The translations under genes and the position numbers were made by a program. 64,000 bases of DNA, from assembly GCA_903842345.1 (NCBI GenBank), contig CAIMLR010000030.1, positions 1 to 64,000 on the forward strand, in the 5' to 3' direction. The notes beneath the pieces were generated by a model. The model did no database searches. It was not told the DNA's origin and saw nothing but the letters and a program-made list of their open reading frames with translations. How positions within the stretch are numbered: the first letter of the stretch is position 1; every line of letters begins with the position of its first letter. The stretch is from an uncultured Myxococcales bacterium. Its GTDB lineage: Bacteria; Myxococcota_A; UBA9042. Of the stretch, positions 1-64,000 are shown in pieces.

Positions 1-206
1 ACCCCGCGAACCGCCGAAGGGTGGGCGGCGCAGCGCGAGCTGCGGGACCGCATTGTGGTTCTGCGTCCAGCGGAAGCTGGATGCAGCGGCGGGGAGGGCC
101 GATTTTTTGGGGCGGAGGGCCCCGGCGTAGCCGGAACTCTCAATATTTTCCAGTAGTCCTGGCCATCTCAAGCGCCAAGAACCGAGGGATTGTCGAGCCA
201 GACAGA
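1..206. other. Left-edge region without a supported gene
   Basis: No complete gene is visible. Reading the plus strand from base 1 gives an open frame to a TAG at 154-156. It contains a protein-like stretch (AQRELRDRIVVLRP) that could be the last residues of a gene lying to the left, but the remainder is Gly-rich low complexity, so I do not call it. A strong hairpin (61-86) and a small one (CCGGC-GTA-GCCGG, 122-134) flank a T6 run at 103-108. Confidence 0.3.
61..86 (+). terminator. GNRA-capped hairpin, possible terminator of a gene to the left
   Basis: CTGCGTCCAGC, then the tetraloop GGAA, then GCTGGATGCAG: an 11-bp stem with a single G-T wobble closed by a GNRA-type loop. A T6 run follows 16 bases after the stem, further away than in a classical intrinsic terminator. 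It could end a plus-strand transcript entering from the left or be part of a small structured RNA. Confidence 0.35.
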
Positions 207-226
207 AGCCCCCGCGAGCGTGGGGG

Positions 227-228
<2 letters not shown>
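207..228 (-). terminator. thiC terminator hairpin
   Basis: AGCCCCC at 207-213 pairs perfectly with GGGGGCT at 222-228 around an 8-base loop. On the minus strand the stem begins inside the thiC stop codon and is followed by a pyrimidine-rich TCTGTCTGG. Stem strength and position directly at the end of thiC support a rho-independent-like terminator, although the U tract is poor. Confidence 0.6.
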
Positions 229-1953
<1,725 letters not shown>

Positions 1954-1975
1954 TCCAAAGTTGCCGCGGGGGCTA

Positions 1976-3010
1976 CTACAGGATGAATCCGGCTGTCAGT
2001 ACAGCGCCATTTTGGATCTGCCATTTGTCGGTGATGAGCGGCACGTGCTTGGCGACAAACACGTAGTCGAGCGACAGCCACTTGGCCAGCCGGTAGGAAA
2101 CGCCCGCCGAGAAGTCAGAATTGAGCGCGTCGATACCCGACGGCGTGGCGTCGATGTTCGTGTAGAACGGCATGAAGAACGCTGCCTTGGCCTTCCACTT
2201 CAGGTCGGTGCTGAGCTGCCCCATCGCCAGCGCCTCTGCCTCGCCACCGACCTGCACGGCGCTGCGCATCTTCTTCATCTCGATCTCCGGCGTCGCGGCA
2301 TCGTCCGCGAGCGCGTAGCCCCAGTTGGCGACGAGCTGCTGAGTGCCAACGCCAAGCTTCAGCTTGACCGTCACCGCTTCAGACTCGGTCGGGTTGGCAA
2401 ACAGGCCGACCGCTTCGCCAAACAGCATCGGGTCGAACGCACCGGTCACCTTGGTAAACGCTTGGGCTCCGTAATGCGCGACCGGCAAGGTCGAGCCATC
2501 GGTCTGCTGGTAGAGCACGTCGTACGCACCTGGCTTCACCAGGTAGCCGGGGGCCATCTGCGTGGCAAAGCGCGCCCGCGCATACGGGCCAATCCAGCTG
2601 ACCGCCGCCAAGCGGTAGGTGTACGTCGTCGCCAGTTCGAGCGTGTCCTGCGCCTTGACGAACTGGTCCAGCGCCGGCGTCTTGGACGTCGCGTACGCCG
2701 CCTTCAGCGTGTTGCTCCAGGTGTGCTGTCCCGCGATGTACTCGGCTTGGCCGTCCACAAGCCCGCCGAGTTGTACGGAAACGCCGTCCGGCGAGCCAAC
2801 CATGCTCGCGGATTGGCTGAAGCTGGTTGTGGCGCCCAGCGAGAGCTTGGTTTTCCAGCCTTGCGCCGCCGCATCTGCCGCAGCCGCCGCCAAGGCCTTG
2901 GCGCGCAGTTCTTCAGGCGCAATCGGCTCCACGGCAGGACCGGCGTGCGCTGTCGCCGTCGCCACGAGGAGGGAAACCAGAACACAGCAGATCCAAAGCA
3001 TCTTTCGCAT
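1976..3010 (-). CDS. Exported barrel-like outer-membrane protein (DUF3078-like)
   Basis: A 344-residue protein with a clear Sec signal peptide (MRKMLWICCVLVSLLVATATAHA, cleavage after AHA). The mature part begins with an Ala-rich helix containing GWKTKLSLGATTSFSQS, then alternating polar/hydrophobic strands with aromatic girdle residues and a hydrophobic C-terminal strand ending GFIL. That pattern fits a small outer-membrane beta-barrel. The GW.....G...FSQSA opening resembles DUF3078 proteins, but this is from memory of the family and not a search. It follows the SDR by 24 bases with an AAGGAG ribosome site, so it is probably cotranscribed with the kynurenine genes. Substrate and role are unknown. 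Confidence 0.6.
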   Translation of the reverse strand: MRKMLWICCVLVSLLVATATAHAGPAVEPIAPEELRAKALAAAAADAAAQGWKTKLSLGATTSFSQSASMVGSPDGVSVQLGGLVDGQAEYIAGQHTWSNTLKAAYATSKTPALDQFVKAQDTLELATTYTYRLAAVSWIGPYARARFATQMAPGYLVKPGAYDVLYQQTDGSTLPVAHYGAQAFTKVTGAFDPMLFGEAVGLFANPTESEAVTVKLKLGVGTQQLVANWGYALADDAATPEIEMKKMRSAVQVGGEAEALAMGQLSTDLKWKAKAAFFMPFYTNIDATPSGIDALNSDFSAGVSYRLAKWLSLDYVFVAKHVPLITDKWQIQNGAVLTAGFIL

Positions 3011-3034
3011 GGGACTCCTTGGGCGGGAGCGTCG

Positions 3035-3772
3035 TCACCAAGAGCGAAGCCAGCCGCCGTCGCAGGCGATCGCCTGCCCTGTGATGTACGCCGCCGGTTG
3101 CGACGCCAGAAATGCCGCCAAAGCAGCAAACTCGTGAGGCTCGCCCATGCGGCGCGCGGGCACCTGGGCAGCGATGTGCGCATCCGTGATCCCGAGCTGC
3201 TCCATCCGCGACGTGCGCGTGAAGCCAGGCAGGAGCGCGTTCACCGTGATCCCATCGCACGCAACCTCGTCGGAGAGCGACTTCGTGAGGCCCAACAGGC
3301 CGGCGCGCAACGCGTTGGAGACGGTCAGGGCCGGCATCGGCTCTTTCGCGGCGACTGACGTCACGAGCAGGATGCGTCCCCATTTCTGCGCGCGCATCCC
3401 CGGCAGCACCGCCTGAATCGTGTCGATGGCGCTCAGAAAGAGGCTCTGGAAGCCGCTTTGCCACGCCTCGTTCGTCACTTCGGCAAAGAGCGCCTTGGCC
3501 GGCCCGCCGGTATTGACGCACACGATGTCGATGCCGCCGAGCGCGCCTGTCGCCCGTTCGACAGCGGTTCGTCCCGTCCCCGGCGCATCCAGATCGAGCG
3601 CGAACGCCACCTCCGCGCCGATCGCCTCGCGCGTCGTCTCAATCCGCGCCGGATCCCGGCTGACGATCGCCACGCGCGCGCCCTCGCGGACCAGCGCCTC
3701 CGCAACCGCCCTGCCCAATCCCGCCGAAGCGCCGAGCACCAACGCCCGCTTGCCTGAGAGCCCCAAATCCAT
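3035..3772 (-). CDS. SDR-family oxidoreductase of the atypical BKR-like group
   Basis: A 245-residue Rossmann protein with the dinucleotide site GASAGLG (residues 14-20) and the C-terminal SDR signature (YITGQAIACDGG). The classical catalytic YxxxK is missing: where ordinary FabG-like SDRs have YxASKAG, this protein has TVSNALRAGLLGLTKSL. The usual NNAG is NTGGP. This combination is known in a subgroup annotated as 3-oxoacyl-ACP-reductase-like whose reaction is uncertain. It starts 15 bases after the KMO stop with a GGAGG ribosome site, placing it in the kynurenine operon. Whether it acts on a kynurenine derivative cannot be told from sequence. Confidence 0.8.
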   Translation of the reverse strand: MDLGLSGKRALVLGASAGLGRAVAEALVREGARVAIVSRDPARIETTREAIGAEVAFALDLDAPGTGRTAVERATGALGGIDIVCVNTGGPAKALFAEVTNEAWQSGFQSLFLSAIDTIQAVLPGMRAQKWGRILLVTSVAAKEPMPALTVSNALRAGLLGLTKSLSDEVACDGITVNALLPGFTRTSRMEQLGITDAHIAAQVPARRMGEPHEFAALAAFLASQPAAYITGQAIACDGGWLRSW

Positions 3773-3787
3773 CTGCAGAACCTCCGG

Positions 3788-5197
3788 CTACATCCCGTAC
3801 CGAGCCAAGTAAGGCAGCAGCAGCGCACGCATCAAGGCCTCGGCGCGGGCCAAATCCACTTCTTCCAGCGATTTCTTGCCGGCGCAGACTTCCGTCAGCA
3901 CCTGCAGCTGAATCGCCCCCGCTTCAAGCGCCACGCGGTACGGCACGCGGGTGAACGTGACGAGCTGGTAGCGCGAGCGGTACCTGCCGGCGAGCCGCTT
4001 GTCGAGCTCAGCCTCGACCGCGCGGTGAAGCAGGAAGGTCGGATCGGCGACCTTGTCGCGCATTTCAACAAAATTCTCGACGGCGAGGTCGGCGATCGCG
4101 TCGGTATTCGGCTTGCGGAGCGCCGCGAATTCCGCAAGCAGCGCCGACCAGTCGTACGGCTTGGGCGCCCCGTCGAGCAACGCCATCAGCGCCGTGACGT
4201 CTTCAAAACCGGCGTTCATGCCCTGGCCAAAAAACGGCACAATCGCGTGCGCCGCATCCCCGCACAGCGCCACTGGCCCCGCGGTCCACGGCCACGTCTT
4301 GACCGTCACCATGTGGCCAACGGGCGCCTGACGGAACTGCGCGAGCAAGTCGGGCACGAGCGGCACAAAGTCGCCGAACCAGCGGGTGAAGAACGCGAGC
4401 ACGGCGGCATCGTCGGTCAGGTCGGCGAACGACGGGTCCGGACCCGCAGCGTGCGGCAGGAACAACGTGCACGTGAACGTGCCATCGGGATTGGCCAGCG
4501 CAATCAACATGAACCGGCCGCGCGGCCAGATGTGCAGCGCCTTGGGGTACATCGCAAAATGGCCGTCGTCGCCGTGCTGACCCGCTGGCAGCGCGGGCAT
4601 CGTCAGCTCCTTGTAGCCCGCCGACAGCAGCGCCTCGCTGACCTGCGCGCCCGCCTGCGCCACGAGCGCCGTCCGCAGTGCCGACGCACTCCCATCGGTC
4701 CCGACGATCACCGGCGCCGTCACACGCTCCAGCGTTTCTTTATCTTCATCCTGCAAAGTCATTGACCGCGTTGACAAATCTACAGACTGCAGGCGCTGGC
4801 GGAAATGAATCTTCACGCGCCCGGTCGCCTCGGCTTCCGTCATCAGCAGCTGGTTGAGACCGCCGCGCGACATGCTGGAAATGTGTTCCGAATCGTCGCG
4901 ACCGTAGCGCAGCATGCGCGTCGCGCCGTCCTGGGCGTGCAGGAAGCGGCCGTACATCGGCACGGTCTGATCCAGCACCGCCTGCTCCAGCCCCACCAGC
5001 TTGAGGCCGGCGAGGCCGCGCGTGGACACCGCCAGGTTGATCGACCGACCCGCGGTGATGGCGTGCTGGCGCATGTCGTGGCGGCGCTCAAAGACTTCCA
5101 CGTTCATGCCGCGCTGCGCCAGCGCCAGCGCCAGGAGGCTGCCCACGGGGCCGGCGCCGATGATGGCAATGTCCGCGGTGCTGGTCCGTTCAAACAT
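3788..5197 (-). CDS. kmo: Kynurenine 3-monooxygenase
   Basis: FAD-dependent aromatic hydroxylase converting L-kynurenine to 3-hydroxykynurenine with NADPH and O2. The 469-residue product has the FAD fingerprint GAGPVG (residues 14-19), the conserved N-terminal GRSINLA segment of KMO, and the second FAD motif CGDAAHAIVPFFGQGMNAG. The frame is open 40 codons further upstream, but that extension is Arg/Cys-rich, lies inside the kynureninase gene and looks like shadow translation. ATG at 5197, with GGGGGA just upstream, is preferred. It overlaps the end of kynureninase by 8 bases, implying translational coupling. The C-terminal membrane-anchoring region of eukaryotic KMO is not evident. Confidence 0.95.
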   Translation of the reverse strand: MFERTSTADIAIIGAGPVGSLLALALAQRGMNVEVFERRHDMRQHAITAGRSINLAVSTRGLAGLKLVGLEQAVLDQTVPMYGRFLHAQDGATRMLRYGRDDSEHISSMSRGGLNQLLMTEAEATGRVKIHFRQRLQSVDLSTRSMTLQDEDKETLERVTAPVIVGTDGSASALRTALVAQAGAQVSEALLSAGYKELTMPALPAGQHGDDGHFAMYPKALHIWPRGRFMLIALANPDGTFTCTLFLPHAAGPDPSFADLTDDAAVLAFFTRWFGDFVPLVPDLLAQFRQAPVGHMVTVKTWPWTAGPVALCGDAAHAIVPFFGQGMNAGFEDVTALMALLDGAPKPYDWSALLAEFAALRKPNTDAIADLAVENFVEMRDKVADPTFLLHRAVEAELDKRLAGRYRSRYQLVTFTRVPYRVALEAGAIQLQVLTEVCAGKKSLEEVDLARAEALMRALLLPYLARYGM

Positions 5198-6545
5198 CGA
5201 TCCCCCAAAACGCCCGCAGCAGCACGCCCAACGCCGCAACGTCGCCCGCGGACGTGTACAGCGGCACCGGCGCGATGCGGACGATGTCCGGGCGACGCAG
5301 GTCCACCTCGGCACCATGGCGCTGCAGGAACGCCACGAGTTGGTCCGCCTGCCCCGGCACGCGGATCGTCAACATCGTCCCGCGGCGGTGCGGCTCCGTC
5401 GGCGTCATCAGCGTCACGGCCTCCGGGGGCAACGTCAGCAGCTGACGAGCGAGAAAATCGGTCAGCCACGCAGCTTTCTGCGTCAGCGCCGGCATGCCCG
5501 CTGCGTCAAACAGCGCCATCGACGCCCGCAGCGCCGCCAGCGCGAGAATCGGCGGGTTGGAGAGCTGCCACGCCTCGGCCGTCGGCATCGGCTGGAAATG
5601 CGGGCCCATCTGGAAACGGGACGCCTTGTCGTGCCCCCACCAGCCGGCAAAGCGCGGAATGTCGCTGCGACCGAGGTGGCGCTGGTGCACAAACACGCCG
5701 CCCAGCCCGCCCGGACCGGCGTTCAGGTACTTGTAATTGCACCAGACTGCGAAATCCGGGCCATCGTCGTGCAGGTTCAGCAGCAGGTTGCCCGCGCCGT
5801 GCGCGAGGTCAAAGCCGACGTGACAGCCTTGCGCGTGCCCGGCTCGCGTGATCGCCGCCATGTCAAAGCGCTGGCCAGTCAGATAGTTGCAATTACCCAG
5901 CAGAATCAGCGCGATGTGCTCGCCGTCCTGGGCAATCGTCGCCAGGATATCCTCGTCGCGCAGCGTCGTCTCGCCGGGCCGCGGCGTCAGCTCCTGGATC
6001 GCGACTTCCGGATCAAAACCATGAAATTGCGCTTGTGATGCAACCGCATAGCGGTCAGAAGGGAATGCGCCACCTTCAATCAGGATGCGAAAGCGCTTGG
6101 GAGTTGGCCGATAAAACGACACCATCATCAGGTGAACGTTCACCGACAGCGTGTTCATCACCACGACTTCTTCCGCCTGCGCGCCGACAAGCCGCGCCGT
6201 CGCCTCGGTCAGGAGCTCGTGGTAGGAGAGCCACGGCCGACGGGCGGCAAAATGGCCCTCGACACCCAGCGTCGCCCAATCATCCAGCACTTCCAGCACC
6301 GCCTCGCGCGCCAGCCGCGGCTGCAGACCGAGCGAGTGGCCGGCAAAATGCAGAATCGGCCGCCCGTCCGCCGCTACCGGCCGCAGGAACTCGGCGCGCA
6401 GCGGCGCGAGCGGATCAGCCGCGTCAAAGCGGGCGGCTTCCTCCGCAAAAGACGTTTCTTGAGAATTGCGGTCGGTTGTGTTCACGCGGTGCTGAGTAGC
6501 AAGTTCCGGCGCGTCGGGCAAGCGCTTGCGGGTCGCAACAAACAT
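5190..6545 (-). CDS. kynU: Kynureninase
   Basis: PLP enzyme that cleaves (3-hydroxy)kynurenine to (3-hydroxy)anthranilate and alanine. The 451-residue protein has the PLP lysine in WCNYKYLNAGPGG, the cofactor-binding FDLAHGAGN, and the family start block HFAGHSLGLQP. With the following KMO gene it makes 3-hydroxyanthranilate from kynurenine. Tryptophan dioxygenase, kynurenine formamidase and 3-hydroxyanthranilate dioxygenase are not in the window. It is the first gene of the minus-strand block, divergent from the CoA-binding/TetR pair, and the shared upstream gap holds a palindrome likely bound by that TetR. The first 35 residues are poorly conserved in style, so the true start could be slightly internal. 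Confidence 0.95.
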   Translation of the reverse strand: MFVATRKRLPDAPELATQHRVNTTDRNSQETSFAEEAARFDAADPLAPLRAEFLRPVAADGRPILHFAGHSLGLQPRLAREAVLEVLDDWATLGVEGHFAARRPWLSYHELLTEATARLVGAQAEEVVVMNTLSVNVHLMMVSFYRPTPKRFRILIEGGAFPSDRYAVASQAQFHGFDPEVAIQELTPRPGETTLRDEDILATIAQDGEHIALILLGNCNYLTGQRFDMAAITRAGHAQGCHVGFDLAHGAGNLLLNLHDDGPDFAVWCNYKYLNAGPGGLGGVFVHQRHLGRSDIPRFAGWWGHDKASRFQMGPHFQPMPTAEAWQLSNPPILALAALRASMALFDAAGMPALTQKAAWLTDFLARQLLTLPPEAVTLMTPTEPHRRGTMLTIRVPGQADQLVAFLQRHGAEVDLRRPDIVRIAPVPLYTSAGDVAALGVLLRAFWGIDV

Positions 6546-6576
6546 CTACTAGCCATTCATCTAGTCATGCAGGCTT

Positions 6577-6588
6577 GACCGAACGGTC
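6577..6588. promoter_or_regulatory. Candidate TetR operator between kynU and the CoA-binding gene
   Basis: GACCG-AA-CGGTC is a perfect interrupted palindrome lying in the 75-base gap between divergent genes, one of which is the first gene of a CoA-binding/TetR pair. Short GACCG..CGGTC palindromes are typical TetR-family half-site arrangements. A second inverted repeat, ACTAG-N8-CTAGT (6548-6565), covers the kynU side. Confidence 0.5.
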
Positions 6589-6620
6589 GGAAGCATCGAA
6601 AGTCGCGGGCGGAGGTCGCC

Positions 6621-7028
6621 ATGTCCATTGCCCAGCCCGCGCTCGATGCCCTGCACGTCCACGGTCCCGAGACGCGGATCGCCGTCATCGGCGCGTCCAA
6701 TGATCCCGCGAAGTACGGGAACATCATCGTCAAGAACCTGCTGCGGCACGGCTACACGGTGCTGCCGATTCACCCGAGCGAAAGTGAAATCGCCGGGCTG
6801 CCCGCACACGCGCACGTCGCGGAGATTGCCGGACCGATTGCGATCGCCGACCTCGTCGTGCCGCCCAAGGTGGCGCTGCGGGTGATCGCAGAACTGGATC
6901 CGCAGCAGGTCGGCGCAATCTGGCTGCAGCCCGGCAGCTTTGACGACGCGGTCGTCGCGGCGGCTCGGGCCAAATTTGCCCACGTCGTGGCGGGCGATTG
7001 CATCATGGTCGTCGCAAACTGGGCGTAG
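6621..7028 (+). CDS. CoA-binding domain protein (YccU-like)
   Basis: A 135-residue single-domain Rossmann protein with the CoA_binding_2 fingerprint IAVIGASNDPAKYGN near residue 20 and the second-half blocks LPIHPSESEIAGLPA and LDPQQVGAIWLQPGS. Proteins of this size are stand-alone relatives of the CoA-binding domain of succinyl-CoA synthetase and bind CoA or acyl-CoA; no reaction is established for most. It lies 15 bases before the TetR gene and the two are probably cotranscribed. A sensing or CoA-buffering role in concert with that regulator is only an inference. Confidence 0.88.
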   Translation: MSIAQPALDALHVHGPETRIAVIGASNDPAKYGNIIVKNLLRHGYTVLPIHPSESEIAGLPAHAHVAEIAGPIAIADLVVPPKVALRVIAELDPQQVGAIWLQPGSFDDAVVAAARAKFAHVVAGDCIMVVANWA

Positions 7029-7043
7029 CGGCAGGAGTCACCG

Positions 7044-7640
7044 ATGGACGAACAGCCCAATCGCGGCGCGCAACGGCGGGCGCACATCCTGCAGGCGGCG
7101 ATCGACGTGCTCGCGAGCGCCGGTCTCAATGGCCTGACGATGCACGCGGTCGCGACGCGCGCGGAGCTCGCCAAGAGCGTCGTGCTGTACCACGTGCGGG
7201 ATCGCGCCGGGCTGCTGCGCCTGGTGACGGAAGAAGTGGCGTTGCAGCGCTCCGCTGTGGACGCGCCGCTCTACGCGATGGACGGCGATCCGCGCCAGCA
7301 CCTGACGCACTGGCTCGGCGGGCTTTTTGACATGGCGCAACGCGCCGATTCGCCGATTCGCCTGGCGTGGCTGCTGCAGTTGGATGCGGAACTGCCGCTG
7401 GCGACGTTGATCGGCCAAAGTCAGGACAAGCACACGGTGCACCGATTGGCGCAGCTCCTCGCGCGCGGCCATGCCCAGGCGTGCTGGCACGCCGCGGACG
7501 CCGTGCGCGTGGCGACGGCCGTGAAGGCGCTGACCGATGGCTACCTGCTCCAGGTCCTGGCGGCGCGTGAAGACAGTGCGCTGTGCCAGCGGTTGCGCGT
7601 GACCTGTCGCGGCACAGTGATGGACTTGCTGGTGCGCTGA
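7044..7640 (+). CDS. TetR-family transcriptional regulator
   Basis: A 198-residue regulator with an N-terminal TetR helix-turn-helix (about residues 10-56: RRAHILQAAIDVLASAG and then LTMHAVATRAELAKS) and a C-terminal ligand domain of TetR_C type. Likely target: its own operon and/or kynU, because the palindrome at 6577-6588 sits between the divergent transcripts. The ligand is not predictable from sequence; proximity to kynurenine genes and to a CoA-binding protein makes a kynurenine metabolite or an acyl-CoA plausible. Its stop codon lies inside a hairpin shared with the convergent neighbour. Confidence 0.9.
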   Translation: MDEQPNRGAQRRAHILQAAIDVLASAGLNGLTMHAVATRAELAKSVVLYHVRDRAGLLRLVTEEVALQRSAVDAPLYAMDGDPRQHLTHWLGGLFDMAQRADSPIRLAWLLQLDAELPLATLIGQSQDKHTVHRLAQLLARGHAQACWHAADAVRVATAVKALTDGYLLQVLAAREDSALCQRLRVTCRGTVMDLLVR

Positions 7641-7668
7641 CGGACACCGCGATGCGGTCAATCAGCGC
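7634..7668. terminator. Bidirectional hairpin spanning two convergent stop codons
   Basis: Outer arms GCGCTGA (7634-7640) and TCAGCGC (7662-7668) enclose an inner stem ACCGC-GAT-GCGGT (7646-7658). The outer arms contain the TGA of the TetR gene on one strand and the TGA of the convergent gene on the other. It would fold in both transcripts; there is no strong T tract. Confidence 0.5.
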
Positions 7669-8099
7669 TTCAAGACCAAGGGCAGCGCCACCTCGCCGGG
7701 CAGGCGATACGTCAGCCACAGCCAGCCGCTCCCGGACTGCGCCTCCAGCGTCAGCGAATACGTATCCGGCTGCTGCACCTGCTTTTGCCACAGCGCCGCG
7801 AGGTCCAGCTTCACGCGCAGCGTCCGGTCCAACATCACCGTGACGCCATTGGGCAGCGGCAGATTCTCCAGGCGTGGAAGCAGCGTCGGGGGCGCATTCG
7901 CCGCCTCCAGCTGTTGGCGCAACTCAGGCGTCAGCGGACTGACGATTTCCGGCGCCACCGGCGGCATCCTGAACGGCACGACGACGGTGATGTGCGGCGG
8001 GCGCACGGGATGCGGTTTGGGCTTGCCCGGGCGCGCATCTGCGGCGCTCGCCAGCAGGAACGCGCCCATCATTGCCGCCAGAATTCGATTGCGAACCAT
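7662..8099 (-). CDS. Small exported protein of unknown function
   Basis: 145 residues, starting MVRNRILAAMMGAFLLASAADARPG, a clear signal peptide with cleavage near ADA. The mature protein is Pro-rich at first (KPKPHPVRPPH), then has a segment on maximal and minimal values (LPNGVTVMLDRTLRVKLDLAALW) and ends in an amphipathic beta pattern (SLTLEAQSGSGWLWLTYRLPG). I do not recognise the family. The frame stays open far upstream, but that part is extremely Arg/His-rich and antisense to the Nudix and transporter genes, so the ATG at 8099 in front of the signal peptide is chosen. It converges on the TetR gene and probably has its own promoter in the 111-base gap before the Nudix gene. Confidence 0.65.
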   Translation of the reverse strand: MVRNRILAAMMGAFLLASAADARPGKPKPHPVRPPHITVVVPFRMPPVAPEIVSPLTPELRQQLEAANAPPTLLPRLENLPLPNGVTVMLDRTLRVKLDLAALWQKQVQQPDTYSLTLEAQSGSGWLWLTYRLPGEVALPLVLKR

Positions 8100-8210
8100 C
8101 ACACCACACCTCGCTGGCAAAGTAGCACGCGGCGGCGCGGCGGCTTTGACGTGCGCGCTTTGCCGGTCCCGCTCGCCTTCGCGGCGGCCTTTGCGTACAC
8201 TCCGCGGCCC

Positions 8211-8777
8211 ATGACGACCGACCGCCGCGACCACCTCCGCACCCTGCTCCGCCAACACCAGCCGATGGACGACCTGGAGCGCACGCACCGCGACGCCGTG
8301 CTCACGCTGCTCGACGTCCCGGGCGACCCGTTTTCCCGCGACCACTTTGCGCCCGGCCACGTGACCGCCAGCGCATTCGTGCTCTCGCCCGATGGCGGTT
8401 CGCTGCTGCTGATCCTGCACGGCAAGCTGCACCGCTGGCTGCAGCCTGGTGGTCACGTTGACGCCACGGATCTGGACGTCCTGGCCGCCGCGCGCCGCGA
8501 AGTGCACGAGGAAGTGGGACTGCTGGATTTGCCACTCTCGCCGCTGACCACCGGTCTCATCGACGTCGACGTCCACGTGATTCCGGCGCGCAAGGCGGAT
8601 CCGGAGCACCGGCATTTTGACGTGCGCTTCCTCTTTCAGGCCCGCGACTGGCAGTTCAATGCCGGCTCGGATGCGCACGCCGGTCGCTGGGTGCCGCTGG
8701 CGGAAGTGGGCCTGCTGGAATCCGACGCGTCCGTGCTCCGCGCCGTGGCCAAGCTGCAGCGGCTGCAACAGGCCTGA
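8211..8777 (+). CDS. Nudix hydrolase
   Basis: A 188-residue protein with a Nudix box at about residues 82-106 (GGHVDATDLDVLAAARREVH then EEVGL). The signature GX5EX7REUXEEXGU is met except that the first Glu is Asp. An N-terminal helical part (residues 1-45) precedes the fold, as in Nudix proteins of the NUDT/ADP-ribose group. The substrate, a nucleoside diphosphate linked to some moiety, cannot be set from sequence. It starts a three-gene run: the transporter begins 3 bases after its stop and overlaps RsuA. Confidence 0.88.
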   Translation: MTTDRRDHLRTLLRQHQPMDDLERTHRDAVLTLLDVPGDPFSRDHFAPGHVTASAFVLSPDGGSLLLILHGKLHRWLQPGGHVDATDLDVLAAARREVHEEVGLLDLPLSPLTTGLIDVDVHVIPARKADPEHRHFDVRFLFQARDWQFNAGSDAHAGRWVPLAEVGLLESDASVLRAVAKLQRLQQA

Positions 8778-8780
8778 ACG

Positions 8781-9713
8781 ATGCACGATCCCGCCGCGAC
8801 GCAGCTCGATCTGCCTGTCCCCGCGTCGCCGCAATCCTGGCGCGGCATCGCGTTCATCGTGTTCGGCGGCATGCTGTTTTCCGTCATGGGCGCGATGGCC
8901 AAGCAGGAGAGCCACGCGGTGCCGACCTTTGAGCTCGTCGCCGCGCGCTCCGCCGTCACGTTGCTGGTCATCGATTTGGTGCGGCGGCGCGGCAAAATCA
9001 AGCTGGAATTCTTTGACCTGCCAATGCTGTTCTCGCGCTCGCTGGCCGGCTTCATCGCGATTGGCGCGTATTTCTTTGCGCTCCGGACGATTCCGCTGGG
9101 CGACGCCGTGCTGCTGAACAACGCCTCGCCGGCGCTCACGGCGTTGGGCGCGGTCCTCTTGCTGCATGAACGCATGACGGTGGAGAAGGCCATCGCGATG
9201 GTCGGCTCCAGCCTGGGCGTGTGGCTGCTCGTGCGCGGGCGGCTGGGCACGATGCAGGCGCAAGGCGCGGTCGTGGGCGCGATGTCGGCGCTGTTTTCCG
9301 CGTGGGCGCTGGTGTCGCTGAAAGTGGCGACGCGCAAGAACCGCTCCGTCATGGTCGTCTGGGCGCTGGCGGCGATGTGCACGCTCGGTTCGCTCTTCAC
9401 CATCCCGTTTGACGCGCCGTGGACCATGCCCGGCGGCTTCGACGGCCTGCTGCTCATCGGCACCGGCGTCTCGGCGGCCTTTGCGCAACTGCTGATGACA
9501 AGCGGCTACCGCCTGCTCGACGCCTCCGACGCCTCCATCTACTCCTACATCAACCCGCTTTTCGCCGTGCTCATGGGCGTCGTCATCTTCGGCGACACGC
9601 CGTCGTGGGGCACCTGGGTCGGCGGAACTCTCATCATGGGATCGGGCGTGCTCGTCGCGCTGTCAGACCGCATGCCATGGGCGCGCAACCGCGCCAAGGA
9701 TCGCCTGTCATGA
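8781..9713 (+). CDS. EamA/DMT-superfamily transporter
   Basis: 310 residues with about ten hydrophobic segments arranged as two EamA repeats, the first from SWRGIAFIVFGGMLFSVMGA and the second from AVVGAMSALFSAWALVSLKV. The conserved end-of-repeat region YSYINPLFAVLMG is typical of the drug/metabolite transporter family (RhaT/RarD/YdcZ relatives). It exports or imports small metabolites across the inner membrane; the substrate is unknown. The stop codon overlaps the RsuA start (ATGA at 9710-9713), so the two are translationally coupled. Confidence 0.9.
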   Translation: MHDPAATQLDLPVPASPQSWRGIAFIVFGGMLFSVMGAMAKQESHAVPTFELVAARSAVTLLVIDLVRRRGKIKLEFFDLPMLFSRSLAGFIAIGAYFFALRTIPLGDAVLLNNASPALTALGAVLLLHERMTVEKAIAMVGSSLGVWLLVRGRLGTMQAQGAVVGAMSALFSAWALVSLKVATRKNRSVMVVWALAAMCTLGSLFTIPFDAPWTMPGGFDGLLLIGTGVSAAFAQLLMTSGYRLLDASDASIYSYINPLFAVLMGVVIFGDTPSWGTWVGGTLIMGSGVLVALSDRMPWARNRAKDRLS

Positions 9714-10417
9714 AAGACACGCTGCGTCTGGATCGCCACCTCAGCCAAGCTACCGGGATGCCGCGGAGCCACGCGCTGACGCACATTCGCGGTGGCCACG
9801 TCACGGTCGATGGCGTGCTCGTGCGGGACACCGCGCAGCATGTGGATCCCGCGACGCAGGAAATCCTGTTGAACGGGCAGCCCGTGCGGCCATTCCGCCA
9901 TCTCGTGTTGGTGCAACACAAGCCGCCGGGCGTCGTGACGTCGACGGAAGTGGGCAGCGCGCAGACGGTGATGGAGCTCATCCCGGAAGCGCTGCGGCAC
10001 CGCGAATTGGCGCCCGTGGGGCGGCTGGATCGCGACACGTCCGGGCTGCTGATCCTGACGACCGACGGCGCGCTCAACCATCGCCTGACGCACCCCAAGC
10101 GCCACGTGGACAAGGTCTACATCGCGGAGCTGGTGCGCGAGCTGGCGCCCAACGCGGAGGAACGGCTGACGCGCGGGATTATCCTCGACGACGGGCCGAC
10201 GCTGCCGGCCAAGCTGGAGCGCCTGGGACCGCTGACGGTGCGGTTGACGCTGCGCGAGGGGCGTTACCACCAGGTGAAGCGGATGATGGCGGCGCTGGGT
10301 TCGGCGGTGCTGCAGTTGCACCGCGAGCAGGTCGGCGGGCTGAAGCTGCCGGCGGATCTGGCGTTGGGTGAGACGCGGGAATTGAGCCAGGCGGAGATCG
10401 CGCTGCTTGTGAAATGA
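9710..10417 (+). CDS. rsuA: 16S rRNA pseudouridine synthase RsuA-type
   Basis: 235 residues: an N-terminal S4 RNA-binding domain (residues about 4-55) followed by the RsuA/RluB catalytic domain. The active-site Asp is in VGRLDRDTSGLLILTTDG, and the conserved EGRYHQVKRMMAALG block lies near residue 180. RsuA isomerises U516 of 16S rRNA; RluB/RluE/RluF relatives act on 23S rRNA and are not excluded, but the length and single S4 domain favour RsuA. It overlaps the transporter gene by four bases and is the last gene of its operon, converging on the Cys-rich lipoprotein. Confidence 0.88.
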   Translation: MKDTLRLDRHLSQATGMPRSHALTHIRGGHVTVDGVLVRDTAQHVDPATQEILLNGQPVRPFRHLVLVQHKPPGVVTSTEVGSAQTVMELIPEALRHRELAPVGRLDRDTSGLLILTTDGALNHRLTHPKRHVDKVYIAELVRELAPNAEERLTRGIILDDGPTLPAKLERLGPLTVRLTLREGRYHQVKRMMAALGSAVLQLHREQVGGLKLPADLALGETRELSQAEIALLVK

Positions 10418-10437
10418 TCCCGATCGGGGGACGGGAT
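10417..10437 (+). terminator. Weak hairpin after rsuA
   Basis: ATCCCG (10417-10422) and CGGGAT (10432-10437) form a 6-bp stem directly after the rsuA stop. There is no T tract. An alternative pairing uses the palindrome CCCGATCGGG. It is the only candidate end signal in the 86-base convergent gap. Confidence 0.25.
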
Positions 10438-10503
10438 TCGCCACGGACGCGGACCCTCCAAGTGACCGAATTCTGCCGACTCGTGCCTTGGCCCGGTCGC
10501 CGC

Positions 10504-13500
10504 CTACAGACAAGCGCGCGTGACCTTGATGTCGTCAAAAAGCACGCCAAGCGTCGAATTGACCGCGCCGTCGCCCGTCGTGAAATTGAACCGCAGTTGC
10601 ACGTTCTTGCCCGCGTACGCCGTGAGGTCGACCGTGATCGGCACCCACACGCTCATCGCCGGGGCGCTGCTGGCCTTGCTCCACACGGACGTGACCGTCG
10701 CGCCGTCGACGACGCTGAGCGTGAAGGTGTCGTAGGTCGAGCCGCTCTCGGTCGCGTAGAACAGCTGCGTGTTGAGCTTCACGCTCGTCGCGCCGGCGGG
10801 GATCGTGAACGCCGCGGACGTCGCGTTGCCGCTGTTGGCCGAGCCGCTGACAAAGTCGTACGACAACGTTGCCGGGTTGCCGTAGTACAGCACGCCGGGC
10901 GCGGAGACTTTCTGCGTCGCCGTCAGCCACTGCTGCCAGCCCTGCGTGGCGACGCCGGTGCTGTTCACGAACGTCCAGCCGATGAGCGTGCCGTCAAACG
11001 ACTCGCTGTAGATGTTGGGATCGCAGCAGCCGGGCACGCTGCTGTTGGTCGCGTACTGGCAGACGCTGGCGACGCACGTGTCGGTCGTGCACTTCGGGTC
11101 GCCGTCGTTGCAGTCGCCGTCGACCTTGCAGCACAGCGCCGGATGCTTGCACGTGTGATCGGTGCCGCAGACGTCGTTGGTGCAGGCGTCGGCGTCGTTG
11201 CAGTCGCCGGCGGTGAGGCAGCAGCCGGCGATGGCCGGATGGCTGCACGTGCCGCCCGCGCAGACGTCCAACGTGCAGGCGTTTTTGTCGTCGCAGCTGG
11301 CGCTGCTGGCGCAGCAGTTGGCGATGGCCGTGTGCGTGCAGGTGCCGCCGCCGCACGCGTCGGTGGTGCAGGCGTTGCCGTCGTCGCAGTCGGTGGCCAG
11401 CGCGCAGCACGTGCGATTGTAGCCGCACGCGCCGGCGGTGCACGTCGCGGCAAAGCAGGAGGCGACCGACGCGGGGCAATCGGTGCTCACCGTGCACTTC
11501 TTGGTCGGGCACGTGCCGGCGAGCGACACCGTGTCAAAAAACGCGCCCTTGCCTGCCGCGGGCGTCGACGTCAGCCCGTTGATTTGCACCTTGAACTGCA
11601 GCTGGAACTTCTGGCCAGCCAGCGCCGTCCCGTCGATCTTGAGCTGCTGCCACGTGTTGAGCGTCGGTGACGTGGCCAGCTGCACGACGGAATTGCCAAA
11701 GACGGCGTAAATCGTGACGGCGCCGCTGCCGGCCGTGAGGTCGAGCCGGTACCACAAGCTGAGCGCGTACGTGCCGCCGGCGGGAACTTCCACGAACGGA
11801 CCGTTGGCGGTGCTGACGACCGTTGTCTTGACGCCGCTGAATGCCGCGCCGCCGGTGCCGGTCAGGCCAAAGCTGCCGGTGGCGTCGTGCGGCAAGGTCG
11901 TGGCTTGGCCCCAGGCAAAGCCGCCCGGGACGACGTCGCCGTAGAAGCCTTCGGGGCCGCCCGCGACGTCCCAACCCGCGGTCCACGTGGGCGTCACCGC
12001 GCCCGCGAGCGCGACGTGGCCGCACTTGCCCGCGACGCAGCTGTCGGTCGTGCACTGGTTGCCGTCGCCGCAGTCGGTGTCCGCGGCGCAGCAGCTCGCG
12101 TCGGTCTGGTGAAAACAGGTGTTGCCGGCGCAGGTGTCGAGCGTGCAGCCGTTGTTGTCGTTGCACGCGAGCTGGTCCTTGCAGCAGCCGGCGATCGCCG
12201 TGTGCGTGCAGGTGCCGCCCGGGCTGGCGCAGGTGTCGAGCGTGCACGCGTCCTTGTCGTCGCACTTGGCGGTGTCGGCGGCAAAGACGCAGCCGGTCGC
12301 GGTGTCGCAGGCGTCCTTGGTGCACGCGTCGCTGTCATTGCAGACCTTGGCCGCGCCACCGAGGCAGGAACCGCCCTGGCACACGTCGCTCGTCGTGCAT
12401 GCGTTGCTGTCGTCGCACGCGAGGCTGTTGGACTTGTAGCTGCAGCCGGTCGCCGGGATGCAGGAATCCGTGGTGCACAGGTTGCTGTCGTCGCACACGA
12501 CCGCAGTCGTGCCCGCGTTGCACTTGCCGCCGCCGCACGTGTCGTAGCTCGTGCAGGCGTTGCCGTCGTCGCACGCCGTGGCGTTGTTGGCGTGGTTGCA
12601 CGTCCCGCCAAAGCAGGAATCGTCGGTGCACGGGTTGCCGTCCGTGCAGTTCTTGGCCGCGCCGGAGTTGCAGTAGCCCAGGTAGCAGGCGTCGCCGACC
12701 GTGCACGCGTCGCCGTCGTCGCAGCTACCTGACGTCGCGGGATAGGAGCAGCCGCTGGCCGTCAGGCATTGGTTGGCGGTGCACGGGTTGTTGTCATCGC
12801 AGACCGTCGGCGTGCCCGCGCACGTGCCGCCTGAGCACGTGTCGCCGGTCGTGCACGCGCTGGCGTCGTTGCAGCTGTTGGCGTTGTTGGTGTGCACGCA
12901 GCCGGTCTTGGTGTCGCACTTGTCGTCCGTGCACGGATTGAAGTCGTCGCACGAGACCGCCACGCCTTTGCAGACCATGCCCGTGCAGACGTCGCTGACC
13001 GTGCACGCGCTGCCGTCGTCGCACGCGTTGGTGTTGGCGATGTGCGCGCAGCCGGTCGAGGGATTGCAGGAATCCGTCGTGCACGGGTTCTTGTCGTCGC
13101 AATTGAGGATCGCGCCCTTGCAGGCGGCGTTCGCGCACGTGTCGTTCTGGGTGCACGCGCTGCCGTCATCGCACTTCACCGCGTTGTTGACGACCTGGCA
13201 GCCCTTCTGGCCGTCGCAGACGTTGTCCGTGCACGGGTTGCCGTCTTCGCACGTGACCGCCGCGCCGTAGCCGCTGCCGTCGGGCTTGCAGGCAAAATAC
13301 TTGCCGGGCTGGCAGCCGCCGCTGGTGCAAACGTCCGCCTGGCACTGGTGCTTGGCGTTGCAGAACTTGTCGGTCGCGCAGTCGTCGGCGCTCAGGCACT
13401 CGACGCAGGAGGCGGACGCGAGGTCGCAGACGCTCGGGCAGTCCTTGGAACTCGTGCACGTCTTGCTCGGGTGGCAGGTGCTCTCGACGCACTTCGCGTC

Positions 13501-14136
13501 CACGCCGCAGTCGCCGTTTTGCAGGCAGTCGACGCACACGCCGGCGGTCTTGTCGCAGACTTTGCTGAGCGGCTTGCACGTCACGTCAGACTTGCACGCG
13601 GTTGCCGCCACGCATTTCTGGTCGATGCAAAGCGCGGCGCCGCCCGCGCAATCCGCGGTTGTGATGCACGCGACGCACGCGTTGGTGCCGCTGTCGCACA
13701 CGCCAAACGCGCACGGCGCGCTGCTGCTGCACGGCGGGCTGGCGTTGCCGCAGCCGGCGATCGGGTTGTGGATGCAGATGCCGGTGGCGCAGGAGTCGGT
13801 TGTGCACGGATCATTGTCGTCGCACTCGCTGGCGTTGGCGCAGCACGGCTTGGCGCCGCAGCCGGCATCGACCGGACCGGTGTCGACGGGCCCGGTGTCC
13901 AGGACGGTGTCCTCGCCCGGCTGGCTGTCTTTTGTCGCGGTGTCTGAGAGGCCGTCCTTGCCGCCCAGGGTGTCGCCGGTCGTCGCCGTGCTGTCGCTTG
14001 TCAGCCCAAGATCCTTCCCGACGGCGTCGCCGCCCACGTAGGAGCCGCCGCCGCCCGTGGAGGTGCCGCACGCGGCGAGCGTCACGAGGAGGGCAAGGCA
14101 CAGCCAAAGCGCGGAGAAAGTCGGGCAGCGATTCAT
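10504..14136 (-). CDS. Giant Cys-rich lipoprotein with slime-mold (CTDC) repeats
   Basis: A 1210-residue surface lipoprotein with lipobox LAAC (Cys23). A Gly/Asp/Thr-rich tether (about 24-90) is followed by Cys modules of the Dictyostelium repeat type, CDDGNACTxDxC...GxCxH, roughly twenty in the first block. A non-Cys beta domain (from about residue 690: AGWDVAGGPEGFYGDV to GAFFDTVSLAGTC) interrupts them, a second shorter block of modules follows, and a C-terminal beta-sandwich begins IYSESFDGTLIGWTF, resembling jelly-roll adhesion/carbohydrate domains. The modules suggest disulfide-locked rods or metal binding; function is unknown. All cysteines fall in modules. The opposite strand also has long frames, but the lipobox and modular repeats identify this strand as coding. 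Confidence 0.9.
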   Translation of the reverse strand: MNRCPTFSALWLCLALLVTLAACGTSTGGGGSYVGGDAVGKDLGLTSDSTATTGDTLGGKDGLSDTATKDSQPGEDTVLDTGPVDTGPVDAGCGAKPCCANASECDDNDPCTTDSCATGICIHNPIAGCGNASPPCSSSAPCAFGVCDSGTNACVACITTADCAGGAALCIDQKCVAATACKSDVTCKPLSKVCDKTAGVCVDCLQNGDCGVDAKCVESTCHPSKTCTSSKDCPSVCDLASASCVECLSADDCATDKFCNAKHQCQADVCTSGGCQPGKYFACKPDGSGYGAAVTCEDGNPCTDNVCDGQKGCQVVNNAVKCDDGSACTQNDTCANAACKGAILNCDDKNPCTTDSCNPSTGCAHIANTNACDDGSACTVSDVCTGMVCKGVAVSCDDFNPCTDDKCDTKTGCVHTNNANSCNDASACTTGDTCSGGTCAGTPTVCDDNNPCTANQCLTASGCSYPATSGSCDDGDACTVGDACYLGYCNSGAAKNCTDGNPCTDDSCFGGTCNHANNATACDDGNACTSYDTCGGGKCNAGTTAVVCDDSNLCTTDSCIPATGCSYKSNSLACDDSNACTTSDVCQGGSCLGGAAKVCNDSDACTKDACDTATGCVFAADTAKCDDKDACTLDTCASPGGTCTHTAIAGCCKDQLACNDNNGCTLDTCAGNTCFHQTDASCCAADTDCGDGNQCTTDSCVAGKCGHVALAGAVTPTWTAGWDVAGGPEGFYGDVVPGGFAWGQATTLPHDATGSFGLTGTGGAAFSGVKTTVVSTANGPFVEVPAGGTYALSLWYRLDLTAGSGAVTIYAVFGNSVVQLATSPTLNTWQQLKIDGTALAGQKFQLQFKVQINGLTSTPAAGKGAFFDTVSLAGTCPTKKCTVSTDCPASVASCFAATCTAGACGYNRTCCALATDCDDGNACTTDACGGGTCTHTAIANCCASSASCDDKNACTLDVCAGGTCSHPAIAGCCLTAGDCNDADACTNDVCGTDHTCKHPALCCKVDGDCNDGDPKCTTDTCVASVCQYATNSSVPGCCDPNIYSESFDGTLIGWTFVNSTGVATQGWQQWLTATQKVSAPGVLYYGNPATLSYDFVSGSANSGNATSAAFTIPAGATSVKLNTQLFYATESGSTYDTFTLSVVDGATVTSVWSKASSAPAMSVWVPITVDLTAYAGKNVQLRFNFTTGDGAVNSTLGVLFDDIKVTRACL

Positions 14137-14357
14137 GAAACCTCAGGGCAAGTGCGGCGACGGTGGGCGGGAACCAGCGCAGTAGTGTGGCAGATCCAGA
14201 CGCCACGGGGAAGGAGGAATCGCCCACAGGCGCGCGCAGGGAGGCTACGCGCAAGGCTTTTTGCCAGACAATGGCCGCCGCCCTTTACGCCGCGCGCCAA
14301 ACTGCCTACCGTCGCCCCGCGCGCCCTTCTGGTGCGGCACGTCCGGAGATCCTGCCC
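14137..14357. other. Divergent gap before the HAD gene
   Basis: A 221-base gap between the divergent Cys-rich lipoprotein and HAD phosphatase genes. It holds both promoters, but I cannot pick clear boxes. The plus frame of the HAD gene is open through most of it (from 14163), yet the encoded residues are Arg/Ala-rich without domain character, so the start is placed at 14358. Confidence 0.4.
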
Positions 14358-14996
14358 ATGCGTTATTCCGCTGCCATTTTTGACCTCGACGGCACGCTGA
14401 TCGACAGCCTCGCTGACATCGGCGCGTCCATGAACAAGGCGCTCGCGACCCATGCCCTACCGACGCACCCGATCGAGCGCTACCGCCAGTTCGTCGGTGA
14501 GGGCGTGGAAGTGCTGGCGAAGAAGGCGAGCGGCGATCACCCGCTGCAGGCTGAAGTGCTGGCGACGTACCGCGGGCTGTATGCCGACAACTTGTTTGGT
14601 CACACGCTGCCGTACGCGGGCATCCCGGAGCTGCTCGCAGCGCTGCGCGACATGCCGATGCAGCTGGCGGTGCTGAGCAACAAGCCGCACGTTTCCACGC
14701 AGCGGCTCGTCGCGGCGCTGTTCGCGGACACCCCGTTTCGCGCGGTCTACGGCCAGCGGGTTGAAGTGCCGCGCAAGCCGGATCCAACGGGCGCGCTGAT
14801 CATTGCCAACGATCTCGCTGTAGATCCAAGTCAATGCGTCTTCATTGGTGATTCCGCCATTGACATGCGCACAGCCAATGCCGCGGGAATGTTCGCAGTT
14901 GGCGTCACGTGGGGCTTCAAGTCGCGCGAGGAACTGACCGACTTTGGCGCCCACGCCGTCATCGACGCGCCGCACGAACTGCTGCGCGTCCTGTAG
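14358..14996 (+). CDS. gph: HAD-family phosphatase, phosphoglycolate-phosphatase-like
   Basis: 212 residues with all HAD motifs: I, FDLDGTLIDS (nucleophile Asp near residue 9); II, LSNKPH; III, the Lys in RKPDPTG; IV, FIGDSAIDM. A C1-type helical cap lies between motifs I and II. Phosphoglycolate phosphatase removes 2-phosphoglycolate formed from damaged DNA ends or oxygenation; related beta-phosphoglucomutase or pyrophosphatase PpaX roles are possible with the same motifs. It leads a plus-strand series of five genes, with DUF2270 starting 9 bases downstream. Confidence 0.82.
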   Translation: MRYSAAIFDLDGTLIDSLADIGASMNKALATHALPTHPIERYRQFVGEGVEVLAKKASGDHPLQAEVLATYRGLYADNLFGHTLPYAGIPELLAALRDMPMQLAVLSNKPHVSTQRLVAALFADTPFRAVYGQRVEVPRKPDPTGALIIANDLAVDPSQCVFIGDSAIDMRTANAAGMFAVGVTWGFKSREELTDFGAHAVIDAPHELLRVL

Positions 14997-15005
14997 GAGC
15001 CGACC

Positions 15006-15689
15006 ATGAGCGATCCCCCGCAGCGTTTTGAGGACTCGCCGCTGTCCCGCCAGGAGTACATCTCCGCGCTCGTGCATTTCTACCGCGGCGAGGTCTATCG
15101 GGCGACGCAGTGGCGATTGCGCCTCGACACGACGACGAACTGGTCGATCCTGTCCGTGATGGCGCTCGTGACGTTCAGCCTCGGCGAACCGGCGCACTCG
15201 CATGCGGCGATCCTCGTGGGGATGGCGTTGGTCCACACGTTTCTGCACATTGAGGCGCGGCGCTTCCGGTTCTTTCTGGTCTGGCAACACCGCGTGCGTC
15301 TCCTCGAGCGCAATTTCTACGGTCCGATCGTCAGCCGCGATCTGATGAGCCCGATCGCCGGCTGGGGTCAGCAGATTTCTGAGGACCTCCTGCGGCCGCG
15401 GTTCCACATCAGCAAACTACAAGCAGTACGCGCCCGTTTGCTGCGCAACTACTGGCCGCTGTTCATCGTTCTGCTGGCGACCTGGCTGCTCAAGCTGGCG
15501 CTGCATCCCGGCGTGCCGGAGTTGCCGTTGCTGGACCGGATGGCGCTGGGCACGCTGCCATTTTGGCTTGCGCCGGCGCTGATTGCCTGCGAGTACGCCT
15601 ATTTGCTGTGGATTTGGCTGGCGCACACCGGCAACGGCGACGCGATCGATGAGCTGGACGACGAACAGGATGCCGGTCACGCGCCGTAG
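15006..15689 (+). CDS. DUF2270 integral membrane protein
   Basis: 227 residues beginning with a cytoplasmic stretch containing LSRQEYISALVHFYRGEV, the hallmark of DUF2270. Two pairs of hydrophobic segments follow (WSILSVMALVTFSL and AAILVGMALVHTFLHI, then LFIVLLATWLLKLAL and LPFWLAPALIACEYAYLLW). Between them is a conserved cytoplasmic loop with WQHRVRLLERNFY. The C-terminus is acidic (ELDDEQDAG). Function is unknown for the family. AGGAG lies just before the ATG, and the gene follows the HAD gene at operon distance. Confidence 0.85.
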   Translation: MSDPPQRFEDSPLSRQEYISALVHFYRGEVYRATQWRLRLDTTTNWSILSVMALVTFSLGEPAHSHAAILVGMALVHTFLHIEARRFRFFLVWQHRVRLLERNFYGPIVSRDLMSPIAGWGQQISEDLLRPRFHISKLQAVRARLLRNYWPLFIVLLATWLLKLALHPGVPELPLLDRMALGTLPFWLAPALIACEYAYLLWIWLAHTGNGDAIDELDDEQDAGHAP

Positions 15690-15771
15690 AAACGCGACGT
15701 TGCCTCTGTTATCGTTGCGCAATCCCGTGCGGTCGGCGATGATGCCCACCGGCTGTTTCCTGGAGTGCCTC

Positions 15772-16767
15772 ATGCGTCTCGTCCTTTCGCCCCGCTTCCT
15801 GTCCACCAGCGCCGTGAGCGCCCTCGCCGTCTGCGTTTTTGCCGCATGCGGCACGACGACCGCAGCTTCCAGCACTGCCGCGGGCGCCGACACGAGCGGC
15901 GCCGCCGACACGACCACTGGCGACGCCGTGAGCGCTGACGTAGCGGCCGCCGATGTCGATCAGGGCCCGCAGCCCGCCGCGCCCAAGGCCTACAACGGCA
16001 CGTGCCCCGATCTCACGCTCGGCGGCAAGGTCACCATCACGTCCGGCGGCCAGAAGCGCACGGCCTACGTGTCGCTGCCCGACGACTACTCCGCGCCCGG
16101 CAATTCCCTCCTCTTCCTCTGGCACGGCCTGGGCGACAGCGGCAGCAACTTCAGCGCCGCGTTCGGCGCGCCCGGCATCGCCAAGCAGAACAACGCCGTC
16201 GTCATCACGCCGGACAACTGCTGCGTCAAGGGACTTTCCTGCTGCGCGCAGGTCAACGGCTGGGCCTTCCTGGACGCCACCGGCGGCGCCGACTCCCAGC
16301 TCTTTGACGACCTGCTCTCCTGCGCCACGCAGCAGATGAGCATTGACACCAAGCGCGTCTACACCGCTGGCTTCTCCGCGGGCGCGCTCTGGACGACCTG
16401 GCTCATCCTGAACCGGTCGGAGTACCTCGCCGCGGCGGCGCCCTTCTCCGGCGGCGTCGGCCTCATCGACTACATCACGCCGTTCTGGAAGATTCCCGTC
16501 CTCGGCAGCTGGGGTGGCGACACCGACATCTTCGCCGGATACATCACGTTCTACCAGTACATGCAGGACTTTATTGCAGATCTGCGCAAGAACGACGACT
16601 TCGTCATCGCCTGCAATCACGGCCTTGGCCACACCGTCCCGCCAGAAGGCCCCGACTACGCGGTCGACTTCCTCTTCCGCAACACGTTCGGCAAGACCGC
16701 CAATCCGTACGGCGCCGGCGCCGCGCTGCCCAGCGTGTTCCCGAGCTACTGCACCATCGCCCCATAG
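15772..16767 (+). CDS. Lipoprotein esterase of the PHB-depolymerase / LpqC type
   Basis: 331 residues with a lipoprotein signal (lipobox FAAC, Cys26), a Thr/Ala/Asp-rich tether to about residue 70, and an alpha/beta-hydrolase domain. The nucleophile elbow is GFSAG in KRVYTAGFSAGALWTTWLI. An early oxyanion segment, FLWHGLGDSG, and a late His in CNHGLGHTVP complete the catalytic set. Paired cysteines (CCVKGLSCC) suggest disulfides. Family members hydrolyse polyhydroxybutyrate, feruloyl or acetyl esters; the substrate here is unresolved. The location is most likely the periplasmic or outer face of a membrane. The frame is open upstream, but the start before the signal peptide is preferred. Confidence 0.82.
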   Translation: MRLVLSPRFLSTSAVSALAVCVFAACGTTTAASSTAAGADTSGAADTTTGDAVSADVAAADVDQGPQPAAPKAYNGTCPDLTLGGKVTITSGGQKRTAYVSLPDDYSAPGNSLLFLWHGLGDSGSNFSAAFGAPGIAKQNNAVVITPDNCCVKGLSCCAQVNGWAFLDATGGADSQLFDDLLSCATQQMSIDTKRVYTAGFSAGALWTTWLILNRSEYLAAAAPFSGGVGLIDYITPFWKIPVLGSWGGDTDIFAGYITFYQYMQDFIADLRKNDDFVIACNHGLGHTVPPEGPDYAVDFLFRNTFGKTANPYGAGAALPSVFPSYCTIAP

Positions 16768-16806
16768 GGCCGCCTACCGTTCTCCACGCAACTGAGGCAA
16801 GGTTCC

Positions 16807-17433
16807 ATGAAAGTTCTGGTGTTCTGCAGCGTGCTCGGATTCCTCGCGCTCGCGTCGGGCTGCAGCAGCGTCATGCAGCCGCGCGTGACCGATGACCTCG
16901 GCTTCAATGTCGCCGTCCTCCACGGCGCGACCGTCGACGCCTCGCGCGGCTTTCCCATCGCGTTCTATGCCAATCCTGGCCAGGATCCGGAATTCGTCGA
17001 GGTCGATCACGCCATCGGCAACACCAGGGTCGCTGGCGCGCTGTGGGTCACGGAACTCGCCCGGCAGCTTGATCGCGCCATCGCCAAGGTCAGCCTGTAT
17101 GACGAGCGCTTCTCCAGCGTCGCCCAACAGGTCTTCGCGTATGAGGTCTCCAACGGCGACTTGACCTATCCCTGGCGCGAACCCGCCGACGGCTTGCCCG
17201 CGACCGGCATCCACGTCCGCGTTGCGCGCCTGCGCCTCGACAGCTTCAAGACCGCATCGACCGGGGAAGGCGTCCACGTGACGGCGTCTGTCGAGCTGAA
17301 ACTCGGCGATTTCAAGCAAATCTACTCGTGTGAGCGCGCGGGCGAGCGCTGGGACCGCGTGGTGTTTGCCTGCCTCGGCGAGAAGATCCTGGGCGACTCG
17401 TCCTTGTGGAAAGCCGCCTCTACAATGCCCTAG
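16807..17433 (+). CDS. Small lipoprotein of unknown function
   Basis: 208 residues with a typical lipoprotein signal (MKVLVFCSVLGFLALASGC, Cys19). The mature part is a mixed alpha/beta domain starting with MQPRVTDDLGFNVAVLHGA; no known family is recognised. A segment YSCERAGERWDRVVFACLG near the end has two cysteines that may form a disulfide. The ATG has an AAGG ribosome site and follows the esterase by 39 bases; the metallophosphoesterase follows by 29 bases, so it probably belongs to this transcript. Confidence 0.75.
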   Translation: MKVLVFCSVLGFLALASGCSSVMQPRVTDDLGFNVAVLHGATVDASRGFPIAFYANPGQDPEFVEVDHAIGNTRVAGALWVTELARQLDRAIAKVSLYDERFSSVAQQVFAYEVSNGDLTYPWREPADGLPATGIHVRVARLRLDSFKTASTGEGVHVTASVELKLGDFKQIYSCERAGERWDRVVFACLGEKILGDSSLWKAASTMP

Positions 17434-17462
17434 TGCCGCGAGCGAGAGAGACCAGACAAGCC

Positions 17463-18881
17463 ATGGAAACGGTCATTCTCAGCGATATCCATCTGGCTGA
17501 CGCCGAGATCGCCAACCCGCGGCGACCTCTCTGGAAGGCCTTCAAGCGCAAAGAATATTTCGTCGACGGCGACATGGTGCGGCTGATCCAGTGGCTGATG
17601 GCGGACGCGACCGGGCCGATGGAGCTCATCCTCAACGGCGACATCTTCGATTTTGACGCCATCTGCAAGCTGCCGGATCCGCCGCCCTCGCACATCCATT
17701 GGCTCCAGCGCCTGCGCGGTCTGGGCTCTGAAGAGTGGATGTCGCTCTTCAAAATGGACTGCATCGTCGCGGACCATCAGCCGTGGTTTGACGTGCTCGG
17801 CGCGTTCGTCCGCGCGGGCAACAAGCTCGTCTTCGTCATCGGCAACCACGATCTGGAAATGTACTGGCCGGCGGTGCAAACGCGCATCCGCGCCGCGCTT
17901 GGCATCCTGGACACCGAGCAGGATCGCGTCGTCTTCTGCGACTGGTTCTACCTCTCCGGCGGCGACACGTACGTCAGCCACGGCCACCAGTACGAGCCGT
18001 ATTGCGTCACGCCCGACGCGGTGAATCCGTTGATTTCCATCGGTGGTCGACCGCGCGTGCGCATTCCGTTCGGCGACCTCGCCAACCGCTACATGATCAA
18101 CGGCATGGGCTATTTCAACCCGCATGCCACGGCCAACTACATCATGAGCGGGCCGCAATACGTCATGTTCTTCCTGCGCTACATGCTGCTGACCCAACCG
18201 CTGCTGCTGTGGACCTGGGCGTGGGGCGCGGCGGCGACGCTCGTCATCACGTTCCTGGATTTCCTGCGCCCGGCGATGCGCGATCCGCTGACCGTCGAGG
18301 ACAAGGTCACCGCGATTGCCGAGCGCGCCAACGCCACGCCGGCGATGGTGCGCCAACTCGCGGCTGTCGATGTCGCGTCAGCGTGCACCAACCCGCTGAT
18401 GATCATCCAGGAGCTGTGGCTGGACCGCGGCGTGCTCTTTCTGCTGACGCTCTACGCCGCGTTTGAGATCATCTTGACCATCAACTACGTGCTGCCGATC
18501 AGCACCTGGTGGATTCTGGTGCCGCTGAGCCTGCTCTTTCCGCTGTTCCTCGCGTACTCGTTCCGCGTGAAGCCGCAGACGTTCACGGAGCCGCTGCTGA
18601 CGCCTGAACGCGCCGCGCTGATCGCGCGGATTACCGGCACGCGCTTGGCGGTTTTTGGCCACACGCACATTCCGGAGCTGACCCAGATTGGCCCGCTGCT
18701 TTTCTGCAACGCCGGCTTCTGGTCCCCTGCTTTTGCCGATCCGACCTGCAAGACCCGCCTGGGCGCACAGACCTTCGCGCGCGTTCGCCCGGGTGCGACG
18801 GCGGAGCGAAGCGTCGAGCTGTGGGAATGGCCGGTCGGCGGCGACACGCCCAACCTCTACGACATTCCCAAGGCCGGCTAG
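17463..18881 (+). CDS. Membrane-attached metallophosphoesterase
   Basis: 472 residues with the complete calcineurin-like metal set: LSDIHLAD near residue 5, LNGDIFDFD, IGNHDLEMYW, SHGHQYEP and FGHTHIPELT. Two hydrophobic hairpins in the middle and C-terminal half (LLLWTWAWGAAATLVITFL and the pair around GVLFLLTLYAAFEIILTI) indicate inner-membrane anchoring inserted between metal motifs. It probably hydrolyses a phosphomonoester or UDP-sugar-type substrate at the membrane. The open frame begins 19 codons earlier, but METVILSD is the natural start of the fold. Its TAG stop shares the sequence CTAG with the convergent membrane-protein gene. Confidence 0.85.
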   Translation: METVILSDIHLADAEIANPRRPLWKAFKRKEYFVDGDMVRLIQWLMADATGPMELILNGDIFDFDAICKLPDPPPSHIHWLQRLRGLGSEEWMSLFKMDCIVADHQPWFDVLGAFVRAGNKLVFVIGNHDLEMYWPAVQTRIRAALGILDTEQDRVVFCDWFYLSGGDTYVSHGHQYEPYCVTPDAVNPLISIGGRPRVRIPFGDLANRYMINGMGYFNPHATANYIMSGPQYVMFFLRYMLLTQPLLLWTWAWGAAATLVITFLDFLRPAMRDPLTVEDKVTAIAERANATPAMVRQLAAVDVASACTNPLMIIQELWLDRGVLFLLTLYAAFEIILTINYVLPISTWWILVPLSLLFPLFLAYSFRVKPQTFTEPLLTPERAALIARITGTRLAVFGHTHIPELTQIGPLLFCNAGFWSPAFADPTCKTRLGAQTFARVRPGATAERSVELWEWPVGGDTPNLYDIPKAG

Positions 18882-20968
18882 CGAATCCGCATCAGCGAGA
18901 CCAACGTCGACGCGCCGGTCGCGATGCGCGGACTCACGCTCTTTTGTTTGTGCGGATCCGGATCGAACGGACTGGCGTGCAGGATGTCGTAGAACCGGTA
19001 CGGCAGCGCCGCCGAAACCAGCGTTTCCTTGGCCTGCGCGTGCCACGCAGCGCACATCGGCGCAATCGGCGCATCCAGCGGGCGATGGCTGTAGCAGCTC
19101 AGACCCTCGTAATAGTACAGGCATTTCGGCAGCTGCTGCGGCGGGTGCTGCAGCCAATCGTCGGCGTCGCCAATCGGCCAACGCTGCGTCATGCCCTGCG
19201 CGTTGATGTCGCGGCCAACCGCATCCCAGCGACCGTGCAGGTGCTTCTGCGGATGTTCAGGATCGCGCAGCGGCACGTATTCAATCACGGTACAGCCATC
19301 GGGCACGAGCTTGGCCGCCGCGCGCACGAACTGGAACTCGTGCAATTCCGTGTAGTCGGTGTCGCGCTCAAAATCGAGGTGCAGCAGCGGCGACAACAGC
19401 ACGCCAACCACCAGCGCGTTGCGCAGCCACGGCCGCCGCCAGGACAGCACCCAGGGCGTCGCCGCTGCCGCCAGCAGGACAATCGGCGTCGCGAGGCTCA
19501 GGTGGTAGCGCGCCTGCATCGCCGGAATGCCGTGGACGTAGTAGACAAAGAACATGCCCAGCAGCCAGCCGCCCAGATAGACTGTCTTGCCGCGTTGACC
19601 GCTGCGCCAGAGCCAGACGCCGCCGGCAAACACCAGGAAAAGGACCAGCGGCGGCGTGATCCAGGGGTCGATCACCGGATTTTTCTGCGGATTGAACATC
19701 GACGTGAGGCCGATGAGGAAGATGTTCTTCTCGCCGGCGTCCTGGACCCGGTCAAAGAAGCGGTGCCCTTGCACCCAGAACAGGTAGCCCGCCGACGTCG
19801 CGACGATGGCGCCCGCCGCGATGCGCCGTCGCAGGGGCACGCCGACGCCCGCCGTCAGCAGGATCGCGCCCATGTCCACGCCCGCGAGCGCGACGGCCTC
19901 TGGCCGCACAAAGTAGCTGGCGATGCCCGCGAGCAGCAGGACCGGCCGCGCCAGCCAGCGGTCGCGGGCGCGTTCTGCGCGCATGGAGGCGTACAGCGCG
20001 AGGAAGGACAGCGAGGAAAGGCCCAGCGTCAGGATGAGCTCCGTGTCCGCATGGGAAAAGCGAATGTGCAGCGGCAGCAACGCCATGAGCGCGGCGGCGG
20101 CGATCGCGGAGCGCCAGTCGCCCAGCACGTAGCGCGCATGGGCGAAGATGGCCGCGGGCGTGAGGCACGCGACGAGGAAATCGAAGTGGAACATGGCGTC
20201 AAAGACGCTGATGTGACGGCCCGTCGCGCCCAGAATCGCCGGGAGCACGTCGCCTTCCGCCATCATGCGGACGGCAGGCACGATGCGCATGTACGGCCAG
20301 CCATTCATGATGGTGGGCACCGCGATGACGCCGCGGAGCACCGTACCGACGACCGTGATGGCAATCAGCAGCCACGTCGCCCGGCGCGGCAACGGCTGGA
20401 GCGCGCGTCGCAAGTGGAGGAAGAGGCCGAGAATCGCGAACAGCGTCAGCGTCACGGCGTCCGTCAACACGCGCCACAGGCCAAGCGCGGTGGGCGTCTC
20501 GGGCGACGGCGCGGGCATCGTCCAGAAGCCCCCGTGGTCGTTCTTGGCAATGGCGGCGATCAGCCGGTTCGCAGCCTCACGGGCGTCGGGCGGGCCAACC
20601 AGCAAGGTTCCAAAGCTCTGCGACCGCACGGCGGACGGATCGGCGCGGTCCAGGTGCTTGAGCTGCAGCTTCGCTTGGGTCGATGCGCCTTTCAGGTCGA
20701 CTTCAATGACGGTCCGGTTGATGTGAATGTCGCCCAGACGCCAGCCTGGCGCAACTTCCTGGCCATCGGCGTACGGGTCGAACAAGTGCTCGACGGCGTG
20801 CTCGCGCCCGGATTCGATCAGCGGCTCGAGCGTCTCCGCCGCGTACGCCGCCGGCAGCACGCCAAACACCACGAGCGCCGCGAGGAGCACCCGCACGCCC
20901 GTCGCGCACGCACGGCGAGCCGCCTGCCGTGCCATGGGGCGAATTCGGGACGGCAAAAATCGCATCAT
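18878..20968 (-). CDS. Polytopic membrane protein, GT39-like glycosyltransferase
   Basis: 696 residues. An N-terminal signal-like segment (VRVLLAALVVFGVLPAAYA) precedes an exported domain of about 120 residues. A polytopic region of roughly ten TM segments follows, then a soluble C-terminal domain with several cysteines. The first TM loop and the following segment (MNGWPYMRIVPAVRMMAEGD) and the RFSHADTELILT block resemble the PMT/ArnT-type lipid-linked glycosyltransferases (GT39/GT83), in which acidic residues of the first loop are catalytic. Assignment to that fold is moderate; acceptor and donor are unknown. The start at 20968 has GGAG 8 bases upstream; the longer open frame adds only Cys/His-rich residues. 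Confidence 0.6.
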   Translation of the reverse strand: MMRFLPSRIRPMARQAARRACATGVRVLLAALVVFGVLPAAYAAETLEPLIESGREHAVEHLFDPYADGQEVAPGWRLGDIHINRTVIEVDLKGASTQAKLQLKHLDRADPSAVRSQSFGTLLVGPPDAREAANRLIAAIAKNDHGGFWTMPAPSPETPTALGLWRVLTDAVTLTLFAILGLFLHLRRALQPLPRRATWLLIAITVVGTVLRGVIAVPTIMNGWPYMRIVPAVRMMAEGDVLPAILGATGRHISVFDAMFHFDFLVACLTPAAIFAHARYVLGDWRSAIAAAALMALLPLHIRFSHADTELILTLGLSSLSFLALYASMRAERARDRWLARPVLLLAGIASYFVRPEAVALAGVDMGAILLTAGVGVPLRRRIAAGAIVATSAGYLFWVQGHRFFDRVQDAGEKNIFLIGLTSMFNPQKNPVIDPWITPPLVLFLVFAGGVWLWRSGQRGKTVYLGGWLLGMFFVYYVHGIPAMQARYHLSLATPIVLLAAAATPWVLSWRRPWLRNALVVGVLLSPLLHLDFERDTDYTELHEFQFVRAAAKLVPDGCTVIEYVPLRDPEHPQKHLHGRWDAVGRDINAQGMTQRWPIGDADDWLQHPPQQLPKCLYYYEGLSCYSHRPLDAPIAPMCAAWHAQAKETLVSAALPYRFYDILHASPFDPDPHKQKSVSPRIATGASTLVSLMRIR

Positions 20969-21145
20969 GGGCTCCAACGCAGTGGGCGGGCAGTCTACGG
21001 GCGCGGTCTGGAAGTTGCAAACTGAACGCAACGTCTCAGTATTGCTGAAAGTTTGCTCATTCAGCTCAAAAGAAAACACGCTGTGGCGATGGCCGACAGC
21101 CCCCGCACACATGCGCAAGATCGCGTGTAAACTCAGGAGGATGCG

Positions 21146-22159
21146 TCAGTACGGCGAGCGCACACCGAGTCGCCGCGTCACCCGCTCCAGCGTCACCAGC
21201 ACGCGCTTGGCCGTCGCGCCATTGAGCGCCGCCGTTCCGAGCACCTGCGGCAGGCCGACCTGCGGCTGATTGCAGCCTGCGCACAGCGGGATCTCGGACT
21301 GCTTGCCCTCAATGTGCTTCTGCCGCATCGCCACCATCACCGGGCTGTTCCAAATCTCCGCCAAGGTGTGCGTGTGGATGTTGCCGAGCTCAGACTGGTG
21401 CAGGAAGTCGTGGCAGCAGGAAACCGCGGTGCCGTCGTAGTAAAACGCCATTTGCCGCCAGAGGAGGTAGCACGGCTGCCGCTCGGGCTTCTGTTCCGGC
21501 TGGTCGTACCCGCGATCTTCCACGTGCCCGGCAAAGTTGAAGTAGCGCTTGAGGCGAACCGCGTCGGCGCCAAGCGCCTTCCACCGGCGGGCAAATTCGT
21601 CGTTTTGCGAAGCGTTCTCGTTCATGCAAATCATCTGCACAATCGTGTACGGACCGCGTCCCGCCGCCTGCTTCTGCCGCAGGAACTGCTCCGCGTTGCG
21701 CACGACCTTGTCAAAACTGTCCGCGCCGCGAATTTTCTTGTACGTCGCCGCGTCCGTGCCATCGATGGAGATGATGAGGTTGGTCAGCTTGGAATCGATG
21801 AGCGCTTGGCCGCGCGCCTCGTCCAGCATCGTGCCGTTGGTGGAAATCTCCGTGCGAACGCCCTTTGCCGCGGCGTAGTCGATGAACGCGCCAAAATCCG
21901 GGTGCATCAGCGGCTCGCCCGCCAAGTGCAGATGCGCGAACTCGAGATACTGCGCCGCCTCGTCGATGATCCGCTGGAACGTCGCGAGCTGCATGTTGCC
22001 CAAGCCGCGCACGGAATCGTCGTCGCGCGGGCACATGACGCACTTCAGGTTGCAGCGGCTTGTCAATTCGATGGAGAAGTCGACCGGCATCCCGTCGCAG
22101 AGCACGCGCTTGCCCAAATAGCTGCGGGCGAGGCGGATACGGTTGGCAAGCGAGTCCAT
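21146..22159 (-). CDS. Radical SAM protein with SPASM-like C-terminus
   Basis: 337 residues. The radical-SAM cluster motif is CNLKCVMC (CX3CX2C) near residue 33, preceded by FSIELTSR, and followed by the GGE-like HLAGEPLMHPDF and the SAM-binding block EISTNGTML. The C-terminal part carries seven-Cys SPASM-like elements (GTAVSCCHDF, then LCAGC), suggesting auxiliary Fe-S clusters as in peptide- or sugar-modifying enzymes. No precursor peptide is evident beside it. It lies upstream of the GT39-like gene in the same direction with a 177-base gap. The open frame begins 41 codons earlier, but the fold starts after the ATG at 22159, which has AGGACG in front. Confidence 0.82.
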   Translation of the reverse strand: MDSLANRIRLARSYLGKRVLCDGMPVDFSIELTSRCNLKCVMCPRDDDSVRGLGNMQLATFQRIIDEAAQYLEFAHLHLAGEPLMHPDFGAFIDYAAAKGVRTEISTNGTMLDEARGQALIDSKLTNLIISIDGTDAATYKKIRGADSFDKVVRNAEQFLRQKQAAGRGPYTIVQMICMNENASQNDEFARRWKALGADAVRLKRYFNFAGHVEDRGYDQPEQKPERQPCYLLWRQMAFYYDGTAVSCCHDFLHQSELGNIHTHTLAEIWNSPVMVAMRQKHIEGKQSEIPLCAGCNQPQVGLPQVLGTAALNGATAKRVLVTLERVTRRLGVRSPY

Positions 22160-22312
22160 GGACGTCCTGACCGACCGGTGCGCGCGGGCGGAGAAGCAAC
22201 TTAGCGGAGGCTGGGGGCCGAGGCAAGGGAAAGGCGCGCCGGAGGCACCAAAGCACTTGAACATCAAACGGTTGCTCGCCAAACTGCGGCGCGGCGACCG
22301 CTGCGACCGGGG

Positions 22313-23929
22313 CTATTTCCCGACGGCGCGCAGCACCCGATCCAGCACGCCGCCGCCCCAGATCGCCTTGACGCCCTTCAGGAATGCGCCGTAGACCTTG
22401 GGCGAATACGGGTACCACCAGAGTTCCTTGCTCATCCACGGCAGCCACGACCGAGTCTGCACGTGCCGCACCTGACACAGGTCGCGCAGGCCCTGAGCGC
22501 TGTGCACCTGGCCAAGCCCCGACTGCTTCATGCCCTGCCACGGCGTTCCCGGCGCGCCGTGCGAATCGATGGCGTTGTTGACCATCGTCGTGCCGGCCTC
22601 CAGGCGCTCGGCAATCCGCGCGCCCTGCTCTTCATCACCGGCGAACACGTACGCCATCAGGCCCTTGTCGCTGTCGTTGGCGTAGCGGATCGCCGTCTCG
22701 ACGTCGTCGACCGCGATGAAGGCCAGGAGCGGCGAGAAGCTCTCGTCCTGGGTAATTTTCCAGCCATGTTCGACGTTGTCGAGGACGGTCGGCGGGAAGA
22801 ATCGGCCGTTGGGCGTGCCACCGCAGCGCACGCGTCCGCCCTGGGCAATCGTGTCCGCCAGGATCGCCTGTCCGATGGCAATTTGCGGCAGGAACGTCAT
22901 CGCGCCCAGCTCAATGTCCGGATCGAGCGGATTGCCCTGCACCAACCCGCCGGCCAACTCCACGACGCGCGCCGTCAGCTGCTCCGCCAGCGGCCGCGCG
23001 ACGTACACGCGCGAGATGGACGCGCACACCTGTCCGCTGTTGGCGAACGCGCCCCACAAAATCGCGTGGGCCGTCCGTTCCACATCGGCATCCGCCGTGA
23101 CAATCGCCGGATTGATGCCACCCAGCTCCAGCACGCACGGAATCAGCCGCTCCGCACAGGCGACCGCGACTTTCTTGCCGGTCGGCACGCTGCCCGTGAA
23201 CATCACCTGATCCACGCCCGACGTGCACACCGCCGCGCCCGTCAGCCCGCGCCCGGTGACAATCTGCACGAGGTCCGGGTGCAGGCGCGGCTCGTCCTTG
23301 CACGCCTCGTCCCACAGGGCCTTGGCTTTGAGCGCGATGAGCGGCGTGACCTCCGACGGCTTGATGACCGTCGCATTGCCGGCAAAAAGCGCCATGACCG
23401 CGTCGCCGATCGGGATAGAAAACGGGAAATTCCACGGACCGATGATGCCGATCACGCCGCGCGGGATGCAGTGGAGGTAGCTGCGGCGCTGCATCATCAG
23501 GTGGAGCGAGATCGTCTGCGGCGCGAGGATCCTGGGCGCGCGGCTCTCAAAATACGCCATCAAATCGCAGAACGGGAGGATGTCGTGCGTCAGCGCTTCC
23601 TGGACCGGCTTGCCGTTCTCCGTGGACACGGCGCGCGCCAGGTCGTCCGCGTGCTGCGCGACCTTGTGGCGAAACGCCCGCAGCGCTGAACAGCGCTCCT
23701 TGACCGACAGCGCACCCCAAGCAGCCTGCGCCGTGCGCGCGCGCGCGACCGCCGCCTTGACCTCGTCCGCCTCCATCACCGGCGCTTCGCCCAGAAGCTC
23801 GCCGGTCGATGGCGAGAGGATCACAAGCTTGTCGACGAAGCCCGCCGCGTCATTTGAAGTCTGAGCAAGTGCAACCACGTCCGCCTCGCGAGGCCGGGGA
23901 AATCCGGCGCGTGCCCGGAACTTTGCCAT
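22313..23929 (-). CDS. NAD(P)-dependent aldehyde dehydrogenase
   Basis: 538 residues of the ALDH superfamily: N-terminal linker, Rossmann segment with IGPWNFPFSIPIGD, the general-base Glu in VLELGGINPAIV and the nucleophile Cys in FANSGQVCASISRVYVA. The Lys usual after ELGG (ELGGK) is Ile here, a minor deviation. A 60-residue extension after the catalytic domain (RDLCQVRHVQTRSWLPW...YGAFLKGVKAIW) is amphipathic and Trp-rich, as in the membrane-proximal long-chain aldehyde dehydrogenases. It oxidises aldehydes to acids, perhaps fatty aldehydes next to the beta-oxidation genes (inference). An alternative GTG start at codon 18 has a better GAGG ribosome site. Confidence 0.92.
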   Translation of the reverse strand: MAKFRARAGFPRPREADVVALAQTSNDAAGFVDKLVILSPSTGELLGEAPVMEADEVKAAVARARTAQAAWGALSVKERCSALRAFRHKVAQHADDLARAVSTENGKPVQEALTHDILPFCDLMAYFESRAPRILAPQTISLHLMMQRRSYLHCIPRGVIGIIGPWNFPFSIPIGDAVMALFAGNATVIKPSEVTPLIALKAKALWDEACKDEPRLHPDLVQIVTGRGLTGAAVCTSGVDQVMFTGSVPTGKKVAVACAERLIPCVLELGGINPAIVTADADVERTAHAILWGAFANSGQVCASISRVYVARPLAEQLTARVVELAGGLVQGNPLDPDIELGAMTFLPQIAIGQAILADTIAQGGRVRCGGTPNGRFFPPTVLDNVEHGWKITQDESFSPLLAFIAVDDVETAIRYANDSDKGLMAYVFAGDEEQGARIAERLEAGTTMVNNAIDSHGAPGTPWQGMKQSGLGQVHSAQGLRDLCQVRHVQTRSWLPWMSKELWWYPYSPKVYGAFLKGVKAIWGGGVLDRVLRAVGK

Positions 23930-24186
23930 GGATTGGAGAAGTTGTCCTCTGCTTGAACCGCACGCCAGGCAATTGGACTACGCGTGCGCCGAAGCTGGAG
24001 GACCTGGCCTACTCGGAGTCTGGCTGGGCGCGCAATCCGACCTGTACACGCGCACACTGGAACAGGATGTCACGACGTGCCGCTTGGGATGCTCAACCGC
24101 CCACCACCGCGAGACCCTCGGCGACATTTCCGCGATGGCCAGCGTGCGCTTGGGCTTCGCCCCCTAACGCGAGGCTTGCCGCCCCA

Positions 24187-24340
24187 GCGAGCGCGAAGCG
24201 CAAGCCGCGGATCCCCAAGCCGCCCCGGCGAGCGCGCAGCGCAAGCCGCGGATCCCCAAGCCACTCCAGCGAGCGCGCAGCGCAAGCCGCGGTTCCCCAA
24301 GCGCCCCCCAGCGAGCGCGCAGCGCAAGCCAGCCAATCCC
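24187..24340. repeat. 41-bp tandem repeat array, about 3.5 units
   Basis: Units begin GCGAGCGCG(A/C)AGCGCAAGCC and continue with GCGG(A/T)TCCCCAAGC and a C-rich tail. Unit starts are 24187, 24228, 24269 and 24311 (the third unit is 42 bases); the last unit decays after AGCGCAAGCC. Units 1 to 3 differ by only a few bases. The period is not a multiple of three and units abut without spacers, so this is neither coding repetition nor a CRISPR array. Confidence 0.8.
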
Positions 24341-24558
24341 CAGCGCTCACAAAGCCCAAGCCCGGCTTCCCACTGGACAGTCTTCCCAAGCGAGCACCCC
24401 GCGCGTGAGCGCGTCGGGTAAGCGCAGCTCCCCGAGCACCGTCGTGCCACCCCACCGGCGTCATGCGGGGCCGAGCACTGCGCGCAGCGCAAGCGCAGGC
24501 CAGCGAACGCACAGCCGACTTCCCCACCAACAGCCGCCCGGGCCAAGGAAGAGAGAGC

Positions 24559-24597
24559 GCGAGAGAGAAACCAGCGGCGAGCTGGTTTCTCTCTCGC
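24559..24597. terminator. Perfect 17-bp hairpin downstream of fadJ
   Basis: The arm 24559-24575 (begins GCGAGAGAGAAACCAGC) is exactly complementary to 24581-24597 around a 5-base loop GGCGA. It lies about 125 bases after the fadJ stop in the fadJ transcript. No T tract follows on the minus strand. It could be a terminator, an RNase III target or a stability element at the mRNA end. Confidence 0.5.
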
Positions 24598-24721
24598 ATC
24601 GCGAAAGTTTCTTTGAAAAATCCCTAAGAACAGGCTCGCGTACCCGCAACTCCGGCCCAAGGCCAAAACCCGCGCGGCAGCGCAATCACCCAAGCGGCAG
24701 CGCAAAATCCCGCAGCAGCGC

Positions 24722-26881
24722 CTAAAAAAACCTCTCGCCGCGCGCGGCCTTATCCAACAACAACTGACAAGGCTTGAACCGCTTCCCGTACTTCCCCTCA
24801 AGCGCCTTGAGCTTCTCCACCACCGACTTGACGCCGATGCGGTCCATGTACCGGAACGGTCCGCCTTCAAACGGCGGGAAGCCAATGCCCATCACCGCGC
24901 CCAGGTCGCCCGCGTAGCCGTCGCGCAGCGTCCCGTCCTGCAGGCACAGCGCCGCTTCATTGCACAGCCCCAGGATCATGCGTTCCGCCATCTCGGACAG
25001 ATTCGCCGCCTTGGTCTTGTCGCCCTGCGGCAGGTGCTTGTAGACCGTCTCGTCGACGACCTTCTCGCCCTTTTCCAGCACGGACTTGCCATTCTCGTAC
25101 TTGAAAAAGCCCTTGTTGTTCTTGCGGCCCAAGCGCCCTTCGTCGATCAGCGCCTGGCTGATGTCCGGCGGGAACTGCATGCGGTCGCTGTAGTGCTCCT
25201 TCATGACTTTCATCACTTTGAGGCCAACGTCGATGCCGACTTCGTCCATCAGCGTAATCGGGCCAACCGGGAAGCCGTGGCTCATCGCCGCTTCATCGAT
25301 GTCCTCCAGCGCGTAGCCTTCCACCGCGAGGAAGATCGCCTCGGTCATGTACGGCACCAGCGCGCGCGTCGTGTAGAAACCGGCGCAGTCGTTGACCACG
25401 ATGACGTGCTTGCCCATCTTGCGGGCCACGGCCACGGTCGCGGCGGTCACTTCCGGCGCCGTTTGCGGCGTCACGATGATCTCGACCAGCGGCATCTTCT
25501 CGACCGGCGAGAAGAAGTGCATGCCGATGACGCGCTCCGGATGCTTGGCCTTCTTGGCGATGTCGGCAATCGGCAACGACGACGTGTTGCTGGCAAAGAT
25601 GCCGCCAACCTGCGTGATCTTCTCGATGTCGTCGACCATGCGCTGTTTCAGGCCCAGGTCTTCAAACACCGCTTCAATCACCATTTCGCAGCGCCCAAAA
25701 CCGGCGTAGTCCGTGCCGCCGGAGATCCGCGCCATGCGCTCGTCGTAGCCCGCTTCCGGATAGACCTTGCGCTTGCGCGCCTTGCCAAACACCTTCCGCG
25801 CGTAATCCAAGCCGCGGCCAATCGCTTCGTAATCGCGATCCTTCAAGCGCACCGTGTAGCCCTGATCCGCGAGCACCGTGCCCACGCCCGCGCCCATGAG
25901 GCCCGCGCCCAGGATGCCCACGCGCGTGACTTTTGGCGCGACAACGCCTTCCGTGCCCGGACCGTTGTCCTTCTTCAGCGCGGTAATCGCGTGGAAGAGG
26001 TGCTGCAGGCCATGCGACTCCGCCGTCAGCAGCAGCTCGCCAAAGCCCTGCGACTCCGCCTCAAACGTCCCCTTGGCAATCACGTCCAGGATCTTCAGCG
26101 GCGCCGGGTACAGACCCTTGGTCTGCTTCATCACTTTCTTGCGCGCTTCATGCAGCACGATGCGCCGCCCAAACTGGTTGCCTTCCAGCAGGAATTCCTG
26201 GACTTCCTCCTGCATCTTGGGCTTCTTCTTGGCGTGCGCGGGCTTGCCGTGCGCCAGATCCACCGCGTACTTGCGTGCCGCGTCCAGCAGCTTGCCCTTG
26301 GGCACCGCGGCGTCCACGAGGCCCATCTTCAGCGCCTTGCTCGCGCGGATGTTCTTGCCCGTCAGCATCATGTCCAGCGCGTTGGCCAGACCGATGAGCT
26401 TGGGCAGCCGCACCGTGCCACCGCCGCCCGGCAGCAGGCCGAGCATCACTTCCGGCAGCGCCAGCTTGGTCTTGGGCGTATCCGACGCCACGCGCGCCGT
26501 GCAAGCGAGCGCGAGTTCCAGACCGCCGCCCAGGCAATCCCCGTGGATCGCCGCGACCGTCGGAATGCCCAGTTTCTCCAGCTTCAGGAACGCGTCCTGC
26601 GCGCTCTTGGAGATCTTGGCGCCCTCCGCCGTCGTGCGCACGAGGCCGAGGTCATCGATGTTGGCGCCAGCGATGAAGCCCGCCTCTTTGCCCGAGGCAA
26701 TGACGACGGCCTTGATGCGCGGGTCGGCGCTGATCTTGCCAAAAACCGCTTCGAACTCGGGCAGAAGGTCGACCGACAGCGTGTTGACCTTGCTGCCGTG
26801 GCAATCGATCCACACCGTGGCGATGCCGTCGCCATCCGGGCCGTCAAGGCGGACTGCTGGATTGTTAGCTGCGTGTGCCAT
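24722..26881 (-). CDS. fadJ: Fatty-acid oxidation alpha subunit (enoyl-CoA hydratase / 3-hydroxyacyl-CoA dehydrogenase)
   Basis: 719 residues, two catalytic halves. The crotonase domain (about 1-300) has the oxyanion segment IAGANIDDL and the catalytic Glu region HGDCLGGGLELALACTAR / LPEVMLGLLPGGGG. The 3-hydroxyacyl-CoA dehydrogenase part (about 330-719) has the NAD fingerprint VGILGAGLMGAG, SNTSSLPI, and the catalytic His in GMHFFSPVEKMPLVEII. It hydrates enoyl-CoA and oxidises the resulting 3-hydroxyacyl-CoA. It follows the thiolase by 65 bases with AGGTGA before the ATG, as expected for a fadIJ-type operon. FadB or FadJ naming is not resolvable; the thiolase type favours FadJ. Confidence 0.95.
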   Translation of the reverse strand: MAHAANNPAVRLDGPDGDGIATVWIDCHGSKVNTLSVDLLPEFEAVFGKISADPRIKAVVIASGKEAGFIAGANIDDLGLVRTTAEGAKISKSAQDAFLKLEKLGIPTVAAIHGDCLGGGLELALACTARVASDTPKTKLALPEVMLGLLPGGGGTVRLPKLIGLANALDMMLTGKNIRASKALKMGLVDAAVPKGKLLDAARKYAVDLAHGKPAHAKKKPKMQEEVQEFLLEGNQFGRRIVLHEARKKVMKQTKGLYPAPLKILDVIAKGTFEAESQGFGELLLTAESHGLQHLFHAITALKKDNGPGTEGVVAPKVTRVGILGAGLMGAGVGTVLADQGYTVRLKDRDYEAIGRGLDYARKVFGKARKRKVYPEAGYDERMARISGGTDYAGFGRCEMVIEAVFEDLGLKQRMVDDIEKITQVGGIFASNTSSLPIADIAKKAKHPERVIGMHFFSPVEKMPLVEIIVTPQTAPEVTAATVAVARKMGKHVIVVNDCAGFYTTRALVPYMTEAIFLAVEGYALEDIDEAAMSHGFPVGPITLMDEVGIDVGLKVMKVMKEHYSDRMQFPPDISQALIDEGRLGRKNNKGFFKYENGKSVLEKGEKVVDETVYKHLPQGDKTKAANLSEMAERMILGLCNEAALCLQDGTLRDGYAGDLGAVMGIGFPPFEGGPFRYMDRIGVKSVVEKLKALEGKYGKRFKPCQLLLDKAARGERFF

Positions 26882-26946
26882 GGATTCACCTGAAATGGAG
26901 AGGGAAGTCAGCCGGTCGAGCCGTCTGGCCCGATCGCGCGGGCCAC

Positions 26947-28467
26947 TCAGTTGCGCTCGAAGACCATCGCCGTACCCATACCACCGGCTGCGCAAATCGT
27001 GCCCAGACCGAACTGCTTGTCTTCCTGCCGCAGCGCATTGAACATCGTCGTGGCGATGCGCAGGCCGGTCGCGGCAAACGGGTGCCCAAAGGCCATCGAG
27101 CCGCCGCGCGTGTTGAGCTTGGCCATGTCCACTTCGCCCAGCACCTTGTCGCGGTTCAGCTTGTCGCGGAAGAAGGCCTTGTCGTTGAACATCTTGATGT
27201 TGGACAGCACCTGCGCGGCGAACGCCTCGTGGATTTCCAGCAGGTCCATGTCCTGGAGCGTCATGCCCGCGCGGTCCAACGCGATCGGCGTCGAGTACAC
27301 GTTGCCGAGCAGCATGTTCTCGCGCGGATCCTGGCCGGCAAACGCGAAGCTGTTGATGAAGCCCAGCGGCTCGTAGCCCAGCTCCTTCGCGCGGCTTTCG
27401 CGCATCACGAGGACGCACGCCGCGCCATCGGTCAGCGCCGACGACGTTGCCGCCGTGATGGTGCCATTGCGCTTGTCAAACACCGGCTTGAGCTTGGCCA
27501 GCTTGCCCGCGTCCATGTCCGTGCGGATCAGGTTGTCCGCGCTGACCGGACCCTTGGGCGTCTGCACCGTCATGATCTCGCCGGCCAGCTTGCCCGACTG
27601 CACCGCCGCAGCCGCCTTTTTGTGGCTGGCCAGCGCCAATTCTTCCTGCGAACGCCGCGAAATCGAGAAGTTCTGCGCCATCTCCTCCGCGTGCTCGCCC
27701 ATGGTCTTGCCGGTATAGCGCTCGGTCAGGGCCGGCGGCGTCGGGAAGAAATCCATCGGATTGAGGTGCGTGAGCTCCTTGATGAGACCCATGCCGTGCA
27801 ATTTCTGGAGCTTCTGCAGCTGATCGACGACCTTCTTCTTGTACACGACCGGCGCGTGGCTGGTCACGTCCACGCCGCCCGCGAGGACGACGTCGCATTC
27901 ACCCGACCAAATCTGCTGCGCGGCCGAGGCAATCGCCTGGAAGCCCGACGCGCAAGCGCGCGACACGGAGAAGCCGGAGCAGTGGTACATGCCGAGGTTC
28001 ATCGCCACTTCGCGGGCCACATTCGGGCTGCGGACGACGGAGATGACGGTGCCCCAGATGACCTGGTCCACGTCCTGCGGGCGCATTTCCAGGCGGAACA
28101 GCAGCTCGCGCGCCACCTGCGTCGAGAGTTCGACCGGGTCCACGTCATTCAGATCCGACCACGAACGCGAAAACGGCGTGCGCAGGCCGGCGACAATCGC
28201 GATGCGGTCCTGGCCGTTGCCGAGCTTGCGCACCGTGCGCTCCGTCGTCGGCGCGCGTTCCGTCGTCGGCGCGGGCGCCTTCTTCACCACGGCCGGGGCG
28301 GCAGCCTTCGCGGCAGGCGCGGGAGCAGCAGCCTTGGGCGCAACAGCCTTGGGCGCAGGCGCAGCCTTGGCAGCCTTGGCGGGCTTGGCGACGACGGGCG
28401 GCGCGGCCTTGGCTACGGGCAGGGACTGCTGAACGGCGGCGGTAACGGACTTCTTACGTGGCGGCAT
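26947..28467 (-). CDS. fadI: Acetyl-CoA C-acyltransferase (FadI-type thiolase) with basic Ala/Pro/Lys tail
   Basis: 506 residues. The thiolase domain begins near residue 86 (DRIAIVAGLRTPF). It has the acylated Cys in SRACASGFQAI, GEHAEEMA, the His region EIHEAFAAQVL and NTRGGSMAFGHPFAATG, and the final CAAGGMG. It releases acetyl-CoA from 3-ketoacyl-CoA, completing the beta-oxidation cycle with FadJ. The unusual feature is an extension of about 85 residues made almost only of Ala, Pro, Lys and Val, ending with two APTTER copies. The start has AGGACAGT in front. The promoter region holds a TetR-like palindrome between the -35 and -10 boxes. Confidence 0.94.
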   Translation of the reverse strand: MPPRKKSVTAAVQQSLPVAKAAPPVVAKPAKAAKAAPAPKAVAPKAAAPAPAAKAAAPAVVKKAPAPTTERAPTTERTVRKLGNGQDRIAIVAGLRTPFSRSWSDLNDVDPVELSTQVARELLFRLEMRPQDVDQVIWGTVISVVRSPNVAREVAMNLGMYHCSGFSVSRACASGFQAIASAAQQIWSGECDVVLAGGVDVTSHAPVVYKKKVVDQLQKLQKLHGMGLIKELTHLNPMDFFPTPPALTERYTGKTMGEHAEEMAQNFSISRRSQEELALASHKKAAAAVQSGKLAGEIMTVQTPKGPVSADNLIRTDMDAGKLAKLKPVFDKRNGTITAATSSALTDGAACVLVMRESRAKELGYEPLGFINSFAFAGQDPRENMLLGNVYSTPIALDRAGMTLQDMDLLEIHEAFAAQVLSNIKMFNDKAFFRDKLNRDKVLGEVDMAKLNTRGGSMAFGHPFAATGLRIATTMFNALRQEDKQFGLGTICAAGGMGTAMVFERN

Positions 28468-28526
28468 ACTGTCCTCGCGAAAGTGAAAGGAGAACGCGGT
28501 GCAGGCGAAACGCCCGCGGCGCAAGA

Positions 28527-28555
28527 GTGTGACGCGGTGCGTTACAAACCGTCAA
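28527..28555 (-). promoter_or_regulatory. fadI promoter with operator-like palindrome in the spacer
   Basis: Minus-strand TTGACG (28550-28555), a 17-base spacer, then TCACAC (28527-28532). Over the spacer and -10 lies GTGACGC-GGT-GCGTTAC (28529-28545 on the plus strand), an inverted repeat with one mismatch. A repressor bound there would block RNA polymerase. The palindrome closely matches one in the efflux-operon control region at 43081-43095. Confidence 0.45.
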
Positions 28556-28574
28556 GCTGTGGATCGTGCTGACT

Positions 28575-29663
28575 TCACACAACGGCAATGGCGCCCGGGT
28601 CGTCGACCTCGAGCAACTCACCAATCACCGCGCGCACCAGGACGTCGCGCTGCGAAAGTTCCAGCAGCAGGGCATCGAGTTTCTGCGGCGCCACGGCCAT
28701 GAGCAGGCCGCCCGACGTCTGCGCGTCCGCCAACAGCAGCTTCATGTGCTCGGCGATCGACGCCGAAAAATTGACGCTCGGCGCGGCATATTCAAGGTTG
28801 CGCCGCGAACCGCCGGGGCAAATATTGTCCGCCGCCATGTCCACCGCGCGATCCAGCCACTGCACCTCGTCGACGTGCAAACGCGCCCCCACAGCCCGAC
28901 CGGACGCTTGGCTCGACGCCCGGAGCACGTTGCCGAGATGGCCCAAGAGGCCAAAGCCCGTGACGTCCGTGCACGCATGCACGCCCACCGCCAGCATCGC
29001 CGCGCACGCCGCGCGATTGAGCGTCACCATGGACTCAATGGCCTGGCGCAGCTCCTCGGGTGGCATCACGCCGCGCTTCACGGCCGTGGTCAGTACGCCA
29101 GTTCCCAGCGGCTTGGTCAGCACCAGCAGGTCGCCCGGCCGACCGCCGGCGTTGGTCACAATCGCCTTGGGATGCGACAAACCTGTGACAAACAGCCCGA
29201 ATTTCGGCTCCTTGTCGACGATCGAATGACCGCCAGCGATCACGATGTCCGCGAGACGACAGACGTCTGAAGCACCGCGCAGGATTTCACCCAATTCCTC
29301 GGGCCCGCGTTCCGCCATCGGCCATGCGACGAAGGAAAGCGCGGAAATCGGCCGCGCGCCCATGGCGTAAATGTCGCTCAGCGCGTTGGCCGCAGCGATG
29401 CGGCCGTAGTCGTAGGGGTCATCGACGATGGGCGTGAAGATGTCGACGGTCTCAACGAGCGCGACGTCGTCGGAGAGCTGATAAACCGCCGCGTCGTCGC
29501 TGGTTGCGTGGCCCACGATGAGGCGGGGATCTGCCATCACCGGCAACTGCGCAAGCGCCCGGCGCAGGTCCGCTTGGCCAATCTTGGCCGCACAGCCCGC
29601 CGTCGCTGACAGCTCCGTCAGTCGGGGCAAGGAAACCGGTGAAGGCGACGCGGCGTCAGACAT
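28575..29663 (-). CDS. selD: Selenide, water dikinase SelD
   Basis: SelD makes selenophosphate from selenide and ATP, the selenium donor for selenocysteine, 2-selenouridine in tRNA or Se-cofactors. 362 residues; the active-site Cys24 and Lys27 are in TAGCAAKIG (the family has GCGCK or GCSCK; the second position is Ala here, and the essential Cys is an ordinary TGC codon). The domain then shows VETVDIFTPIVDDPYDYGRIAAANALSD, broken up here as VDIFTPIVDDPYDYGRIA, plus VTGFGLLGHL and DAQTSGGLL. The frame is open far upstream, but only residues from MSDAASP resemble SelD. It lies after fadI on the minus strand; no selA, selB, tRNA-Sec or ybbB is in the window. Confidence 0.95.
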   Translation of the reverse strand: MSDAASPSPVSLPRLTELSATAGCAAKIGQADLRRALAQLPVMADPRLIVGHATSDDAAVYQLSDDVALVETVDIFTPIVDDPYDYGRIAAANALSDIYAMGARPISALSFVAWPMAERGPEELGEILRGASDVCRLADIVIAGGHSIVDKEPKFGLFVTGLSHPKAIVTNAGGRPGDLLVLTKPLGTGVLTTAVKRGVMPPEELRQAIESMVTLNRAACAAMLAVGVHACTDVTGFGLLGHLGNVLRASSQASGRAVGARLHVDEVQWLDRAVDMAADNICPGGSRRNLEYAAPSVNFSASIAEHMKLLLADAQTSGGLLMAVAPQKLDALLLELSQRDVLVRAVIGELLEVDDPGAIAVV

Positions 29664-29822
29664 GGCGGCAACTCGCGTCGGTTGGGGCGACGCGCGAAGT
29701 AACCTAGCGGCGCCGCGCGCTTTTGTCACGTGCTGAAGCGGGAGCGACAAGAATTCCCGCGGGTAGCGAATCCGCGGTGGGATGGCCGCCGTCTTCGTGT
29801 TACCCTTTGCAGCGGAGGGATT

Positions 29823-32800
29823 TTGCGCCGAGAGACCGCCAAGCCACCGGGGAATTGCAGGACGCAGCGGCGATTCTCCGCGGTTTTTTTGGCGATTTTT
29901 CCGCTGATTCTGCTCGTGGCGTGCGGCGATGGCGCGACGGCCGGCACGACTGGCGACCTGACGGACGCGACGAGCGATTCCAACGCCGCGGACCTCGCGG
30001 GCAAGGACGCTGCCCTCGATCTGGCCGCGTCCTCGACGCCGAGCCTCGGCGCGGGCGAAACGCCACTCGCGGTGCTGATTGACCCGGACCAAGGGCCGAC
30101 GAGCGGCCTGCAGGTCGTGACGATCCAGGGGCAGTTCCTCGGCCACGTGCAGACCGTGCTGTTTGGCGAAACGCCCGCGCTGCAGGTCGATGTGCAGGAC
30201 GATGGTCTGCTGCAGGTCGTGGCGCCGCCGCATCCGTCGGGCGTTGTCGACGTGACGCTGCGCGTCGCGCCGGATCCCAAGGCCAAGGCGATTCCCGACG
30301 GCAAGATCGTCAAGGGCTACCGCTACGTCGGCAAGGTGGAAGTCACGGCGGTCGCGCCCGCGAGCGGTCCGGCGCAAGGCGGCACGGCGCTGACGATTTC
30401 CGGCAACGGCTTCACCGCGCAAACGCAGTTCGTCGTCGGCCACCGGCTGGCGCTGCTGCCGAGTGTGATTGACGAACACACCGCGACGGTCCTCACGCCG
30501 CCGGGTCAAACGGGCACGGTCGCGGTCGCAGCGGCGAACGCGGATGGCAGCGGCCAGCTGGAAAACGCGTTCACCTACCATCAACCGCCGCTGCTGGAGA
30601 AAGTGACGCCCGCGGTGCTGCCGTTCAAACCGACGGGCGGCGGGCAAATCGTGCTGCAGGGCCATGGCCTGTCGGGCGCGCTGCTGAAGGTCTGGCTGAC
30701 GGGCGCCAATGGCGCGATCGCCGCGGACGTGGTCGCGACGGACGGTGAGACGCTTGTGGCGAAACTTGGCCTGGAGCCGGCGTCCGGTGCGTACGACGTC
30801 AGCGTGCAACAAGCCGATGGCGTGGCGATGCTGCCGCAGGCGCTTGCGCTCGTGGACATGCCGCTCAAGGGCGCGTCGCCGACGGACACGCTGCCGCCGT
30901 GGGCGCTGTGGACCGTGACGCCTTCCGCGCAGCCGGTGAATCAGCTCGCGCCGGTGCTGCTTGGCGTTTCCGGGCACGCCCTGCCCGCGCAATGGCAGCA
31001 GGCGCAGGTGGCGTTTGGCATGCTGCCCGCCAAGGTGCTGAGCGCGACGGTCGATGCCGATGGCGCGGGCGCGACGCTGGAAGTGCAGCCGCCGGTCACG
31101 CCGGAGACGAACCTGCCGCAGAGCGTGAACGTGGACGTGCTGGTGGGCAACCACACCGTGGAGAAGACGCTGGGGTTTCAGTACCTGCCGGCGAGCCTGC
31201 ACATCGACGCGATGGCGCCCCAGCAAGTGGCGCCGGCAGGCGGGACCGCGTTCACGCTGACGTGGTCGCCGCATTTTGCCGGTCAAGCCCAGCCCGCGGC
31301 GGTGCGGATCGGCGCGCTGCCGGCGAGTCAGTTGCACGTGACCGGCGCGGGTGCGCTCACGGGCGTCGCGCCGCCGGGGGCGCCGGGGCCAGCGGACGTC
31401 ACGCTGATTCTGGCCGATGGCACGCAGGCGACGCTGTTCCACGGCGTGCAGTATGTGGGCGCCGAGCACGCGATCTACGCCGTGCTGCCGGCAGTGGGCG
31501 CGCAGGCGGGCGGGACTTGGTGCAACGTGATCGGCGAAGGCCTGGATGGCCTGCACGCCGTCCGCTTCAACGGCGCGCTGGCGACGGACGTCAAGGTCCA
31601 TGACGGCGGCTGGGCCACGCTCCGCACGCCACGCGGCGATCCTGGCCCCGCGGACGTCGAGGTGATGTGGAGTCCGACGACGCGGCGGACCTTGGCCAAT
31701 GGCTTCACCTATTTTGACCCCAAGGCCGGCAACGGCGGCACGTGGGGCGCGACAATCGGCGAATCGCTGAACGTCACCGTCGTGCGCCGCTCGGACTCGA
31801 CGACCGCGATTCCCGGCGCGCTCGTCATCGCCACGTCCGGCGCGACGACGTGGCAAGGCTTCACCGACGACCGCGGCCAAATCACCTTCTCCGGTCCGGG
31901 CATGGCCGCGCCGGTCAACGTCCACGCGTCCAAGAATGGGTTCACCGCCGGTTCGCTCATCGCGCTGTCCGCGGAGAACGCGACGATTCGCCTCAGTTCC
32001 ACAACGTCCTCCAGCGGCAACGGCGGCGGCGACCAGCCCGTCGCACCGCCCAACGGCACCATCACCGGCACCGTGCTCGACGCGGAGAAATACACCGTCC
32101 TGCCCGCTGGCACGTGCGGCAGCGATACGGTGAGCGGCGTCAACTGCCTCCCCTGCACCAGCGACGCGGCGTGCGGCAAAAACGCGAGCTGCGAGCTCAT
32201 CAATCTCGCCGACGCGACGACGGCGAGCGACGGCGGCTCCTGCGCAGCCGTGTGCGTCAGCCTCACCGACTGTCCGGACGGCTTCACCTGCAGCCAATTC
32301 GGTGCGGGCAGCGACGCGCGCTGGCGCTGCCGCCCCCGGGTCGGCGATTCGCAAGTCCGCTGCGAGCCCGCGTCGCCCGGCATCTACGGCAGCGGCTCGC
32401 CCCAACCGACGGGCATCGTCGACGCCGCGGGCAACTACGCGCTCAGCGTCACGCCCGGCGCCACCGCCGTCATCTGCCGCAGCGGCTACGTGGACAGCCA
32501 CACGGGCGACTTTGTGGCGCTCGCGCTTGGCGTCACGCGCAACCTCTTCACCAATCCCGGCCAGACCGTGACGGGCGTGGCCGTGCACGTGCGCGTGCCG
32601 CTGAACCGGGAAATCCGCGTGCACATGGTGGCGCTGCCGATGGGTCCGGACACCGACGGCGATCAGCGGAGCGTCGTCGCGGCGATCGACCTGGGCGCGG
32701 ACGGCTACATTCCGATGGGCCAGACGGCGACCAAGCAGAAAACCGACACCCTGCTCCTGACCGGCCAGCCGAGCGATGCGCTGTTCCAGGACGACGGCGC

Positions 32801-34214
32801 GAGCCTGCGCTACGAATTCTACGGCGGAATTGCCACGAGCTACGGCGGGCCGCCGATGTCGAGTTCAAGCGCACCGGGCCGCACGGTCGTGGGCTTGGAA
32901 CACGCCGCAGTGTGGCATCCGGGCGCGCTGGAGCCCGTGACGGCCAAGACCGCGCCGGGGGCGTTGCACGCTTTTGCCACGGCGGGTGAAGCGCGGGTGG
33001 CGGTCGGCGACGGCGGGCACATCGCCAGTTGGACGGGCGCGGATTTCACGGTCCAGGCGAGCCCGACGGCCAAGCAGCTCAACGCGGTATGGCTCGATCC
33101 GGCGACGGCGGGGCTGAACGGCTGGGCAGGCGGTCAGGATGGCGTGCTGGTCCGCCGAACGCCGCTGGGTTGGACGCTCTGGCCGCAGGGGCTGGGCAAG
33201 TCGGTCGTGGCACTGCAAGGCCGCAACGCCGACGACGTCTGGGCGCTGCACGAGGACGGCAGCCTCCACCATTGGAGTGGCGACGCGGCGGGCAAGTGGC
33301 AGGCCATCCCGGGACCGATGGCGCCTGCCGGTCAGCCCGTGGCATTCCACGCGCTGGGACTGCTGACCGGCAACGGCTTGCTTCTCGCGGGCGCCGGCGG
33401 CGCGCTCTGGCTGGGCAAGCCGATCGTCAACACCAACAACTTCGTCTGGCTGGTCCAGGCCAGTGGCACGTCGGCGGCGATTCGCGCGATTCTGATGCTG
33501 CCCGACGGCAGCGCCTGGCTGGCCGGCGATCGCGGCTACCTCGCGGCAATGGACGGCAACGGCGTGGCTGGCGTGAATGCCGGCACGTTCAAGAACCTGC
33601 TTGGCCTCTACGCCGCCGCGGACGGCAGCATCCACGCGGTCGGCCAGACCGGCACGTGGGTGCGCGTGCTGGGCAATGGCAAGGTCGAGGATCACAGCGT
33701 CGCCGACCTGCCGGTGGAACTGCGCGGCGTGCTGCCGACGTTTGACGGCGGGCTCGTGGCCGCCGGCGAGCCGGTCGTGGAAATGGGGCCCTACCTGGAG
33801 ATGCCCTACCTCACGCAGCCGATGGCAAACGCCGTGCTCGGCCAGACGCTCGATTGGATCGCCGCCCCGGGCCACGCGCCGACGCTGAATCTCATCCGGA
33901 TCGCCGACGCGACGTACACGACGCGCTGGGAGATCTACCTCCACGGCAACGCGATGCACGCCGATCTGCCTGATTTTCCGGCGCTGGCGCAATTCAGCCC
34001 GCTGCCGGCGGGTCAGCTCTACGTGCGGCACTGGCGAATTCTCGCGCCGCAGCTGGACATCGACGCGCTGAATCCCAAGCTGATGAGCCAGGCGTACTGG
34101 GTGTCGTGGGCCTACAACACGACCGTCGTGCAGTCGCCGATGGCCAAGGCCGCGCCGTTCAACCCGCAGTTGCCTCCGCCTGACGTGCCGACGCCGATTC
34201 CGTGGCCCAAGTAG
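29823..34214 (+). CDS. Giant IPT/TIG lipoprotein with propeller C-terminus
   Basis: 1463 residues. I choose the TTG at 29823 because GGAGGG lies 4 bases before it and it places a standard lipoprotein signal (lipobox LVAC, Cys34); an upstream GTG would add about 30 implausible residues. After a Thr/Asp/Ala tether come five to six IPT/TIG Ig-like repeats (about 80-650; for example VAPASGPAQGGTALTISGNGF). Next is a carboxypeptidase-regulatory-like domain (PGALVIATSGATTWQGFTDD), then a Cys-rich insert (CGSDTVSGVNCLPCTSDAAC). After about residue 1010 there is a region of short repeats with WLAGDRGYLAAMDG and WAGGQDGVLVR, typical of a Ycf48/WD-type propeller. It is likely surface exposed and binding- or adhesion-related; no catalytic motif is seen. 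Confidence 0.82.
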   Translation: MRRETAKPPGNCRTQRRFSAVFLAIFPLILLVACGDGATAGTTGDLTDATSDSNAADLAGKDAALDLAASSTPSLGAGETPLAVLIDPDQGPTSGLQVVTIQGQFLGHVQTVLFGETPALQVDVQDDGLLQVVAPPHPSGVVDVTLRVAPDPKAKAIPDGKIVKGYRYVGKVEVTAVAPASGPAQGGTALTISGNGFTAQTQFVVGHRLALLPSVIDEHTATVLTPPGQTGTVAVAAANADGSGQLENAFTYHQPPLLEKVTPAVLPFKPTGGGQIVLQGHGLSGALLKVWLTGANGAIAADVVATDGETLVAKLGLEPASGAYDVSVQQADGVAMLPQALALVDMPLKGASPTDTLPPWALWTVTPSAQPVNQLAPVLLGVSGHALPAQWQQAQVAFGMLPAKVLSATVDADGAGATLEVQPPVTPETNLPQSVNVDVLVGNHTVEKTLGFQYLPASLHIDAMAPQQVAPAGGTAFTLTWSPHFAGQAQPAAVRIGALPASQLHVTGAGALTGVAPPGAPGPADVTLILADGTQATLFHGVQYVGAEHAIYAVLPAVGAQAGGTWCNVIGEGLDGLHAVRFNGALATDVKVHDGGWATLRTPRGDPGPADVEVMWSPTTRRTLANGFTYFDPKAGNGGTWGATIGESLNVTVVRRSDSTTAIPGALVIATSGATTWQGFTDDRGQITFSGPGMAAPVNVHASKNGFTAGSLIALSAENATIRLSSTTSSSGNGGGDQPVAPPNGTITGTVLDAEKYTVLPAGTCGSDTVSGVNCLPCTSDAACGKNASCELINLADATTASDGGSCAAVCVSLTDCPDGFTCSQFGAGSDARWRCRPRVGDSQVRCEPASPGIYGSGSPQPTGIVDAAGNYALSVTPGATAVICRSGYVDSHTGDFVALALGVTRNLFTNPGQTVTGVAVHVRVPLNREIRVHMVALPMGPDTDGDQRSVVAAIDLGADGYIPMGQTATKQKTDTLLLTGQPSDALFQDDGASLRYEFYGGIATSYGGPPMSSSSAPGRTVVGLEHAAVWHPGALEPVTAKTAPGALHAFATAGEARVAVGDGGHIASWTGADFTVQASPTAKQLNAVWLDPATAGLNGWAGGQDGVLVRRTPLGWTLWPQGLGKSVVALQGRNADDVWALHEDGSLHHWSGDAAGKWQAIPGPMAPAGQPVAFHALGLLTGNGLLLAGAGGALWLGKPIVNTNNFVWLVQASGTSAAIRAILMLPDGSAWLAGDRGYLAAMDGNGVAGVNAGTFKNLLGLYAAADGSIHAVGQTGTWVRVLGNGKVEDHSVADLPVELRGVLPTFDGGLVAAGEPVVEMGPYLEMPYLTQPMANAVLGQTLDWIAAPGHAPTLNLIRIADATYTTRWEIYLHGNAMHADLPDFPALAQFSPLPAGQLYVRHWRILAPQLDIDALNPKLMSQAYWVSWAYNTTVVQSPMAKAAPFNPQLPPPDVPTPIPWPK

Positions 34215-34280
34215 CCGCTTTCCGTCTGGCCGTTCCACCCGACCGCCGTTAGACTCCCGCCGCCCCGATGGGCCCCGAGC

Positions 34281-35768
34281 ATGCCAATGTTGCGCCAGCT
34301 GACCCGAATGAACCTTGTGATTGCGGCCTGTTGTCTGGCTGCTCCGGCAGCTTTTGGCCAGCCCATCGTGCCCAAGCCGAGCGTGCTCAAGCCGACCGCC
34401 GCGCCAGCGCCTGGCCAGCCCGTGCGGCCGATGCCACCGCACGATCCCAATGAAATCGATTGGCGCGGCCTGGGCGAAGGGCCCAGGAAGAAAGCGGGCG
34501 GTCACGACACGGCGGTTTCTGACCTGATCCGCAACGCGCCGTATCGGGTGGAAGTGGCGACGTCCGATGGCGTCAAGCTGAGCCTGACCAACGCCCTGAC
34601 GCTGGAGCGGCGGCGCGTGTTCGACGGCCCGACGGTCGCGGGCTACGGATTTGCCCCCGATGGCGCGTGGCTGTACGTCGTGACCAACGATGGCGACCTG
34701 TTTGCCGTTGAGCCGGACACGGCGGCAGTCGAGAAGCTGGGTAAGTTGCCGCTGGCCGCCGAGCAGGTCGTCGTGGAGTTGGTCGGCGGCGGGTCGGCAG
34801 CGCAGCACGAGTTCACGCTGTGGCTCGCCAAAGGGCCAACGCCCGCGACGGGAACGTGTCCGACCTGGCGCGACCCGCAACGCGTACACGTGCGCCACAC
34901 GCCGGGTGCGCGCGGATCGGCGATCGCGCCGCCGCAGCCCGGTTGGGCGGAGCCGCCGGAAGCGGGTCGGAGCAATCCCACGTCGCCCAACACCAAGTAC
35001 CGGGCACAAATCGACAACGGCGCCCTGGCGGCAGTCGCGCGCTTTGGCGGTGGGCAGTTCAAGCTCAATCGCACCGCGTTGCCCGGCAACATCACGGATC
35101 TGCAGTGGATGCGCGACAGCGATGGCGTCGTCGCGACGTTCCCGCGCAAGCCGATCAACGGCTGTCGGCAGCGACCGGGCATCCGCGTGTGGCGGGACGA
35201 CAACCGGCCTGGCGCCGTGGGCTGGCAGGAATGGACGACGCCCGAAAACCTCGACGTCGCGCGGCCTGACGTGCACGGCGGGATGCAATGGGCGCCGGAC
35301 GGGATGCGCCTCATCGGCGTGGAGCCGCGCGGCGTCGTGTTGGTCGAGCCATCGCCGCGTTTCCGTGGCCCGGTCGCGCTGATCGCGCCGCCGTCCAAGC
35401 TGTGGCCAAAATTTCGCCCGGGCGTGCGTTCACTGCCGGCCACCGCCGCGCCCGCGTACCGCCACGCTGAGCTCCTGCTGGAACAGGGCGACATCGACGG
35501 CGCCGCCAAGCTCTTGAAAGGCGTCAAGGAAGGCGATGCCAAGGCGCTGCTGGTGCGCGTGAAGAAACTCGAGGAAGTGCGGCTGCGGCGGTCAGAAGAG
35601 CTGCAGCTCGATCTGGCGGATCTGCGTTCCGACAAGTCGCAGCACGCCGCGCCCAAGCCGCCGACCGTCGTGGTGCCGGCTGTGACGATGCCCACCGCGG
35701 CGACGCCGAGTGCGTTGCCCAAGCCCGTGACCCCGGCCGCTGCGCCGACGCCGACAGGAATGCAATGA
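34281..35768 (+). CDS. Exported protein with propeller-like domain and basic/Pro tail
   Basis: 495 residues with a signal peptide (MNLVIAACCLAAPAAFGQP; the ATG at 34281 or an internal ATG nine codons later could be the start). A Pro-rich linker is followed by a region of about 300 residues with recurring ...GFAPDGAWLYVV..., MQWAPDGMRLIGV-type strands, as in WD40/TolB-like propellers. A helical segment with a TPR-like pair (AELLLEQGDIDGAAKLLKG) then precedes an Ala/Pro-rich tail. No known family is assigned. It lies 66 bases after the IPT lipoprotein on the same strand and is followed by the nfuA promoter. Confidence 0.65.
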   Translation: MPMLRQLTRMNLVIAACCLAAPAAFGQPIVPKPSVLKPTAAPAPGQPVRPMPPHDPNEIDWRGLGEGPRKKAGGHDTAVSDLIRNAPYRVEVATSDGVKLSLTNALTLERRRVFDGPTVAGYGFAPDGAWLYVVTNDGDLFAVEPDTAAVEKLGKLPLAAEQVVVELVGGGSAAQHEFTLWLAKGPTPATGTCPTWRDPQRVHVRHTPGARGSAIAPPQPGWAEPPEAGRSNPTSPNTKYRAQIDNGALAAVARFGGGQFKLNRTALPGNITDLQWMRDSDGVVATFPRKPINGCRQRPGIRVWRDDNRPGAVGWQEWTTPENLDVARPDVHGGMQWAPDGMRLIGVEPRGVVLVEPSPRFRGPVALIAPPSKLWPKFRPGVRSLPATAAPAYRHAELLLEQGDIDGAAKLLKGVKEGDAKALLVRVKKLEEVRLRRSEELQLDLADLRSDKSQHAAPKPPTVVVPAVTMPTAATPSALPKPVTPAAAPTPTGMQ

Positions 35769-35792
35769 AAGTGCGACCTTCCTAGTCCGAGA

Positions 35793-35820
35793 TTGACAGC
35801 GCGCCACGCTGACCTAGGAT
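35793..35820 (+). promoter_or_regulatory. nfuA promoter
   Basis: TTGACA (35793-35798), 16-base spacer, TAGGAT (35815-35820), ending 48 bases before the nfuA ATG. The -35 box is a perfect consensus, making this one of the clearest promoters in the window. Confidence 0.6.
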
Positions 35821-35868
35821 TGCACTTACTGGCGGCGCATTTCGCGCCCTTAGCCGAGGCCGAAAGAC

Positions 35869-36438
35869 ATGCACATCACCGCTACCGCCATCCTGAAAGT
35901 TCGTGAAATGGGCGACAAGAGCCAGCCGGAGGGCTACGGCCTGCGCGTCATCGTCGACGTTGGCGGCCCGGAAGGCTTCTTCTACGACCTCGACTTTGAG
36001 ACCTCGCCCAAGGAAGACGACCAGACGATCGTGGCCGACGGCCTGACGATCTACGTCGACGCCAAGAGCTGGGAGCGCTTCAAGGACGGCACGATCGACT
36101 ACGTCGAGACGAAAGAATTCGCCGGCTTCCACTTTGAGAACCCGAACGCGCCGCGCGGTCCCAAGGATGACGCCTCGCTGGCCGAGCGCGTCCAGTGGAT
36201 CCTCGACACGGAGATCAACCCGGGCGTGGCCTCCCACGGCGGCACCGTCGCGCTCGTGGAAGTGCAGGACAACAACGTGCTGCTGCGCTTTGGCGGCGGC
36301 TGCCACGGCTGCTCGTCGTCCTCGGCGACGCTGAAGTACGGCATTGAGACGCGGCTGAAAGAGAAGTTCCCGGACATCGGCGAGATCATCGACGTGACGG
36401 ATCACTCGACCGGTGAGAACCCGTACTTCGGCCACTGA
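35869..36438 (+). CDS. nfuA: Fe-S biogenesis protein NfuA
   Basis: 189 residues: a degenerate A-type (IscA-like) domain at residues 1-100 lacking the three A-type cysteines, then a NifU C-terminal domain with the cluster-binding pair Cys145/Cys148 in GGGCHGCSSSSATL. NfuA carries a [4Fe-4S] cluster between two monomers and delivers it to apoproteins, notably under oxidative stress. The window encodes several Fe-S users (ThiC, the radical SAM protein and the FNR-type regulator). It is a single-gene transcript between its own promoter and a hairpin terminator, and converges on the RND-TolC gene. Confidence 0.93.
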   Translation: MHITATAILKVREMGDKSQPEGYGLRVIVDVGGPEGFFYDLDFETSPKEDDQTIVADGLTIYVDAKSWERFKDGTIDYVETKEFAGFHFENPNAPRGPKDDASLAERVQWILDTEINPGVASHGGTVALVEVQDNNVLLRFGGGCHGCSSSSATLKYGIETRLKEKFPDIGEIIDVTDHSTGENPYFGH

Positions 36439-36468
36439 GCGAACCGCTCCCGCGCCCATCCGCCGGAC

Positions 36469-36508
36469 CGCCGCGATTCGCCCCAGCACGCACAGCGAAT
36501 CCGCGGCG
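36469..36508. terminator. Bidirectional terminator hairpin, nfuA / RND-TolC
   Basis: CGCCGCGATTCGC (36469-36481) pairs with GCGAATCCGCGGCG (36495-36508) with a single bulged G, around a 13-base loop. It lies in the 75-base gap between two convergent genes and can act on both transcripts. There is no T tract. Confidence 0.5.
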
Positions 36509-36513
36509 TTCGG

Positions 36514-39500
36514 TTAGTAGCGGACGCGCCCGGTCAGGTGCCGCAGCTTCAACTGCGCCATCGCGCGGTTGATCCGCTCGCGCTCTTCATTGGCTTCAGC
36601 CAGCCGCTGGTTCGTGTCGGCTTCCGCCAGTTCCAGGCTCGTCACCGCGCCGGCCACGTACGCCTTGCCGGTGATATCCGCGCCGCGTCGGGCAATGGTC
36701 GTCTGCGCCGTCGCCAGCCGGAGCGCGTCCTCCGCCGACTCCAAATCCAGCGCCGCCTGCCGCACCTGGCTCTCCAGTTCCGAGTCGGCCTTTTCCAACT
36801 CCTGCTGCAGCCGCACCACGGACGCGCGCCGCTCCCGGGCGTCCGCATACCGCACGCCCCGGTCAAAGATCGGCAGCACCAGGTTGAGGCTCGCCTGCCA
36901 AGTCACGTACTCCGGGGCAAACGCCTTGGTGTCGCTCGCACGCGCATACGCCGAGCCCGCGAGCACGGGCAGCCACCGCAGCTCCGCCTCCCGCGTCAAC
37001 GCCTGCGCCGCCTGCACGGATTGCCGCCGCGCCAGCAGGTCCGGACGCTGCGCCCTCGCCTGCTCAATCCACTCCGGCAACGTCCCCGGAATCGGCCCCG
37101 CATCAGCCGCCGGCGCCAGACGCTCCGGCACCGCCGCGTGCGTCAGGATCGCCACGATTTGCAGCAGCTGCTTCTGCGCCTGCCGGGCGTGCAGCATGTC
37201 CTGCTCGGCGCGGTTGCGCTCCACTTGCGCCCGCAGGGACGGCAGCTCCGCCTCCGTGCCCTGCCCTTTGCGAATGTTGGCGATCGCGATGCGACGCTCC
37301 GCCAACTCCACCGCGCGGTCCGCCGCGGCGATCAGCCGGTCCAAGCCCTGGTAGTTCAGCCACACGTTGGTCAGCTGGTACGCGATCTCGCGCTTGGCCG
37401 CCTCCAGCCCGGTCCGCTGGGCCTCCAGGCCCTTGTCCATCGCGTCGGCCGCCAGGATCGGCGCCATCGCGAAGATCGTTTGGTCCAGCGTCAGCACCGC
37501 TGACACCGTATCCTGCCGCTGGATGAGCGTCGGCGGTCCCAGCATCGCCAACTGCGCCGCCGTGAGAGGCGGCAGGCCAAACACGCCGGTCAGCCCGCCC
37601 GCCATCTGGCCGATGTCAAACTTCTGCTCCGCGGAGTTGTGCGCGTACGTGCCCACCGCCTTGATGTCGGGCAGCCATGCCGTAAAGATGCGGCGGCCCT
37701 GCGCGCCGGCTTCCGTCAGCTTGGCCTGCGCCACTTGCAGATCGCCATTGCGCTCCAGCGCCTGCTGGATCGCCGTCTCCAGCTTCAAGCCCGTCGGCAC
37801 CTGCGCCTGCGTCGCCGTCACGTCCAGCTGCGGCGGCACATCGGCGTCGGCGCGCGTCGCCGGCAACAGCACCGCACCGGCGAGCAGGAGCGTCAGCAGC
37901 GTACCGCCATGGCCCTCCAGACGCGCCAGCGGCTCGGCCTGCAGCGGCTCGAGCACCGTCGTGCCCACAAAGTCCTTGCGCGCCGGCGGCGGCGCCTTCT
38001 TGCCCGTGAAGAAGCCGGCGATGCGCGTCGGCAGTTGCCGCAGGGAATCAAACCACAGGAACACCGACGGCAGCACAAGCAGCGTCAGGAACGTGGACGT
38101 TATCACGCCGCCAATCACGGCAATCGCCATCGGCGAGCGGAATTCTGAACCCGGGCCATTGTTGGTCGCCGTCGGCAGCATGCCGAGGATCATCGCCGCC
38201 GACGTCATCAGGATCGGCCGCAGCCGCTTGCGCCCCGCGTCGATCACGGCGTCGATCGCCGATAGCCCGTCGCGCTGGTTTTGCAGCGCTGCGTCCACAA
38301 GCAAAATGCCGTTCTTGGTCACCAGCCCCATCAGCAGAATCACGCCGATCATCGCGCCCATCGACACCGTGCGGTCCGTCAGGAACAGGCCGACAATCGC
38401 GCCAATCAACGCGAGCGGCAGCGCCAGCATGATGGTGAACGGGTGCAGGAAGGACTCAAACTGCGCGGCGAGGATGAGGAAGATGAAGATCACGCCGAGC
38501 AGGAGCGCGATGCCCATGGAGTCGTTGGACTCGCGCATCTGCTTCACCTGGCCGTCGAGCTTGTAGTAGCCGTCGCCGTGGAACTTGTAGGCGATGAGGT
38601 TCGGCTCCAGATCGCCCAGCACTTCGCCCAAAGATCGCGAGTTCGGCGCGGCGGTCACGCTGATTTGCCGCGTGCGATCCTGCCGTTCAATGACCTGCGG
38701 GCCGGCCTGCGGCTCCACGCGCGCCAGGAGCGACAGCGGCACAAAGCCCTTTGGCGTCGCGATCTGCACTTCCAGCAGCTTCTGGATCGCCAACCGGTCG
38801 TCATCGCGCAGCCGCACGCGGATCTTCACTTCCTTGGTGCTCTGCGCGGACACCCGCAGCTTGCCCGCCTCCTCGCCTTCCAGCGCCGCACGCAGCGTCC
38901 GGGCGATCATCGCGACGGGAATGCCCAGATCCGCGGCTTTCTCGCGGTCGATGCGGACAATCTGCTCCGGTCGGCCCGGCGAATAGCCCACCTGCACGTC
39001 TGACAAGCCCGGCACCTTGCGCGTCATCGCCTCAATCGCCGCGGCGTCGCGCTCCAGATTGGCCATGTCAGAGCCGCGCACCTGGATTTGCAGCGGCGCG
39101 CCCGACGGCAGGCCTTCGACAAACGCCGGCGGCTGAATCGAGATCTTCGCGCCCGTCCCCTCCAGGCACTTCCGCGTCCACGTCTTCAGGTCCTCCAGCG
39201 TTTCCTTGCGCTCGTTCTTCTGGTTCGCGACCACGCGCCACTGCACCTTGTTCACTTCCCCATTTGGCCCGAGTTTGGCGTAGACCGTGATGATGTTCTT
39301 GTTTTCCAGCATCTTCCGCTCGGCCGCCTCGGTCCGCCGCGCGGTTTCCGGCAAGGACGCGCCGGGTTCCAGCTCGATTTCCACCATGAACTGGCCGCGA
39401 TCCTCCGGCGCCATGAAGTCGGCGCCCATCAGGCTGACCAGACCAAACGAGCCGATCAGCACCACAAGCGCCAGCAACACCGTGATGACGCGATGGCGCA

Positions 39501-41079
39501 CGGAAAGCTTGAGCGTCAGGATGTACGCGTCCTCCATCGCCTTGTGAATGCCCTCAAAGAACCGCACGGGCAACGCGCGCTGCTTGGAGTGGTCGATCTT
39601 GACGGCCAGCTTGGAGGAGAGCATCGGGTCCAGCGTGAACGCGACAAAGAGCGAGAGAAGCACCGCGGCGGAGACCGTCATGCCGAACTGCTTGAAGAAT
39701 TGCCCCACGACGCCTGACATGAACGCGACGGGCATGAAGACCGCGACGATGGTCAGCGTCGTTGCGAAGACCGCCAACGCGATCTCGCTCGTGCCCTTGG
39801 ACGCTGCGGTGAACGGATCATCCCCCGCTTCCAGGTGTCTGAAGATATTTTCCCGGACCACCACCGCGTCGTCGATCAGGAGGCCAATCGCCAGCGACAG
39901 GGCCAGCAGCGTCATCATGTTCAGCGTGAAGCCGAGCATGCTCATGATCCAGAACGTGCCGATGACCGACGTCGGCAACGCGAGCGCGGAGATAAAGGTC
40001 GAGCGCATGTCCAGCATGAACAGCATGATGATGAGAATCGCCATCGCGCCGCCGAACACGATGGCGATCTCCACCTCGTGGGCGTTCTCGCGGATGAACG
40101 TGCTCTGGTCGATGATGAGCTTGGGCTTGTAGCCGTCGGGCAGGACGCGGTTCTTGACCAGGTCGTCCAGCTTCTTGCCGACCAAATCGGACACTTCAAT
40201 CGTGTTGGTGCCCGACTGCTTGATGATTTCAAACGCGACCGCGTCGTTGCCATTGGCGCGGATCGACGTGCGCGGCTCGACGAAGTCGTCCTTGATATCG
40301 GCGATGTCGCGCAGGTAGACCGGCGTGCCGGCCGGCGTCGTCGCCATCACGATGTCCGCCACTTCCTCCGCCGTACCCAGGTCGCCCGCCATGCGCACGC
40401 TGATTTCCTGCTTGCCCGACTCAAAGTGCCCCGCCGGCACGTTCAGGTTCTCCGCACGCAGCTTGTCGACAACGGCCGTCAGCGGCAGATTCAGCGCGTC
40501 GAGGCGACGGCGATCCAGCTCCACGCGCACTTCCCGGTCGCGACCGCCGATGACTTCCAGCGCCGCCACGCCCGCCACGCGCTCGATCTGCGGCTTGAGG
40601 ATGTCTTCCGTGATGCGCCGCAGCTGTTCCTTGGACATGCCCGCGCCCGTCGCGACGTACGTGCGGATCGGCGTCGCGCCCATGTCCACGCGGCGGATCG
40701 ACGGCTCGCGCACTTCCGTGGGCAAGTTGCTGCGGATGGCCGCCACGCGCTCGCGGACTTCCTGCGTCGCGCGGTCAATGTTGGCGGAGAGCTTGAACAG
40801 CACGACGACGGTCGACACGGACTCGCGGGAGAACGAGCGGATGGTGTCGAGATCATTGACGCTCGACACGGCATCTTCCAGCGGCTTGGTGATCTGCTGC
40901 TCGATCTCGCTCGGCGACGCGCCCGGGTAGATCGTCGTGATGGTCACGATGGGAAACGTGACGTCCGGAAACAGGTCAGTGCCGAGCGAGCGGATGCTCA
41001 TCACGCCCATGACCATGAGGGCCAGCATGAGGACGACGGTGAAGACCGGGCGCCGGATCGCGACATCAGAGAGCGTCAT
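36514..41079 (-). CDS. RND efflux pump fused to a TolC-family outer-membrane channel
   Basis: A single uninterrupted 1521-residue frame. Residues 1 to about 1030 are a complete HAE1-type RND pump: N-terminal MTLSDVAIRRPVFTVVLML, the TM4 proton-relay Asp pair in GLLIDDAVVVREN, and the TM10 Lys in VTKNGILLVD. A linker rich in Pro/Lys follows, then a signal-like hydrophobic segment (GGTLLTLLLAGAVLLPATRA, about 1058-1078). Residues 1080-1521 are a TolC/OEP protein with the two long coiled-coil hairpins (EAAKREIAYQLTNVWLNY; LESQVRQAALDLESAEDAL) and no other signal. An RND C-terminus is cytoplasmic, so the extra segment would carry the TolC part to the periplasm, possibly followed by signal-peptidase cleavage. 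Downstream of its MFP and TetR in one operon. Confidence 0.93.
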   Translation of the reverse strand: MTLSDVAIRRPVFTVVLMLALMVMGVMSIRSLGTDLFPDVTFPIVTITTIYPGASPSEIEQQITKPLEDAVSSVNDLDTIRSFSRESVSTVVVLFKLSANIDRATQEVRERVAAIRSNLPTEVREPSIRRVDMGATPIRTYVATGAGMSKEQLRRITEDILKPQIERVAGVAALEVIGGRDREVRVELDRRRLDALNLPLTAVVDKLRAENLNVPAGHFESGKQEISVRMAGDLGTAEEVADIVMATTPAGTPVYLRDIADIKDDFVEPRTSIRANGNDAVAFEIIKQSGTNTIEVSDLVGKKLDDLVKNRVLPDGYKPKLIIDQSTFIRENAHEVEIAIVFGGAMAILIIMLFMLDMRSTFISALALPTSVIGTFWIMSMLGFTLNMMTLLALSLAIGLLIDDAVVVRENIFRHLEAGDDPFTAASKGTSEIALAVFATTLTIVAVFMPVAFMSGVVGQFFKQFGMTVSAAVLLSLFVAFTLDPMLSSKLAVKIDHSKQRALPVRFFEGIHKAMEDAYILTLKLSVRHRVITVLLALVVLIGSFGLVSLMGADFMAPEDRGQFMVEIELEPGASLPETARRTEAAERKMLENKNIITVYAKLGPNGEVNKVQWRVVANQKNERKETLEDLKTWTRKCLEGTGAKISIQPPAFVEGLPSGAPLQIQVRGSDMANLERDAAAIEAMTRKVPGLSDVQVGYSPGRPEQIVRIDREKAADLGIPVAMIARTLRAALEGEEAGKLRVSAQSTKEVKIRVRLRDDDRLAIQKLLEVQIATPKGFVPLSLLARVEPQAGPQVIERQDRTRQISVTAAPNSRSLGEVLGDLEPNLIAYKFHGDGYYKLDGQVKQMRESNDSMGIALLLGVIFIFLILAAQFESFLHPFTIMLALPLALIGAIVGLFLTDRTVSMGAMIGVILLMGLVTKNGILLVDAALQNQRDGLSAIDAVIDAGRKRLRPILMTSAAMILGMLPTATNNGPGSEFRSPMAIAVIGGVITSTFLTLLVLPSVFLWFDSLRQLPTRIAGFFTGKKAPPPARKDFVGTTVLEPLQAEPLARLEGHGGTLLTLLLAGAVLLPATRADADVPPQLDVTATQAQVPTGLKLETAIQQALERNGDLQVAQAKLTEAGAQGRRIFTAWLPDIKAVGTYAHNSAEQKFDIGQMAGGLTGVFGLPPLTAAQLAMLGPPTLIQRQDTVSAVLTLDQTIFAMAPILAADAMDKGLEAQRTGLEAAKREIAYQLTNVWLNYQGLDRLIAAADRAVELAERRIAIANIRKGQGTEAELPSLRAQVERNRAEQDMLHARQAQKQLLQIVAILTHAAVPERLAPAADAGPIPGTLPEWIEQARAQRPDLLARRQSVQAAQALTREAELRWLPVLAGSAYARASDTKAFAPEYVTWQASLNLVLPIFDRGVRYADARERRASVVRLQQELEKADSELESQVRQAALDLESAEDALRLATAQTTIARRGADITGKAYVAGAVTSLELAEADTNQRLAEANEERERINRAMAQLKLRHLTGRVRY

Positions 41080-41157
41080 GATTGAACTCGTGGCCCGCGG
41101 GACGGGCAGGTGCGCAAGGAGGAGGAAGGGCGAAAGGCACGATGGCAGACGGCCTGG

Positions 41158-42318
41158 TCAGTGCGTCGGCGACGGATCCGCCGCGGCGGGCACTGCGGCC
41201 TTGGGCATCACAGTGTTGGACGGCAGCATGTCGCCTTCGCGCCACGTCGCGCCGGGATTGGCGATGACGAGGTCGGTGACCGCGAGGCCCGCCGTCACCA
41301 GCAGCTTGTCTTTTTCCGTGCGCAGGAGCGTCACCGCGCGGCGCACCAGCTTGCCGTTCTCAACGACGAGCACCGCCGCCGTGTCGCCCGTCAGGAGCGC
41401 CGTCGACGGAATCGCCACGTTGGGCTGCGCGTCGATGAGGACGGCGCCTTCCACGTACGATCCGGCGATCAGCTTGCCATCGGGATTGGGCACGGACGCT
41501 TCCATCGGCACGCGGCGCGTCATCGGATCGGCGCTGGGAATCAGCATGTCGATGGTGCCGGTCGCCTTCACGCCGGTGTCAGACTCCAGCTGCAGCGTGA
41601 TGCCGGCCTTGAGGCGCGAGGCATCGCGATCGGCGATGTTGGCGGTGAACTTGAGCGTCGTGAGCCGTTCAATGCGGAAATACGGATTGCCCGGCGCCGC
41701 GAAGAAGCCCGGCGCTGAAGGCGCACGCACGACGACGCCGCCAATGGGCGCGATGAGCTTGGTCTCCTGCTTCATCAGCTCGACAACCTTGCCCTGCGCT
41801 TCCGCCTGCGCGATCGACGCCGCGGAAAGATGCGCCTGGCCGCCCGCCATCACGACCTGTTGCTCCGTCGCCGCGCCCGCCGCCACCAGGTTCTTGGAGC
41901 GCCGCAGCGCATCCGTCGCCATCACGTCCTGCGCCTTTGCCGCCGCCATGCCCGCGCGGACCTGCTCCGCTTGCGCCTCGACGTCGCGTTGGTCGATGCG
42001 CGCCAGCACTGCGCCCGCTTCGACGGTGTCGCCCTTCTTGACAGGCACTTCCACCACGCGCCCCGGCAGCTTGAACGCCAAATCCACTTCCGCTTCCGGA
42101 CGCAGCGTCCCGCCGACGTGCAGCAGCTCCTTGAGCGGTCCCGGCTCCGGGTACACGACCTTGGGCGCCACTTTCACGTTGGAACTCGCTTCGCGGGCCC
42201 GGCCTTCCTCGGCAATGGCGGCCTTCGTCTCGATCTTGCTCTTGATCTTGATGGCAACGACGCCGAGGACGGCGAGCACGAGCACAACGAGGGAAATGAT
42301 GATCAGGCGAACTTTCAT
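41158..42318 (-). CDS. RND membrane-fusion (periplasmic adaptor) protein
   Basis: 386 residues: an N-terminal inner-membrane anchor (IIISLVVLVLAVLGVVAI), a lipoyl half (GRVVEVPVKKGDTVEAGAVLARID), a coiled-coil hairpin (AEQVRAGMAAAKAQDVMA to IAQAEAQGKVVELMKQE), the second lipoyl half (LIAPIGGVVVRA), and beta-barrel and membrane-proximal domains (IPSTALLTGDTAAVLVVENGKLVRR). It links the RND pump to the outer-membrane channel, which here are one polypeptide. It starts 22 bases before the TetR stop region on the same transcript and ends 78 bases before the pump. Confidence 0.93.
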   Translation of the reverse strand: MKVRLIIISLVVLVLAVLGVVAIKIKSKIETKAAIAEEGRAREASSNVKVAPKVVYPEPGPLKELLHVGGTLRPEAEVDLAFKLPGRVVEVPVKKGDTVEAGAVLARIDQRDVEAQAEQVRAGMAAAKAQDVMATDALRRSKNLVAAGAATEQQVVMAGGQAHLSAASIAQAEAQGKVVELMKQETKLIAPIGGVVVRAPSAPGFFAAPGNPYFRIERLTTLKFTANIADRDASRLKAGITLQLESDTGVKATGTIDMLIPSADPMTRRVPMEASVPNPDGKLIAGSYVEGAVLIDAQPNVAIPSTALLTGDTAAVLVVENGKLVRRAVTLLRTEKDKLLVTAGLAVTDLVIANPGATWREGDMLPSNTVMPKAAVPAAADPSPTH

Positions 42319-42340
42319 CGTGACTCAGGTTCAGACGACG

Positions 42341-43051
42341 TCACGGGACGTCGGCAAGCGAAGGCGCCGGCGCGGGAGCGTCAGCAGCAGGTTGGGCGGG
42401 GTCAAAGGGAGCGGGCGAAAACGGCAGGGCGGACCGGATGATGGTCGCCACTTCCGGCGGTTGGCCCGCGGCGATCAGCGCGCGGAAGGCCATGAGGTGC
42501 TCGGCGGCGAACGGCGGACGATGCTCGCGGATGATGCGGCGCGCGTACATGAAGACGACGCCCGTGGCCATTGTCGCGGCGAATTCTGGATCCATGACGC
42601 CCGCGAGTTGCGGAAACGCCTGATTGTGCAGGCTAACCGACTCGCGCATGTGCTGGAGGATGGAGTCAATGAACTCGTCCTGCATGGACGCGTACGGCGT
42701 GCCCACCGCGCCGTCCATCAGCATCGCCAGCGGCCGGCGATGCACCCACAGGAAGTCCATGAACTGGCGGTCCGCCTCGGCGACAAGGGCAAATTCGCCG
42801 CGCCGAAAGGCCTCGCAAATCGCATCGTCCTGACCGCGCAGCAGCGCGAGGAGCTGGTCGAGGAACGCGCGGGCAATCGCCACGTACGCCGCCTCCTTGG
42901 AGGCAAAGTGCAGGTAAAACGCACCCTTGGAGGCACCCGCGCGATCGGTAATGTCGCTGACACGCGCCACAGCCAAACCGCGCGTCGCGAAGATCTCGGT
43001 CGCGGCGTCAACAAGTTGCTGCTTCAGGTGCGGATTGGCGGCGCGGGCCAT
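42341..43051 (-). CDS. TetR-family regulator of the efflux operon
   Basis: 236 residues. The helix-turn-helix is at about residues 10-55 (LVDAATEIFATRGLAVARVS, DITDRAGASKGAFYLHF), with the characteristic GAFYLHF end. The C-terminal ligand-binding domain is longer than usual and ends in an Ala/Pro-rich tail. As first gene of the TetR-MFP-pump operon, it probably represses its own promoter and is released by pump substrates. The gap upstream is packed with TGAC/GTCA palindromes. AGGGA precedes the ATG at 43051; the open frame extends 57 codons further but runs through those operators and is rejected. Confidence 0.9.
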   Translation of the reverse strand: MARAANPHLKQQLVDAATEIFATRGLAVARVSDITDRAGASKGAFYLHFASKEAAYVAIARAFLDQLLALLRGQDDAICEAFRRGEFALVAEADRQFMDFLWVHRRPLAMLMDGAVGTPYASMQDEFIDSILQHMRESVSLHNQAFPQLAGVMDPEFAATMATGVVFMYARRIIREHRPPFAAEHLMAFRALIAAGQPPEVATIIRSALPFSPAPFDPAQPAADAPAPAPSLADVP

Positions 43052-43080
43052 GTTACATTCCCTGAACTGGATGGGGCGAA

Positions 43081-43095
43081 TGACGCGGCGCGTCA
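43081..43095. promoter_or_regulatory. Perfect palindrome TGACGC-GGC-GCGTCA
   Basis: A 15-base inverted repeat with 6-base arms in the leader of the TetR-MFP-pump operon, 30 bases before the TetR ATG. The same motif, with one difference in an arm, occurs in the fadI promoter. It is likely a TetR-type operator. Confidence 0.5.
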
Positions 43096-43116
43096 CGTCA
43101 GCGAAGGTAGGGATAA

Positions 43117-43162
43117 CTGACCACGAAGTCAATGACCAGCGGGTCAGTGACTGAGTGGTCAG
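43117..43162. promoter_or_regulatory. 46-bp composite TetR operator region
   Basis: Arms 43117-43137 and 43142-43162 are inverted repeats matching at 18 of 21 positions around AGCG. Each arm itself contains a TGAC-N6-GTCA palindrome (TGACCACGAAGTCA; TGACTGAGTGGTCA), and the centre reads TGACC-AGCG-GGTCA. This suggests two adjacent TetR dimers. It lies between the TetR gene and the divergent cupin gene and may control both. Confidence 0.6.
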
Positions 43163-43206
43163 CGAAACAGCGCGCTCCATCCATTCAGAATTGCGGAGGT
43201 TTTCAG

Positions 43207-43608
43207 ATGAGCGAAGCGGCAAAAATCATCGAAAAGCTGGCATTGGCGCGTCATCCGGAAGGCGGCTGGTACCGCGAAACGTGGCGGCATGACGCGGGCG
43301 AGGGGCAGCGCGGCGCGGGCACGGCGATCCTGTATCTGCTGCAGCGCGGGGAGAAGTCCCGGTGGCATCGCGTCGACGCGGCGGAGGTGTGGCACTTCTA
43401 CGCGGGCGCGCCGCTGCGGCTGTGGCAATCCGATGATTTGCAGGCGTCGACGAGCGAAGTCCTGGGGGCCGACGTGCTGGGCGGCGAGATGCCGCAGCTG
43501 TTGGTGCCGCCGCACGTGTGGCAGGCCGCGGAATCCTTGGGCGACTGGACGCTCGTCGGCTGCACGGTGTCGCCCGCGTTCGAGTTCGCCGGCTTTGAGA
43601 CGGCGTGA
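43207..43608 (+). CDS. Cupin-domain protein (DUF985)
   Basis: 133 residues of the DUF985 cupin type: N-terminal LALARHPEGGWYRETWR, then SRWHRVDAAEVWHFYAGAPLRL carrying the metal-binding His residues, and a C-terminal AFEFAGFE. Stand-alone cupins of this group bind a metal or a small carbohydrate-like ligand; no reaction is known. It is divergent from the TetR gene and shares its operator region, so its expression may follow that of the efflux pump. Residues upstream in the open frame are not cupin-like, so the ATG at 43207 is used. Confidence 0.85.
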   Translation: MSEAAKIIEKLALARHPEGGWYRETWRHDAGEGQRGAGTAILYLLQRGEKSRWHRVDAAEVWHFYAGAPLRLWQSDDLQASTSEVLGADVLGGEMPQLLVPPHVWQAAESLGDWTLVGCTVSPAFEFAGFETA

Positions 43609-43668
43609 CGGCAGCGGAATCGCCAAAAGAAGTTGCCGCGCCCGCAGCGCCATGCTTTGCTGATCCTC

Positions 43669-44820
43669 ATGACGACGCCTTCCCCTGAGCCCTCCAAACC
43701 CAAGCGCCGCGGTCTGAGCCTGAGCCGCCTTGAAAAAGGCGCGATTCGCACGGCGACCGGCTTGGTCAACTGGTTCGAGTGGCTCCAGCGCGAGCCGACG
43801 GACGTTGTCGATCGCACGCCGTTCGACATCGTGTTTGAGCAGGACAAGCTGCAGGTGCGCCACTATCGGCCGCTCAAGCTCGATCAGGACATTGAGCTGG
43901 GCCGCGAGGTCATGCACGTCGACGCCGATCTGCACCCGATTCCGATCCTGCTCATTCCGCCGCTCATGGTGCGGCCGTTCATCTTTGACCTGACCGCCAA
44001 GCGCTCGCTGGTGCGCACGCTGCTGCGCGAGGGCTTCAACGTCTACATCGTCGACTTTGGCGTGCCGGACAAGGCCGATGAGGCCGTGCGGCTGGAACAC
44101 TACGTGATGGATTGGGTGCCGGCGGCGATCGATGCAGTGCTCCGGCATTCGCACGCCAAACAGCTGACTTTGTACGGCTATTGCATGGGCGGCCTGTTCG
44201 CGCTCCTGCACACGTCCGTGCACAAGGACCCGCGCGTGCATTCGATCGTGACAATCGGTTCGCCGATCGACGCGCACAAGATGGGGCCACTGGCGGTGAT
44301 TGTGCGGCTCGGCCACGGCCAGGTCGACTTCATCTCGCGCAAGCTGGGCAACGTGCCGGGGCCAGTCTCAAGCGCGGCGTTTCGCATGATGACGCCGTTC
44401 AAGTCACTGACCCGCTACGGCGACCTCTTCGTCAACATGTGGAACGACGAATACGTCAATGGTTTTGACGCAGTCACGGCGTGGACCGACAACTTCATCG
44501 ACTACCCGGGCGAGGCCTTCCGCCAGGTGTTGAACGACTTCATGCTCGGCAACAAGTTCAAGGACGGCACGTGGGAATTCGCCGGCAAAGCCGCGGATCT
44601 CTCAGCGATTACCTGCCCGGTCCTGGCCTTTGCCGGACGGACGGACAACGTCGTGCCGCCTGCCGCCGCCAAGGAGCTGTTGAAGCTGCTGGGCAGCACG
44701 GACAAGTCCTTTGTCGAAGCGCCGGGCGGGCACATGGGCGTGTGCGCCGGTCGAGAAGCGCCGCGCGCCGTGTGGCTGCCGAGCGCCCGATGGCTGGCAG
44801 CCCGGCAACCGCAGGCGTAG
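43669..44820 (+). CDS. phaC: Class III PHA-synthase-like alpha/beta hydrolase
   Basis: 383 residues. The lipase-like box has Cys instead of Ser: LTLYGYCMGGLFALLHTS, the hallmark of polyhydroxyalkanoate synthases. The catalytic Asp (FAGRTDNVVPP) and His (APGGHMGVCAG) are present, and PILLIPPLMVRPFIFDL is a typical PhaC N-terminal block. Size fits class III PhaC, which polymerises 3-hydroxyacyl-CoA together with PhaE. No PhaE, phasin, PhaA or PhaB lies nearby, so a related depolymerase or acyltransferase role is not excluded. beta-Oxidation genes elsewhere in the window could supply monomers (inference). Confidence 0.82.
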   Translation: MTTPSPEPSKPKRRGLSLSRLEKGAIRTATGLVNWFEWLQREPTDVVDRTPFDIVFEQDKLQVRHYRPLKLDQDIELGREVMHVDADLHPIPILLIPPLMVRPFIFDLTAKRSLVRTLLREGFNVYIVDFGVPDKADEAVRLEHYVMDWVPAAIDAVLRHSHAKQLTLYGYCMGGLFALLHTSVHKDPRVHSIVTIGSPIDAHKMGPLAVIVRLGHGQVDFISRKLGNVPGPVSSAAFRMMTPFKSLTRYGDLFVNMWNDEYVNGFDAVTAWTDNFIDYPGEAFRQVLNDFMLGNKFKDGTWEFAGKAADLSAITCPVLAFAGRTDNVVPPAAAKELLKLLGSTDKSFVEAPGGHMGVCAGREAPRAVWLPSARWLAARQPQA

Positions 44821-44834
44821 CGCCGGCACCCGAA

Positions 44835-45317
44835 CTACGGAATCAAGACCCGACCCGGCGCGCCGTTGGTGCCGTCAGCGGTGTGGCAGGAATTGCACGC
44901 GCCGCTGGTCTGCGGCGTCGTCATGGCGCGGGCTTTGCCGTTGGCGATGACGCGCGCCGTGTACTTGGTGCCCGCCGGGAACATCTGGTTGGAATTCAGG
45001 TAGAAGTTGCCCACGCCGTTGCTCGTCGCGGTGACGGTCTCGCCGGTGCCGACGGCCTTGAGCTCAATCGACACGGACGCGACGCCATCGCAGCCGTCCG
45101 CGTCGGTCCCGCTCGAGTAGACAGTGCCGGCGACGAGGTAGTGCGGCCCGCCGTTCTGGTGGCAGGCGATGCAATCCATGCCCGGATTCATGCTCGAACT
45201 GCCGCTGTTGCCGCCCGTCCACCGCGTGCCGCTGCTGATGCAACTGGAGTCAGAGCTGGTTGTGGCGCAGCCCGCGAGGAACAGCGCGCCGACGAACAAG
45301 GGGGTAAAAATCTTCAT
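44835..45317 (-). CDS. Lipoprotein with two split CXXCH heme sites
   Basis: 160 residues with lipobox LAGC (Cys17). Two heme-c attachment motifs are far apart: CIACH at 49-53 and CNSCH at 141-145. Between them is a beta-rich domain (GTVYSSGTDADGCDGVASVS, VGNFYLNSNQMFPAGTKYTA) resembling carboxypeptidase-regulatory-like or Ig-like folds. This arrangement, a small Ig-like domain flanked by heme motifs, suggests an outer-membrane or periplasmic electron-transfer protein. Axial ligands beyond the two His are not obvious. The start is the ATG before the lipobox, with no strong ribosome site. It converges on the PHA-synthase gene. Confidence 0.8.
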   Translation of the reverse strand: MKIFTPLFVGALFLAGCATTSSDSSCISSGTRWTGGNSGSSSMNPGMDCIACHQNGGPHYLVAGTVYSSGTDADGCDGVASVSIELKAVGTGETVTATSNGVGNFYLNSNQMFPAGTKYTARVIANGKARAMTTPQTSGACNSCHTADGTNGAPGRVLIP

Positions 45318-45441
45318 GGGGAACTCACTGGGTGGGAGGAACAAGGCAGCCGGGTGGAAGGCCGCGGAAGGGATAGGAGGCATCTCCTGCGTTCATCAGT
45401 ACAAAACATCCGCTGCGCCCGTCCAGAATCTTCAAACTTCT

Positions 45442-46347
45442 TTACGGTCGCTTCTTGAGAAGCGGCAACGCGACGATGAACCGCGCGCCCTTCCCCAGCT
45501 CGGATTCCACGCGAATCTTGCCGCCGTGGGCGTGCACGATGTGCCGCGTGAGCGCAAGCCCCAAGCCTGAACCTTCGGTCGCCCGGGAGAGCCGGTCGTC
45601 GACGCGGTAGAAGCTGTCAAAGATGCGGTTCTGGTCGGCGCGGGAGATGCCCGGGCCATTGTCGCACACCGCGATCTCCACTTCCCGCCCGGCGCGGCGC
45701 ACCTCAACGGCGATGCGCTTCTCAACGCCTGTGTACTTGAACGCGTTGTCCAGCAGGTTTTGCACGGCCTCTTCCATCGCATCGCTGTCGGCGTAGACAA
45801 GCGGCAAATCCTCCGCGATGTGGGTCGTCAACCGCACGTTGGCGTCCAGCATGCGCGGCTCAAAACGCGCGACGACCGTGTCCACCACCTGCCCGACGTC
45901 CACCGGCTTGGGCACGTAGCGCAACTGCCCGGACTCCAGCCGCGCGAACTCCAGCAGCCGGTCAATCAGCGTCGAGAGCCGGCCCGTCTCGTGGGACAGC
46001 AGCGACAGGATCCGCTCGCGCTTCTCCGGATCCTCGATGCGGTTCTCGCGCAGCGTCTCGACGAACATGCGAATCGACGTCAGCGGCGTGCGAAAATCAT
46101 GGCTGACTTTGCTGAGGAAATCCGCTTGCAAGCGCGACACGTCAGCCTGGCGACCCAGCGCGACGACAAGCAGGATCGTGCCCGCCAGCAACAGCGCGCA
46201 GAAGACCAGGATCAGCACGCCAAAAGTCACGTCGATCGCCGCGCGCCGCGACACAAGGATGAGGATGCCGACGACAATCATGAAGACCGACGGCACCAGC
46301 GCGAAGACCGAGACGAGGAACTGCCAGCGTTTGTTGAACCGCAGCAT
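45442..46347 (-). CDS. Orphan sensor histidine kinase
   Basis: 301 residues: two N-terminal TM segments (FLVSVFALVPSVFMIVVGIL; VLILVFCALLLAGTILLVVA) with almost no periplasmic loop, so sensing may be within the membrane or cytoplasmic. The H-box is VSHDFRTPLTSIRMF; the ATPase shows the N-box QNLLDNAFKYTG, G1 DNGPGIS and G2 GSGLGLALTRHIV. It autophosphorylates the His and passes phosphate to a response regulator. No receiver-domain protein is adjacent. It is the last gene of a five-gene transcript with metabolic genes, starting 3 bases after the aminotransferase stop. Confidence 0.93.
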   Translation of the reverse strand: MLRFNKRWQFLVSVFALVPSVFMIVVGILILVSRRAAIDVTFGVLILVFCALLLAGTILLVVALGRQADVSRLQADFLSKVSHDFRTPLTSIRMFVETLRENRIEDPEKRERILSLLSHETGRLSTLIDRLLEFARLESGQLRYVPKPVDVGQVVDTVVARFEPRMLDANVRLTTHIAEDLPLVYADSDAMEEAVQNLLDNAFKYTGVEKRIAVEVRRAGREVEIAVCDNGPGISRADQNRIFDSFYRVDDRLSRATEGSGLGLALTRHIVHAHGGKIRVESELGKGARFIVALPLLKKRP

Positions 46348-46350
46348 GGC

Positions 46351-47538
46351 CTACCGCAGCGCGCGGAGTTGATCCGCGAGAAATTGGAATTGCCCGGGCG
46401 CGTTGTACGCCTGCGCGGACACCCGGATGAGGCGCACGCGCGGCGACGGCCAATCGATGACCGGAACTTCGATGCGGTGCTGGCGCCACAGATGGTCCTG
46501 CAGCGGGTCAAAGAGCGACGGCGGCTGCGGCGGCACGCGCAGCGGCGGCAGCAGCACGGCGGCCATGGAGCCAAGCATCGCATCGGGCGCGGGCGGCGGC
46601 ACGTCCAGGGCCGCGCACAGGCGATCCCGCGCATCGCACGCGCGGTGGTGGTTCTGCGCCATCAGCGCCGGCCACCCGCCCGGCAGGAGCCGCGCCATCG
46701 CCGCAATCGCCGCGGGAATCGTCAGCCATGGCGTCGGGTCGCTGGTGCCGGTCCAATCGTGCTCCAGCCGAAACCGCGAACGGTCCGTCCGCGCCACCGC
46801 CATGCCGTGGCTCGTCACCAGCGGCGCAAATCCGGGACGCCGGTCCTCGCGCACGTGCAGGAAGGCGGCGCCCTTGGGTGCGCACAGCCACTTGTGGCAG
46901 TTGCCCGTGTAATACGCCGCGCCCAGCGCCGTCAGGTCAAGCGGCAGCATCCCGGGCGCATGCGCCCCATCGACGAGGACGTCCACGCCGCGCGCCTGCA
47001 GCCACGGGACGATGCGCGCGACGGGGAAGATCAGCGCGGTCGGACTGGTCACGTGATCGATCAGGCAAAATCGGGTCTTTGGCGTCAGGACGCGATCCAA
47101 CGCATCAAGCACATCGTCCGGAGACTGCAGCGGAAACGGCACATGGGCGACGACGACGCGCGCGCCAAGGCGCTCCGCCACGCGATCCACCGCATTGCGA
47201 CAGGCGGCATAACCCTGGTCCGTAACGAGGATTTCATCGCCCGGTTGCAGCCGTAGATTGGCCAGCACCGTGTTGACGCCAACCGTCGCGTTTGTCACGA
47301 GCGTCAGGCCGTCCGCGTCGGCGCCCAGGAAATCGCCCAGCGCGTGCCGTACGCCGTCCTGCAGGCCTTCCAGATCGCGGGCGAGGAACTTGACCGGCTC
47401 CGCCTCCAGCTGCGCCCGCAGCGCCGTCTGCGCGGCCAAGACTTCCCGCAGGCACGCGCCAAAGCTGCCGTGGTTCAGGAACACCACGTCCGGATCAAGC
47501 TGCCAGCGCAGCGCCAGTTCGTCAGCGGAAACCGTCAT
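46351..47538 (-). CDS. Class V aminotransferase (isopenicillin-N-epimerase-like)
   Basis: 395 residues of fold-type I PLP enzymes: FLNHGSFGACLREVL at the N-terminus (the epimerase/cysteine-desulfurase opening), the cofactor Asp region VDGAHAPGMLPLDL and the PLP lysine in YTGNCHKWLCAPKGAAF. The family includes isopenicillin-N epimerase, ergothioneine EgtE and cysteine lyases; the substrate is not determined. The Cys residues around the Lys (NCHKWLC) are like those in epimerase-type members. It lies between the PhyH dioxygenase (12-base gap) and the kinase, in the middle of the operon. Confidence 0.88.
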   Translation of the reverse strand: MTVSADELALRWQLDPDVVFLNHGSFGACLREVLAAQTALRAQLEAEPVKFLARDLEGLQDGVRHALGDFLGADADGLTLVTNATVGVNTVLANLRLQPGDEILVTDQGYAACRNAVDRVAERLGARVVVAHVPFPLQSPDDVLDALDRVLTPKTRFCLIDHVTSPTALIFPVARIVPWLQARGVDVLVDGAHAPGMLPLDLTALGAAYYTGNCHKWLCAPKGAAFLHVREDRRPGFAPLVTSHGMAVARTDRSRFRLEHDWTGTSDPTPWLTIPAAIAAMARLLPGGWPALMAQNHHRACDARDRLCAALDVPPPAPDAMLGSMAAVLLPPLRVPPQPPSLFDPLQDHLWRQHRIEVPVIDWPSPRVRLIRVSAQAYNAPGQFQFLADQLRALR

Positions 47539-47550
47539 CAGCAGCGCTCC

Positions 47551-48408
47551 TCAGCCCTGGGGCGACTGCGGCGCGCGGGCACCCTTGAGCCAGCGGACCA
47601 GCCGTCCCAAGTGATGATATGGCGGCGTGCGGGAAGCGTCGTCCTTGGGCTCAAACGGCCCGGTCAGGTACGGCACGTATAGGGAACGTCGCAGACTCGG
47701 CCAGCCCGTGCGGGTCGACTGCGCGACGCGGTGCCACAGCCGCCCGTCGTGCACCGTCAGGTCGCCCGCGTGGGTCTCCACGACGATTTCGGCCGGATCG
47801 GCCTTCTGCGAGACAAAGTAGAGCTTGCGAAAGCACGTGTCCCAGAAGCCCTGCGTGTGACTGCCGGGAATGAGCCGCAGCCCGCCGTTGTCGGCCGTAC
47901 AATCGTCAAAATGCAGGCCGATGTTGAGCATCTGGACGGGCATGCGGCCGTAGAAAATGTCCCGCAGGCCGTCCGTGTGCCAGCCGAGGCGCGGATAGGC
48001 GCTGCCCGGCACGTTGACGTAGCGGTTGACGACGACGCCGTCCTTCTCGGCGTCGCCAATGCGCGCGTCCTCGCCGATGAGCCGGCGGACGGGCTCGAAC
48101 CGCGCGTCGCGCACGAATTGCCGCAGCGGCTCGCTGAACATGGACGTGAACGCGAAGCGCTGGAGAAACGGCTTGCCGTCCGGATCCTTGCCAAAGAACA
48201 ACGGAATTCCGAACACGAAGCGGCGCCGCTGGGCAATCCACTCTGCCTGGATGCGGTCCAGTTCGGCGGCAATCATCGCGAGTTCCGTCGGCGCGGCGAC
48301 CCTCTCGAAATGCAGAAATCCGTAGTGGTCCAGAAAGCGCTTTTGCTCTTCAGTAATCTGAGGCCCAAGCACAAAACGCGTCGTAACAGGCGGCAAATGA
48401 GTCGTCAT
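47551..48408 (-). CDS. Phytanoyl-CoA-dioxygenase-family (PhyH) enzyme
   Basis: 285 residues with the Fe(II)/2-oxoglutarate facial triad: the HxD pair in RLGWHTDGLRDIF and the distal His in VHDGRLWHRVAQ, followed by an Arg for 2-oxoglutarate in RRSLYVPY. PhyH enzymes hydroxylate fatty acyl or small-molecule substrates with O2. The Cys-containing block FDDCTADNGGLRLIPGSH is a typical core of this family. It is 6 bases after the START-domain gene and 12 before the aminotransferase, implying a shared pathway with them, possibly an aliphatic metabolite modification (inference). Confidence 0.9.
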   Translation of the reverse strand: MTTHLPPVTTRFVLGPQITEEQKRFLDHYGFLHFERVAAPTELAMIAAELDRIQAEWIAQRRRFVFGIPLFFGKDPDGKPFLQRFAFTSMFSEPLRQFVRDARFEPVRRLIGEDARIGDAEKDGVVVNRYVNVPGSAYPRLGWHTDGLRDIFYGRMPVQMLNIGLHFDDCTADNGGLRLIPGSHTQGFWDTCFRKLYFVSQKADPAEIVVETHAGDLTVHDGRLWHRVAQSTRTGWPSLRRSLYVPYLTGPFEPKDDASRTPPYHHLGRLVRWLKGARAPQSPQG

Positions 48409-48414
48409 GTCAGC

Positions 48415-48996
48415 TCAATTCTTGGTCAATTCACGCAGGTGGTTGAACATGTTGGGGATGGCCGTGCGCTGGCCCTTGCGCAGAATCGCGTCTGGAACTG
48501 CAGACTTGGGAATGGCGTGGACGCGATAGATGGCCAGCGTGCGCTTGGGGTCGTCCTCGTAGCGCGTCAGCGTCCAACTGCCGTCATTCACCTCGTAGTC
48601 GCCGCGCAGCAGGTGCCACGCGCGCTGCCACTTCGGCGGGCCAATCGTGTGGGTCGACTCCGTCACGCCGACGAGATTGGACAGCGGAAACGGCAGGCCG
48701 ATCTCGACCTCGCAGACGACCTTCTGGCCTTGCCGGGAGATTTCCTTGGACCGCACGACCCGCTGCATCGTCTTTTGGTAGTTGCCGCAATCCTGGACGA
48801 TCGCCCAGAGGCGCTCCGGCGGCGTCTCGATGATCGCCTGCGCCGTCACTTCCGGCAGGCTGCTCCCGGCAATCGCGCGCGTCGTGATCTCGACCTCGCC
48901 CTTCTCCAGCCGCGCCTTCAGGTCATCGTCGGCCGTCGCGGCCGTCACGGGAAACAGGCAAAAAACCACAAGCAAACGTCGCACTTGGACCTCCAT
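48415..48996 (-). CDS. Exported START/SRPBCC-type lipid-binding protein
   Basis: 193 residues with a signal peptide (MEVQVRRLLVVFCLFPVTAATA) and a START-like fold: a beta segment (VTAQAIIETPPERLWAIVQD), a helix with the pattern YQKTMQRVVRSKEI, the strands with GLPFPLSNLVGVTES, and the long C-terminal helix ending NMFNHLRELTKN. It binds a hydrophobic ligand in the periplasm; homologous secreted START proteins carry lipids or polyketides. It is 12 bases after the lipase and 6 before the PhyH gene in the operon, suggesting lipid handling. Confidence 0.82.
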   Translation of the reverse strand: MEVQVRRLLVVFCLFPVTAATADDDLKARLEKGEVEITTRAIAGSSLPEVTAQAIIETPPERLWAIVQDCGNYQKTMQRVVRSKEISRQGQKVVCEVEIGLPFPLSNLVGVTESTHTIGPPKWQRAWHLLRGDYEVNDGSWTLTRYEDDPKRTLAIYRVHAIPKSAVPDAILRKGQRTAIPNMFNHLRELTKN

Positions 48997-49008
48997 CGGA
49001 CCGACAGC

Positions 49009-50124
49009 TTAGCCCTTCGCCAGCCAATCGGCCACCGACGACCAAAGAATCTCGAAGTCGCGGCGCTTGAACCCGCTTCCGCTCGTCAACCAGTCAAAGT
49101 GCGGCGGCAAGTGGTTGGGGTCTTCAAAGTGGCCGATGACGTCGTGATGGTCGGCGGTCACGGCGCAGATGACCTCGCCCCAGACCTGGCTCAGCGTCGG
49201 CACGATGCCGTCATTGGCGCGCTCGTCGGGCTCGTCGCCCCAGAACGCGCGGATCGCCTGCATCTGCTGCGGATCCGGCCACGTGACGCGATCGGGCGGC
49301 GTGCGCGCGGCCAGCGTGTAGAGCGCAACGTAAATCGCGTGGCTTGCCTGCGCGTAGCCGCTCAGCCCCGCCGAGAGCGTGGACGTGATACCGGGAGCCT
49401 TGCCGCGGGCGATGACGCTGCCGTAGCGCACGTCCGGCGCGTTGCGCGTCGTTTCGTTGAAAATCTTCAGGTTGGGCGGCAGAAGCTCGCGAATGAGCGA
49501 CGTGTCCTTGCCCACTTCCGCGAAGAAATCGCGAATCGTCCGCTGGCGATCCTCGCTGAAGTCAGCCAGCAGCAGGTTCCAGACCTGATCGAGCGCGTCC
49601 TCGCCCGCCGAGTTGTCCAACCGCACCAGCACGCCGCCCAGGCTGACCAGCGCGCCGAGTGGAAGCTTGCCGTAGCGCAGCACGTAGATCGTCGACAGCG
49701 AGAGCACTTTCAGGATGCGCGCGCCCAACATCGAGTTGAAGAACGGCGCGAGCGGCGTTCCGCGATGCGGGGTCACGACCGTCACGACCGAGCGGACGCG
49801 CGCCATGAGCTCGGACGCCGGCAGGTGATCCGCAAGCGTCGCACCGGCAGAGGCGAAGAAGCGCGCGTCCAGACCGCCGGAACTATGACCAATCAGGTGA
49901 ATCGGACCGTCGCCGTCGGCAGTCTCCGCCATCACTTCCAGCAGCCGCATCGCCCGGCGCCGCACCGACGCGGTCGGCAGCGTCCGCACGTAGTGGACCG
50001 TCACTTCCAGATCGCGCCGTCGGAGCGCGCCCTCCAGGACTTCCGTAACGTGGGCAAAGTACTTGAGATCGCCGAAATTGGAGAAGCCGAAGAAGCCGGG
50101 GATCAGGTAGATGTGATGGCGCAT
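49009..50124 (-). CDS. Triacylglycerol-lipase-like alpha/beta hydrolase
   Basis: 371 residues beginning MRHHIYLIPGFFGFSNFGDL, the oxyanion-type opening of lipase class 2/PGAP1-like hydrolases. The Ser elbow is LIGHSSGGLDARFF, a Gly/Thr block TPHRGTPLAPFF follows, and the catalytic His is in TADHHDVIGHF. An Asp within DGIVPTLSQVWGE is a likely acid. No signal peptide, so cytoplasmic. It starts the five-gene minus-strand operon. The substrate is unknown; with START and PhyH products it may act on lipids or acyl esters. Confidence 0.85.
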   Translation of the reverse strand: MRHHIYLIPGFFGFSNFGDLKYFAHVTEVLEGALRRRDLEVTVHYVRTLPTASVRRRAMRLLEVMAETADGDGPIHLIGHSSGGLDARFFASAGATLADHLPASELMARVRSVVTVVTPHRGTPLAPFFNSMLGARILKVLSLSTIYVLRYGKLPLGALVSLGGVLVRLDNSAGEDALDQVWNLLLADFSEDRQRTIRDFFAEVGKDTSLIRELLPPNLKIFNETTRNAPDVRYGSVIARGKAPGITSTLSAGLSGYAQASHAIYVALYTLAARTPPDRVTWPDPQQMQAIRAFWGDEPDERANDGIVPTLSQVWGEVICAVTADHHDVIGHFEDPNHLPPHFDWLTSGSGFKRRDFEILWSSVADWLAKG

Positions 50125-50276
50125 GCAACCTCAAAGCCGGCCACCTTTGTGCAACACGCGGGCGGATTGCGCAAGGAGCCGGTCGCCGAGCAGGCGCAGC
50201 GCAGGGATGCCCGCCCGCAGAGCCCGGCGTTTCGCGCCGCGGATCGGCAAGAAGTTGTCGCGACACACGATCGAGG

Positions 50277-50304
50277 TTGACGTGGCGCCCGGGCGTCCTA
50301 TCCT
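50277..50304 (+). promoter_or_regulatory. tmRNA promoter
   Basis: TTGACG (50277-50282), 16-base spacer, TATCCT (50299-50304). Transcription would start near 50311, some 50 bases before the mature 5' end, consistent with a processed tmRNA precursor. Confidence 0.65.
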
Positions 50305-50360
50305 GTAGGCGTCGACGCCTGTGCGGTGTCGGCACGCACCGTGAACAACGGCGCACCTTC

Positions 50361-50726
50361 GGGGGCGTACCGGTTTCGACGGGGATATGCACCATGGTTT
50401 GCGCGCCGCGGAGTCTTTGGCCGCGTCAAAAAAAGGCACACAATAAGAGCCAACGACAACGTTGAGTTCGCTCTCGCTGCTTAAGTCTCCAAAAGACCTC
50501 TAACAGCGACGGGGATGACATGGCGCCTGCTGCATGTCGTCACCGCAATTTAGGTGGGCTGGCCTTCGCACGACGCCTGCACGTGCGCGGGTAAGATTTA
50601 TGCGGGCCGTCGCCAAGGGAGTCTGTCGCATGGACGCCCTGGATGCCGTACAAATCATGCGACTACGCGCGTAGACGGCCCTGCTTAGTATTTCCGGACG
50701 CGAGTTCGACTCTCGCCGCCTCCACC
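50361..50726 (+). ncRNA. ssrA: Transfer-messenger RNA (one-piece tmRNA)
   Basis: tmRNA rescues stalled ribosomes with SmpB and adds a degradation tag. The 5' end is GGGGGCG followed by TACCGGTTTCGACGGGG, the invariant tmRNA start. The 3' end has the T-arm GCGAG-TTCGACT-CTCGC and the acceptor strand CGCCTCC (50717-50723), which pairs along all seven positions with the 5' end. The reading frame for the tag begins at GCC 50449 and stops at TAA 50482-50484, coding ANDNVEFALAA. After the discriminator A the DNA reads CCG, so the CCA end is not fully encoded and must be finished by nucleotidyltransferase. Exact ends are placed by pairing. Confidence 0.97.
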
Positions 50727-50764
50727 GAAATTCCTGATATTTTGCAGTTCTTGCGACGGGCGCG

Positions 50765-51757
50765 CTACTTGATGCCCCGCCACGCGTCGTCGTCGTTTGA
50801 CTGCAGGCGCGCTGTTCGCACACCCGCAAGGTGCGCCACGCGCGTCTGGATCGACCGCAGATGCTCGATGAGCAGCGGCGTCCATGCCTTGATGGCGGCC
50901 AACGCGTCAGGGTGCAGCGCGGCGGCGTACTGCGCCAGCTGATCCGCTTCAAAAGCGATGAGTTCGACCGCGCTCGCCGCGAGGATCTCGTACGGCGATG
51001 GCCGGCTGTCGATCAGCGCGAGGAGGCCGACCAGGTCGCCGGGGCCGTGACGGTCGAGTTCGCGCATCGCGCCGTTGGACCGCCGCACGCGGACGGCAAT
51101 CGCTCCGGATGTGATGGCAAAGCACGCGGTCGGCGCGCCGTCGACGGCCTGCAGAATCGTGCCGGCTTCCACGCGATGCAGCGAGGCGAAACGGAACACG
51201 GCGTCGCAATCGGCGTCGCTCAACTGACCCAGGCGCTTGTTCTTGTCGCGCAGCCACGGCAACAGCCGCGTCGGGTCGCCTGCACGCCGGGAGAGACTGG
51301 CGGCGGATGGCCTCCCATCGCTCAGCGTATCGAGCTCCAGACGCTGCAACGACCGCGCGCTCGACGCCGGATGCTGAAAGCCGTTGGACGCGGGCCGGAA
51401 CGTCCGCTGCGCCGCCGCCGCCGACGTGGACTGACTGGCGGGATGCACCGGAGCGACCCTCGGCGCGACGTACGCGGGCTGCGAGAGCGGTGCGCCGATG
51501 CCCGACGCGGAACCCGGTCGATGCGAGAGCGGCAGGATCGTCTCCTGGGACGACGGCACAACGGAGTAGCTGGAGTTCGAGATGGGCCGCACGCCGAGCG
51601 TCGCCGGATCCCGCGGCGGCAGGGGCGGCACAGCGGCTCGGGACGGCGTGACAGGTTCCAGCGCCGGCGCAGGTACGCGCCAATCCGGCCGTGAGACCGA
51701 ACGCCACGGCGTCGTCACCGTCACATCTGGGTTCGCCTTCGCTTTCTCGTCGCCCAT
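50765..51757 (-). CDS. Cyclic-nucleotide-binding-domain protein with disordered N-terminus
   Basis: 330 residues. Residues 1 to about 185 are low-complexity Pro/Ser/Ala/Arg, predicted disordered. A cNMP-binding (Crp-like jelly-roll) domain covers about 185-305: [20 protein letters not shown], then [20 protein letters not shown], and the phosphate-binding cassette region [13 protein letters not shown]. It has no obvious helix-turn-helix, so it is a stand-alone cNMP module, perhaps controlling a partner or localisation. The start is the ATG at 51757; an upstream open extension is Arg/Gly-rich and overlaps the icd promoter region. It is convergent with the tmRNA and divergent from icd. Confidence 0.75.
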
Positions 51758-51848
51758 GGCTACACCAACGCCCTGCCCCCGCCGCCAGTGTACACCTTCC
51801 CGGCCCCCTCGGAAGCGCTTTGGCCATCGAACCGTCACCGGACCGAAG

Positions 51849-51877
51849 TTGTCGGTTATGCCCCGTTCGACTATCCT
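51849..51877 (+). promoter_or_regulatory. icd promoter
   Basis: TTGTCG (51849-51854), 17-base spacer, TATCCT (51872-51877), 42 bases before the icd ATG. The -10 box is identical to that of the tmRNA promoter. Confidence 0.55.
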
Positions 51878-51919
51878 GCCGCCGCGCCGGAACACCCAGA
51901 TTCACGGCAAAGGAGTTCC

Positions 51920-53386
51920 ATGTCTTCGAACGCACTCACGCACGGAAAAGCCATCACCGTTGGGCTGGATGGCAAGCTGCAAGTTCCTGATCAGCCGATT
52001 GTTCCCTTCATCGAGGGCGACGGCATCGGCCCTGATATTTGGGCCGCCGCCGTCCGCATCATCGATGCCGCGGTGAAGAAGAGCTACGGCGGCAAACGCC
52101 AGATCCAGTGGTTGGAGGTGCTCGCCGGCGAAAAGGCGTTCAACCAGACCGGCAACTGGCTGCCCGACGAGACGCTCGACGCGTTCCGCAAGTACCTGGT
52201 CGGCATCAAGGGACCGCTCACCACGCCGGTTGGCAAGGGAATTCGCTCGCTGAACGTGGCACTTCGCCAGCAGCTCGACCTCTACGTTTGCCTCCGCCCG
52301 GTACGTTGGTTCACCGGCGTTCCGAGCCCGGTCAAGCACCCGGAAGCGGTCGACATGGTCATCTTCCGCGAGAACACGGAGGACATTTATGCCGGCATCG
52401 AGTGGACCGGCGGCTCGGAAGAGTCCAACAAGATGCTGCAGTTCCTGGAAGCCAACTACCCGAAAGAGTTCAAGAAGATTCGCTTCGGAACGCAGGTGGC
52501 GGTCGATGGCTGGCAGAAGCAGCTGGAAGCCGTGGGCCAGCCGCGGCGGCATGCGATCGTTGAGGTCGGCATCGGCATCAAGGCGGTTTCGGCGCTTGGC
52601 ACCGAGCGTCTCGTCCACGGCGCCATCGCGTATGCCCTGAAACACAAACGCAAATCCGTGACGATTGTCCACAAGGGCAACATCATGAAGTACACGGAAG
52701 GCGCGTTTCGCGATTGGGGCTATGACGTTGCCAAGACGATGTTCCGTCACGACACTGTCACGGAGCGCGAGAGCTGGATCCTTGGCAACAAGGAGAAAAA
52801 CCCGCAGATCTCCACCGAAGAGAACGCGATCGCCATCGATCCGGGCTATTCGATGATGGTCCCGGACCAGCAGGCTGAAGTGCGCGAGGAGATTGAGACG
52901 GCGCTGGCGCTGTGGCCGACGCATGGTGACGGCAAGTGGAAGCAGAAGCTGCTCATCCGCGACTCGATTGCCGACATCACGCTGCAGCAGGTCATGACCC
53001 GCCCGGAAGAATTCGACGTCATCGCGACGCTGAACCTGAACGGCGATTACCTGTCGGACGCGCTTGCGGCGCAGGTTGGCGGCATCGGCATCGCGCCGGG
53101 CGGCAACATCAACTACCTGACGGGCCATGCCATCTTTGAAGCGACCCACGGCACGGCGCCGAAATACGCCGGGCTGGACAAGGTCAATCCGGGTTCGGTC
53201 GTGCTGTCGGCGGTCATGATGCTGGAGCACCTCGGCTGGCAGGAAGCGGCGGACGCCATCGTCCACGGCATCGAGCAGTCGATCGCCCAGAAGCGCGTGA
53301 CTTACGATTTCCACCGCCAGATGGCAGGCGCGACGCTGCTCAAATGCAGTGAATTCGCCAGCGCGGTTATCGAGAACCTGAAGTAG
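51920..53386 (+). CDS. icd: NADP-dependent isocitrate dehydrogenase
   Basis: 488 residues; oxidative decarboxylation of isocitrate to 2-oxoglutarate. It has the E. coli-type substrate segment [21 protein letters not shown], in which the Ser is the phosphorylated residue of IDH kinase, and [16 protein letters not shown]. The Arg/Lys/Asp active-site blocks follow ([35 protein letters not shown]), as does the NADP-site end HGTAPKYAG. Length is above the E. coli 416, mainly from insertions in the small domain. The ATG has AGGAG 5 bases upstream. It is monocistronic between its promoter and a strong hairpin terminator. Confidence 0.97.
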
Positions 53387-53393
53387 CCCTGCC

Positions 53394-53431
53394 GGAACGC
53401 GGCTCCGCAGTCTTTCGCGGAGCCGCGTTCC
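53394..53431 (+). terminator. icd terminator
   Basis: A perfect 15-bp stem: GGAACGCGGCTCCGC (53394-53408) and its complement (53417-53431) around an 8-base loop, 8 bases after the icd stop. There is no T tract, but it is a very stable GC hairpin. Confidence 0.7.
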
Positions 53432-53513
53432 CGCGCGCCTCATCGCCAGCACGCTTTGCCTCGCGCGATTCTTCGCGAACCAGGGAATCTTCTTCACCTC
53501 GGCGGTGTTGAAC

Positions 53514-53541
53514 TTTCCACGGTCTGCTGGCGTCCTATCTT
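53514..53541 (+). promoter_or_regulatory. Possible promoter of the following exported protein
   Basis: TTTCCA (53514-53519), 16-base spacer, TATCTT (53536-53541). The -35 box is weak, but a TTGAAC lies just upstream at 53508. Confidence 0.35.
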
Positions 53542-53598
53542 GAGTCTTGCCGGGCTGCGGGTCTGTCGGTAAGGTGCTTGAATCAGGAAGGGGGCGAT

Positions 53599-54405
53599 GT
53601 GACGGGTGTATCCAAGACATCCAAGCTGCGACAGCTGAGTGCGCTGATCGTGCGCGCGCGGCATCCGTTGCTCGTGGGATCGCTGGCGACCATGGTCGTG
53701 GCGGCGGTGGGTTGGCGCTACGGCGTGAATCCTCCGCGCCCGGCGGTTGCGCTGCCCGTGGTTGAAGCGCCCGTCCGCCCGGTGGAGCGCCATGCGCCTG
53801 ACGACGCCGAGCGGGTCATTGTCACGCTGCGCTGGGGCCACACGTCCGCTTCACCGACCGACGCCGATCCCAATCGCGCGGGAACGGCTTGGGACGGCTA
53901 TCTGGCGCTGGATTGCGGCGAAATTGAGAAAGTCGAGACGCTGGGCATTGAGGACGAGCCGACGGCCGCGCCGACGGTCGTGCCCGATCTGGAGCGGAAT
54001 CCGGCGGCCCGCGATCCGAGCGACCGCATCGGTCCCGTCGTGCGCGGCGATGAGGGCGACCAGCGCGTCTACTGGCGGTCCCGTACGCATGCGGACTGGG
54101 ACGGCGTGCGCGTGACCCTGGCGATTTGCCGCAGCGATTTGGCCGACGGGGCGAGCACGCTGCGCATCGTCACGCCGCAGAAAAGCTACTCAGCGCGGCT
54201 GGATTGGAGCGTCGACGACTTCATTTCACTGCGGGCCACGCCCGACGGCAGTTCGTTGGACGTGCACATGGCGTCGACGCACGAGCGCCGCCGTGTGCCC
54301 GATGCCCGTGTGACCGCGGCGCCGCAGCCAGGCGGCAGTCGCGACGTGATCCCGGTGAGCGAAACGGCCGAAGTCGAGACGCCCGCGCCGCCGCCGGTCC
54401 ATTGA
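53599..54405 (+). CDS. Membrane-anchored protein of unknown function
   Basis: 268 residues from a GTG at 53599, which has AGGAAGGGGG just before it; a TTG seven codons earlier is also possible. One N-terminal TM segment (HPLLVGSLATMVVAAVGWRY) anchors the protein. A Pro-rich linker then leads to a soluble beta-rich domain of about 150 residues with VTLRWGHTSASPTDADPN and WDGYLALDCGEIEKVETLG. Two cysteines are present (LDCGE; LAICRS). The tail is Pro-rich. No family recognised. It converges on the small Cys-pair protein. Confidence 0.65.
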   Translation: MTGVSKTSKLRQLSALIVRARHPLLVGSLATMVVAAVGWRYGVNPPRPAVALPVVEAPVRPVERHAPDDAERVIVTLRWGHTSASPTDADPNRAGTAWDGYLALDCGEIEKVETLGIEDEPTAAPTVVPDLERNPAARDPSDRIGPVVRGDEGDQRVYWRSRTHADWDGVRVTLAICRSDLADGASTLRIVTPQKSYSARLDWSVDDFISLRATPDGSSLDVHMASTHERRRVPDARVTAAPQPGGSRDVIPVSETAEVETPAPPPVH

Positions 54406-54423
54406 GTCCATGAAACGGGCGCT

Positions 54424-54666
54424 TCAGCGCGGCACATCCCAGTCGGACTGCATGCCCAGCGCCTGCGCCAAATGCGCCTCACACAGCGCGTCCTCGCCAT
54501 CGGTCGCACGCGCCTGATCGCACGCCGGGCAGCGCGTCGCCTCGTCGTACACGTGCTCCGCGCGCAGCGTCGCGAAGCCCTGCAGCACGCGCATGTCGCC
54601 GCGTTCGTCCTGGCGCTCATCCAGCCAAGCGACGCGGTGTTTCGGTTCCAGCTTGCGTGTCGTCAT
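54424..54666 (-). CDS. Small protein with CXXC-X12-CXXH putative zinc site
   Basis: 80 residues. The middle holds RCPACDQARATDGEDALCEA, extending to the His of CEAH: CPAC-X12-CEAH, a plausible zinc ribbon or knuckle. The first half (LEPKHRVAWLDERQDERGDM) is charged. The ATG at 54666 has GAGGCAGG in front. It lies 23 bases after the six-module Cys-rich protein on the same strand, so the two are probably cotranscribed. Function is unknown. Confidence 0.65.
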   Translation of the reverse strand: MTTRKLEPKHRVAWLDERQDERGDMRVLQGFATLRAEHVYDEATRCPACDQARATDGEDALCEAHLAQALGMQSDWDVPR

Positions 54667-54689
54667 GGCCTGCCTCGGTTCCTGCGCGG

Positions 54690-55199
54690 TTATTTCGCGG
54701 AGCACTTGCCGCTGCGGCAGGAGCCCTTGCCGCAGTCGGAGTCGGAGCTGCACGAGCCTTCTGGCGAATTGGCGCACTTGCCGCTCCGGCACGACGCGCC
54801 GCCGCAATCGGAGTTCGAGCTGCACGAGCCGCCCTCCGCCGTGGCGCATTTGCCGCTCCGGCAGCTCACGCCGGGACCGCAGTCCGAGTTGGAGCTGCAG
54901 CCGCCGCCGCCCGCGGCGCACTTGCCGCTGCGGCACGAGCCGGAGCCGCAGTCGGAATCCGAGCTGCACGTGCCGTCGGGCGAATTGGCGCATTTGCCGC
55001 TGCGACACGACGCGCCGCCGCAGTCCGAGTTGGAGCTGCACGAACCGCCCGCCGCCGTCGCGCATTTGCCGCTGCGGCAACTGACGCCCGGGCCGCAATC
55101 CGAGTTGGAGCTGCACGTGCCGCTTGCCCACGCGCTCACGGCGATGAAGGCGAGGACGAGGGTCGCTGCGAGGACGCGAACGGCTTGCTTGAACTTCAT
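54690..55199 (-). CDS. Secreted Cys-rich protein of six tandem modules
   Basis: 169 residues. A signal peptide (MKFKQAVRVLAATLVLAFIA, cleavage near AWA) is followed by six modules of 22-25 residues, each with four Cys in the spacing C-X5-C-X(4-5)-C-X4-C, consensus CSSNSDCGxGxSCRSGKC. Modules 1-3 and 4-6 are two copies of the same three-module block (PGV, GGA and SGS/GKG types in order), a recent internal duplication. All 24 Cys are in modules and there is almost nothing else, so the mature protein is probably a rigid disulfide rod or a metal binder. Resembles Dickkopf-N/toxin-like Cys knots in spacing only. A good promoter precedes it. Confidence 0.85.
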   Translation of the reverse strand: MKFKQAVRVLAATLVLAFIAVSAWASGTCSSNSDCGPGVSCRSGKCATAAGGSCSSNSDCGGASCRSGKCANSPDGTCSSDSDCGSGSCRSGKCAAGGGGCSSNSDCGPGVSCRSGKCATAEGGSCSSNSDCGGASCRSGKCANSPEGSCSSDSDCGKGSCRSGKCSAK

Positions 55200-55268
55200 G
55201 AGAACTCCGTTGGACGCGCGCAGGATGGAAGTGAGGTCGGTGACAACGCGCGCTCGGCTGTCGTTGGC

Positions 55269-55298
55269 AGGCTATGCCGCGCCACAGCCGAGTGTCAA
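55269..55298 (-). promoter_or_regulatory. Promoter of the six-module Cys-rich gene
   Basis: Minus-strand TTGACA (55293-55298), 18-base spacer, TAGCCT (55269-55274), 70 bases before the ATG. Perfect -35 box. Confidence 0.5.
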
Positions 55299-55371
55299 CG
55301 CACAGTTGCGCTGCGAGGCGCTCGCCTTTGCATCCCGTCAGGAGGCGAGTACCCTTGGACGACGGGGGCGC

Positions 55372-55812
55372 ATGTTTGAATTGACGACGGCCATTGAAGT
55401 GAATGCGAAGCGGAGCCTGGCGTTTGAGGTCCTCTGGGACGCGCAGCGGTATCCGGAGTTCCTGACCGACGTCCTGGACGTGGTCGTCGAGCCGGGCGAG
55501 ACCGCCGACGTGCAGATTGTCCACTACACGGTGCGCGCGCCGCGCCGCCTGGAGTATTCGCTGCGGATGGAGGCTGAGGCGCCGTCGCGGATCGTATGGT
55601 CGCTGGTGAACAGCGATCTGCAGCGTCACAACTGCGGCAGTTGGGTGTTTTCTGAAGTCCCGGACGGCTCGCTCCTGACGTTGGAGATCCAAATGGAATT
55701 TCGCCTGCCCGTGCCGGAGGTCATCATGAAGAAACTGGTCGAGTTCAATTTGCCGGTGATGATGCGCCAGGTCAGGGCCCGAATTGAGCAGACAAATCGC
55801 GCATTGTCTTGA
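55372..55812 (+). CDS. SRPBCC-superfamily protein (RatA/Coq10-like)
   Basis: 146 residues, starting with the family block VNAKRSLAFEVLWDAQRYPEF and FLTDVLDVVVE, then a strand region (YTVRAPRRLEYSLRMEAE; SLVNSDLQRHNCGSWVFSE) and the long C-terminal helix (KKLVEFNLPVMMRQVRARIE). The same architecture is found in RatA toxin/ribosome-association factors and the Coq10 quinone chaperone; the two cannot be distinguished here. Cytoplasmic. The ATG at 55372 has GGGGG in front. Its stop codon lies inside the 14-bp palindrome upstream of the FNR-type regulator. Confidence 0.8.
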   Translation: MFELTTAIEVNAKRSLAFEVLWDAQRYPEFLTDVLDVVVEPGETADVQIVHYTVRAPRRLEYSLRMEAEAPSRIVWSLVNSDLQRHNCGSWVFSEVPDGSLLTLEIQMEFRLPVPEVIMKKLVEFNLPVMMRQVRARIEQTNRALS

Positions 55813-55820
55813 CGTCAAGA
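55807..55820. promoter_or_regulatory. 14-bp perfect palindrome upstream of the FNR-type gene
   Basis: TCTTGACGTCAAGA is a perfect palindrome about 165 bases before the regulator start. It contains TTGA and TCAA half-sites like an FNR/CRP box but with 2 instead of 6 central bases, so it is not a standard FNR site. It is a possible operator for this or another regulator. Confidence 0.4.
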
Positions 55821-55985
55821 AGTGTAAAGCGCACTGTATGCTCGGCGGTGAAGCGGAGACGCCGCGGTATTTCCAACAGCAGCTGGCATGGCCAGCCAAA
55901 AGTGGGACGGACGCGCTGCAGCCCTCAGACACCACGGGTCTAGGGCATCGCAGAGCAAATCCGGAACGACAGCGACGGGGAAAAC

Positions 55986-56723
55986 ATGCAGCGCAGCGCC
56001 CTTTCTCCATTGCACGCCGGCCGATCTTCGAGCTGCTTCGCGTGCGCCGGCCGAGGCGATTCGGAGTGGTGCTCGCTGGAAGGCAATGATCTGAACCTGT
56101 TGAATCAGGCGAAGGTCGCCAACACCTACCTCCCAGGCCAAACAATCTTCTATCAGGGCAACGCCTGCCTCGGCATCTTCTGCGTCGAGTCGGGCACCGT
56201 CGCCATTCGCAAGAACGACCAGAACGGCAACTCGGTCATCGTGCGCCTCGCCCATCGCGGCGACACGCTCGGGTACCGCTCCTACTTCGCCGGACAGCCC
56301 TATCAGGCCAACGCCGAGGCGCTGGTTTCCGCGCGCGTCTGTTTTGTCGACAAGGCGGCCGTGCGGCGCCTGCTGGAACACAACCCGTCGGTCGGCCTCG
56401 CGTTCCTGCGCAAGATGGCCCACAACCTGGAAGATGCGGAACAGGAGCGCCTGATGGCCGCCACCCTGCCCGTGCGCGCGCGCTTGGCGCACTTGCTGCT
56501 GGTCATGAAGGACCGCTTTGGCAAGGTCGAGGACAATGGCGACTTGACGATCGACCTGCCCCTCTCGCGGCAGGACATCGCGGCGATGCTTGGCGCCCGG
56601 CCGGAGACAGTCGCGCGCGCGGTGCGGTCGCTGGAAGATTCCGGCACGGCCAAGTTCAAGGGCCGCTTGGTGTCCGTCCCGGACCTTGATGCGCTGATGG
56701 ACGCGCTCGAATTGTCCGACTGA
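55986..56723 (+). CDS. FNR-type transcriptional regulator
   Basis: 245 residues of the Crp/Fnr family. N-terminal cysteines 17, 20 and 29 (CFACAGRGDSEWC) and Cys119 (SARVCFVDK) correspond in position to the four [4Fe-4S] ligands of E. coli FNR (20, 23, 29, 122), though the spacing is CX2CX8C instead of CX2CX5C. The sensor domain follows (LPGQTIFYQGNACLGIFCVE, AHRGDTLGYRSYFAG), then the dimer helix and a helix-turn-helix with LSRQDIAAMLGARPETVARA. It is probably an oxygen- or redox-responsive regulator. Its targets are not evident. It is preceded by a long gap containing a 14-bp palindrome. Confidence 0.9.
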   Translation: MQRSALSPLHAGRSSSCFACAGRGDSEWCSLEGNDLNLLNQAKVANTYLPGQTIFYQGNACLGIFCVESGTVAIRKNDQNGNSVIVRLAHRGDTLGYRSYFAGQPYQANAEALVSARVCFVDKAAVRRLLEHNPSVGLAFLRKMAHNLEDAEQERLMAATLPVRARLAHLLLVMKDRFGKVEDNGDLTIDLPLSRQDIAAMLGARPETVARAVRSLEDSGTAKFKGRLVSVPDLDALMDALELSD

Positions 56724-56759
56724 GCACCGCCGCCCATCTGACCGCCAAGGCTTGATCGC

Positions 56760-57239
56760 TCACCAGCGGTGATACGCCGGGTGCCCTTCTTTCACCGCCA
56801 CGAACACGCCGCGACACGTCGACGTCACTTTGCCGTGGGCGCTCAGCTCCGCCTCAACCGTCACGCGATCGCTGTCCGCCTCCACGACCCACGCGCGCAA
56901 GTGCACCGGCGCGTCCATGGGCGTGGGACGCCGCAGCTTGACGTGGAACTCCGCAGTCACCGTACACGGCGGCGTGTCCAGACCGCGCAACCGCATCAGG
57001 TGCCACGCGGCCGTCCAGTTGGAATGGCAATCCAGCAGCGCGCCGCAGATGCCGCCATTGAGCATCCCCTCAAAAGCCTGATGATGCGGCTCCGGCTGCC
57101 AGTCGCAGACAACCTCATTGCCCTGCGGAATGGACCGCAGCCGCAGACCTTGACCGTTGGCCGGCCCGCAGCCGAAACACTGGTTATGCGGGGCAAAACG
57201 CTCTTGCAGACTGGCCTGAATCATGGGCACCTCCGGCAT
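56760..57239 (-). CDS. PaaI-type hotdog thioesterase
   Basis: 159 residues with a 4HBT hotdog domain: FEGMLNGGICGALLDCHSNW, containing the helix with the catalytic acidic/polar residues, followed by strands with VTAEFHVKLRRPTPM. An N-terminal motif CFGCGPANGQGLRLR is shared by a subgroup of PaaI-like proteins and may bind a metal. It hydrolyses an acyl-CoA thioester, perhaps aryl or short-chain. The start could be the second Met (residue 6). It converges on the FNR-type gene. Confidence 0.88.
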   Translation of the reverse strand: MPEVPMIQASLQERFAPHNQCFGCGPANGQGLRLRSIPQGNEVVCDWQPEPHHQAFEGMLNGGICGALLDCHSNWTAAWHLMRLRGLDTPPCTVTAEFHVKLRRPTPMDAPVHLRAWVVEADSDRVTVEAELSAHGKVTSTCRGVFVAVKEGHPAYHRW

Positions 57240-57292
57240 CAGAATAAGCCAGAACGCGCGGCCGCGCCGCCAAGGCTACTGGAACGGCTGAC

Positions 57293-60200
57293 CTATTTGC
57301 ACACCGGCCCGTCGATGCCGCTGACCGTGACGATCGCGGAGTACGGATACGTCCCCGATTTCGTCCAGCTCGAGCCTGAGTTGCTGCTGGACCACGCGCC
57401 GTTGCCGTCGTTGTTGGTCCACATGAAGCCGTTGTTGCTGTCGGCGGCAAAAAGGACCGCGTAGTAGGTCACGCCGGCGGTGACGGAGATGCCGCCGTAG
57501 GAGAAATCGTACGAACCCCAGCTGTACTGGTCCGTCACGGTCTGCGAGGACGCGCCGACCGAACTGCCGCCCGCGCCGGGCAATCCGCCGCTGTAGATCC
57601 GCACCGTGGTGTTGACCTTGTTGCCGCTCCACCGCAGCAACTGGAGGCCGTTGATCGATGCCAACGTGCCGGTCTTGCTTGGCGTGAACGGGACGGCGAG
57701 CCAGTTTGTCGCGTCGTACTTGTTGTTCACGGACAACGCGGTGCCTTTGGCCTGGGACGCCGCATTCATCTGGCCGGGACCGCTGCAGTCGTCGTCAATG
57801 CCGTTGCCGCAGACGTCCACGGCGCCGGGATTGACGCTCGCCTTGGTGTCGTCGCAGTCGCCGCCGCCCTTGGCGCAACTGGCGGGGCTGACGTACGGGA
57901 TGCTGGAATCGCAATAGCCGTCCTTGTCGTCATCGCAGCCCGTGTCGGTCTTGCCGCTGCAGCCGTTGTCCAGGCCGTCGCACTTCTCCGGCGCGCCGGG
58001 ATAGACGGACGCCGAGCTGTCATTGCAGTCCGTCTTGCCCTTGGTGCAAAGCGTGACGGTGACGCCGTTGGCATACGTCGCACCCAGGCGGCACCAGCCG
58101 TCGCCGTCGTCGTCACACCCTTCGTCGACCTTGCTGCTGCAATTGTTGTCGATGTTGTCGCAGATCTCGACCGCGCCCGGGTTGATCGCCGCGTTGCTGT
58201 CGTTGCAATCGCCCTTGCCCTTGTTGCAGGACTTGGGCGTGCCGACGATGGCGAGCGCTGAATCGCAGTAGCCGTCGAGATCGTCGTCGCAGCCCTCGTC
58301 CGCCGTGCCGTTGCAGTTCTGGTCGAGGTCGTCGCACGACTCCGTCGCGTTCGGGTGGATGGTCGCGTTGGTGTCATTGCAGTCGCCGCCGCCTTGCGGG
58401 CACGTGCTCGGCTTGCCAACCGTGGTGATGGCCGAGTCGCAGTAGCCATCGGCGTCGTCGTCGCAGCCGGGATCAAAGACGCCGTTGCAGTCGTTGTCGA
58501 TGGCGTCGCAGATGTCCGCCGCGCCCGGGTGGACGGAGGCGTCCGCGTCCGCGCAATCGCCGCCGCCCTTGGGGCAGACCGCCGGCGTGCCGACAACCGT
58601 CTTGGTCGCCGTGCAGTAGCCGTCCTTGTCGCCGTCGCAGCCTTCATCGGTCGCGCTGTTGCAGTTGTTGTCCAGGTTGTCGCACTGCTCGGTCGCCTTG
58701 GGGCTGACGGACGCGTCGTAGTCGTTGCAGTCGCCGCCGGCAGCGACAAAGACCTGGAATGCCGTCGAAAGCGTGACCGGCGAGCACTTGTAGCCAAAGT
58801 CGCCGACCCACGTGGAGATGTGGCCGTACGTGCCCGTGACGACGGAGCCGACGGGGCACACCCGCTCGAGGAGCCCCGTGCCGCCGCCGTCAAACAGGAG
58901 CGGCGAGTTGGGCAGCATGTCGTCCCAGCCGCTGTACTGGTTGGCGAGGCGGGACATCGTCGCGCAATGCCCGCCCAGACGCGAGACCGAGAGGTGCGAC
59001 GCATCGGCGCCATTCTGGTCGCCCCACTCGGAGACGAGGACTTCGTTGTTGGGGCAGGAGCCGCCAAACGTCGGACCGCCGCCGTTGCTGACCGTCGTGG
59101 CGTTGCCGGAGATACCCAAGCTGCCGTCAGCCATGAGCTTTTTGCACATGAGCGTGAAGGAAACCATGTAGACCGGGCTGGAGAGGAACTGGCCGCTCAC
59201 GCCGAACGCGATGTAGCCGGTCGGGCAGTTGCTGTCGAACGCGACGCCGCTGGTGTCCGAGCCAATTGTCGCCATCGCCTGCGTCTTGGTCGTGTCCACG
59301 ACCGCCGATCCGTACGTCTGCTTGGAGTTGGGCGAGTTGCAGTAGCAGACTTTGGCGCCGCCGTAGCCGTCCCCGTCGATGTCGTAGTAGTAGTTCTTGC
59401 AGCCGATGGCGCCGTCGCTGTCGGTCAGTCCGTCGCAGTTGTCGTCGTACGCCGTGGCGCAGGATTCCGCGGCGCCGGGGTTGATCGCCGCGTTCGTGTC
59501 CGCGCAGTCGCCGCCGCCGTGGATGCACGTGGTCGGCGTGCCAACGGTGTTCATGTTGGCGTCGCAGTAACCGTCCTTGTCGTCGTCGCAGCCTTCGTCG
59601 ACAACGCCGTTGTTGTTGTTGTCCTTGCCGTCGCAGACTTCAAAGCAGCCGCCGCTGCTGATCGGGCCAACCGTCGCGTCGTTGTCATTGCAGTCGCCGC
59701 CGCCGTACGGGCAAATCTTCGGCAAGCCGACGGTAATCCGCGTGCCGTCGCACCACTTGTCGCCGTCCTTGTCGCACTGCTCGTCCGTGCCGCTGACGCA
59801 GTTGTTGTCCAGGTCGTCGCACAGCTCGGTCATGCCTGGGTTGATCTGCGCGGACGTGTCGTCGCAGTCGCCGCCGCCGCTCGGGCAGATCGCCGGCGCG
59901 CCGACGGTGGCCATCGCCGCGTCACAATACGCGTCGCCGTCGTCGTTGCAGCCCTCGTCCGTGCCGGAGATGCAGTTGTTGTCCTTGCCGTCGCACACTT
60001 CCACGGAGCCCGGCTTGATCGCCGCGTTGGTGTCGTCGCAGTCGCCGCCGCCGCTCGTGCAGACCTTGGGCGAGCCGATGGTGACCATCTTGCTGTCGCA
60101 GAACGTGTCGCCGTCGTCGTCGCAGCCCAGATCGGTCGTGCCGTCGCAGTTGTTGTCAAAGTTGTCGCAGAGCTCAATGTGATTGGGGGAAACTGCGGTG

Positions 60201-63172
60201 TTCAAGTCGTTGCAGTCGCCGCCGCCGTGCGCGCAAATCTTCGGCGTGCCCAACGTTGTCATGTTGGCGTCGCACCAACCGTCGCCGTCGTCGTCGCAGC
60301 CGAGGTCGATGGCCTTGTCGCAGTCGTTGTCGAGGTCGTCGCAAATCTCGGTCGCGCCGGGATGCACGCTCGCGTGGAGGTCATCGCAGTCGCCGCCGCC
60401 CTTCAGGCAAGCGCCGGAGCCGATGATGATGACCTTGTTCGCAGCGCAATACCCGTCGCCGTCGACGTCGCAGCCGGGATCCGTCACGCCGTCGCAATCG
60501 TTGTCGAGCAAATCGCACGAGTCCGGATGCGTCGGGTGGATGGTGTACTCGTTGTCGTTGCAGTCGCCGCCGCCGTAGAGGCAAACGTACGGCGCGCCGA
60601 CGGTCACGCGGTTGCTGTCACACCAGCCGTCGCCGTCCTGATCGCAGTTCACGTCGATCTTGCCGTTGCAGGCGTTGTCAAAGCCGTCGCACAGGTCGGG
60701 CGCGCCCGGGTAGACGGAGATATTCTTGTCGTTGCAGTCGCCCGTGCCGTTCTTGCAGACCGCCGGCGTGCCGGCGATGAGCGCGCCAAGCACGCACCAG
60801 CCGTCGCCGTCCGTGTCGCAGCCGTCGTCCACGCCGTTGGCGCAGTCGTTGTCGATGTCGTCGCACACTTCCGCGGCCTTGGGGTGGATGCCGGCGTTGC
60901 TGTCGTCGCAGTCGCCGCCGCCGTTCACGCAGCCCGCGCTCACGCCCACCGCGCCGGCGCAGTAGCCGTCGCCGTCCAGATCGCAGCCGGGGTCGGTGAC
61001 GCCGTCGCAGTTGTCGTCCTTGCCGTTGCAGCTGTCGACCGCGCCGGGATTGATGGCCTTGTCGCCGTCGTTGCAGTCGCCGCCGCCGCTCGGGCACGCC
61101 GGGAACTTGGCATCGCTCGGCACGGTCGTGGCGCAGTAGCCGTCCGCGTCCGCGTCGCAGCCCTCGTCGGTCTTGCCGTCGCAGTTCTGGTCGGCGTTGT
61201 CGCAGATTTCCGTGCCCTTCGGGTTGGTCAGAGGATCGGCGTCGTTGCAGTCGTTGCCGCCGTTCGGGCAGGACGCGCTTACGGCGGCGTTCCCCACGCA
61301 GTAGCCGTCGCCGTCCTGGTCGCAGCCGGGATCGGTCACGCCGTCGCAGTCGTTGTCCAAGCCGTCGCAGATCTCCTTGGCGCCGGGGTGCGCAGCCGCG
61401 TGCGTGTCGTCGCAATCGCCGCCCCCGTTGGGGCACGCGACCGACGTCGGATCGACCGGCAACGTCGCATCGCAGTAGCCGTCCTTGTCGTCGTCGCAGC
61501 CGGGATCGGTCGCGCCGTCGCAGTTGTCGTCCACGCCGTTGCACACTTCCACGGCGCCCGGGAAGATCGCGGCGTTGGTGGGCGAGCAGTCGTCGGCGTT
61601 GGCCACGCCGTCGCCGTCGATGTCGGGGTCGATGCAGTCCGCGATCCCGTCCTTGTCGGTGTCGGCAAAGCCCTCGTCGGTCTTGCCGTCGCAGTTGTCG
61701 TCCAAGCCGTCGCAGATCTCGGTCTGGCCGGGATAGACCTTGGCGTTGGTCGGCGAGCAGTCCTCAGCGTTGGCCACGCCGTCGCCGTCGATGTCCGGGT
61801 CGACGCAGTCCGCGATCCCGTCCTTGTCGGTGTCCGCAAAGCCTTCGTCGATCTTCTTGTTGCAGTTCTGGTCCTTGCCGTCGCAGATCTCCACGTTGCC
61901 CTGGAAGACGCCGCCGTCGGTCGGCGAGCAGTCCTGCACGTTGGAGACGCCGTCGCCGTCGAGGTCGTTGTCCACGCAATCGGCAATGCCGTCGCCGTCC
62001 GTGTCCTTGTAGCCTTCGTCGGTCTTGCCGTCGCAGTTGTCGTCGGCGCCGTTGCATTTCTCGCTGTTGCCCGGGAAGACCTGCGGGTCCATCGGCGCGC
62101 AATCCGCGGCGTTGAGCGCGCCGTCGCCGTCCATGTCGGGATCGTCGCAGTCCGGGATGCCGTCCTTGTCCAGATCGGGCATGCCTTCGTCCGTCTTGCC
62201 GTTGCAGTCGTCGTCAATGCCATTGCAGATTTCAGGCGACGGGATCAACGCGTCGCACAACTCCAGGCCGCCAGCGCCGCAAACGCGCGCGCCTTTGCAC
62301 AGGCCGTCGGAGTTGGTGTTGTAGCAGGTCGTCTTGGCGGAAATCGCGATCGCCGCGCCGTTGCACTCGCACGCCCCGGGCGTGGTGCAGACGAGGTTCT
62401 GGCCCGAGACGCCGTAGCTGTAGGAGCACTTGTAGTCAGTCGGGCAGTCCGCCGTCTTGGCGCACGGCGTGGCGCAGAAAAAGCCCGCGGCGCCATGCTT
62501 GATGCACAAGCTGCCGGGCGTCAGCGCGTCGCACGCCTCGTCGGTGATGCAGGGCGCGCATTCCGCGGTCCATTTCGGCATGCAGGTCGGCGTGATTGCA
62601 GTCTTGTCGCAGGCCCAGCCTCCCGGACAGCAACTGCCGGCGCACGCGGGGGCGCAGCGCTTGCCCTCGGGCGCGACCGCGCACACGCCGGAGGTGCAGT
62701 CGCCGTCGCTCTGGCAAGTCGCGCCCGCCGCGCCCGCGGTCGGATTGGCGGCAAACTCACACGCAGTCGTTGGCACATCGGGCGCAACGTCGATGGCATC
62801 CGTCGCGCTGTCCGGCGCCGCGTCGGTCGCGCCATCCGCGCTGTCGACTTCGTCCGCGATTGCATCCGTGAGCGCGTCCTGATCCGTCGCATCCGGCGGC
62901 GACACCGCGTCGGTCAGGGCATCCTCAAGAATTTCACTGTCCGCGGCGTCTGTTGCCGCCGTGTCGGAGGCCGCGCCATCGGAAGCGTCATCGGTCTTGG
63001 CAATGTCGCCAGTCGTCTGTGGGGTGTCGGTTGCGACGGCGGCATCCTCACCGGTGGCGCCTGCCTGCTGCCCACACGCCGCGAGGGCAACCAGCGCGAG
63101 AACGCCGATCTGATTGCGCAATCCGTTGATACGCCGACAGATCTGCCCCAGACACCAGCTTTGTTCGCGCAT
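57293..63172 (-). CDS. Giant MopE-type lipoprotein with repeated metal-binding motifs
   Basis: 1959 residues. Lipobox LAAC (Cys33) is followed by a 95-residue Asp/Ala/Thr tether and a Cys-rich head (C...CTSGVC.., CCPGGWAC). Then come about 23 copies of the putative metal-binding motif CDGxDDNCDGxxDEGC, the first five with TSP3-like calcium Asp boxes (DKDGIADCVDPDIDGDGVAN) and most of the rest paired with GGGDCxD. One non-Cys beta domain interrupts the array between modules 17 and 18 (GSDTSGVAFDSNCPTGYIAF onward). A C-terminal beta-sandwich of about 150 residues ends the protein. It resembles MopE-family surface copper/calcium binders. The opposite strand holds a 1623-residue open frame that I reject as a codon-bias shadow. 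Confidence 0.92.
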   Translation of the reverse strand: MREQSWCLGQICRRINGLRNQIGVLALVALAACGQQAGATGEDAAVATDTPQTTGDIAKTDDASDGAASDTAATDAADSEILEDALTDAVSPPDATDQDALTDAIADEVDSADGATDAAPDSATDAIDVAPDVPTTACEFAANPTAGAAGATCQSDGDCTSGVCAVAPEGKRCAPACAGSCCPGGWACDKTAITPTCMPKWTAECAPCITDEACDALTPGSLCIKHGAAGFFCATPCAKTADCPTDYKCSYSYGVSGQNLVCTTPGACECNGAAIAISAKTTCYNTNSDGLCKGARVCGAGGLELCDALIPSPEICNGIDDDCNGKTDEGMPDLDKDGIPDCDDPDMDGDGALNAADCAPMDPQVFPGNSEKCNGADDNCDGKTDEGYKDTDGDGIADCVDNDLDGDGVSNVQDCSPTDGGVFQGNVEICDGKDQNCNKKIDEGFADTDKDGIADCVDPDIDGDGVANAEDCSPTNAKVYPGQTEICDGLDDNCDGKTDEGFADTDKDGIADCIDPDIDGDGVANADDCSPTNAAIFPGAVEVCNGVDDNCDGATDPGCDDDKDGYCDATLPVDPTSVACPNGGGDCDDTHAAAHPGAKEICDGLDNDCDGVTDPGCDQDGDGYCVGNAAVSASCPNGGNDCNDADPLTNPKGTEICDNADQNCDGKTDEGCDADADGYCATTVPSDAKFPACPSGGGDCNDGDKAINPGAVDSCNGKDDNCDGVTDPGCDLDGDGYCAGAVGVSAGCVNGGGDCDDSNAGIHPKAAEVCDDIDNDCANGVDDGCDTDGDGWCVLGALIAGTPAVCKNGTGDCNDKNISVYPGAPDLCDGFDNACNGKIDVNCDQDGDGWCDSNRVTVGAPYVCLYGGGDCNDNEYTIHPTHPDSCDLLDNDCDGVTDPGCDVDGDGYCAANKVIIIGSGACLKGGGDCDDLHASVHPGATEICDDLDNDCDKAIDLGCDDDGDGWCDANMTTLGTPKICAHGGGDCNDLNTAVSPNHIELCDNFDNNCDGTTDLGCDDDGDTFCDSKMVTIGSPKVCTSGGGDCDDTNAAIKPGSVEVCDGKDNNCISGTDEGCNDDGDAYCDAAMATVGAPAICPSGGGDCDDTSAQINPGMTELCDDLDNNCVSGTDEQCDKDGDKWCDGTRITVGLPKICPYGGGDCNDNDATVGPISSGGCFEVCDGKDNNNNGVVDEGCDDDKDGYCDANMNTVGTPTTCIHGGGDCADTNAAINPGAAESCATAYDDNCDGLTDSDGAIGCKNYYYDIDGDGYGGAKVCYCNSPNSKQTYGSAVVDTTKTQAMATIGSDTSGVAFDSNCPTGYIAFGVSGQFLSSPVYMVSFTLMCKKLMADGSLGISGNATTVSNGGGPTFGGSCPNNEVLVSEWGDQNGADASHLSVSRLGGHCATMSRLANQYSGWDDMLPNSPLLFDGGGTGLLERVCPVGSVVTGTYGHISTWVGDFGYKCSPVTLSTAFQVFVAAGGDCNDYDASVSPKATEQCDNLDNNCNSATDEGCDGDKDGYCTATKTVVGTPAVCPKGGGDCADADASVHPGAADICDAIDNDCNGVFDPGCDDDADGYCDSAITTVGKPSTCPQGGGDCNDTNATIHPNATESCDDLDQNCNGTADEGCDDDLDGYCDSALAIVGTPKSCNKGKGDCNDSNAAINPGAVEICDNIDNNCSSKVDEGCDDDGDGWCRLGATYANGVTVTLCTKGKTDCNDSSASVYPGAPEKCDGLDNGCSGKTDTGCDDDKDGYCDSSIPYVSPASCAKGGGDCDDTKASVNPGAVDVCGNGIDDDCSGPGQMNAASQAKGTALSVNNKYDATNWLAVPFTPSKTGTLASINGLQLLRWSGNKVNTTVRIYSGGLPGAGGSSVGASSQTVTDQYSWGSYDFSYGGISVTAGVTYYAVLFAADSNNGFMWTNNDGNGAWSSSNSGSSWTKSGTYPYSAIVTVSGIDGPVCK

Positions 63173-63443
63173 GACGCAGCTCTCCCCGTTCCAGACGCAA
63201 GATGGACTTCCACATCATCTCTGTAGCATTCGCCGCATCGACTCCGCAATCGCGAATGACAATGCCCCGCGGTCCGCCGACCGTCGCTGGCAACTATCCT
63301 ACTCTTTTCAAGCAATTGCCAGTGTGTAGACCTGTGAGCGCCGCCGCGGTCTTTCGCAGGTTGTCACAAGGGGCTTTGCGCCAGCGCATTCCGGCGGCAT
63401 GCTAGGCGACCGCGGCCCAACTTGCCGCCCTTGGAGTCCGGTC
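63173..63443. other. Divergent gap between the giant lipoprotein and the last gene
   Basis: 271 bases containing both promoters. The only clear structure is an imperfect 7-bp repeat CTGGCAA...TTGCCAG around 63290-63325. A TATCCT (63297-63302) resembles the -10 box seen elsewhere, but no matching -35 lies upstream. No gene is recognised. Confidence 0.35.
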
Positions 63444-64000
63444 TTGACTGCGCCCGCGCAACGCACCGTGCCACCTCTGGACATCCTGGACGGCCTGCCG
63501 CGTCTGGGCTGGGCGGCGGAGCCAACGCCGATCCAGGCGATGCCGGAGTTGGCCGCGGAGCTTGGAATTGGCTGGCTGGGGTGCAAGCGCGACGATCTGA
63601 CCAAGCCCGGTTCCGGTGGCACCAAGACCCGCAAGCTGGACTTCCTACTCGCTTCGCCGCCGTGGCGCGATGCGCCCAAGTGGATCTCCGTAGGCGCCAT
63701 CGGCTCCGGCCATCTGGTGGCGTGCACGGCGGCCGCGACCCGGCTCGGCCGGCAACTGGAAGCGCACCTGTTCTGGGAGCCGATGTCAGCCGGCGTACTG
63801 GACAACCTGGCCTACACCGCGAGCGGGCCGACGACGCTCATCTACCACAGCTCGCGCATCGCACTGGCGCTCCGCCGCCCCGGCGTGCTGACGGCGCTGC
63901 ACATGGCGGGCGTGCCGGTCATTCCGCCGGGCGGGACGACGCCGGTCGCGATGCTCGGGCTTGTGCGCGCGGGGCTGGAACTCGCGGGTCAGGTCCACCG
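63444..64000 (+). CDS. PLP-dependent ACC-deaminase / D-cysteine-desulfhydrase family protein (partial)
   Basis: The right window edge cuts this gene; 185 codons are visible. The PLP lysine is in GSGGTKTRKLDFLL (family GGNKxRKLE), followed by VGAIGSGHLVA and the phosphate/substrate loop VIPPGGTTPVAMLGLVRAG. These motifs place it with D-cysteine desulfhydrase and 1-aminocyclopropane-1-carboxylate deaminase, which open or desulfurate small amino acids. I place the start at TTG 63444, which has GGAG 7 bases upstream; an in-frame ATG at 63399 has a poor site and would add 15 residues. The opposite frames are shadows. Confidence 0.82.
   Translation, partial: MTAPAQRTVPPLDILDGLPRLGWAAEPTPIQAMPELAAELGIGWLGCKRDDLTKPGSGGTKTRKLDFLLASPPWRDAPKWISVGAIGSGHLVACTAAATRLGRQLEAHLFWEPMSAGVLDNLAYTASGPTTLIYHSSRIALALRRPGVLTALHMAGVPVIPPGGTTPVAMLGLVRAGLELAGQVH

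Follow-up and report, generated by a model that had tools for sequence, protein, structure and literature searches.

The window, the whole 64-kb stretch of DNA that was analyzed, comes from a draft genome of 5.85 Mb. Reading its open reading frames reveals a single frame of 1521 codons on the minus strand (36514-41079) with no internal stop. In the Pfam search the pump domain is N-terminal (ACR_tran, residues 4-1010) and the channel is C-terminal (two OEP repeats), so that the frame runs from an intact HAE1 RND transporter into a full TolC/OEP protein, just as a preliminary description of this DNA had claimed. A gene for an adaptor and a TetR-family regulator lie upstream of the fused gene on the same strand. 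The features of the locus are as follows.

36514..41079, minus strand: fused RND pump and TolC-type channel, 1521 aa (ORF and Pfam; kept in 13 orthologues)
38050..41070, minus strand: HAE1-type RND transporter half, residues 4-1010 (ACR_tran; AcrB-type proton-relay residues)
37909..38049, minus strand: C-terminal tail of the RND half with the hypervariable cytoplasmic linker, roughly residues 1011-1057 (low identity within the genus)
37843..37908, minus strand: internal segment resembling a signal peptide, residues 1058-1079, GGTLLTLLLAGAVLLPATRADA (signal peptidase I cut predicted after ADA)
37789..37842, minus strand: 18-residue spacer DVPPQLDVTATQAQVPTG from the predicted cut to the first channel helix (junction alignment)
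36517..37788, minus strand: TolC/OEP channel half, residues 1098-1521 (two Pfam OEP matches; AlphaFold2; Foldseek to TolC/OprM)
41158..42318, minus strand: gene for the periplasmic adaptor (MFP), 386 aa, carrying the tip motif R-x3-L-x6-T (TIGR01730, 182.8 bits, above the cut-off)
42341..43222, minus strand: TetR-family regulator frame upstream of the adaptor (PF00440 at residues 70-111); its real start is probably downstream of the TTG

The pump half contains a complete ACR_tran domain, scoring 863 bits against a cut-off of 28 bits. Proton-relay residues of the AcrB type are present in TM4, TM10 and TM11, i.e. D403 and D404 (in GLLIDDAVVV), K922 (TKNGILLVDA), and R952 and T959 (KRLRPILMTS). 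The closest relative of known structure is MdtB. The full-length domain, the relay residues and the adjoining adaptor gene are shared with the HAE1 transporters AcrB, MexB and MdtB/C. Unlike those proteins, the window pump scores under the NCBIfam subfamily cut-offs, and its C-terminus is extended by a signal-like segment followed by a channel domain. Drug efflux is the predicted function of the fused system.

The two OEP repeats of the channel half score 141 bits and end at residue 1517. Residues 1040-1521 were modeled using AlphaFold2 with a mean pLDDT of 87.7, and a Foldseek comparison matched the modeled channel to TolC and OprM chains of known structure along almost their entire length, with a TM-score of about 0.75 by target length for the TolC chains. 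As modeled, the C-terminal half is a complete TolC-type channel. It has the two OEP repeats and the fold of TolC and OprM, but only about 17% sequence identity, and it differs from them in lacking its own start codon and in being produced as the C-terminal part of the pump protein. The same genome encodes a stand-alone OMF-MFP-RND operon (contig C45) with a homologous pump (36%) and channel (46%). There the three proteins are encoded by separate genes in another order, and the signal peptide of the channel is an ordinary N-terminal one.

A search for the same fusion in relatives found 13 full-length orthologues on intact contigs. Together with the window these give 14 sequences from three families of the class, and in all of them the pump and channel are fused in frame. 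Identity to the window protein is 86-88% within the genus, 61-63% within the family, and 58% for genome G034, which with G023 and G027 represents the two other families. Three of the orthologues, 86-88% identical, come from named MAG records of uncultured Myxococcales. The remaining matches (G003, G006, G015 and G020) were left out because contig ends cut within the gene or near the junction; G015 and G020 give the appearance of stand-alone channels, but these are really contigs ending at the junction. No version with split pump and channel was present among the orthologues on intact contigs. Each of the 14 fused genes has a cognate adaptor gene directly upstream.

The junctions, measured from TM12 to the first OEP helix, are 48-98 codons long and always in frame. 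Over the 14 sequences they total 1053 codons with no in-frame stop, compared with 12 and 15 stops in the other two forward frames, and their GC content by codon position (0.73/0.54/0.81) is of coding type. The junction frame is open far beyond chance. All these sequences derive from draft MAGs, and assembly or sequencing might in principle have wrongly joined two genes. Yet independent MAGs from three families yield the same fusion in 14 sequences, the linker lengths diverge while remaining in frame, and no stop or frameshift occurs at the junction of any intact orthologue. An artefact is therefore scarcely credible, and the fusion is conserved.

The channel could alternatively be translated separately from a start codon inside the linker, the open junction then being incidental. 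There are two in-frame GTG codons in the linker of the window gene, one of them behind a weak AAGG, and there is a GGAGG-ATG at 37910 (37908-37910, minus strand), but this ATG is out of frame and meets a TGA after five codons. The candidate in-frame starts mostly have no Shine-Dalgarno sequence. Neither a start codon nor a Shine-Dalgarno sequence is conserved among the orthologues, and that from G027 has no ATG, GTG or TTG between TM12 and the hydrophobic core. Internal initiation also leaves the complete absence of in-frame stops from the junctions unexplained. We consider it very unlikely; the two-gene loci with a hidden channel start that the preliminary description had envisaged were not found among the intact orthologues. 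The out-of-frame GGAGG-ATG is perhaps there by chance, or perhaps a relic of an old start of the channel gene.

Between the two halves the preliminary description had noted a signal-like hydrophobic 13th segment, and this is both present and conserved in the fusions. In the window protein the segment, residues 1058-1072 (37908-37864), reads GGTLLTLLLAGAVLL and runs into PATRADA/DVPPQ, where the slash marks a predicted cut past residue 1079, between 37843 and 37842 and thus close to the position near 37830 suggested earlier for the junction with its ADA-like site. Among members of the genus, linker identity is just 49-59%, compared with 91-94% for the pump and 80-83% for the channel. Across families the junction cannot be aligned almost anywhere, except for a hydrophobic core and then an AxA-type site. 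These sites are ADA, AQA, VDA, AVA, SHA, AHA, ALA, ATA, AGA, TIA and ASA. Sites of this type recur in at least three separate fusion lineages.

We defined a strict site by a simple −3/−1 motif rule, [AVSTG]xA/[DEQNAS]. Such a site lies just past the hydrophobic core in 23 of 24 fusions, against 22 of 259 (8.5%) hydrophobic segments taken from the RND portions of these proteins; the 24 fusions are related to each other, so the Fisher p-value for this comparison overstates independence and is indicative only. The single fusion without a strict site is that of G027, which has ASA/M. From the site to the first OEP helix there are 18 residues in the window protein and 2-21 in the aligned fusions, a range that overlaps the 4-13 residues found in stand-alone channels of the same genomes. 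Thus the signal-like segment and cut motif lie at the normal register for a channel, within an open frame that is conserved across families and flanked by an intact pump, channel and adaptor. Two features count against cleavage of a signal peptide here: several homologues have few positive charges in the n-region ahead of the core, and some cores exceed 20 aa, a length sufficient for a membrane anchor. A lipobox (signal peptidase II) reading was rejected, as cysteine is present only in some cores and is not conserved. A LepB-type Peptidase_S26 is encoded in the genome of the window.

Two readings of the junction had been offered at the outset, a precursor cut by signal peptidase and a permanent tether in which the 13th segment is an uncleaved transmembrane anchor, so that pump and channel are covalently joined and bridge both membranes. 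For the tether, hydrophobic stretches that a loose criterion puts at 21-32 residues could serve as anchors, the topology is consistent, and both pump and channel are trimers. The geometry is difficult, however. In MexAB-OprM the two membranes lie 23 nm apart; the pump domain measures 7 nm and the bridge formed by the adaptor about 6 nm, and pump and channel make no direct contact (PMC4754349). The N-terminal helix of TolC runs from the equatorial domain toward the outer membrane (PMC13082787), and the N-terminus of the channel is therefore even farther from the pump. The spacer, at most about 27 extended residues, is under 10 nm long, and about 2.5 nm in G291. On the dimensions borrowed from AcrAB-TolC and MexAB-OprM, it is too short to pass the pump and adaptor and reach a channel N-terminus at the equatorial domain, and a permanent tether is therefore unlikely.

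The adaptors point the same way. Their tip motif R-x3-L-x6-[ST] docks adaptors to channels (PMC4446572), and it is retained in 13 of the 14 fused loci, G023 having W in place of R. Canonical assembly is therefore expected, with no sign of a collapsed architecture. An uncut chain spanning both membranes seems quite improbable; with so short a spacer it would require an efflux architecture that no solved tripartite pump shows. The AxA-type site, conserved amid variable flanks, also counts against a tether. Given the short spacer and the conserved site, we favor the cleaved precursor over the permanent tether.

It is therefore likely that the gene encodes a polyprotein, in which the 13th segment acts as an internal signal peptide and a cut by LepB would free a normal channel in equal numbers (1:1) with the pump. 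The RND half would insert in the inner membrane, leaving its C-terminus on the cytoplasmic side. Residues 1058-1079 would then re-engage the Sec translocon as an internal signal peptide and carry the TolC half into the periplasm, where signal peptidase I would cut past ADA (residue 1079). The freed subunit would form an outer-membrane trimer and dock with the RND trimer via the separately encoded adaptor. The fusion would fix synthesis of pump and channel at 1:1, equal to their 3:3 ratio in the assembled machine. Translocation, cleavage, assembly and efflux are all predictions from sequence. Sequence alone does not separate cutting by signal peptidase from periplasmic proteolysis or from a mixture of cut and uncut forms. 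However, the conserved residues match the −3/−1 pattern of signal peptidase I and there is no conserved lipobox cysteine, and we give such processing only a slim chance. At the gene level the fusion is conserved, and its protein product is most probably a precursor that undergoes processing. A group of uncultured lake myxobacteria thus probably makes pump and channel as one precursor that is cut apart at the inner membrane.

There is precedent for such an arrangement in fbcH of Bradyrhizobium, the cytochrome b/c1 precursor. Like the window gene, it joins an inner-membrane protein and an exported partner in one chain with an internal signal sequence. It encodes part of a respiratory complex and its cleavage has been shown experimentally, whereas the window gene encodes a transport machine for which processing is predicted. 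RND proteins with a C-terminal OEP domain in one frame are annotated in Bacteroidota as CusA/CzcA-OEP fusions. These are heavy-metal (HME) pumps, whereas the window fusion is of HAE1 type. A literature search for RND-OMF fusions and fbcH returned nothing usable. While RND-OMF fusion itself is known in Bacteroidota, the conserved and correctly spaced internal cut site is new, as is the recurrence in Myxococcota.

That recurrence is seen in the distribution of the fusions. The channel of the window type (type 1) is restricted to the window's own class among the 379 Myxococcota genomes searched. Type 2 RND-channel fusions are found in Myxococcota at G009:C327, G011:C552, G014:C159, G017:C193, G019:C185, G118:C88, G129:C30, G291:C24 and G308:C773 (genome:contig). 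A third type, unrelated to the others, was found only in G011 in a class-level search (L047, G011:C190, ORF 1186-6351). Both further types likewise carry a hydrophobic core and then an internal AxA-type site. In the RND tree the type 1 pumps group in a single clade, every member of which is fused if its contig is intact, and their nearest unfused relative (G049) is 49% identical. Type 2 is interspersed with unfused relatives in which the pump and channel genes are neighbors, while type 3 stands apart. There were therefore at least three fusion events, type 2 representing one or several. In the channel tree, stand-alone channels of the OMF-MFP-RND operon, including the C45 copy, branch among the type 1 fused channels with weak support.

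Searching 192 Bdellovibrionota genomes for the channel returned over 100 matches. The open frames of those listed are about 326-508 aa, save one of 844, and there is therefore no RND fusion among them. A plasmid search using the whole fused protein gave no convincing fused match. Some RND matches have N-terminal extensions of 270-750 aa that resemble adaptor-pump fusions, but these are out-of-frame noise upstream of the normal start. Long open frames on contig C8 of the window's genome and C359 of G041 were also rejected as fusions; an in-frame stop lies between the pump and the channel, and the latter carries a signal peptide of its own. On C8 (G000:C8, L055, 976-5775), in another RND system, the genes for pump and channel directly adjoin each other in one frame with a single stop codon between them, possibly a pre-fusion arrangement.

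If the precursor reading holds, some bacteria build an efflux pump together with its outer-membrane channel in one chain, with coupled synthesis and a fixed ratio, and proteins annotated as RND-OMF fusions would be precursors rather than membrane-spanning tethers. The fused gene also offers a test of signal peptidase cutting at a segment that follows 12 transmembrane helices. The repeated fusions in Myxococcota suggest a selective advantage.

Three other long frames were observed in the window. That at 57293-63172 (minus strand, 1959 aa) has 21 copies of the PF11617 MopE-type putative metal-binding motif, and that at 10504-14136 (minus strand, 1210 aa) has Dicty_CTDC repeats and an InhA-like MAM domain at its C-terminus. 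The third, at 29730-34214 (plus strand, 1494 aa), has IPT/TIG domains and is overlapped by long open frames on the opposite strand.

Follow-up and report, generated by a model that had tools for sequence, protein, structure and literature searches.

The efflux locus

The 64,000-nt stretch of DNA analyzed here (the window), from an uncultured member of the Myxococcota, encodes an efflux operon on its minus strand and a cupin gene on its plus strand, the two diverging from a shared region (43052-43206) that lies between the TetR gene and the Cupin_5 gene:

36514..41079, minus strand: RND permease and TolC-type outer-membrane factor in an in-frame fusion (1521 aa; Pfam ACR_tran at 4-1010, plus OEP)
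41158..42318, minus strand: RND periplasmic adaptor, MFP (TIGR01730 RND_mfp, 182.8 bits against a cut-off of 94.9)
42341..43051, minus strand: TetR/AcrR-family repressor gene (236 aa; Pfam TetR_N)
43207..43608, plus strand: Cupin_5 (DUF985) gene (Pfam, 2.4e-48)

The regulator is assigned by its TetR_N domain (PF00440; E 2.6e-12, 46.7 bits against a cut-off of 24). Its structure model (pLDDT 86.5) matches DesT, MtrR, FadR, and EthR over residues 2-199 at Z scores of 14 to 16, DNA-bound repressors included (DesT, Z 15.6; MtrR with its operator, Z 15.0), and, as modeled, the protein has the all-helical C-terminal ligand/dimer domain of the TetR fold. Such resemblance to AcrR-type repressors places the protein in the fold and says nothing of its ligand. 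The fold-match lists contain no match by ligand class, and the NCBIfam equivalog cut-offs (RutR, MtrR, AcrR, BetI, FasR) are not reached, all 17 listed scores falling far below (e.g., FasR, 45.8 versus 330; MtrR, 34.6 versus 280).

Adaptor, permease, and outer-membrane factor occur together and make this an RND tripartite efflux operon, the last two being read from one open reading frame (ACR_tran, 863 bits; OEP, 141 bits); the cut-off of the NCBIfam subfamily RND_permease_2 is missed (790 bits versus 1250). A signal-peptide-like stretch, LLTLLLAGAVLLPATRADA, lies between the permease and TolC-type parts of the fusion. The single-frame fusion is also present in all 12 relatives with a complete locus (L142-L152 and L154), and in L153 and L157 its frame is still open where the contig ends; a limited literature search found no RND-TolC fusions in print.

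A 15-bp-spaced array upstream of the TetR gene

Between positions 43118 and 43161, the motif TGAC-N6-GTCA occurs three times, with starts exactly 15 bp apart:

43148..43161, minus strand: predicted operator O1, TetR-distal; TGACCACTCAGTCA on the TetR strand, an exact TGAC-N6-GTCA whose register is the same in all five genomes of the genus
43133..43146, minus strand: predicted operator O2, middle; TGACCCGCTGGTCA on the TetR strand, an exact TGAC-N6-GTCA conserved in the genus
43118..43131, minus strand: predicted operator O3, TetR-proximal; TGACTTCGTGGTCA, an exact TGAC-N6-GTCA that overlaps the putative −35 box

The original prediction, made from the letters of the window, had described a 46-bp composite inverted repeat built of two such operators. 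The inverted repeat is there (43117-43162; 21-nt arms that are 86% complementary, 18/21, and separated by 4 nt) and so are the sites, but a count of two must be rejected: there are three, all in the 15-bp register, and the large inverted repeat arises because the outer two sites face each other with the middle one between them. Taking 10.5 bp as one turn, 15 bp corresponds to 154° and 30 bp to 309°, which puts O1 and O3 on roughly the same side of the helix and O2 on the opposite side.

Shuffling and a scan for equally spaced triples rule out a chance origin. Single TGAC-N6-GTCA sites number four in the whole window against 0.88 expected, and among 300 shuffles of the window that preserve dinucleotides, not one had two sites 10 to 40 bp apart. 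A scan over all 256 four-base arms with gaps of 0 to 12 picked out just this array as an equally spaced triple in the real sequence of the window; the same scan of 20 shuffles gave none. The exact two-site pattern occurs once in the 5.85-Mb genome; relaxing it to at most three mismatches adds three places, each with three mismatches (reversed control, 2), such that this relaxed search found no regulon in the window's own genome.

Sites were chosen by the eight TGAC/GTCA positions, leaving the next inward positions unused. Across 48 orthologous sites, the next inward base is nonetheless a pyrimidine on the left in 48/48 and a purine on the right in 48/48, with the inner four bases varying, and the unit is therefore TGACY-N4-RGTCA (hereafter, the Y/R rule). 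The centers of its TGAC half-sites are 10 bp apart, about one helical turn, a spacing that would suit a helix-turn-helix dimer.

Predicted promoter

Two hexamers with promoter-like spacing lie on the TetR strand at fixed places relative to the array:

43127..43132, minus strand: putative −35 hexamer TTGACT, which joins the linker T to the left end of O3; offset +29 from the array start in all five genomes of the genus
43104..43109, minus strand: putative −10 hexamer TACCTT, 17 bp from the −35 hexamer; offset +52 in all five genomes of the genus

The corresponding −10 boxes in the genus read TACCTT, TACCTT, TACTTT, TATCCT, and TACGTT, and the pair scores weakly (8 to 9 of 12 consensus bases); since a stricter scan of the window called no promoter, the promoter of the TetR operon is to be read as a prediction. 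Outside the genus, in 8 of 12 loci, the last base of the predicted −10 box falls between array positions −2 and 0, so that the array there covers the likely transcription start. The filter applied, which required A as the second and T as the sixth base of the −10 box, excluded L008, L009, L010, and L017, in all of which a TTGAC box is visible by eye. Whether it lies on the predicted −35 box, as in the window's genus, or past the −10 box, as mostly elsewhere, the array is in a position that suits repression.

Conservation among close relatives

We searched 36 genomes, including the window's own, for TetR orthologues (E below 1e-20; the next best match had 2.4e-12) and found them in 17, from which the 17 close loci derive. 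In 17/17, the start of the TetR gene is preceded by a 15-bp-spaced array of two to four sites, and the gene order tetR-MFP-RND is kept in 16/16 close loci examined. The original prediction had assigned the operators to the adjacent TetR and its operon and had named a lack of conservation upstream of orthologous operons as one ground for refuting this; that check did not refute the assignment, which these comparisons support. Within arrays, 31/31 neighboring pairs are 15 bp apart, and the one further pair in the close loci, 53 bp apart, is due to a lone extra site in L019. In the window's genus, all three sites are exact in 5/5 genomes, and their inner bases differ. Comparison thus shows the candidate sites, their register, their conservation, and their link to TetR and its operon.

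Genomes lacking the orthologue mostly lack the array as well. The exact two-site pattern is found in only one of 19 such relatives, G035, where the sites are of another kind and violate the Y/R rule, and the array is absent from eight genomes of the window's own family without an orthologue (G005, G007, G009, G011, G014, G017, G018, and G019). The weaker loci L020-L032 (9-10, best E 2.4e-12 or worse) are array-less and were later excluded as nonorthologous; several of L033-L040 duplicate other loci (identical contigs), and each was counted once. Across the phylum (377 genomes), the exact two-site pattern occurs in 30 genomes, against one for the pattern read backwards. By eye from the table, 24 of these 30 fit the Y/R rule (the 17 with an orthologue, five of family f40, and two of f29) and six violate it (G035, G042, G221, G305, G308, and G361).

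Some arrays outside the close relatives have other surroundings. In the two f29 genomes (L118 and L119), a two-site array stands where the tetR match ends or beyond it, ahead of the adaptor gene; in f40 (L113-L117), consensus-obeying arrays lie ~90 bp before a TetR-type helix-turn-helix that matches the window's TetR over residues 10-53 only. In L120, L121, L122, L124, and L125 (near position 1501; f39, f14, and f8), 15-bp arrays carry A after TGAC (TGACACNNGTGTCA-like) with no TetR match next to them, and these are probably the sites of a different regulator.

Arrays also occur at a distance from TetR in two family members of another genus, G010 and G020, two of those in G010 being near gene 3′ ends; an array therefore does not always mark a tetR promoter. 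These extra arrays, of two to four sites (L155 3210-3268, L166 1501-1529, L166 1672-1730, and L159 1501-1544), are situated close to a DUF4349-like ORF, between a glutamate dehydrogenase-like and a hydrolase-like ORF whose 3′ ends face each other, and before a MoxR-like ATPase ORF, all names being assigned from sequence by inspection rather than by domain scan. A dispersed motif, GCCATTTTCTACnnnnTGAAA, has 12 copies in G010 and 18 in G020 and none in eight other genomes (reversed control, none), and several of its copies lie close to the extra arrays (L155 near 3310, L166 near 1390 and 1575, and L159 near 1390).

Distant homologues

Beyond the close relatives, we examined 72 loci (L041-L112, those left of the 80 best among 299 confirmed matches), from Polyangium, Sorangium, Myxococcus, Corallococcus, and others; because all were found through TetR similarity, the sample is not random. 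An exact TGACY-N4-RGTCA lies within 300 bp upstream in 46 of these 72 loci from the best 80 of 299 matches, against 0 for each of six rearranged-arm motifs and 0 inside the gene. With one arm mismatch allowed, a site precedes the TetR gene in 71/72 loci among those best 80 of 299, a relaxed count whose chance level, about 2/72, is an estimate from equal base frequencies. Under the same relaxed search, the 72 loci drawn from the best 80 of 299 have a single site in 36 cases, two in 32, three in 3, and none in 1, and the spacings in this best-80-of-299 set are 15 bp (8), 31 to 33 bp (29), and 64 bp (1). MFP and RND genes follow next in line in 59 of the 65 distant loci with at least 2.8 kb of downstream DNA and are lacking there in 6/65 (again from the best 80 of 299 matches).

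The helix-turn-helix stretch SKGAFYLHF is invariant across 31 aligned proteins. On a quickly built tree of 89 proteins (four long rows), the distribution of the 15-bp array needs four changes, at least three of them forced by strongly supported branches; the array has therefore been gained or lost more than once.

The palindrome at 43081-43095

The original prediction also reported a perfect 15-bp palindrome, which we find as described (TGACGCGGCGCGTCA, with one central base):

43081..43095, minus strand: perfect 15-bp palindrome TGACGCGCCGCGTCA (N7), close to the inferred start of transcription

Its inclusion in the same operator set is not supported. The palindrome breaks the Y/R rule, which 48/48 array sites obey, with G after TGAC, C before GTCA, and a gap of 7 rather than 6 between its arms, and a role as fourth operator is disfavored. 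We treat it instead as a conserved element separate from the operators: the arms are exact in four of the five genomes of the genus and have one mismatch in G001, and the N7 pattern is found 7 times in the window's genome against 2 for the control (per genome, 6 to 7 against 1 to 4). It could be the site of another protein, or it may form a leader hairpin, for which the folding signal is weak. Folded as RNA, the five sequences give at least 6 pairs at −7.6 to −14.8 kcal/mol, with z scores of −1.21, −1.66, −0.82, −0.59, and −3.32, so that the hairpin clearly beats shuffles in one of five; the divergent copy in G001, a single case, retains the pair as G-U in RNA.

Interpretation of the array

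Very probably, the three sites in 43118-43161 are tandem operators for an autorepressing TetR encoded directly downstream, as the sequence comparisons suggest. Each TGACY-N4-RGTCA would take a single TetR dimer, whose two recognition helices would read the TGAC half-sites, and an array would be filled by two to four dimers, with neighbors ~154° apart round the helix; at this angle and in the 15-bp register, three dimers would wrap the promoter. That the dimers fill the array cooperatively, as originally proposed, is our conjecture. With O3 overlapping the putative −35 box, occupancy would block RNA polymerase and turn off tetR-MFP-pump, tetR itself included, whereas a compound bound by the C-terminal domain would free the dimers from the DNA and switch on the pump. 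We infer TetR binding, repression, and induction at this site, as well as the promoter itself.

It may be that only one or two sites matter (e.g., O3 on the −35 box) and that the rest are duplication relics without a regulatory role. Of the 89 loci on the tree (the distant ones from the best 80 of 299 matches), 37 have a single site, four orthologues have just two sites (L010, L015, L018, and L019), and the arrays of L011, L012, and L017 include mismatched ones; moreover, most distant homologues have one site, or two at 31 to 33 bp, so three are unneeded for regulation as such. We nevertheless consider this reading unlikely: the 15-bp register is unbroken within close arrays, and the exactness of all three sites in 5/5 genus genomes, despite differing inner bases, points to selection on each. 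Another regulator could bind the array and control the operon, with the adjacent TetR acting elsewhere, and the arrays away from tetR in G010 and G020 would fit this. Such a regulator is very improbable given that the array tracks the TetR orthologue (17/17 with it versus 1/19 without), that a site with at most one mismatch stands before the TetR gene in 71/72 distant loci from the best 80 of 299, and that the helix-turn-helix recognition region is invariant. Least credible is a functional unit GTCA-N1-TGAC, with dimers seated on the two junctions and the outer half-sites left over. The 15-bp register itself creates GTCA-N-TGAC at both junctions, but arrays open with TGAC and close with GTCA, isolated and junction-free TGACY-N4-RGTCA sites precede the gene in many distant loci (from the best 80 of 299 matches), and half-site centers 5 bp apart would be ill suited to a helix-turn-helix dimer.

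Alongside tandem TetR operators, and compatible with them, the array may double as a repressor site for the cupin, that is, as a shared bidirectional operator; we regard such co-control, a conjecture, as quite plausible while leaning slightly against it. The cupin adjoins the array in all five genomes of the genus, with 154 to 156 bp between the starts, and poor promoter-like pairs align near −45 and −21 relative to the cupin, although their hexamers score just 7 to 8 of 12. No cupin match lies beside TetR in 13 loci from other genera, where TetR and the array are still present; the cupin therefore cannot explain the retention of the array.

Relation to known systems and significance

Autorepression of RND pumps by TetR proteins is well known (MtrR-mtrCDE, AcrR, TtgR, and SmeT), and the system predicted here resembles those TetR/AcrR autorepressors in its TetR_N helix-turn-helix, its matching fold, the position of its gene beside adaptor and RND genes, and a putative operator at the predicted promoter. 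The operator arrangement is where it departs from them. For MtrR, a single consensus, 5′-MCRTRCRN4YGYAYGK-3′, is given (PMC8053128), whereas here two to four copies of TGACY-N4-RGTCA follow one another at a constant 15 bp. More than one dimer near one promoter, as predicted here, characterizes QacR, CprB, CgmR, and SlmA; QacR-type operators are described as having a 4-bp gap between half-sites and dimer axes 130 to 145° apart (PMC6018408), compared with N4 and a calculated 154° at our predicted sites. The QacR type as described there, however, consists of two overlapping palindromes, and the two to four sites here, being 14 bp long and 15 bp apart, do not overlap and so fall outside it. FasR of Mycobacterium tuberculosis, also of the TetR family, is reported to bind three inverted repeats at the fas-acpS promoter (PMC7382501), the same number per promoter as here, but as an activator of lipid genes. 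Three dimers of Escherichia coli NanR are reported on a (GGTATA)3 operator (PMC8012715); NanR belongs to the GntR family, recognizes a different repeat, and is unrelated to the window's TetR.

Titles and opening lines of abstracts in the open-licence literature yielded no tandem, nonoverlapping, 15-bp-phased TetR array with variable copy number; six spellings of the array motif had no match in that literature, and its titles and abstract openings on myxobacterial TetR-RND operons showed no such 15-bp array. Measured against the literature searched, TetR pump autorepression and multi-dimer binding are already known, and the variable-copy 15-bp tandem array appears to be new, extending a familiar switch. 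More tentatively, and in our view less likely than not, the 15-bp register may define a distinct TetR-DNA assembly, in which touching dimers ~154° apart form a short, promoter-wrapping helical filament of two to four units, tuned by gain or loss of 15 bp and arisen repeatedly in myxobacterial pump repressors, with the single-site and 31- to 33-bp relatives being alternative solutions of the same family.

For the window, a vaguely defined palindromic region is replaced by exact predicted binding sites and a candidate promoter. More broadly, TGACY-N4-RGTCA would be the operator code for a family of myxobacterial pump repressors, in which homologous repressors naturally differ in having one to four sites, spaced preferentially by 15 or by 31 to 33 bp. 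Such a series would allow operator number and helical phase to be tied to the sharpness and leak of a repression switch.
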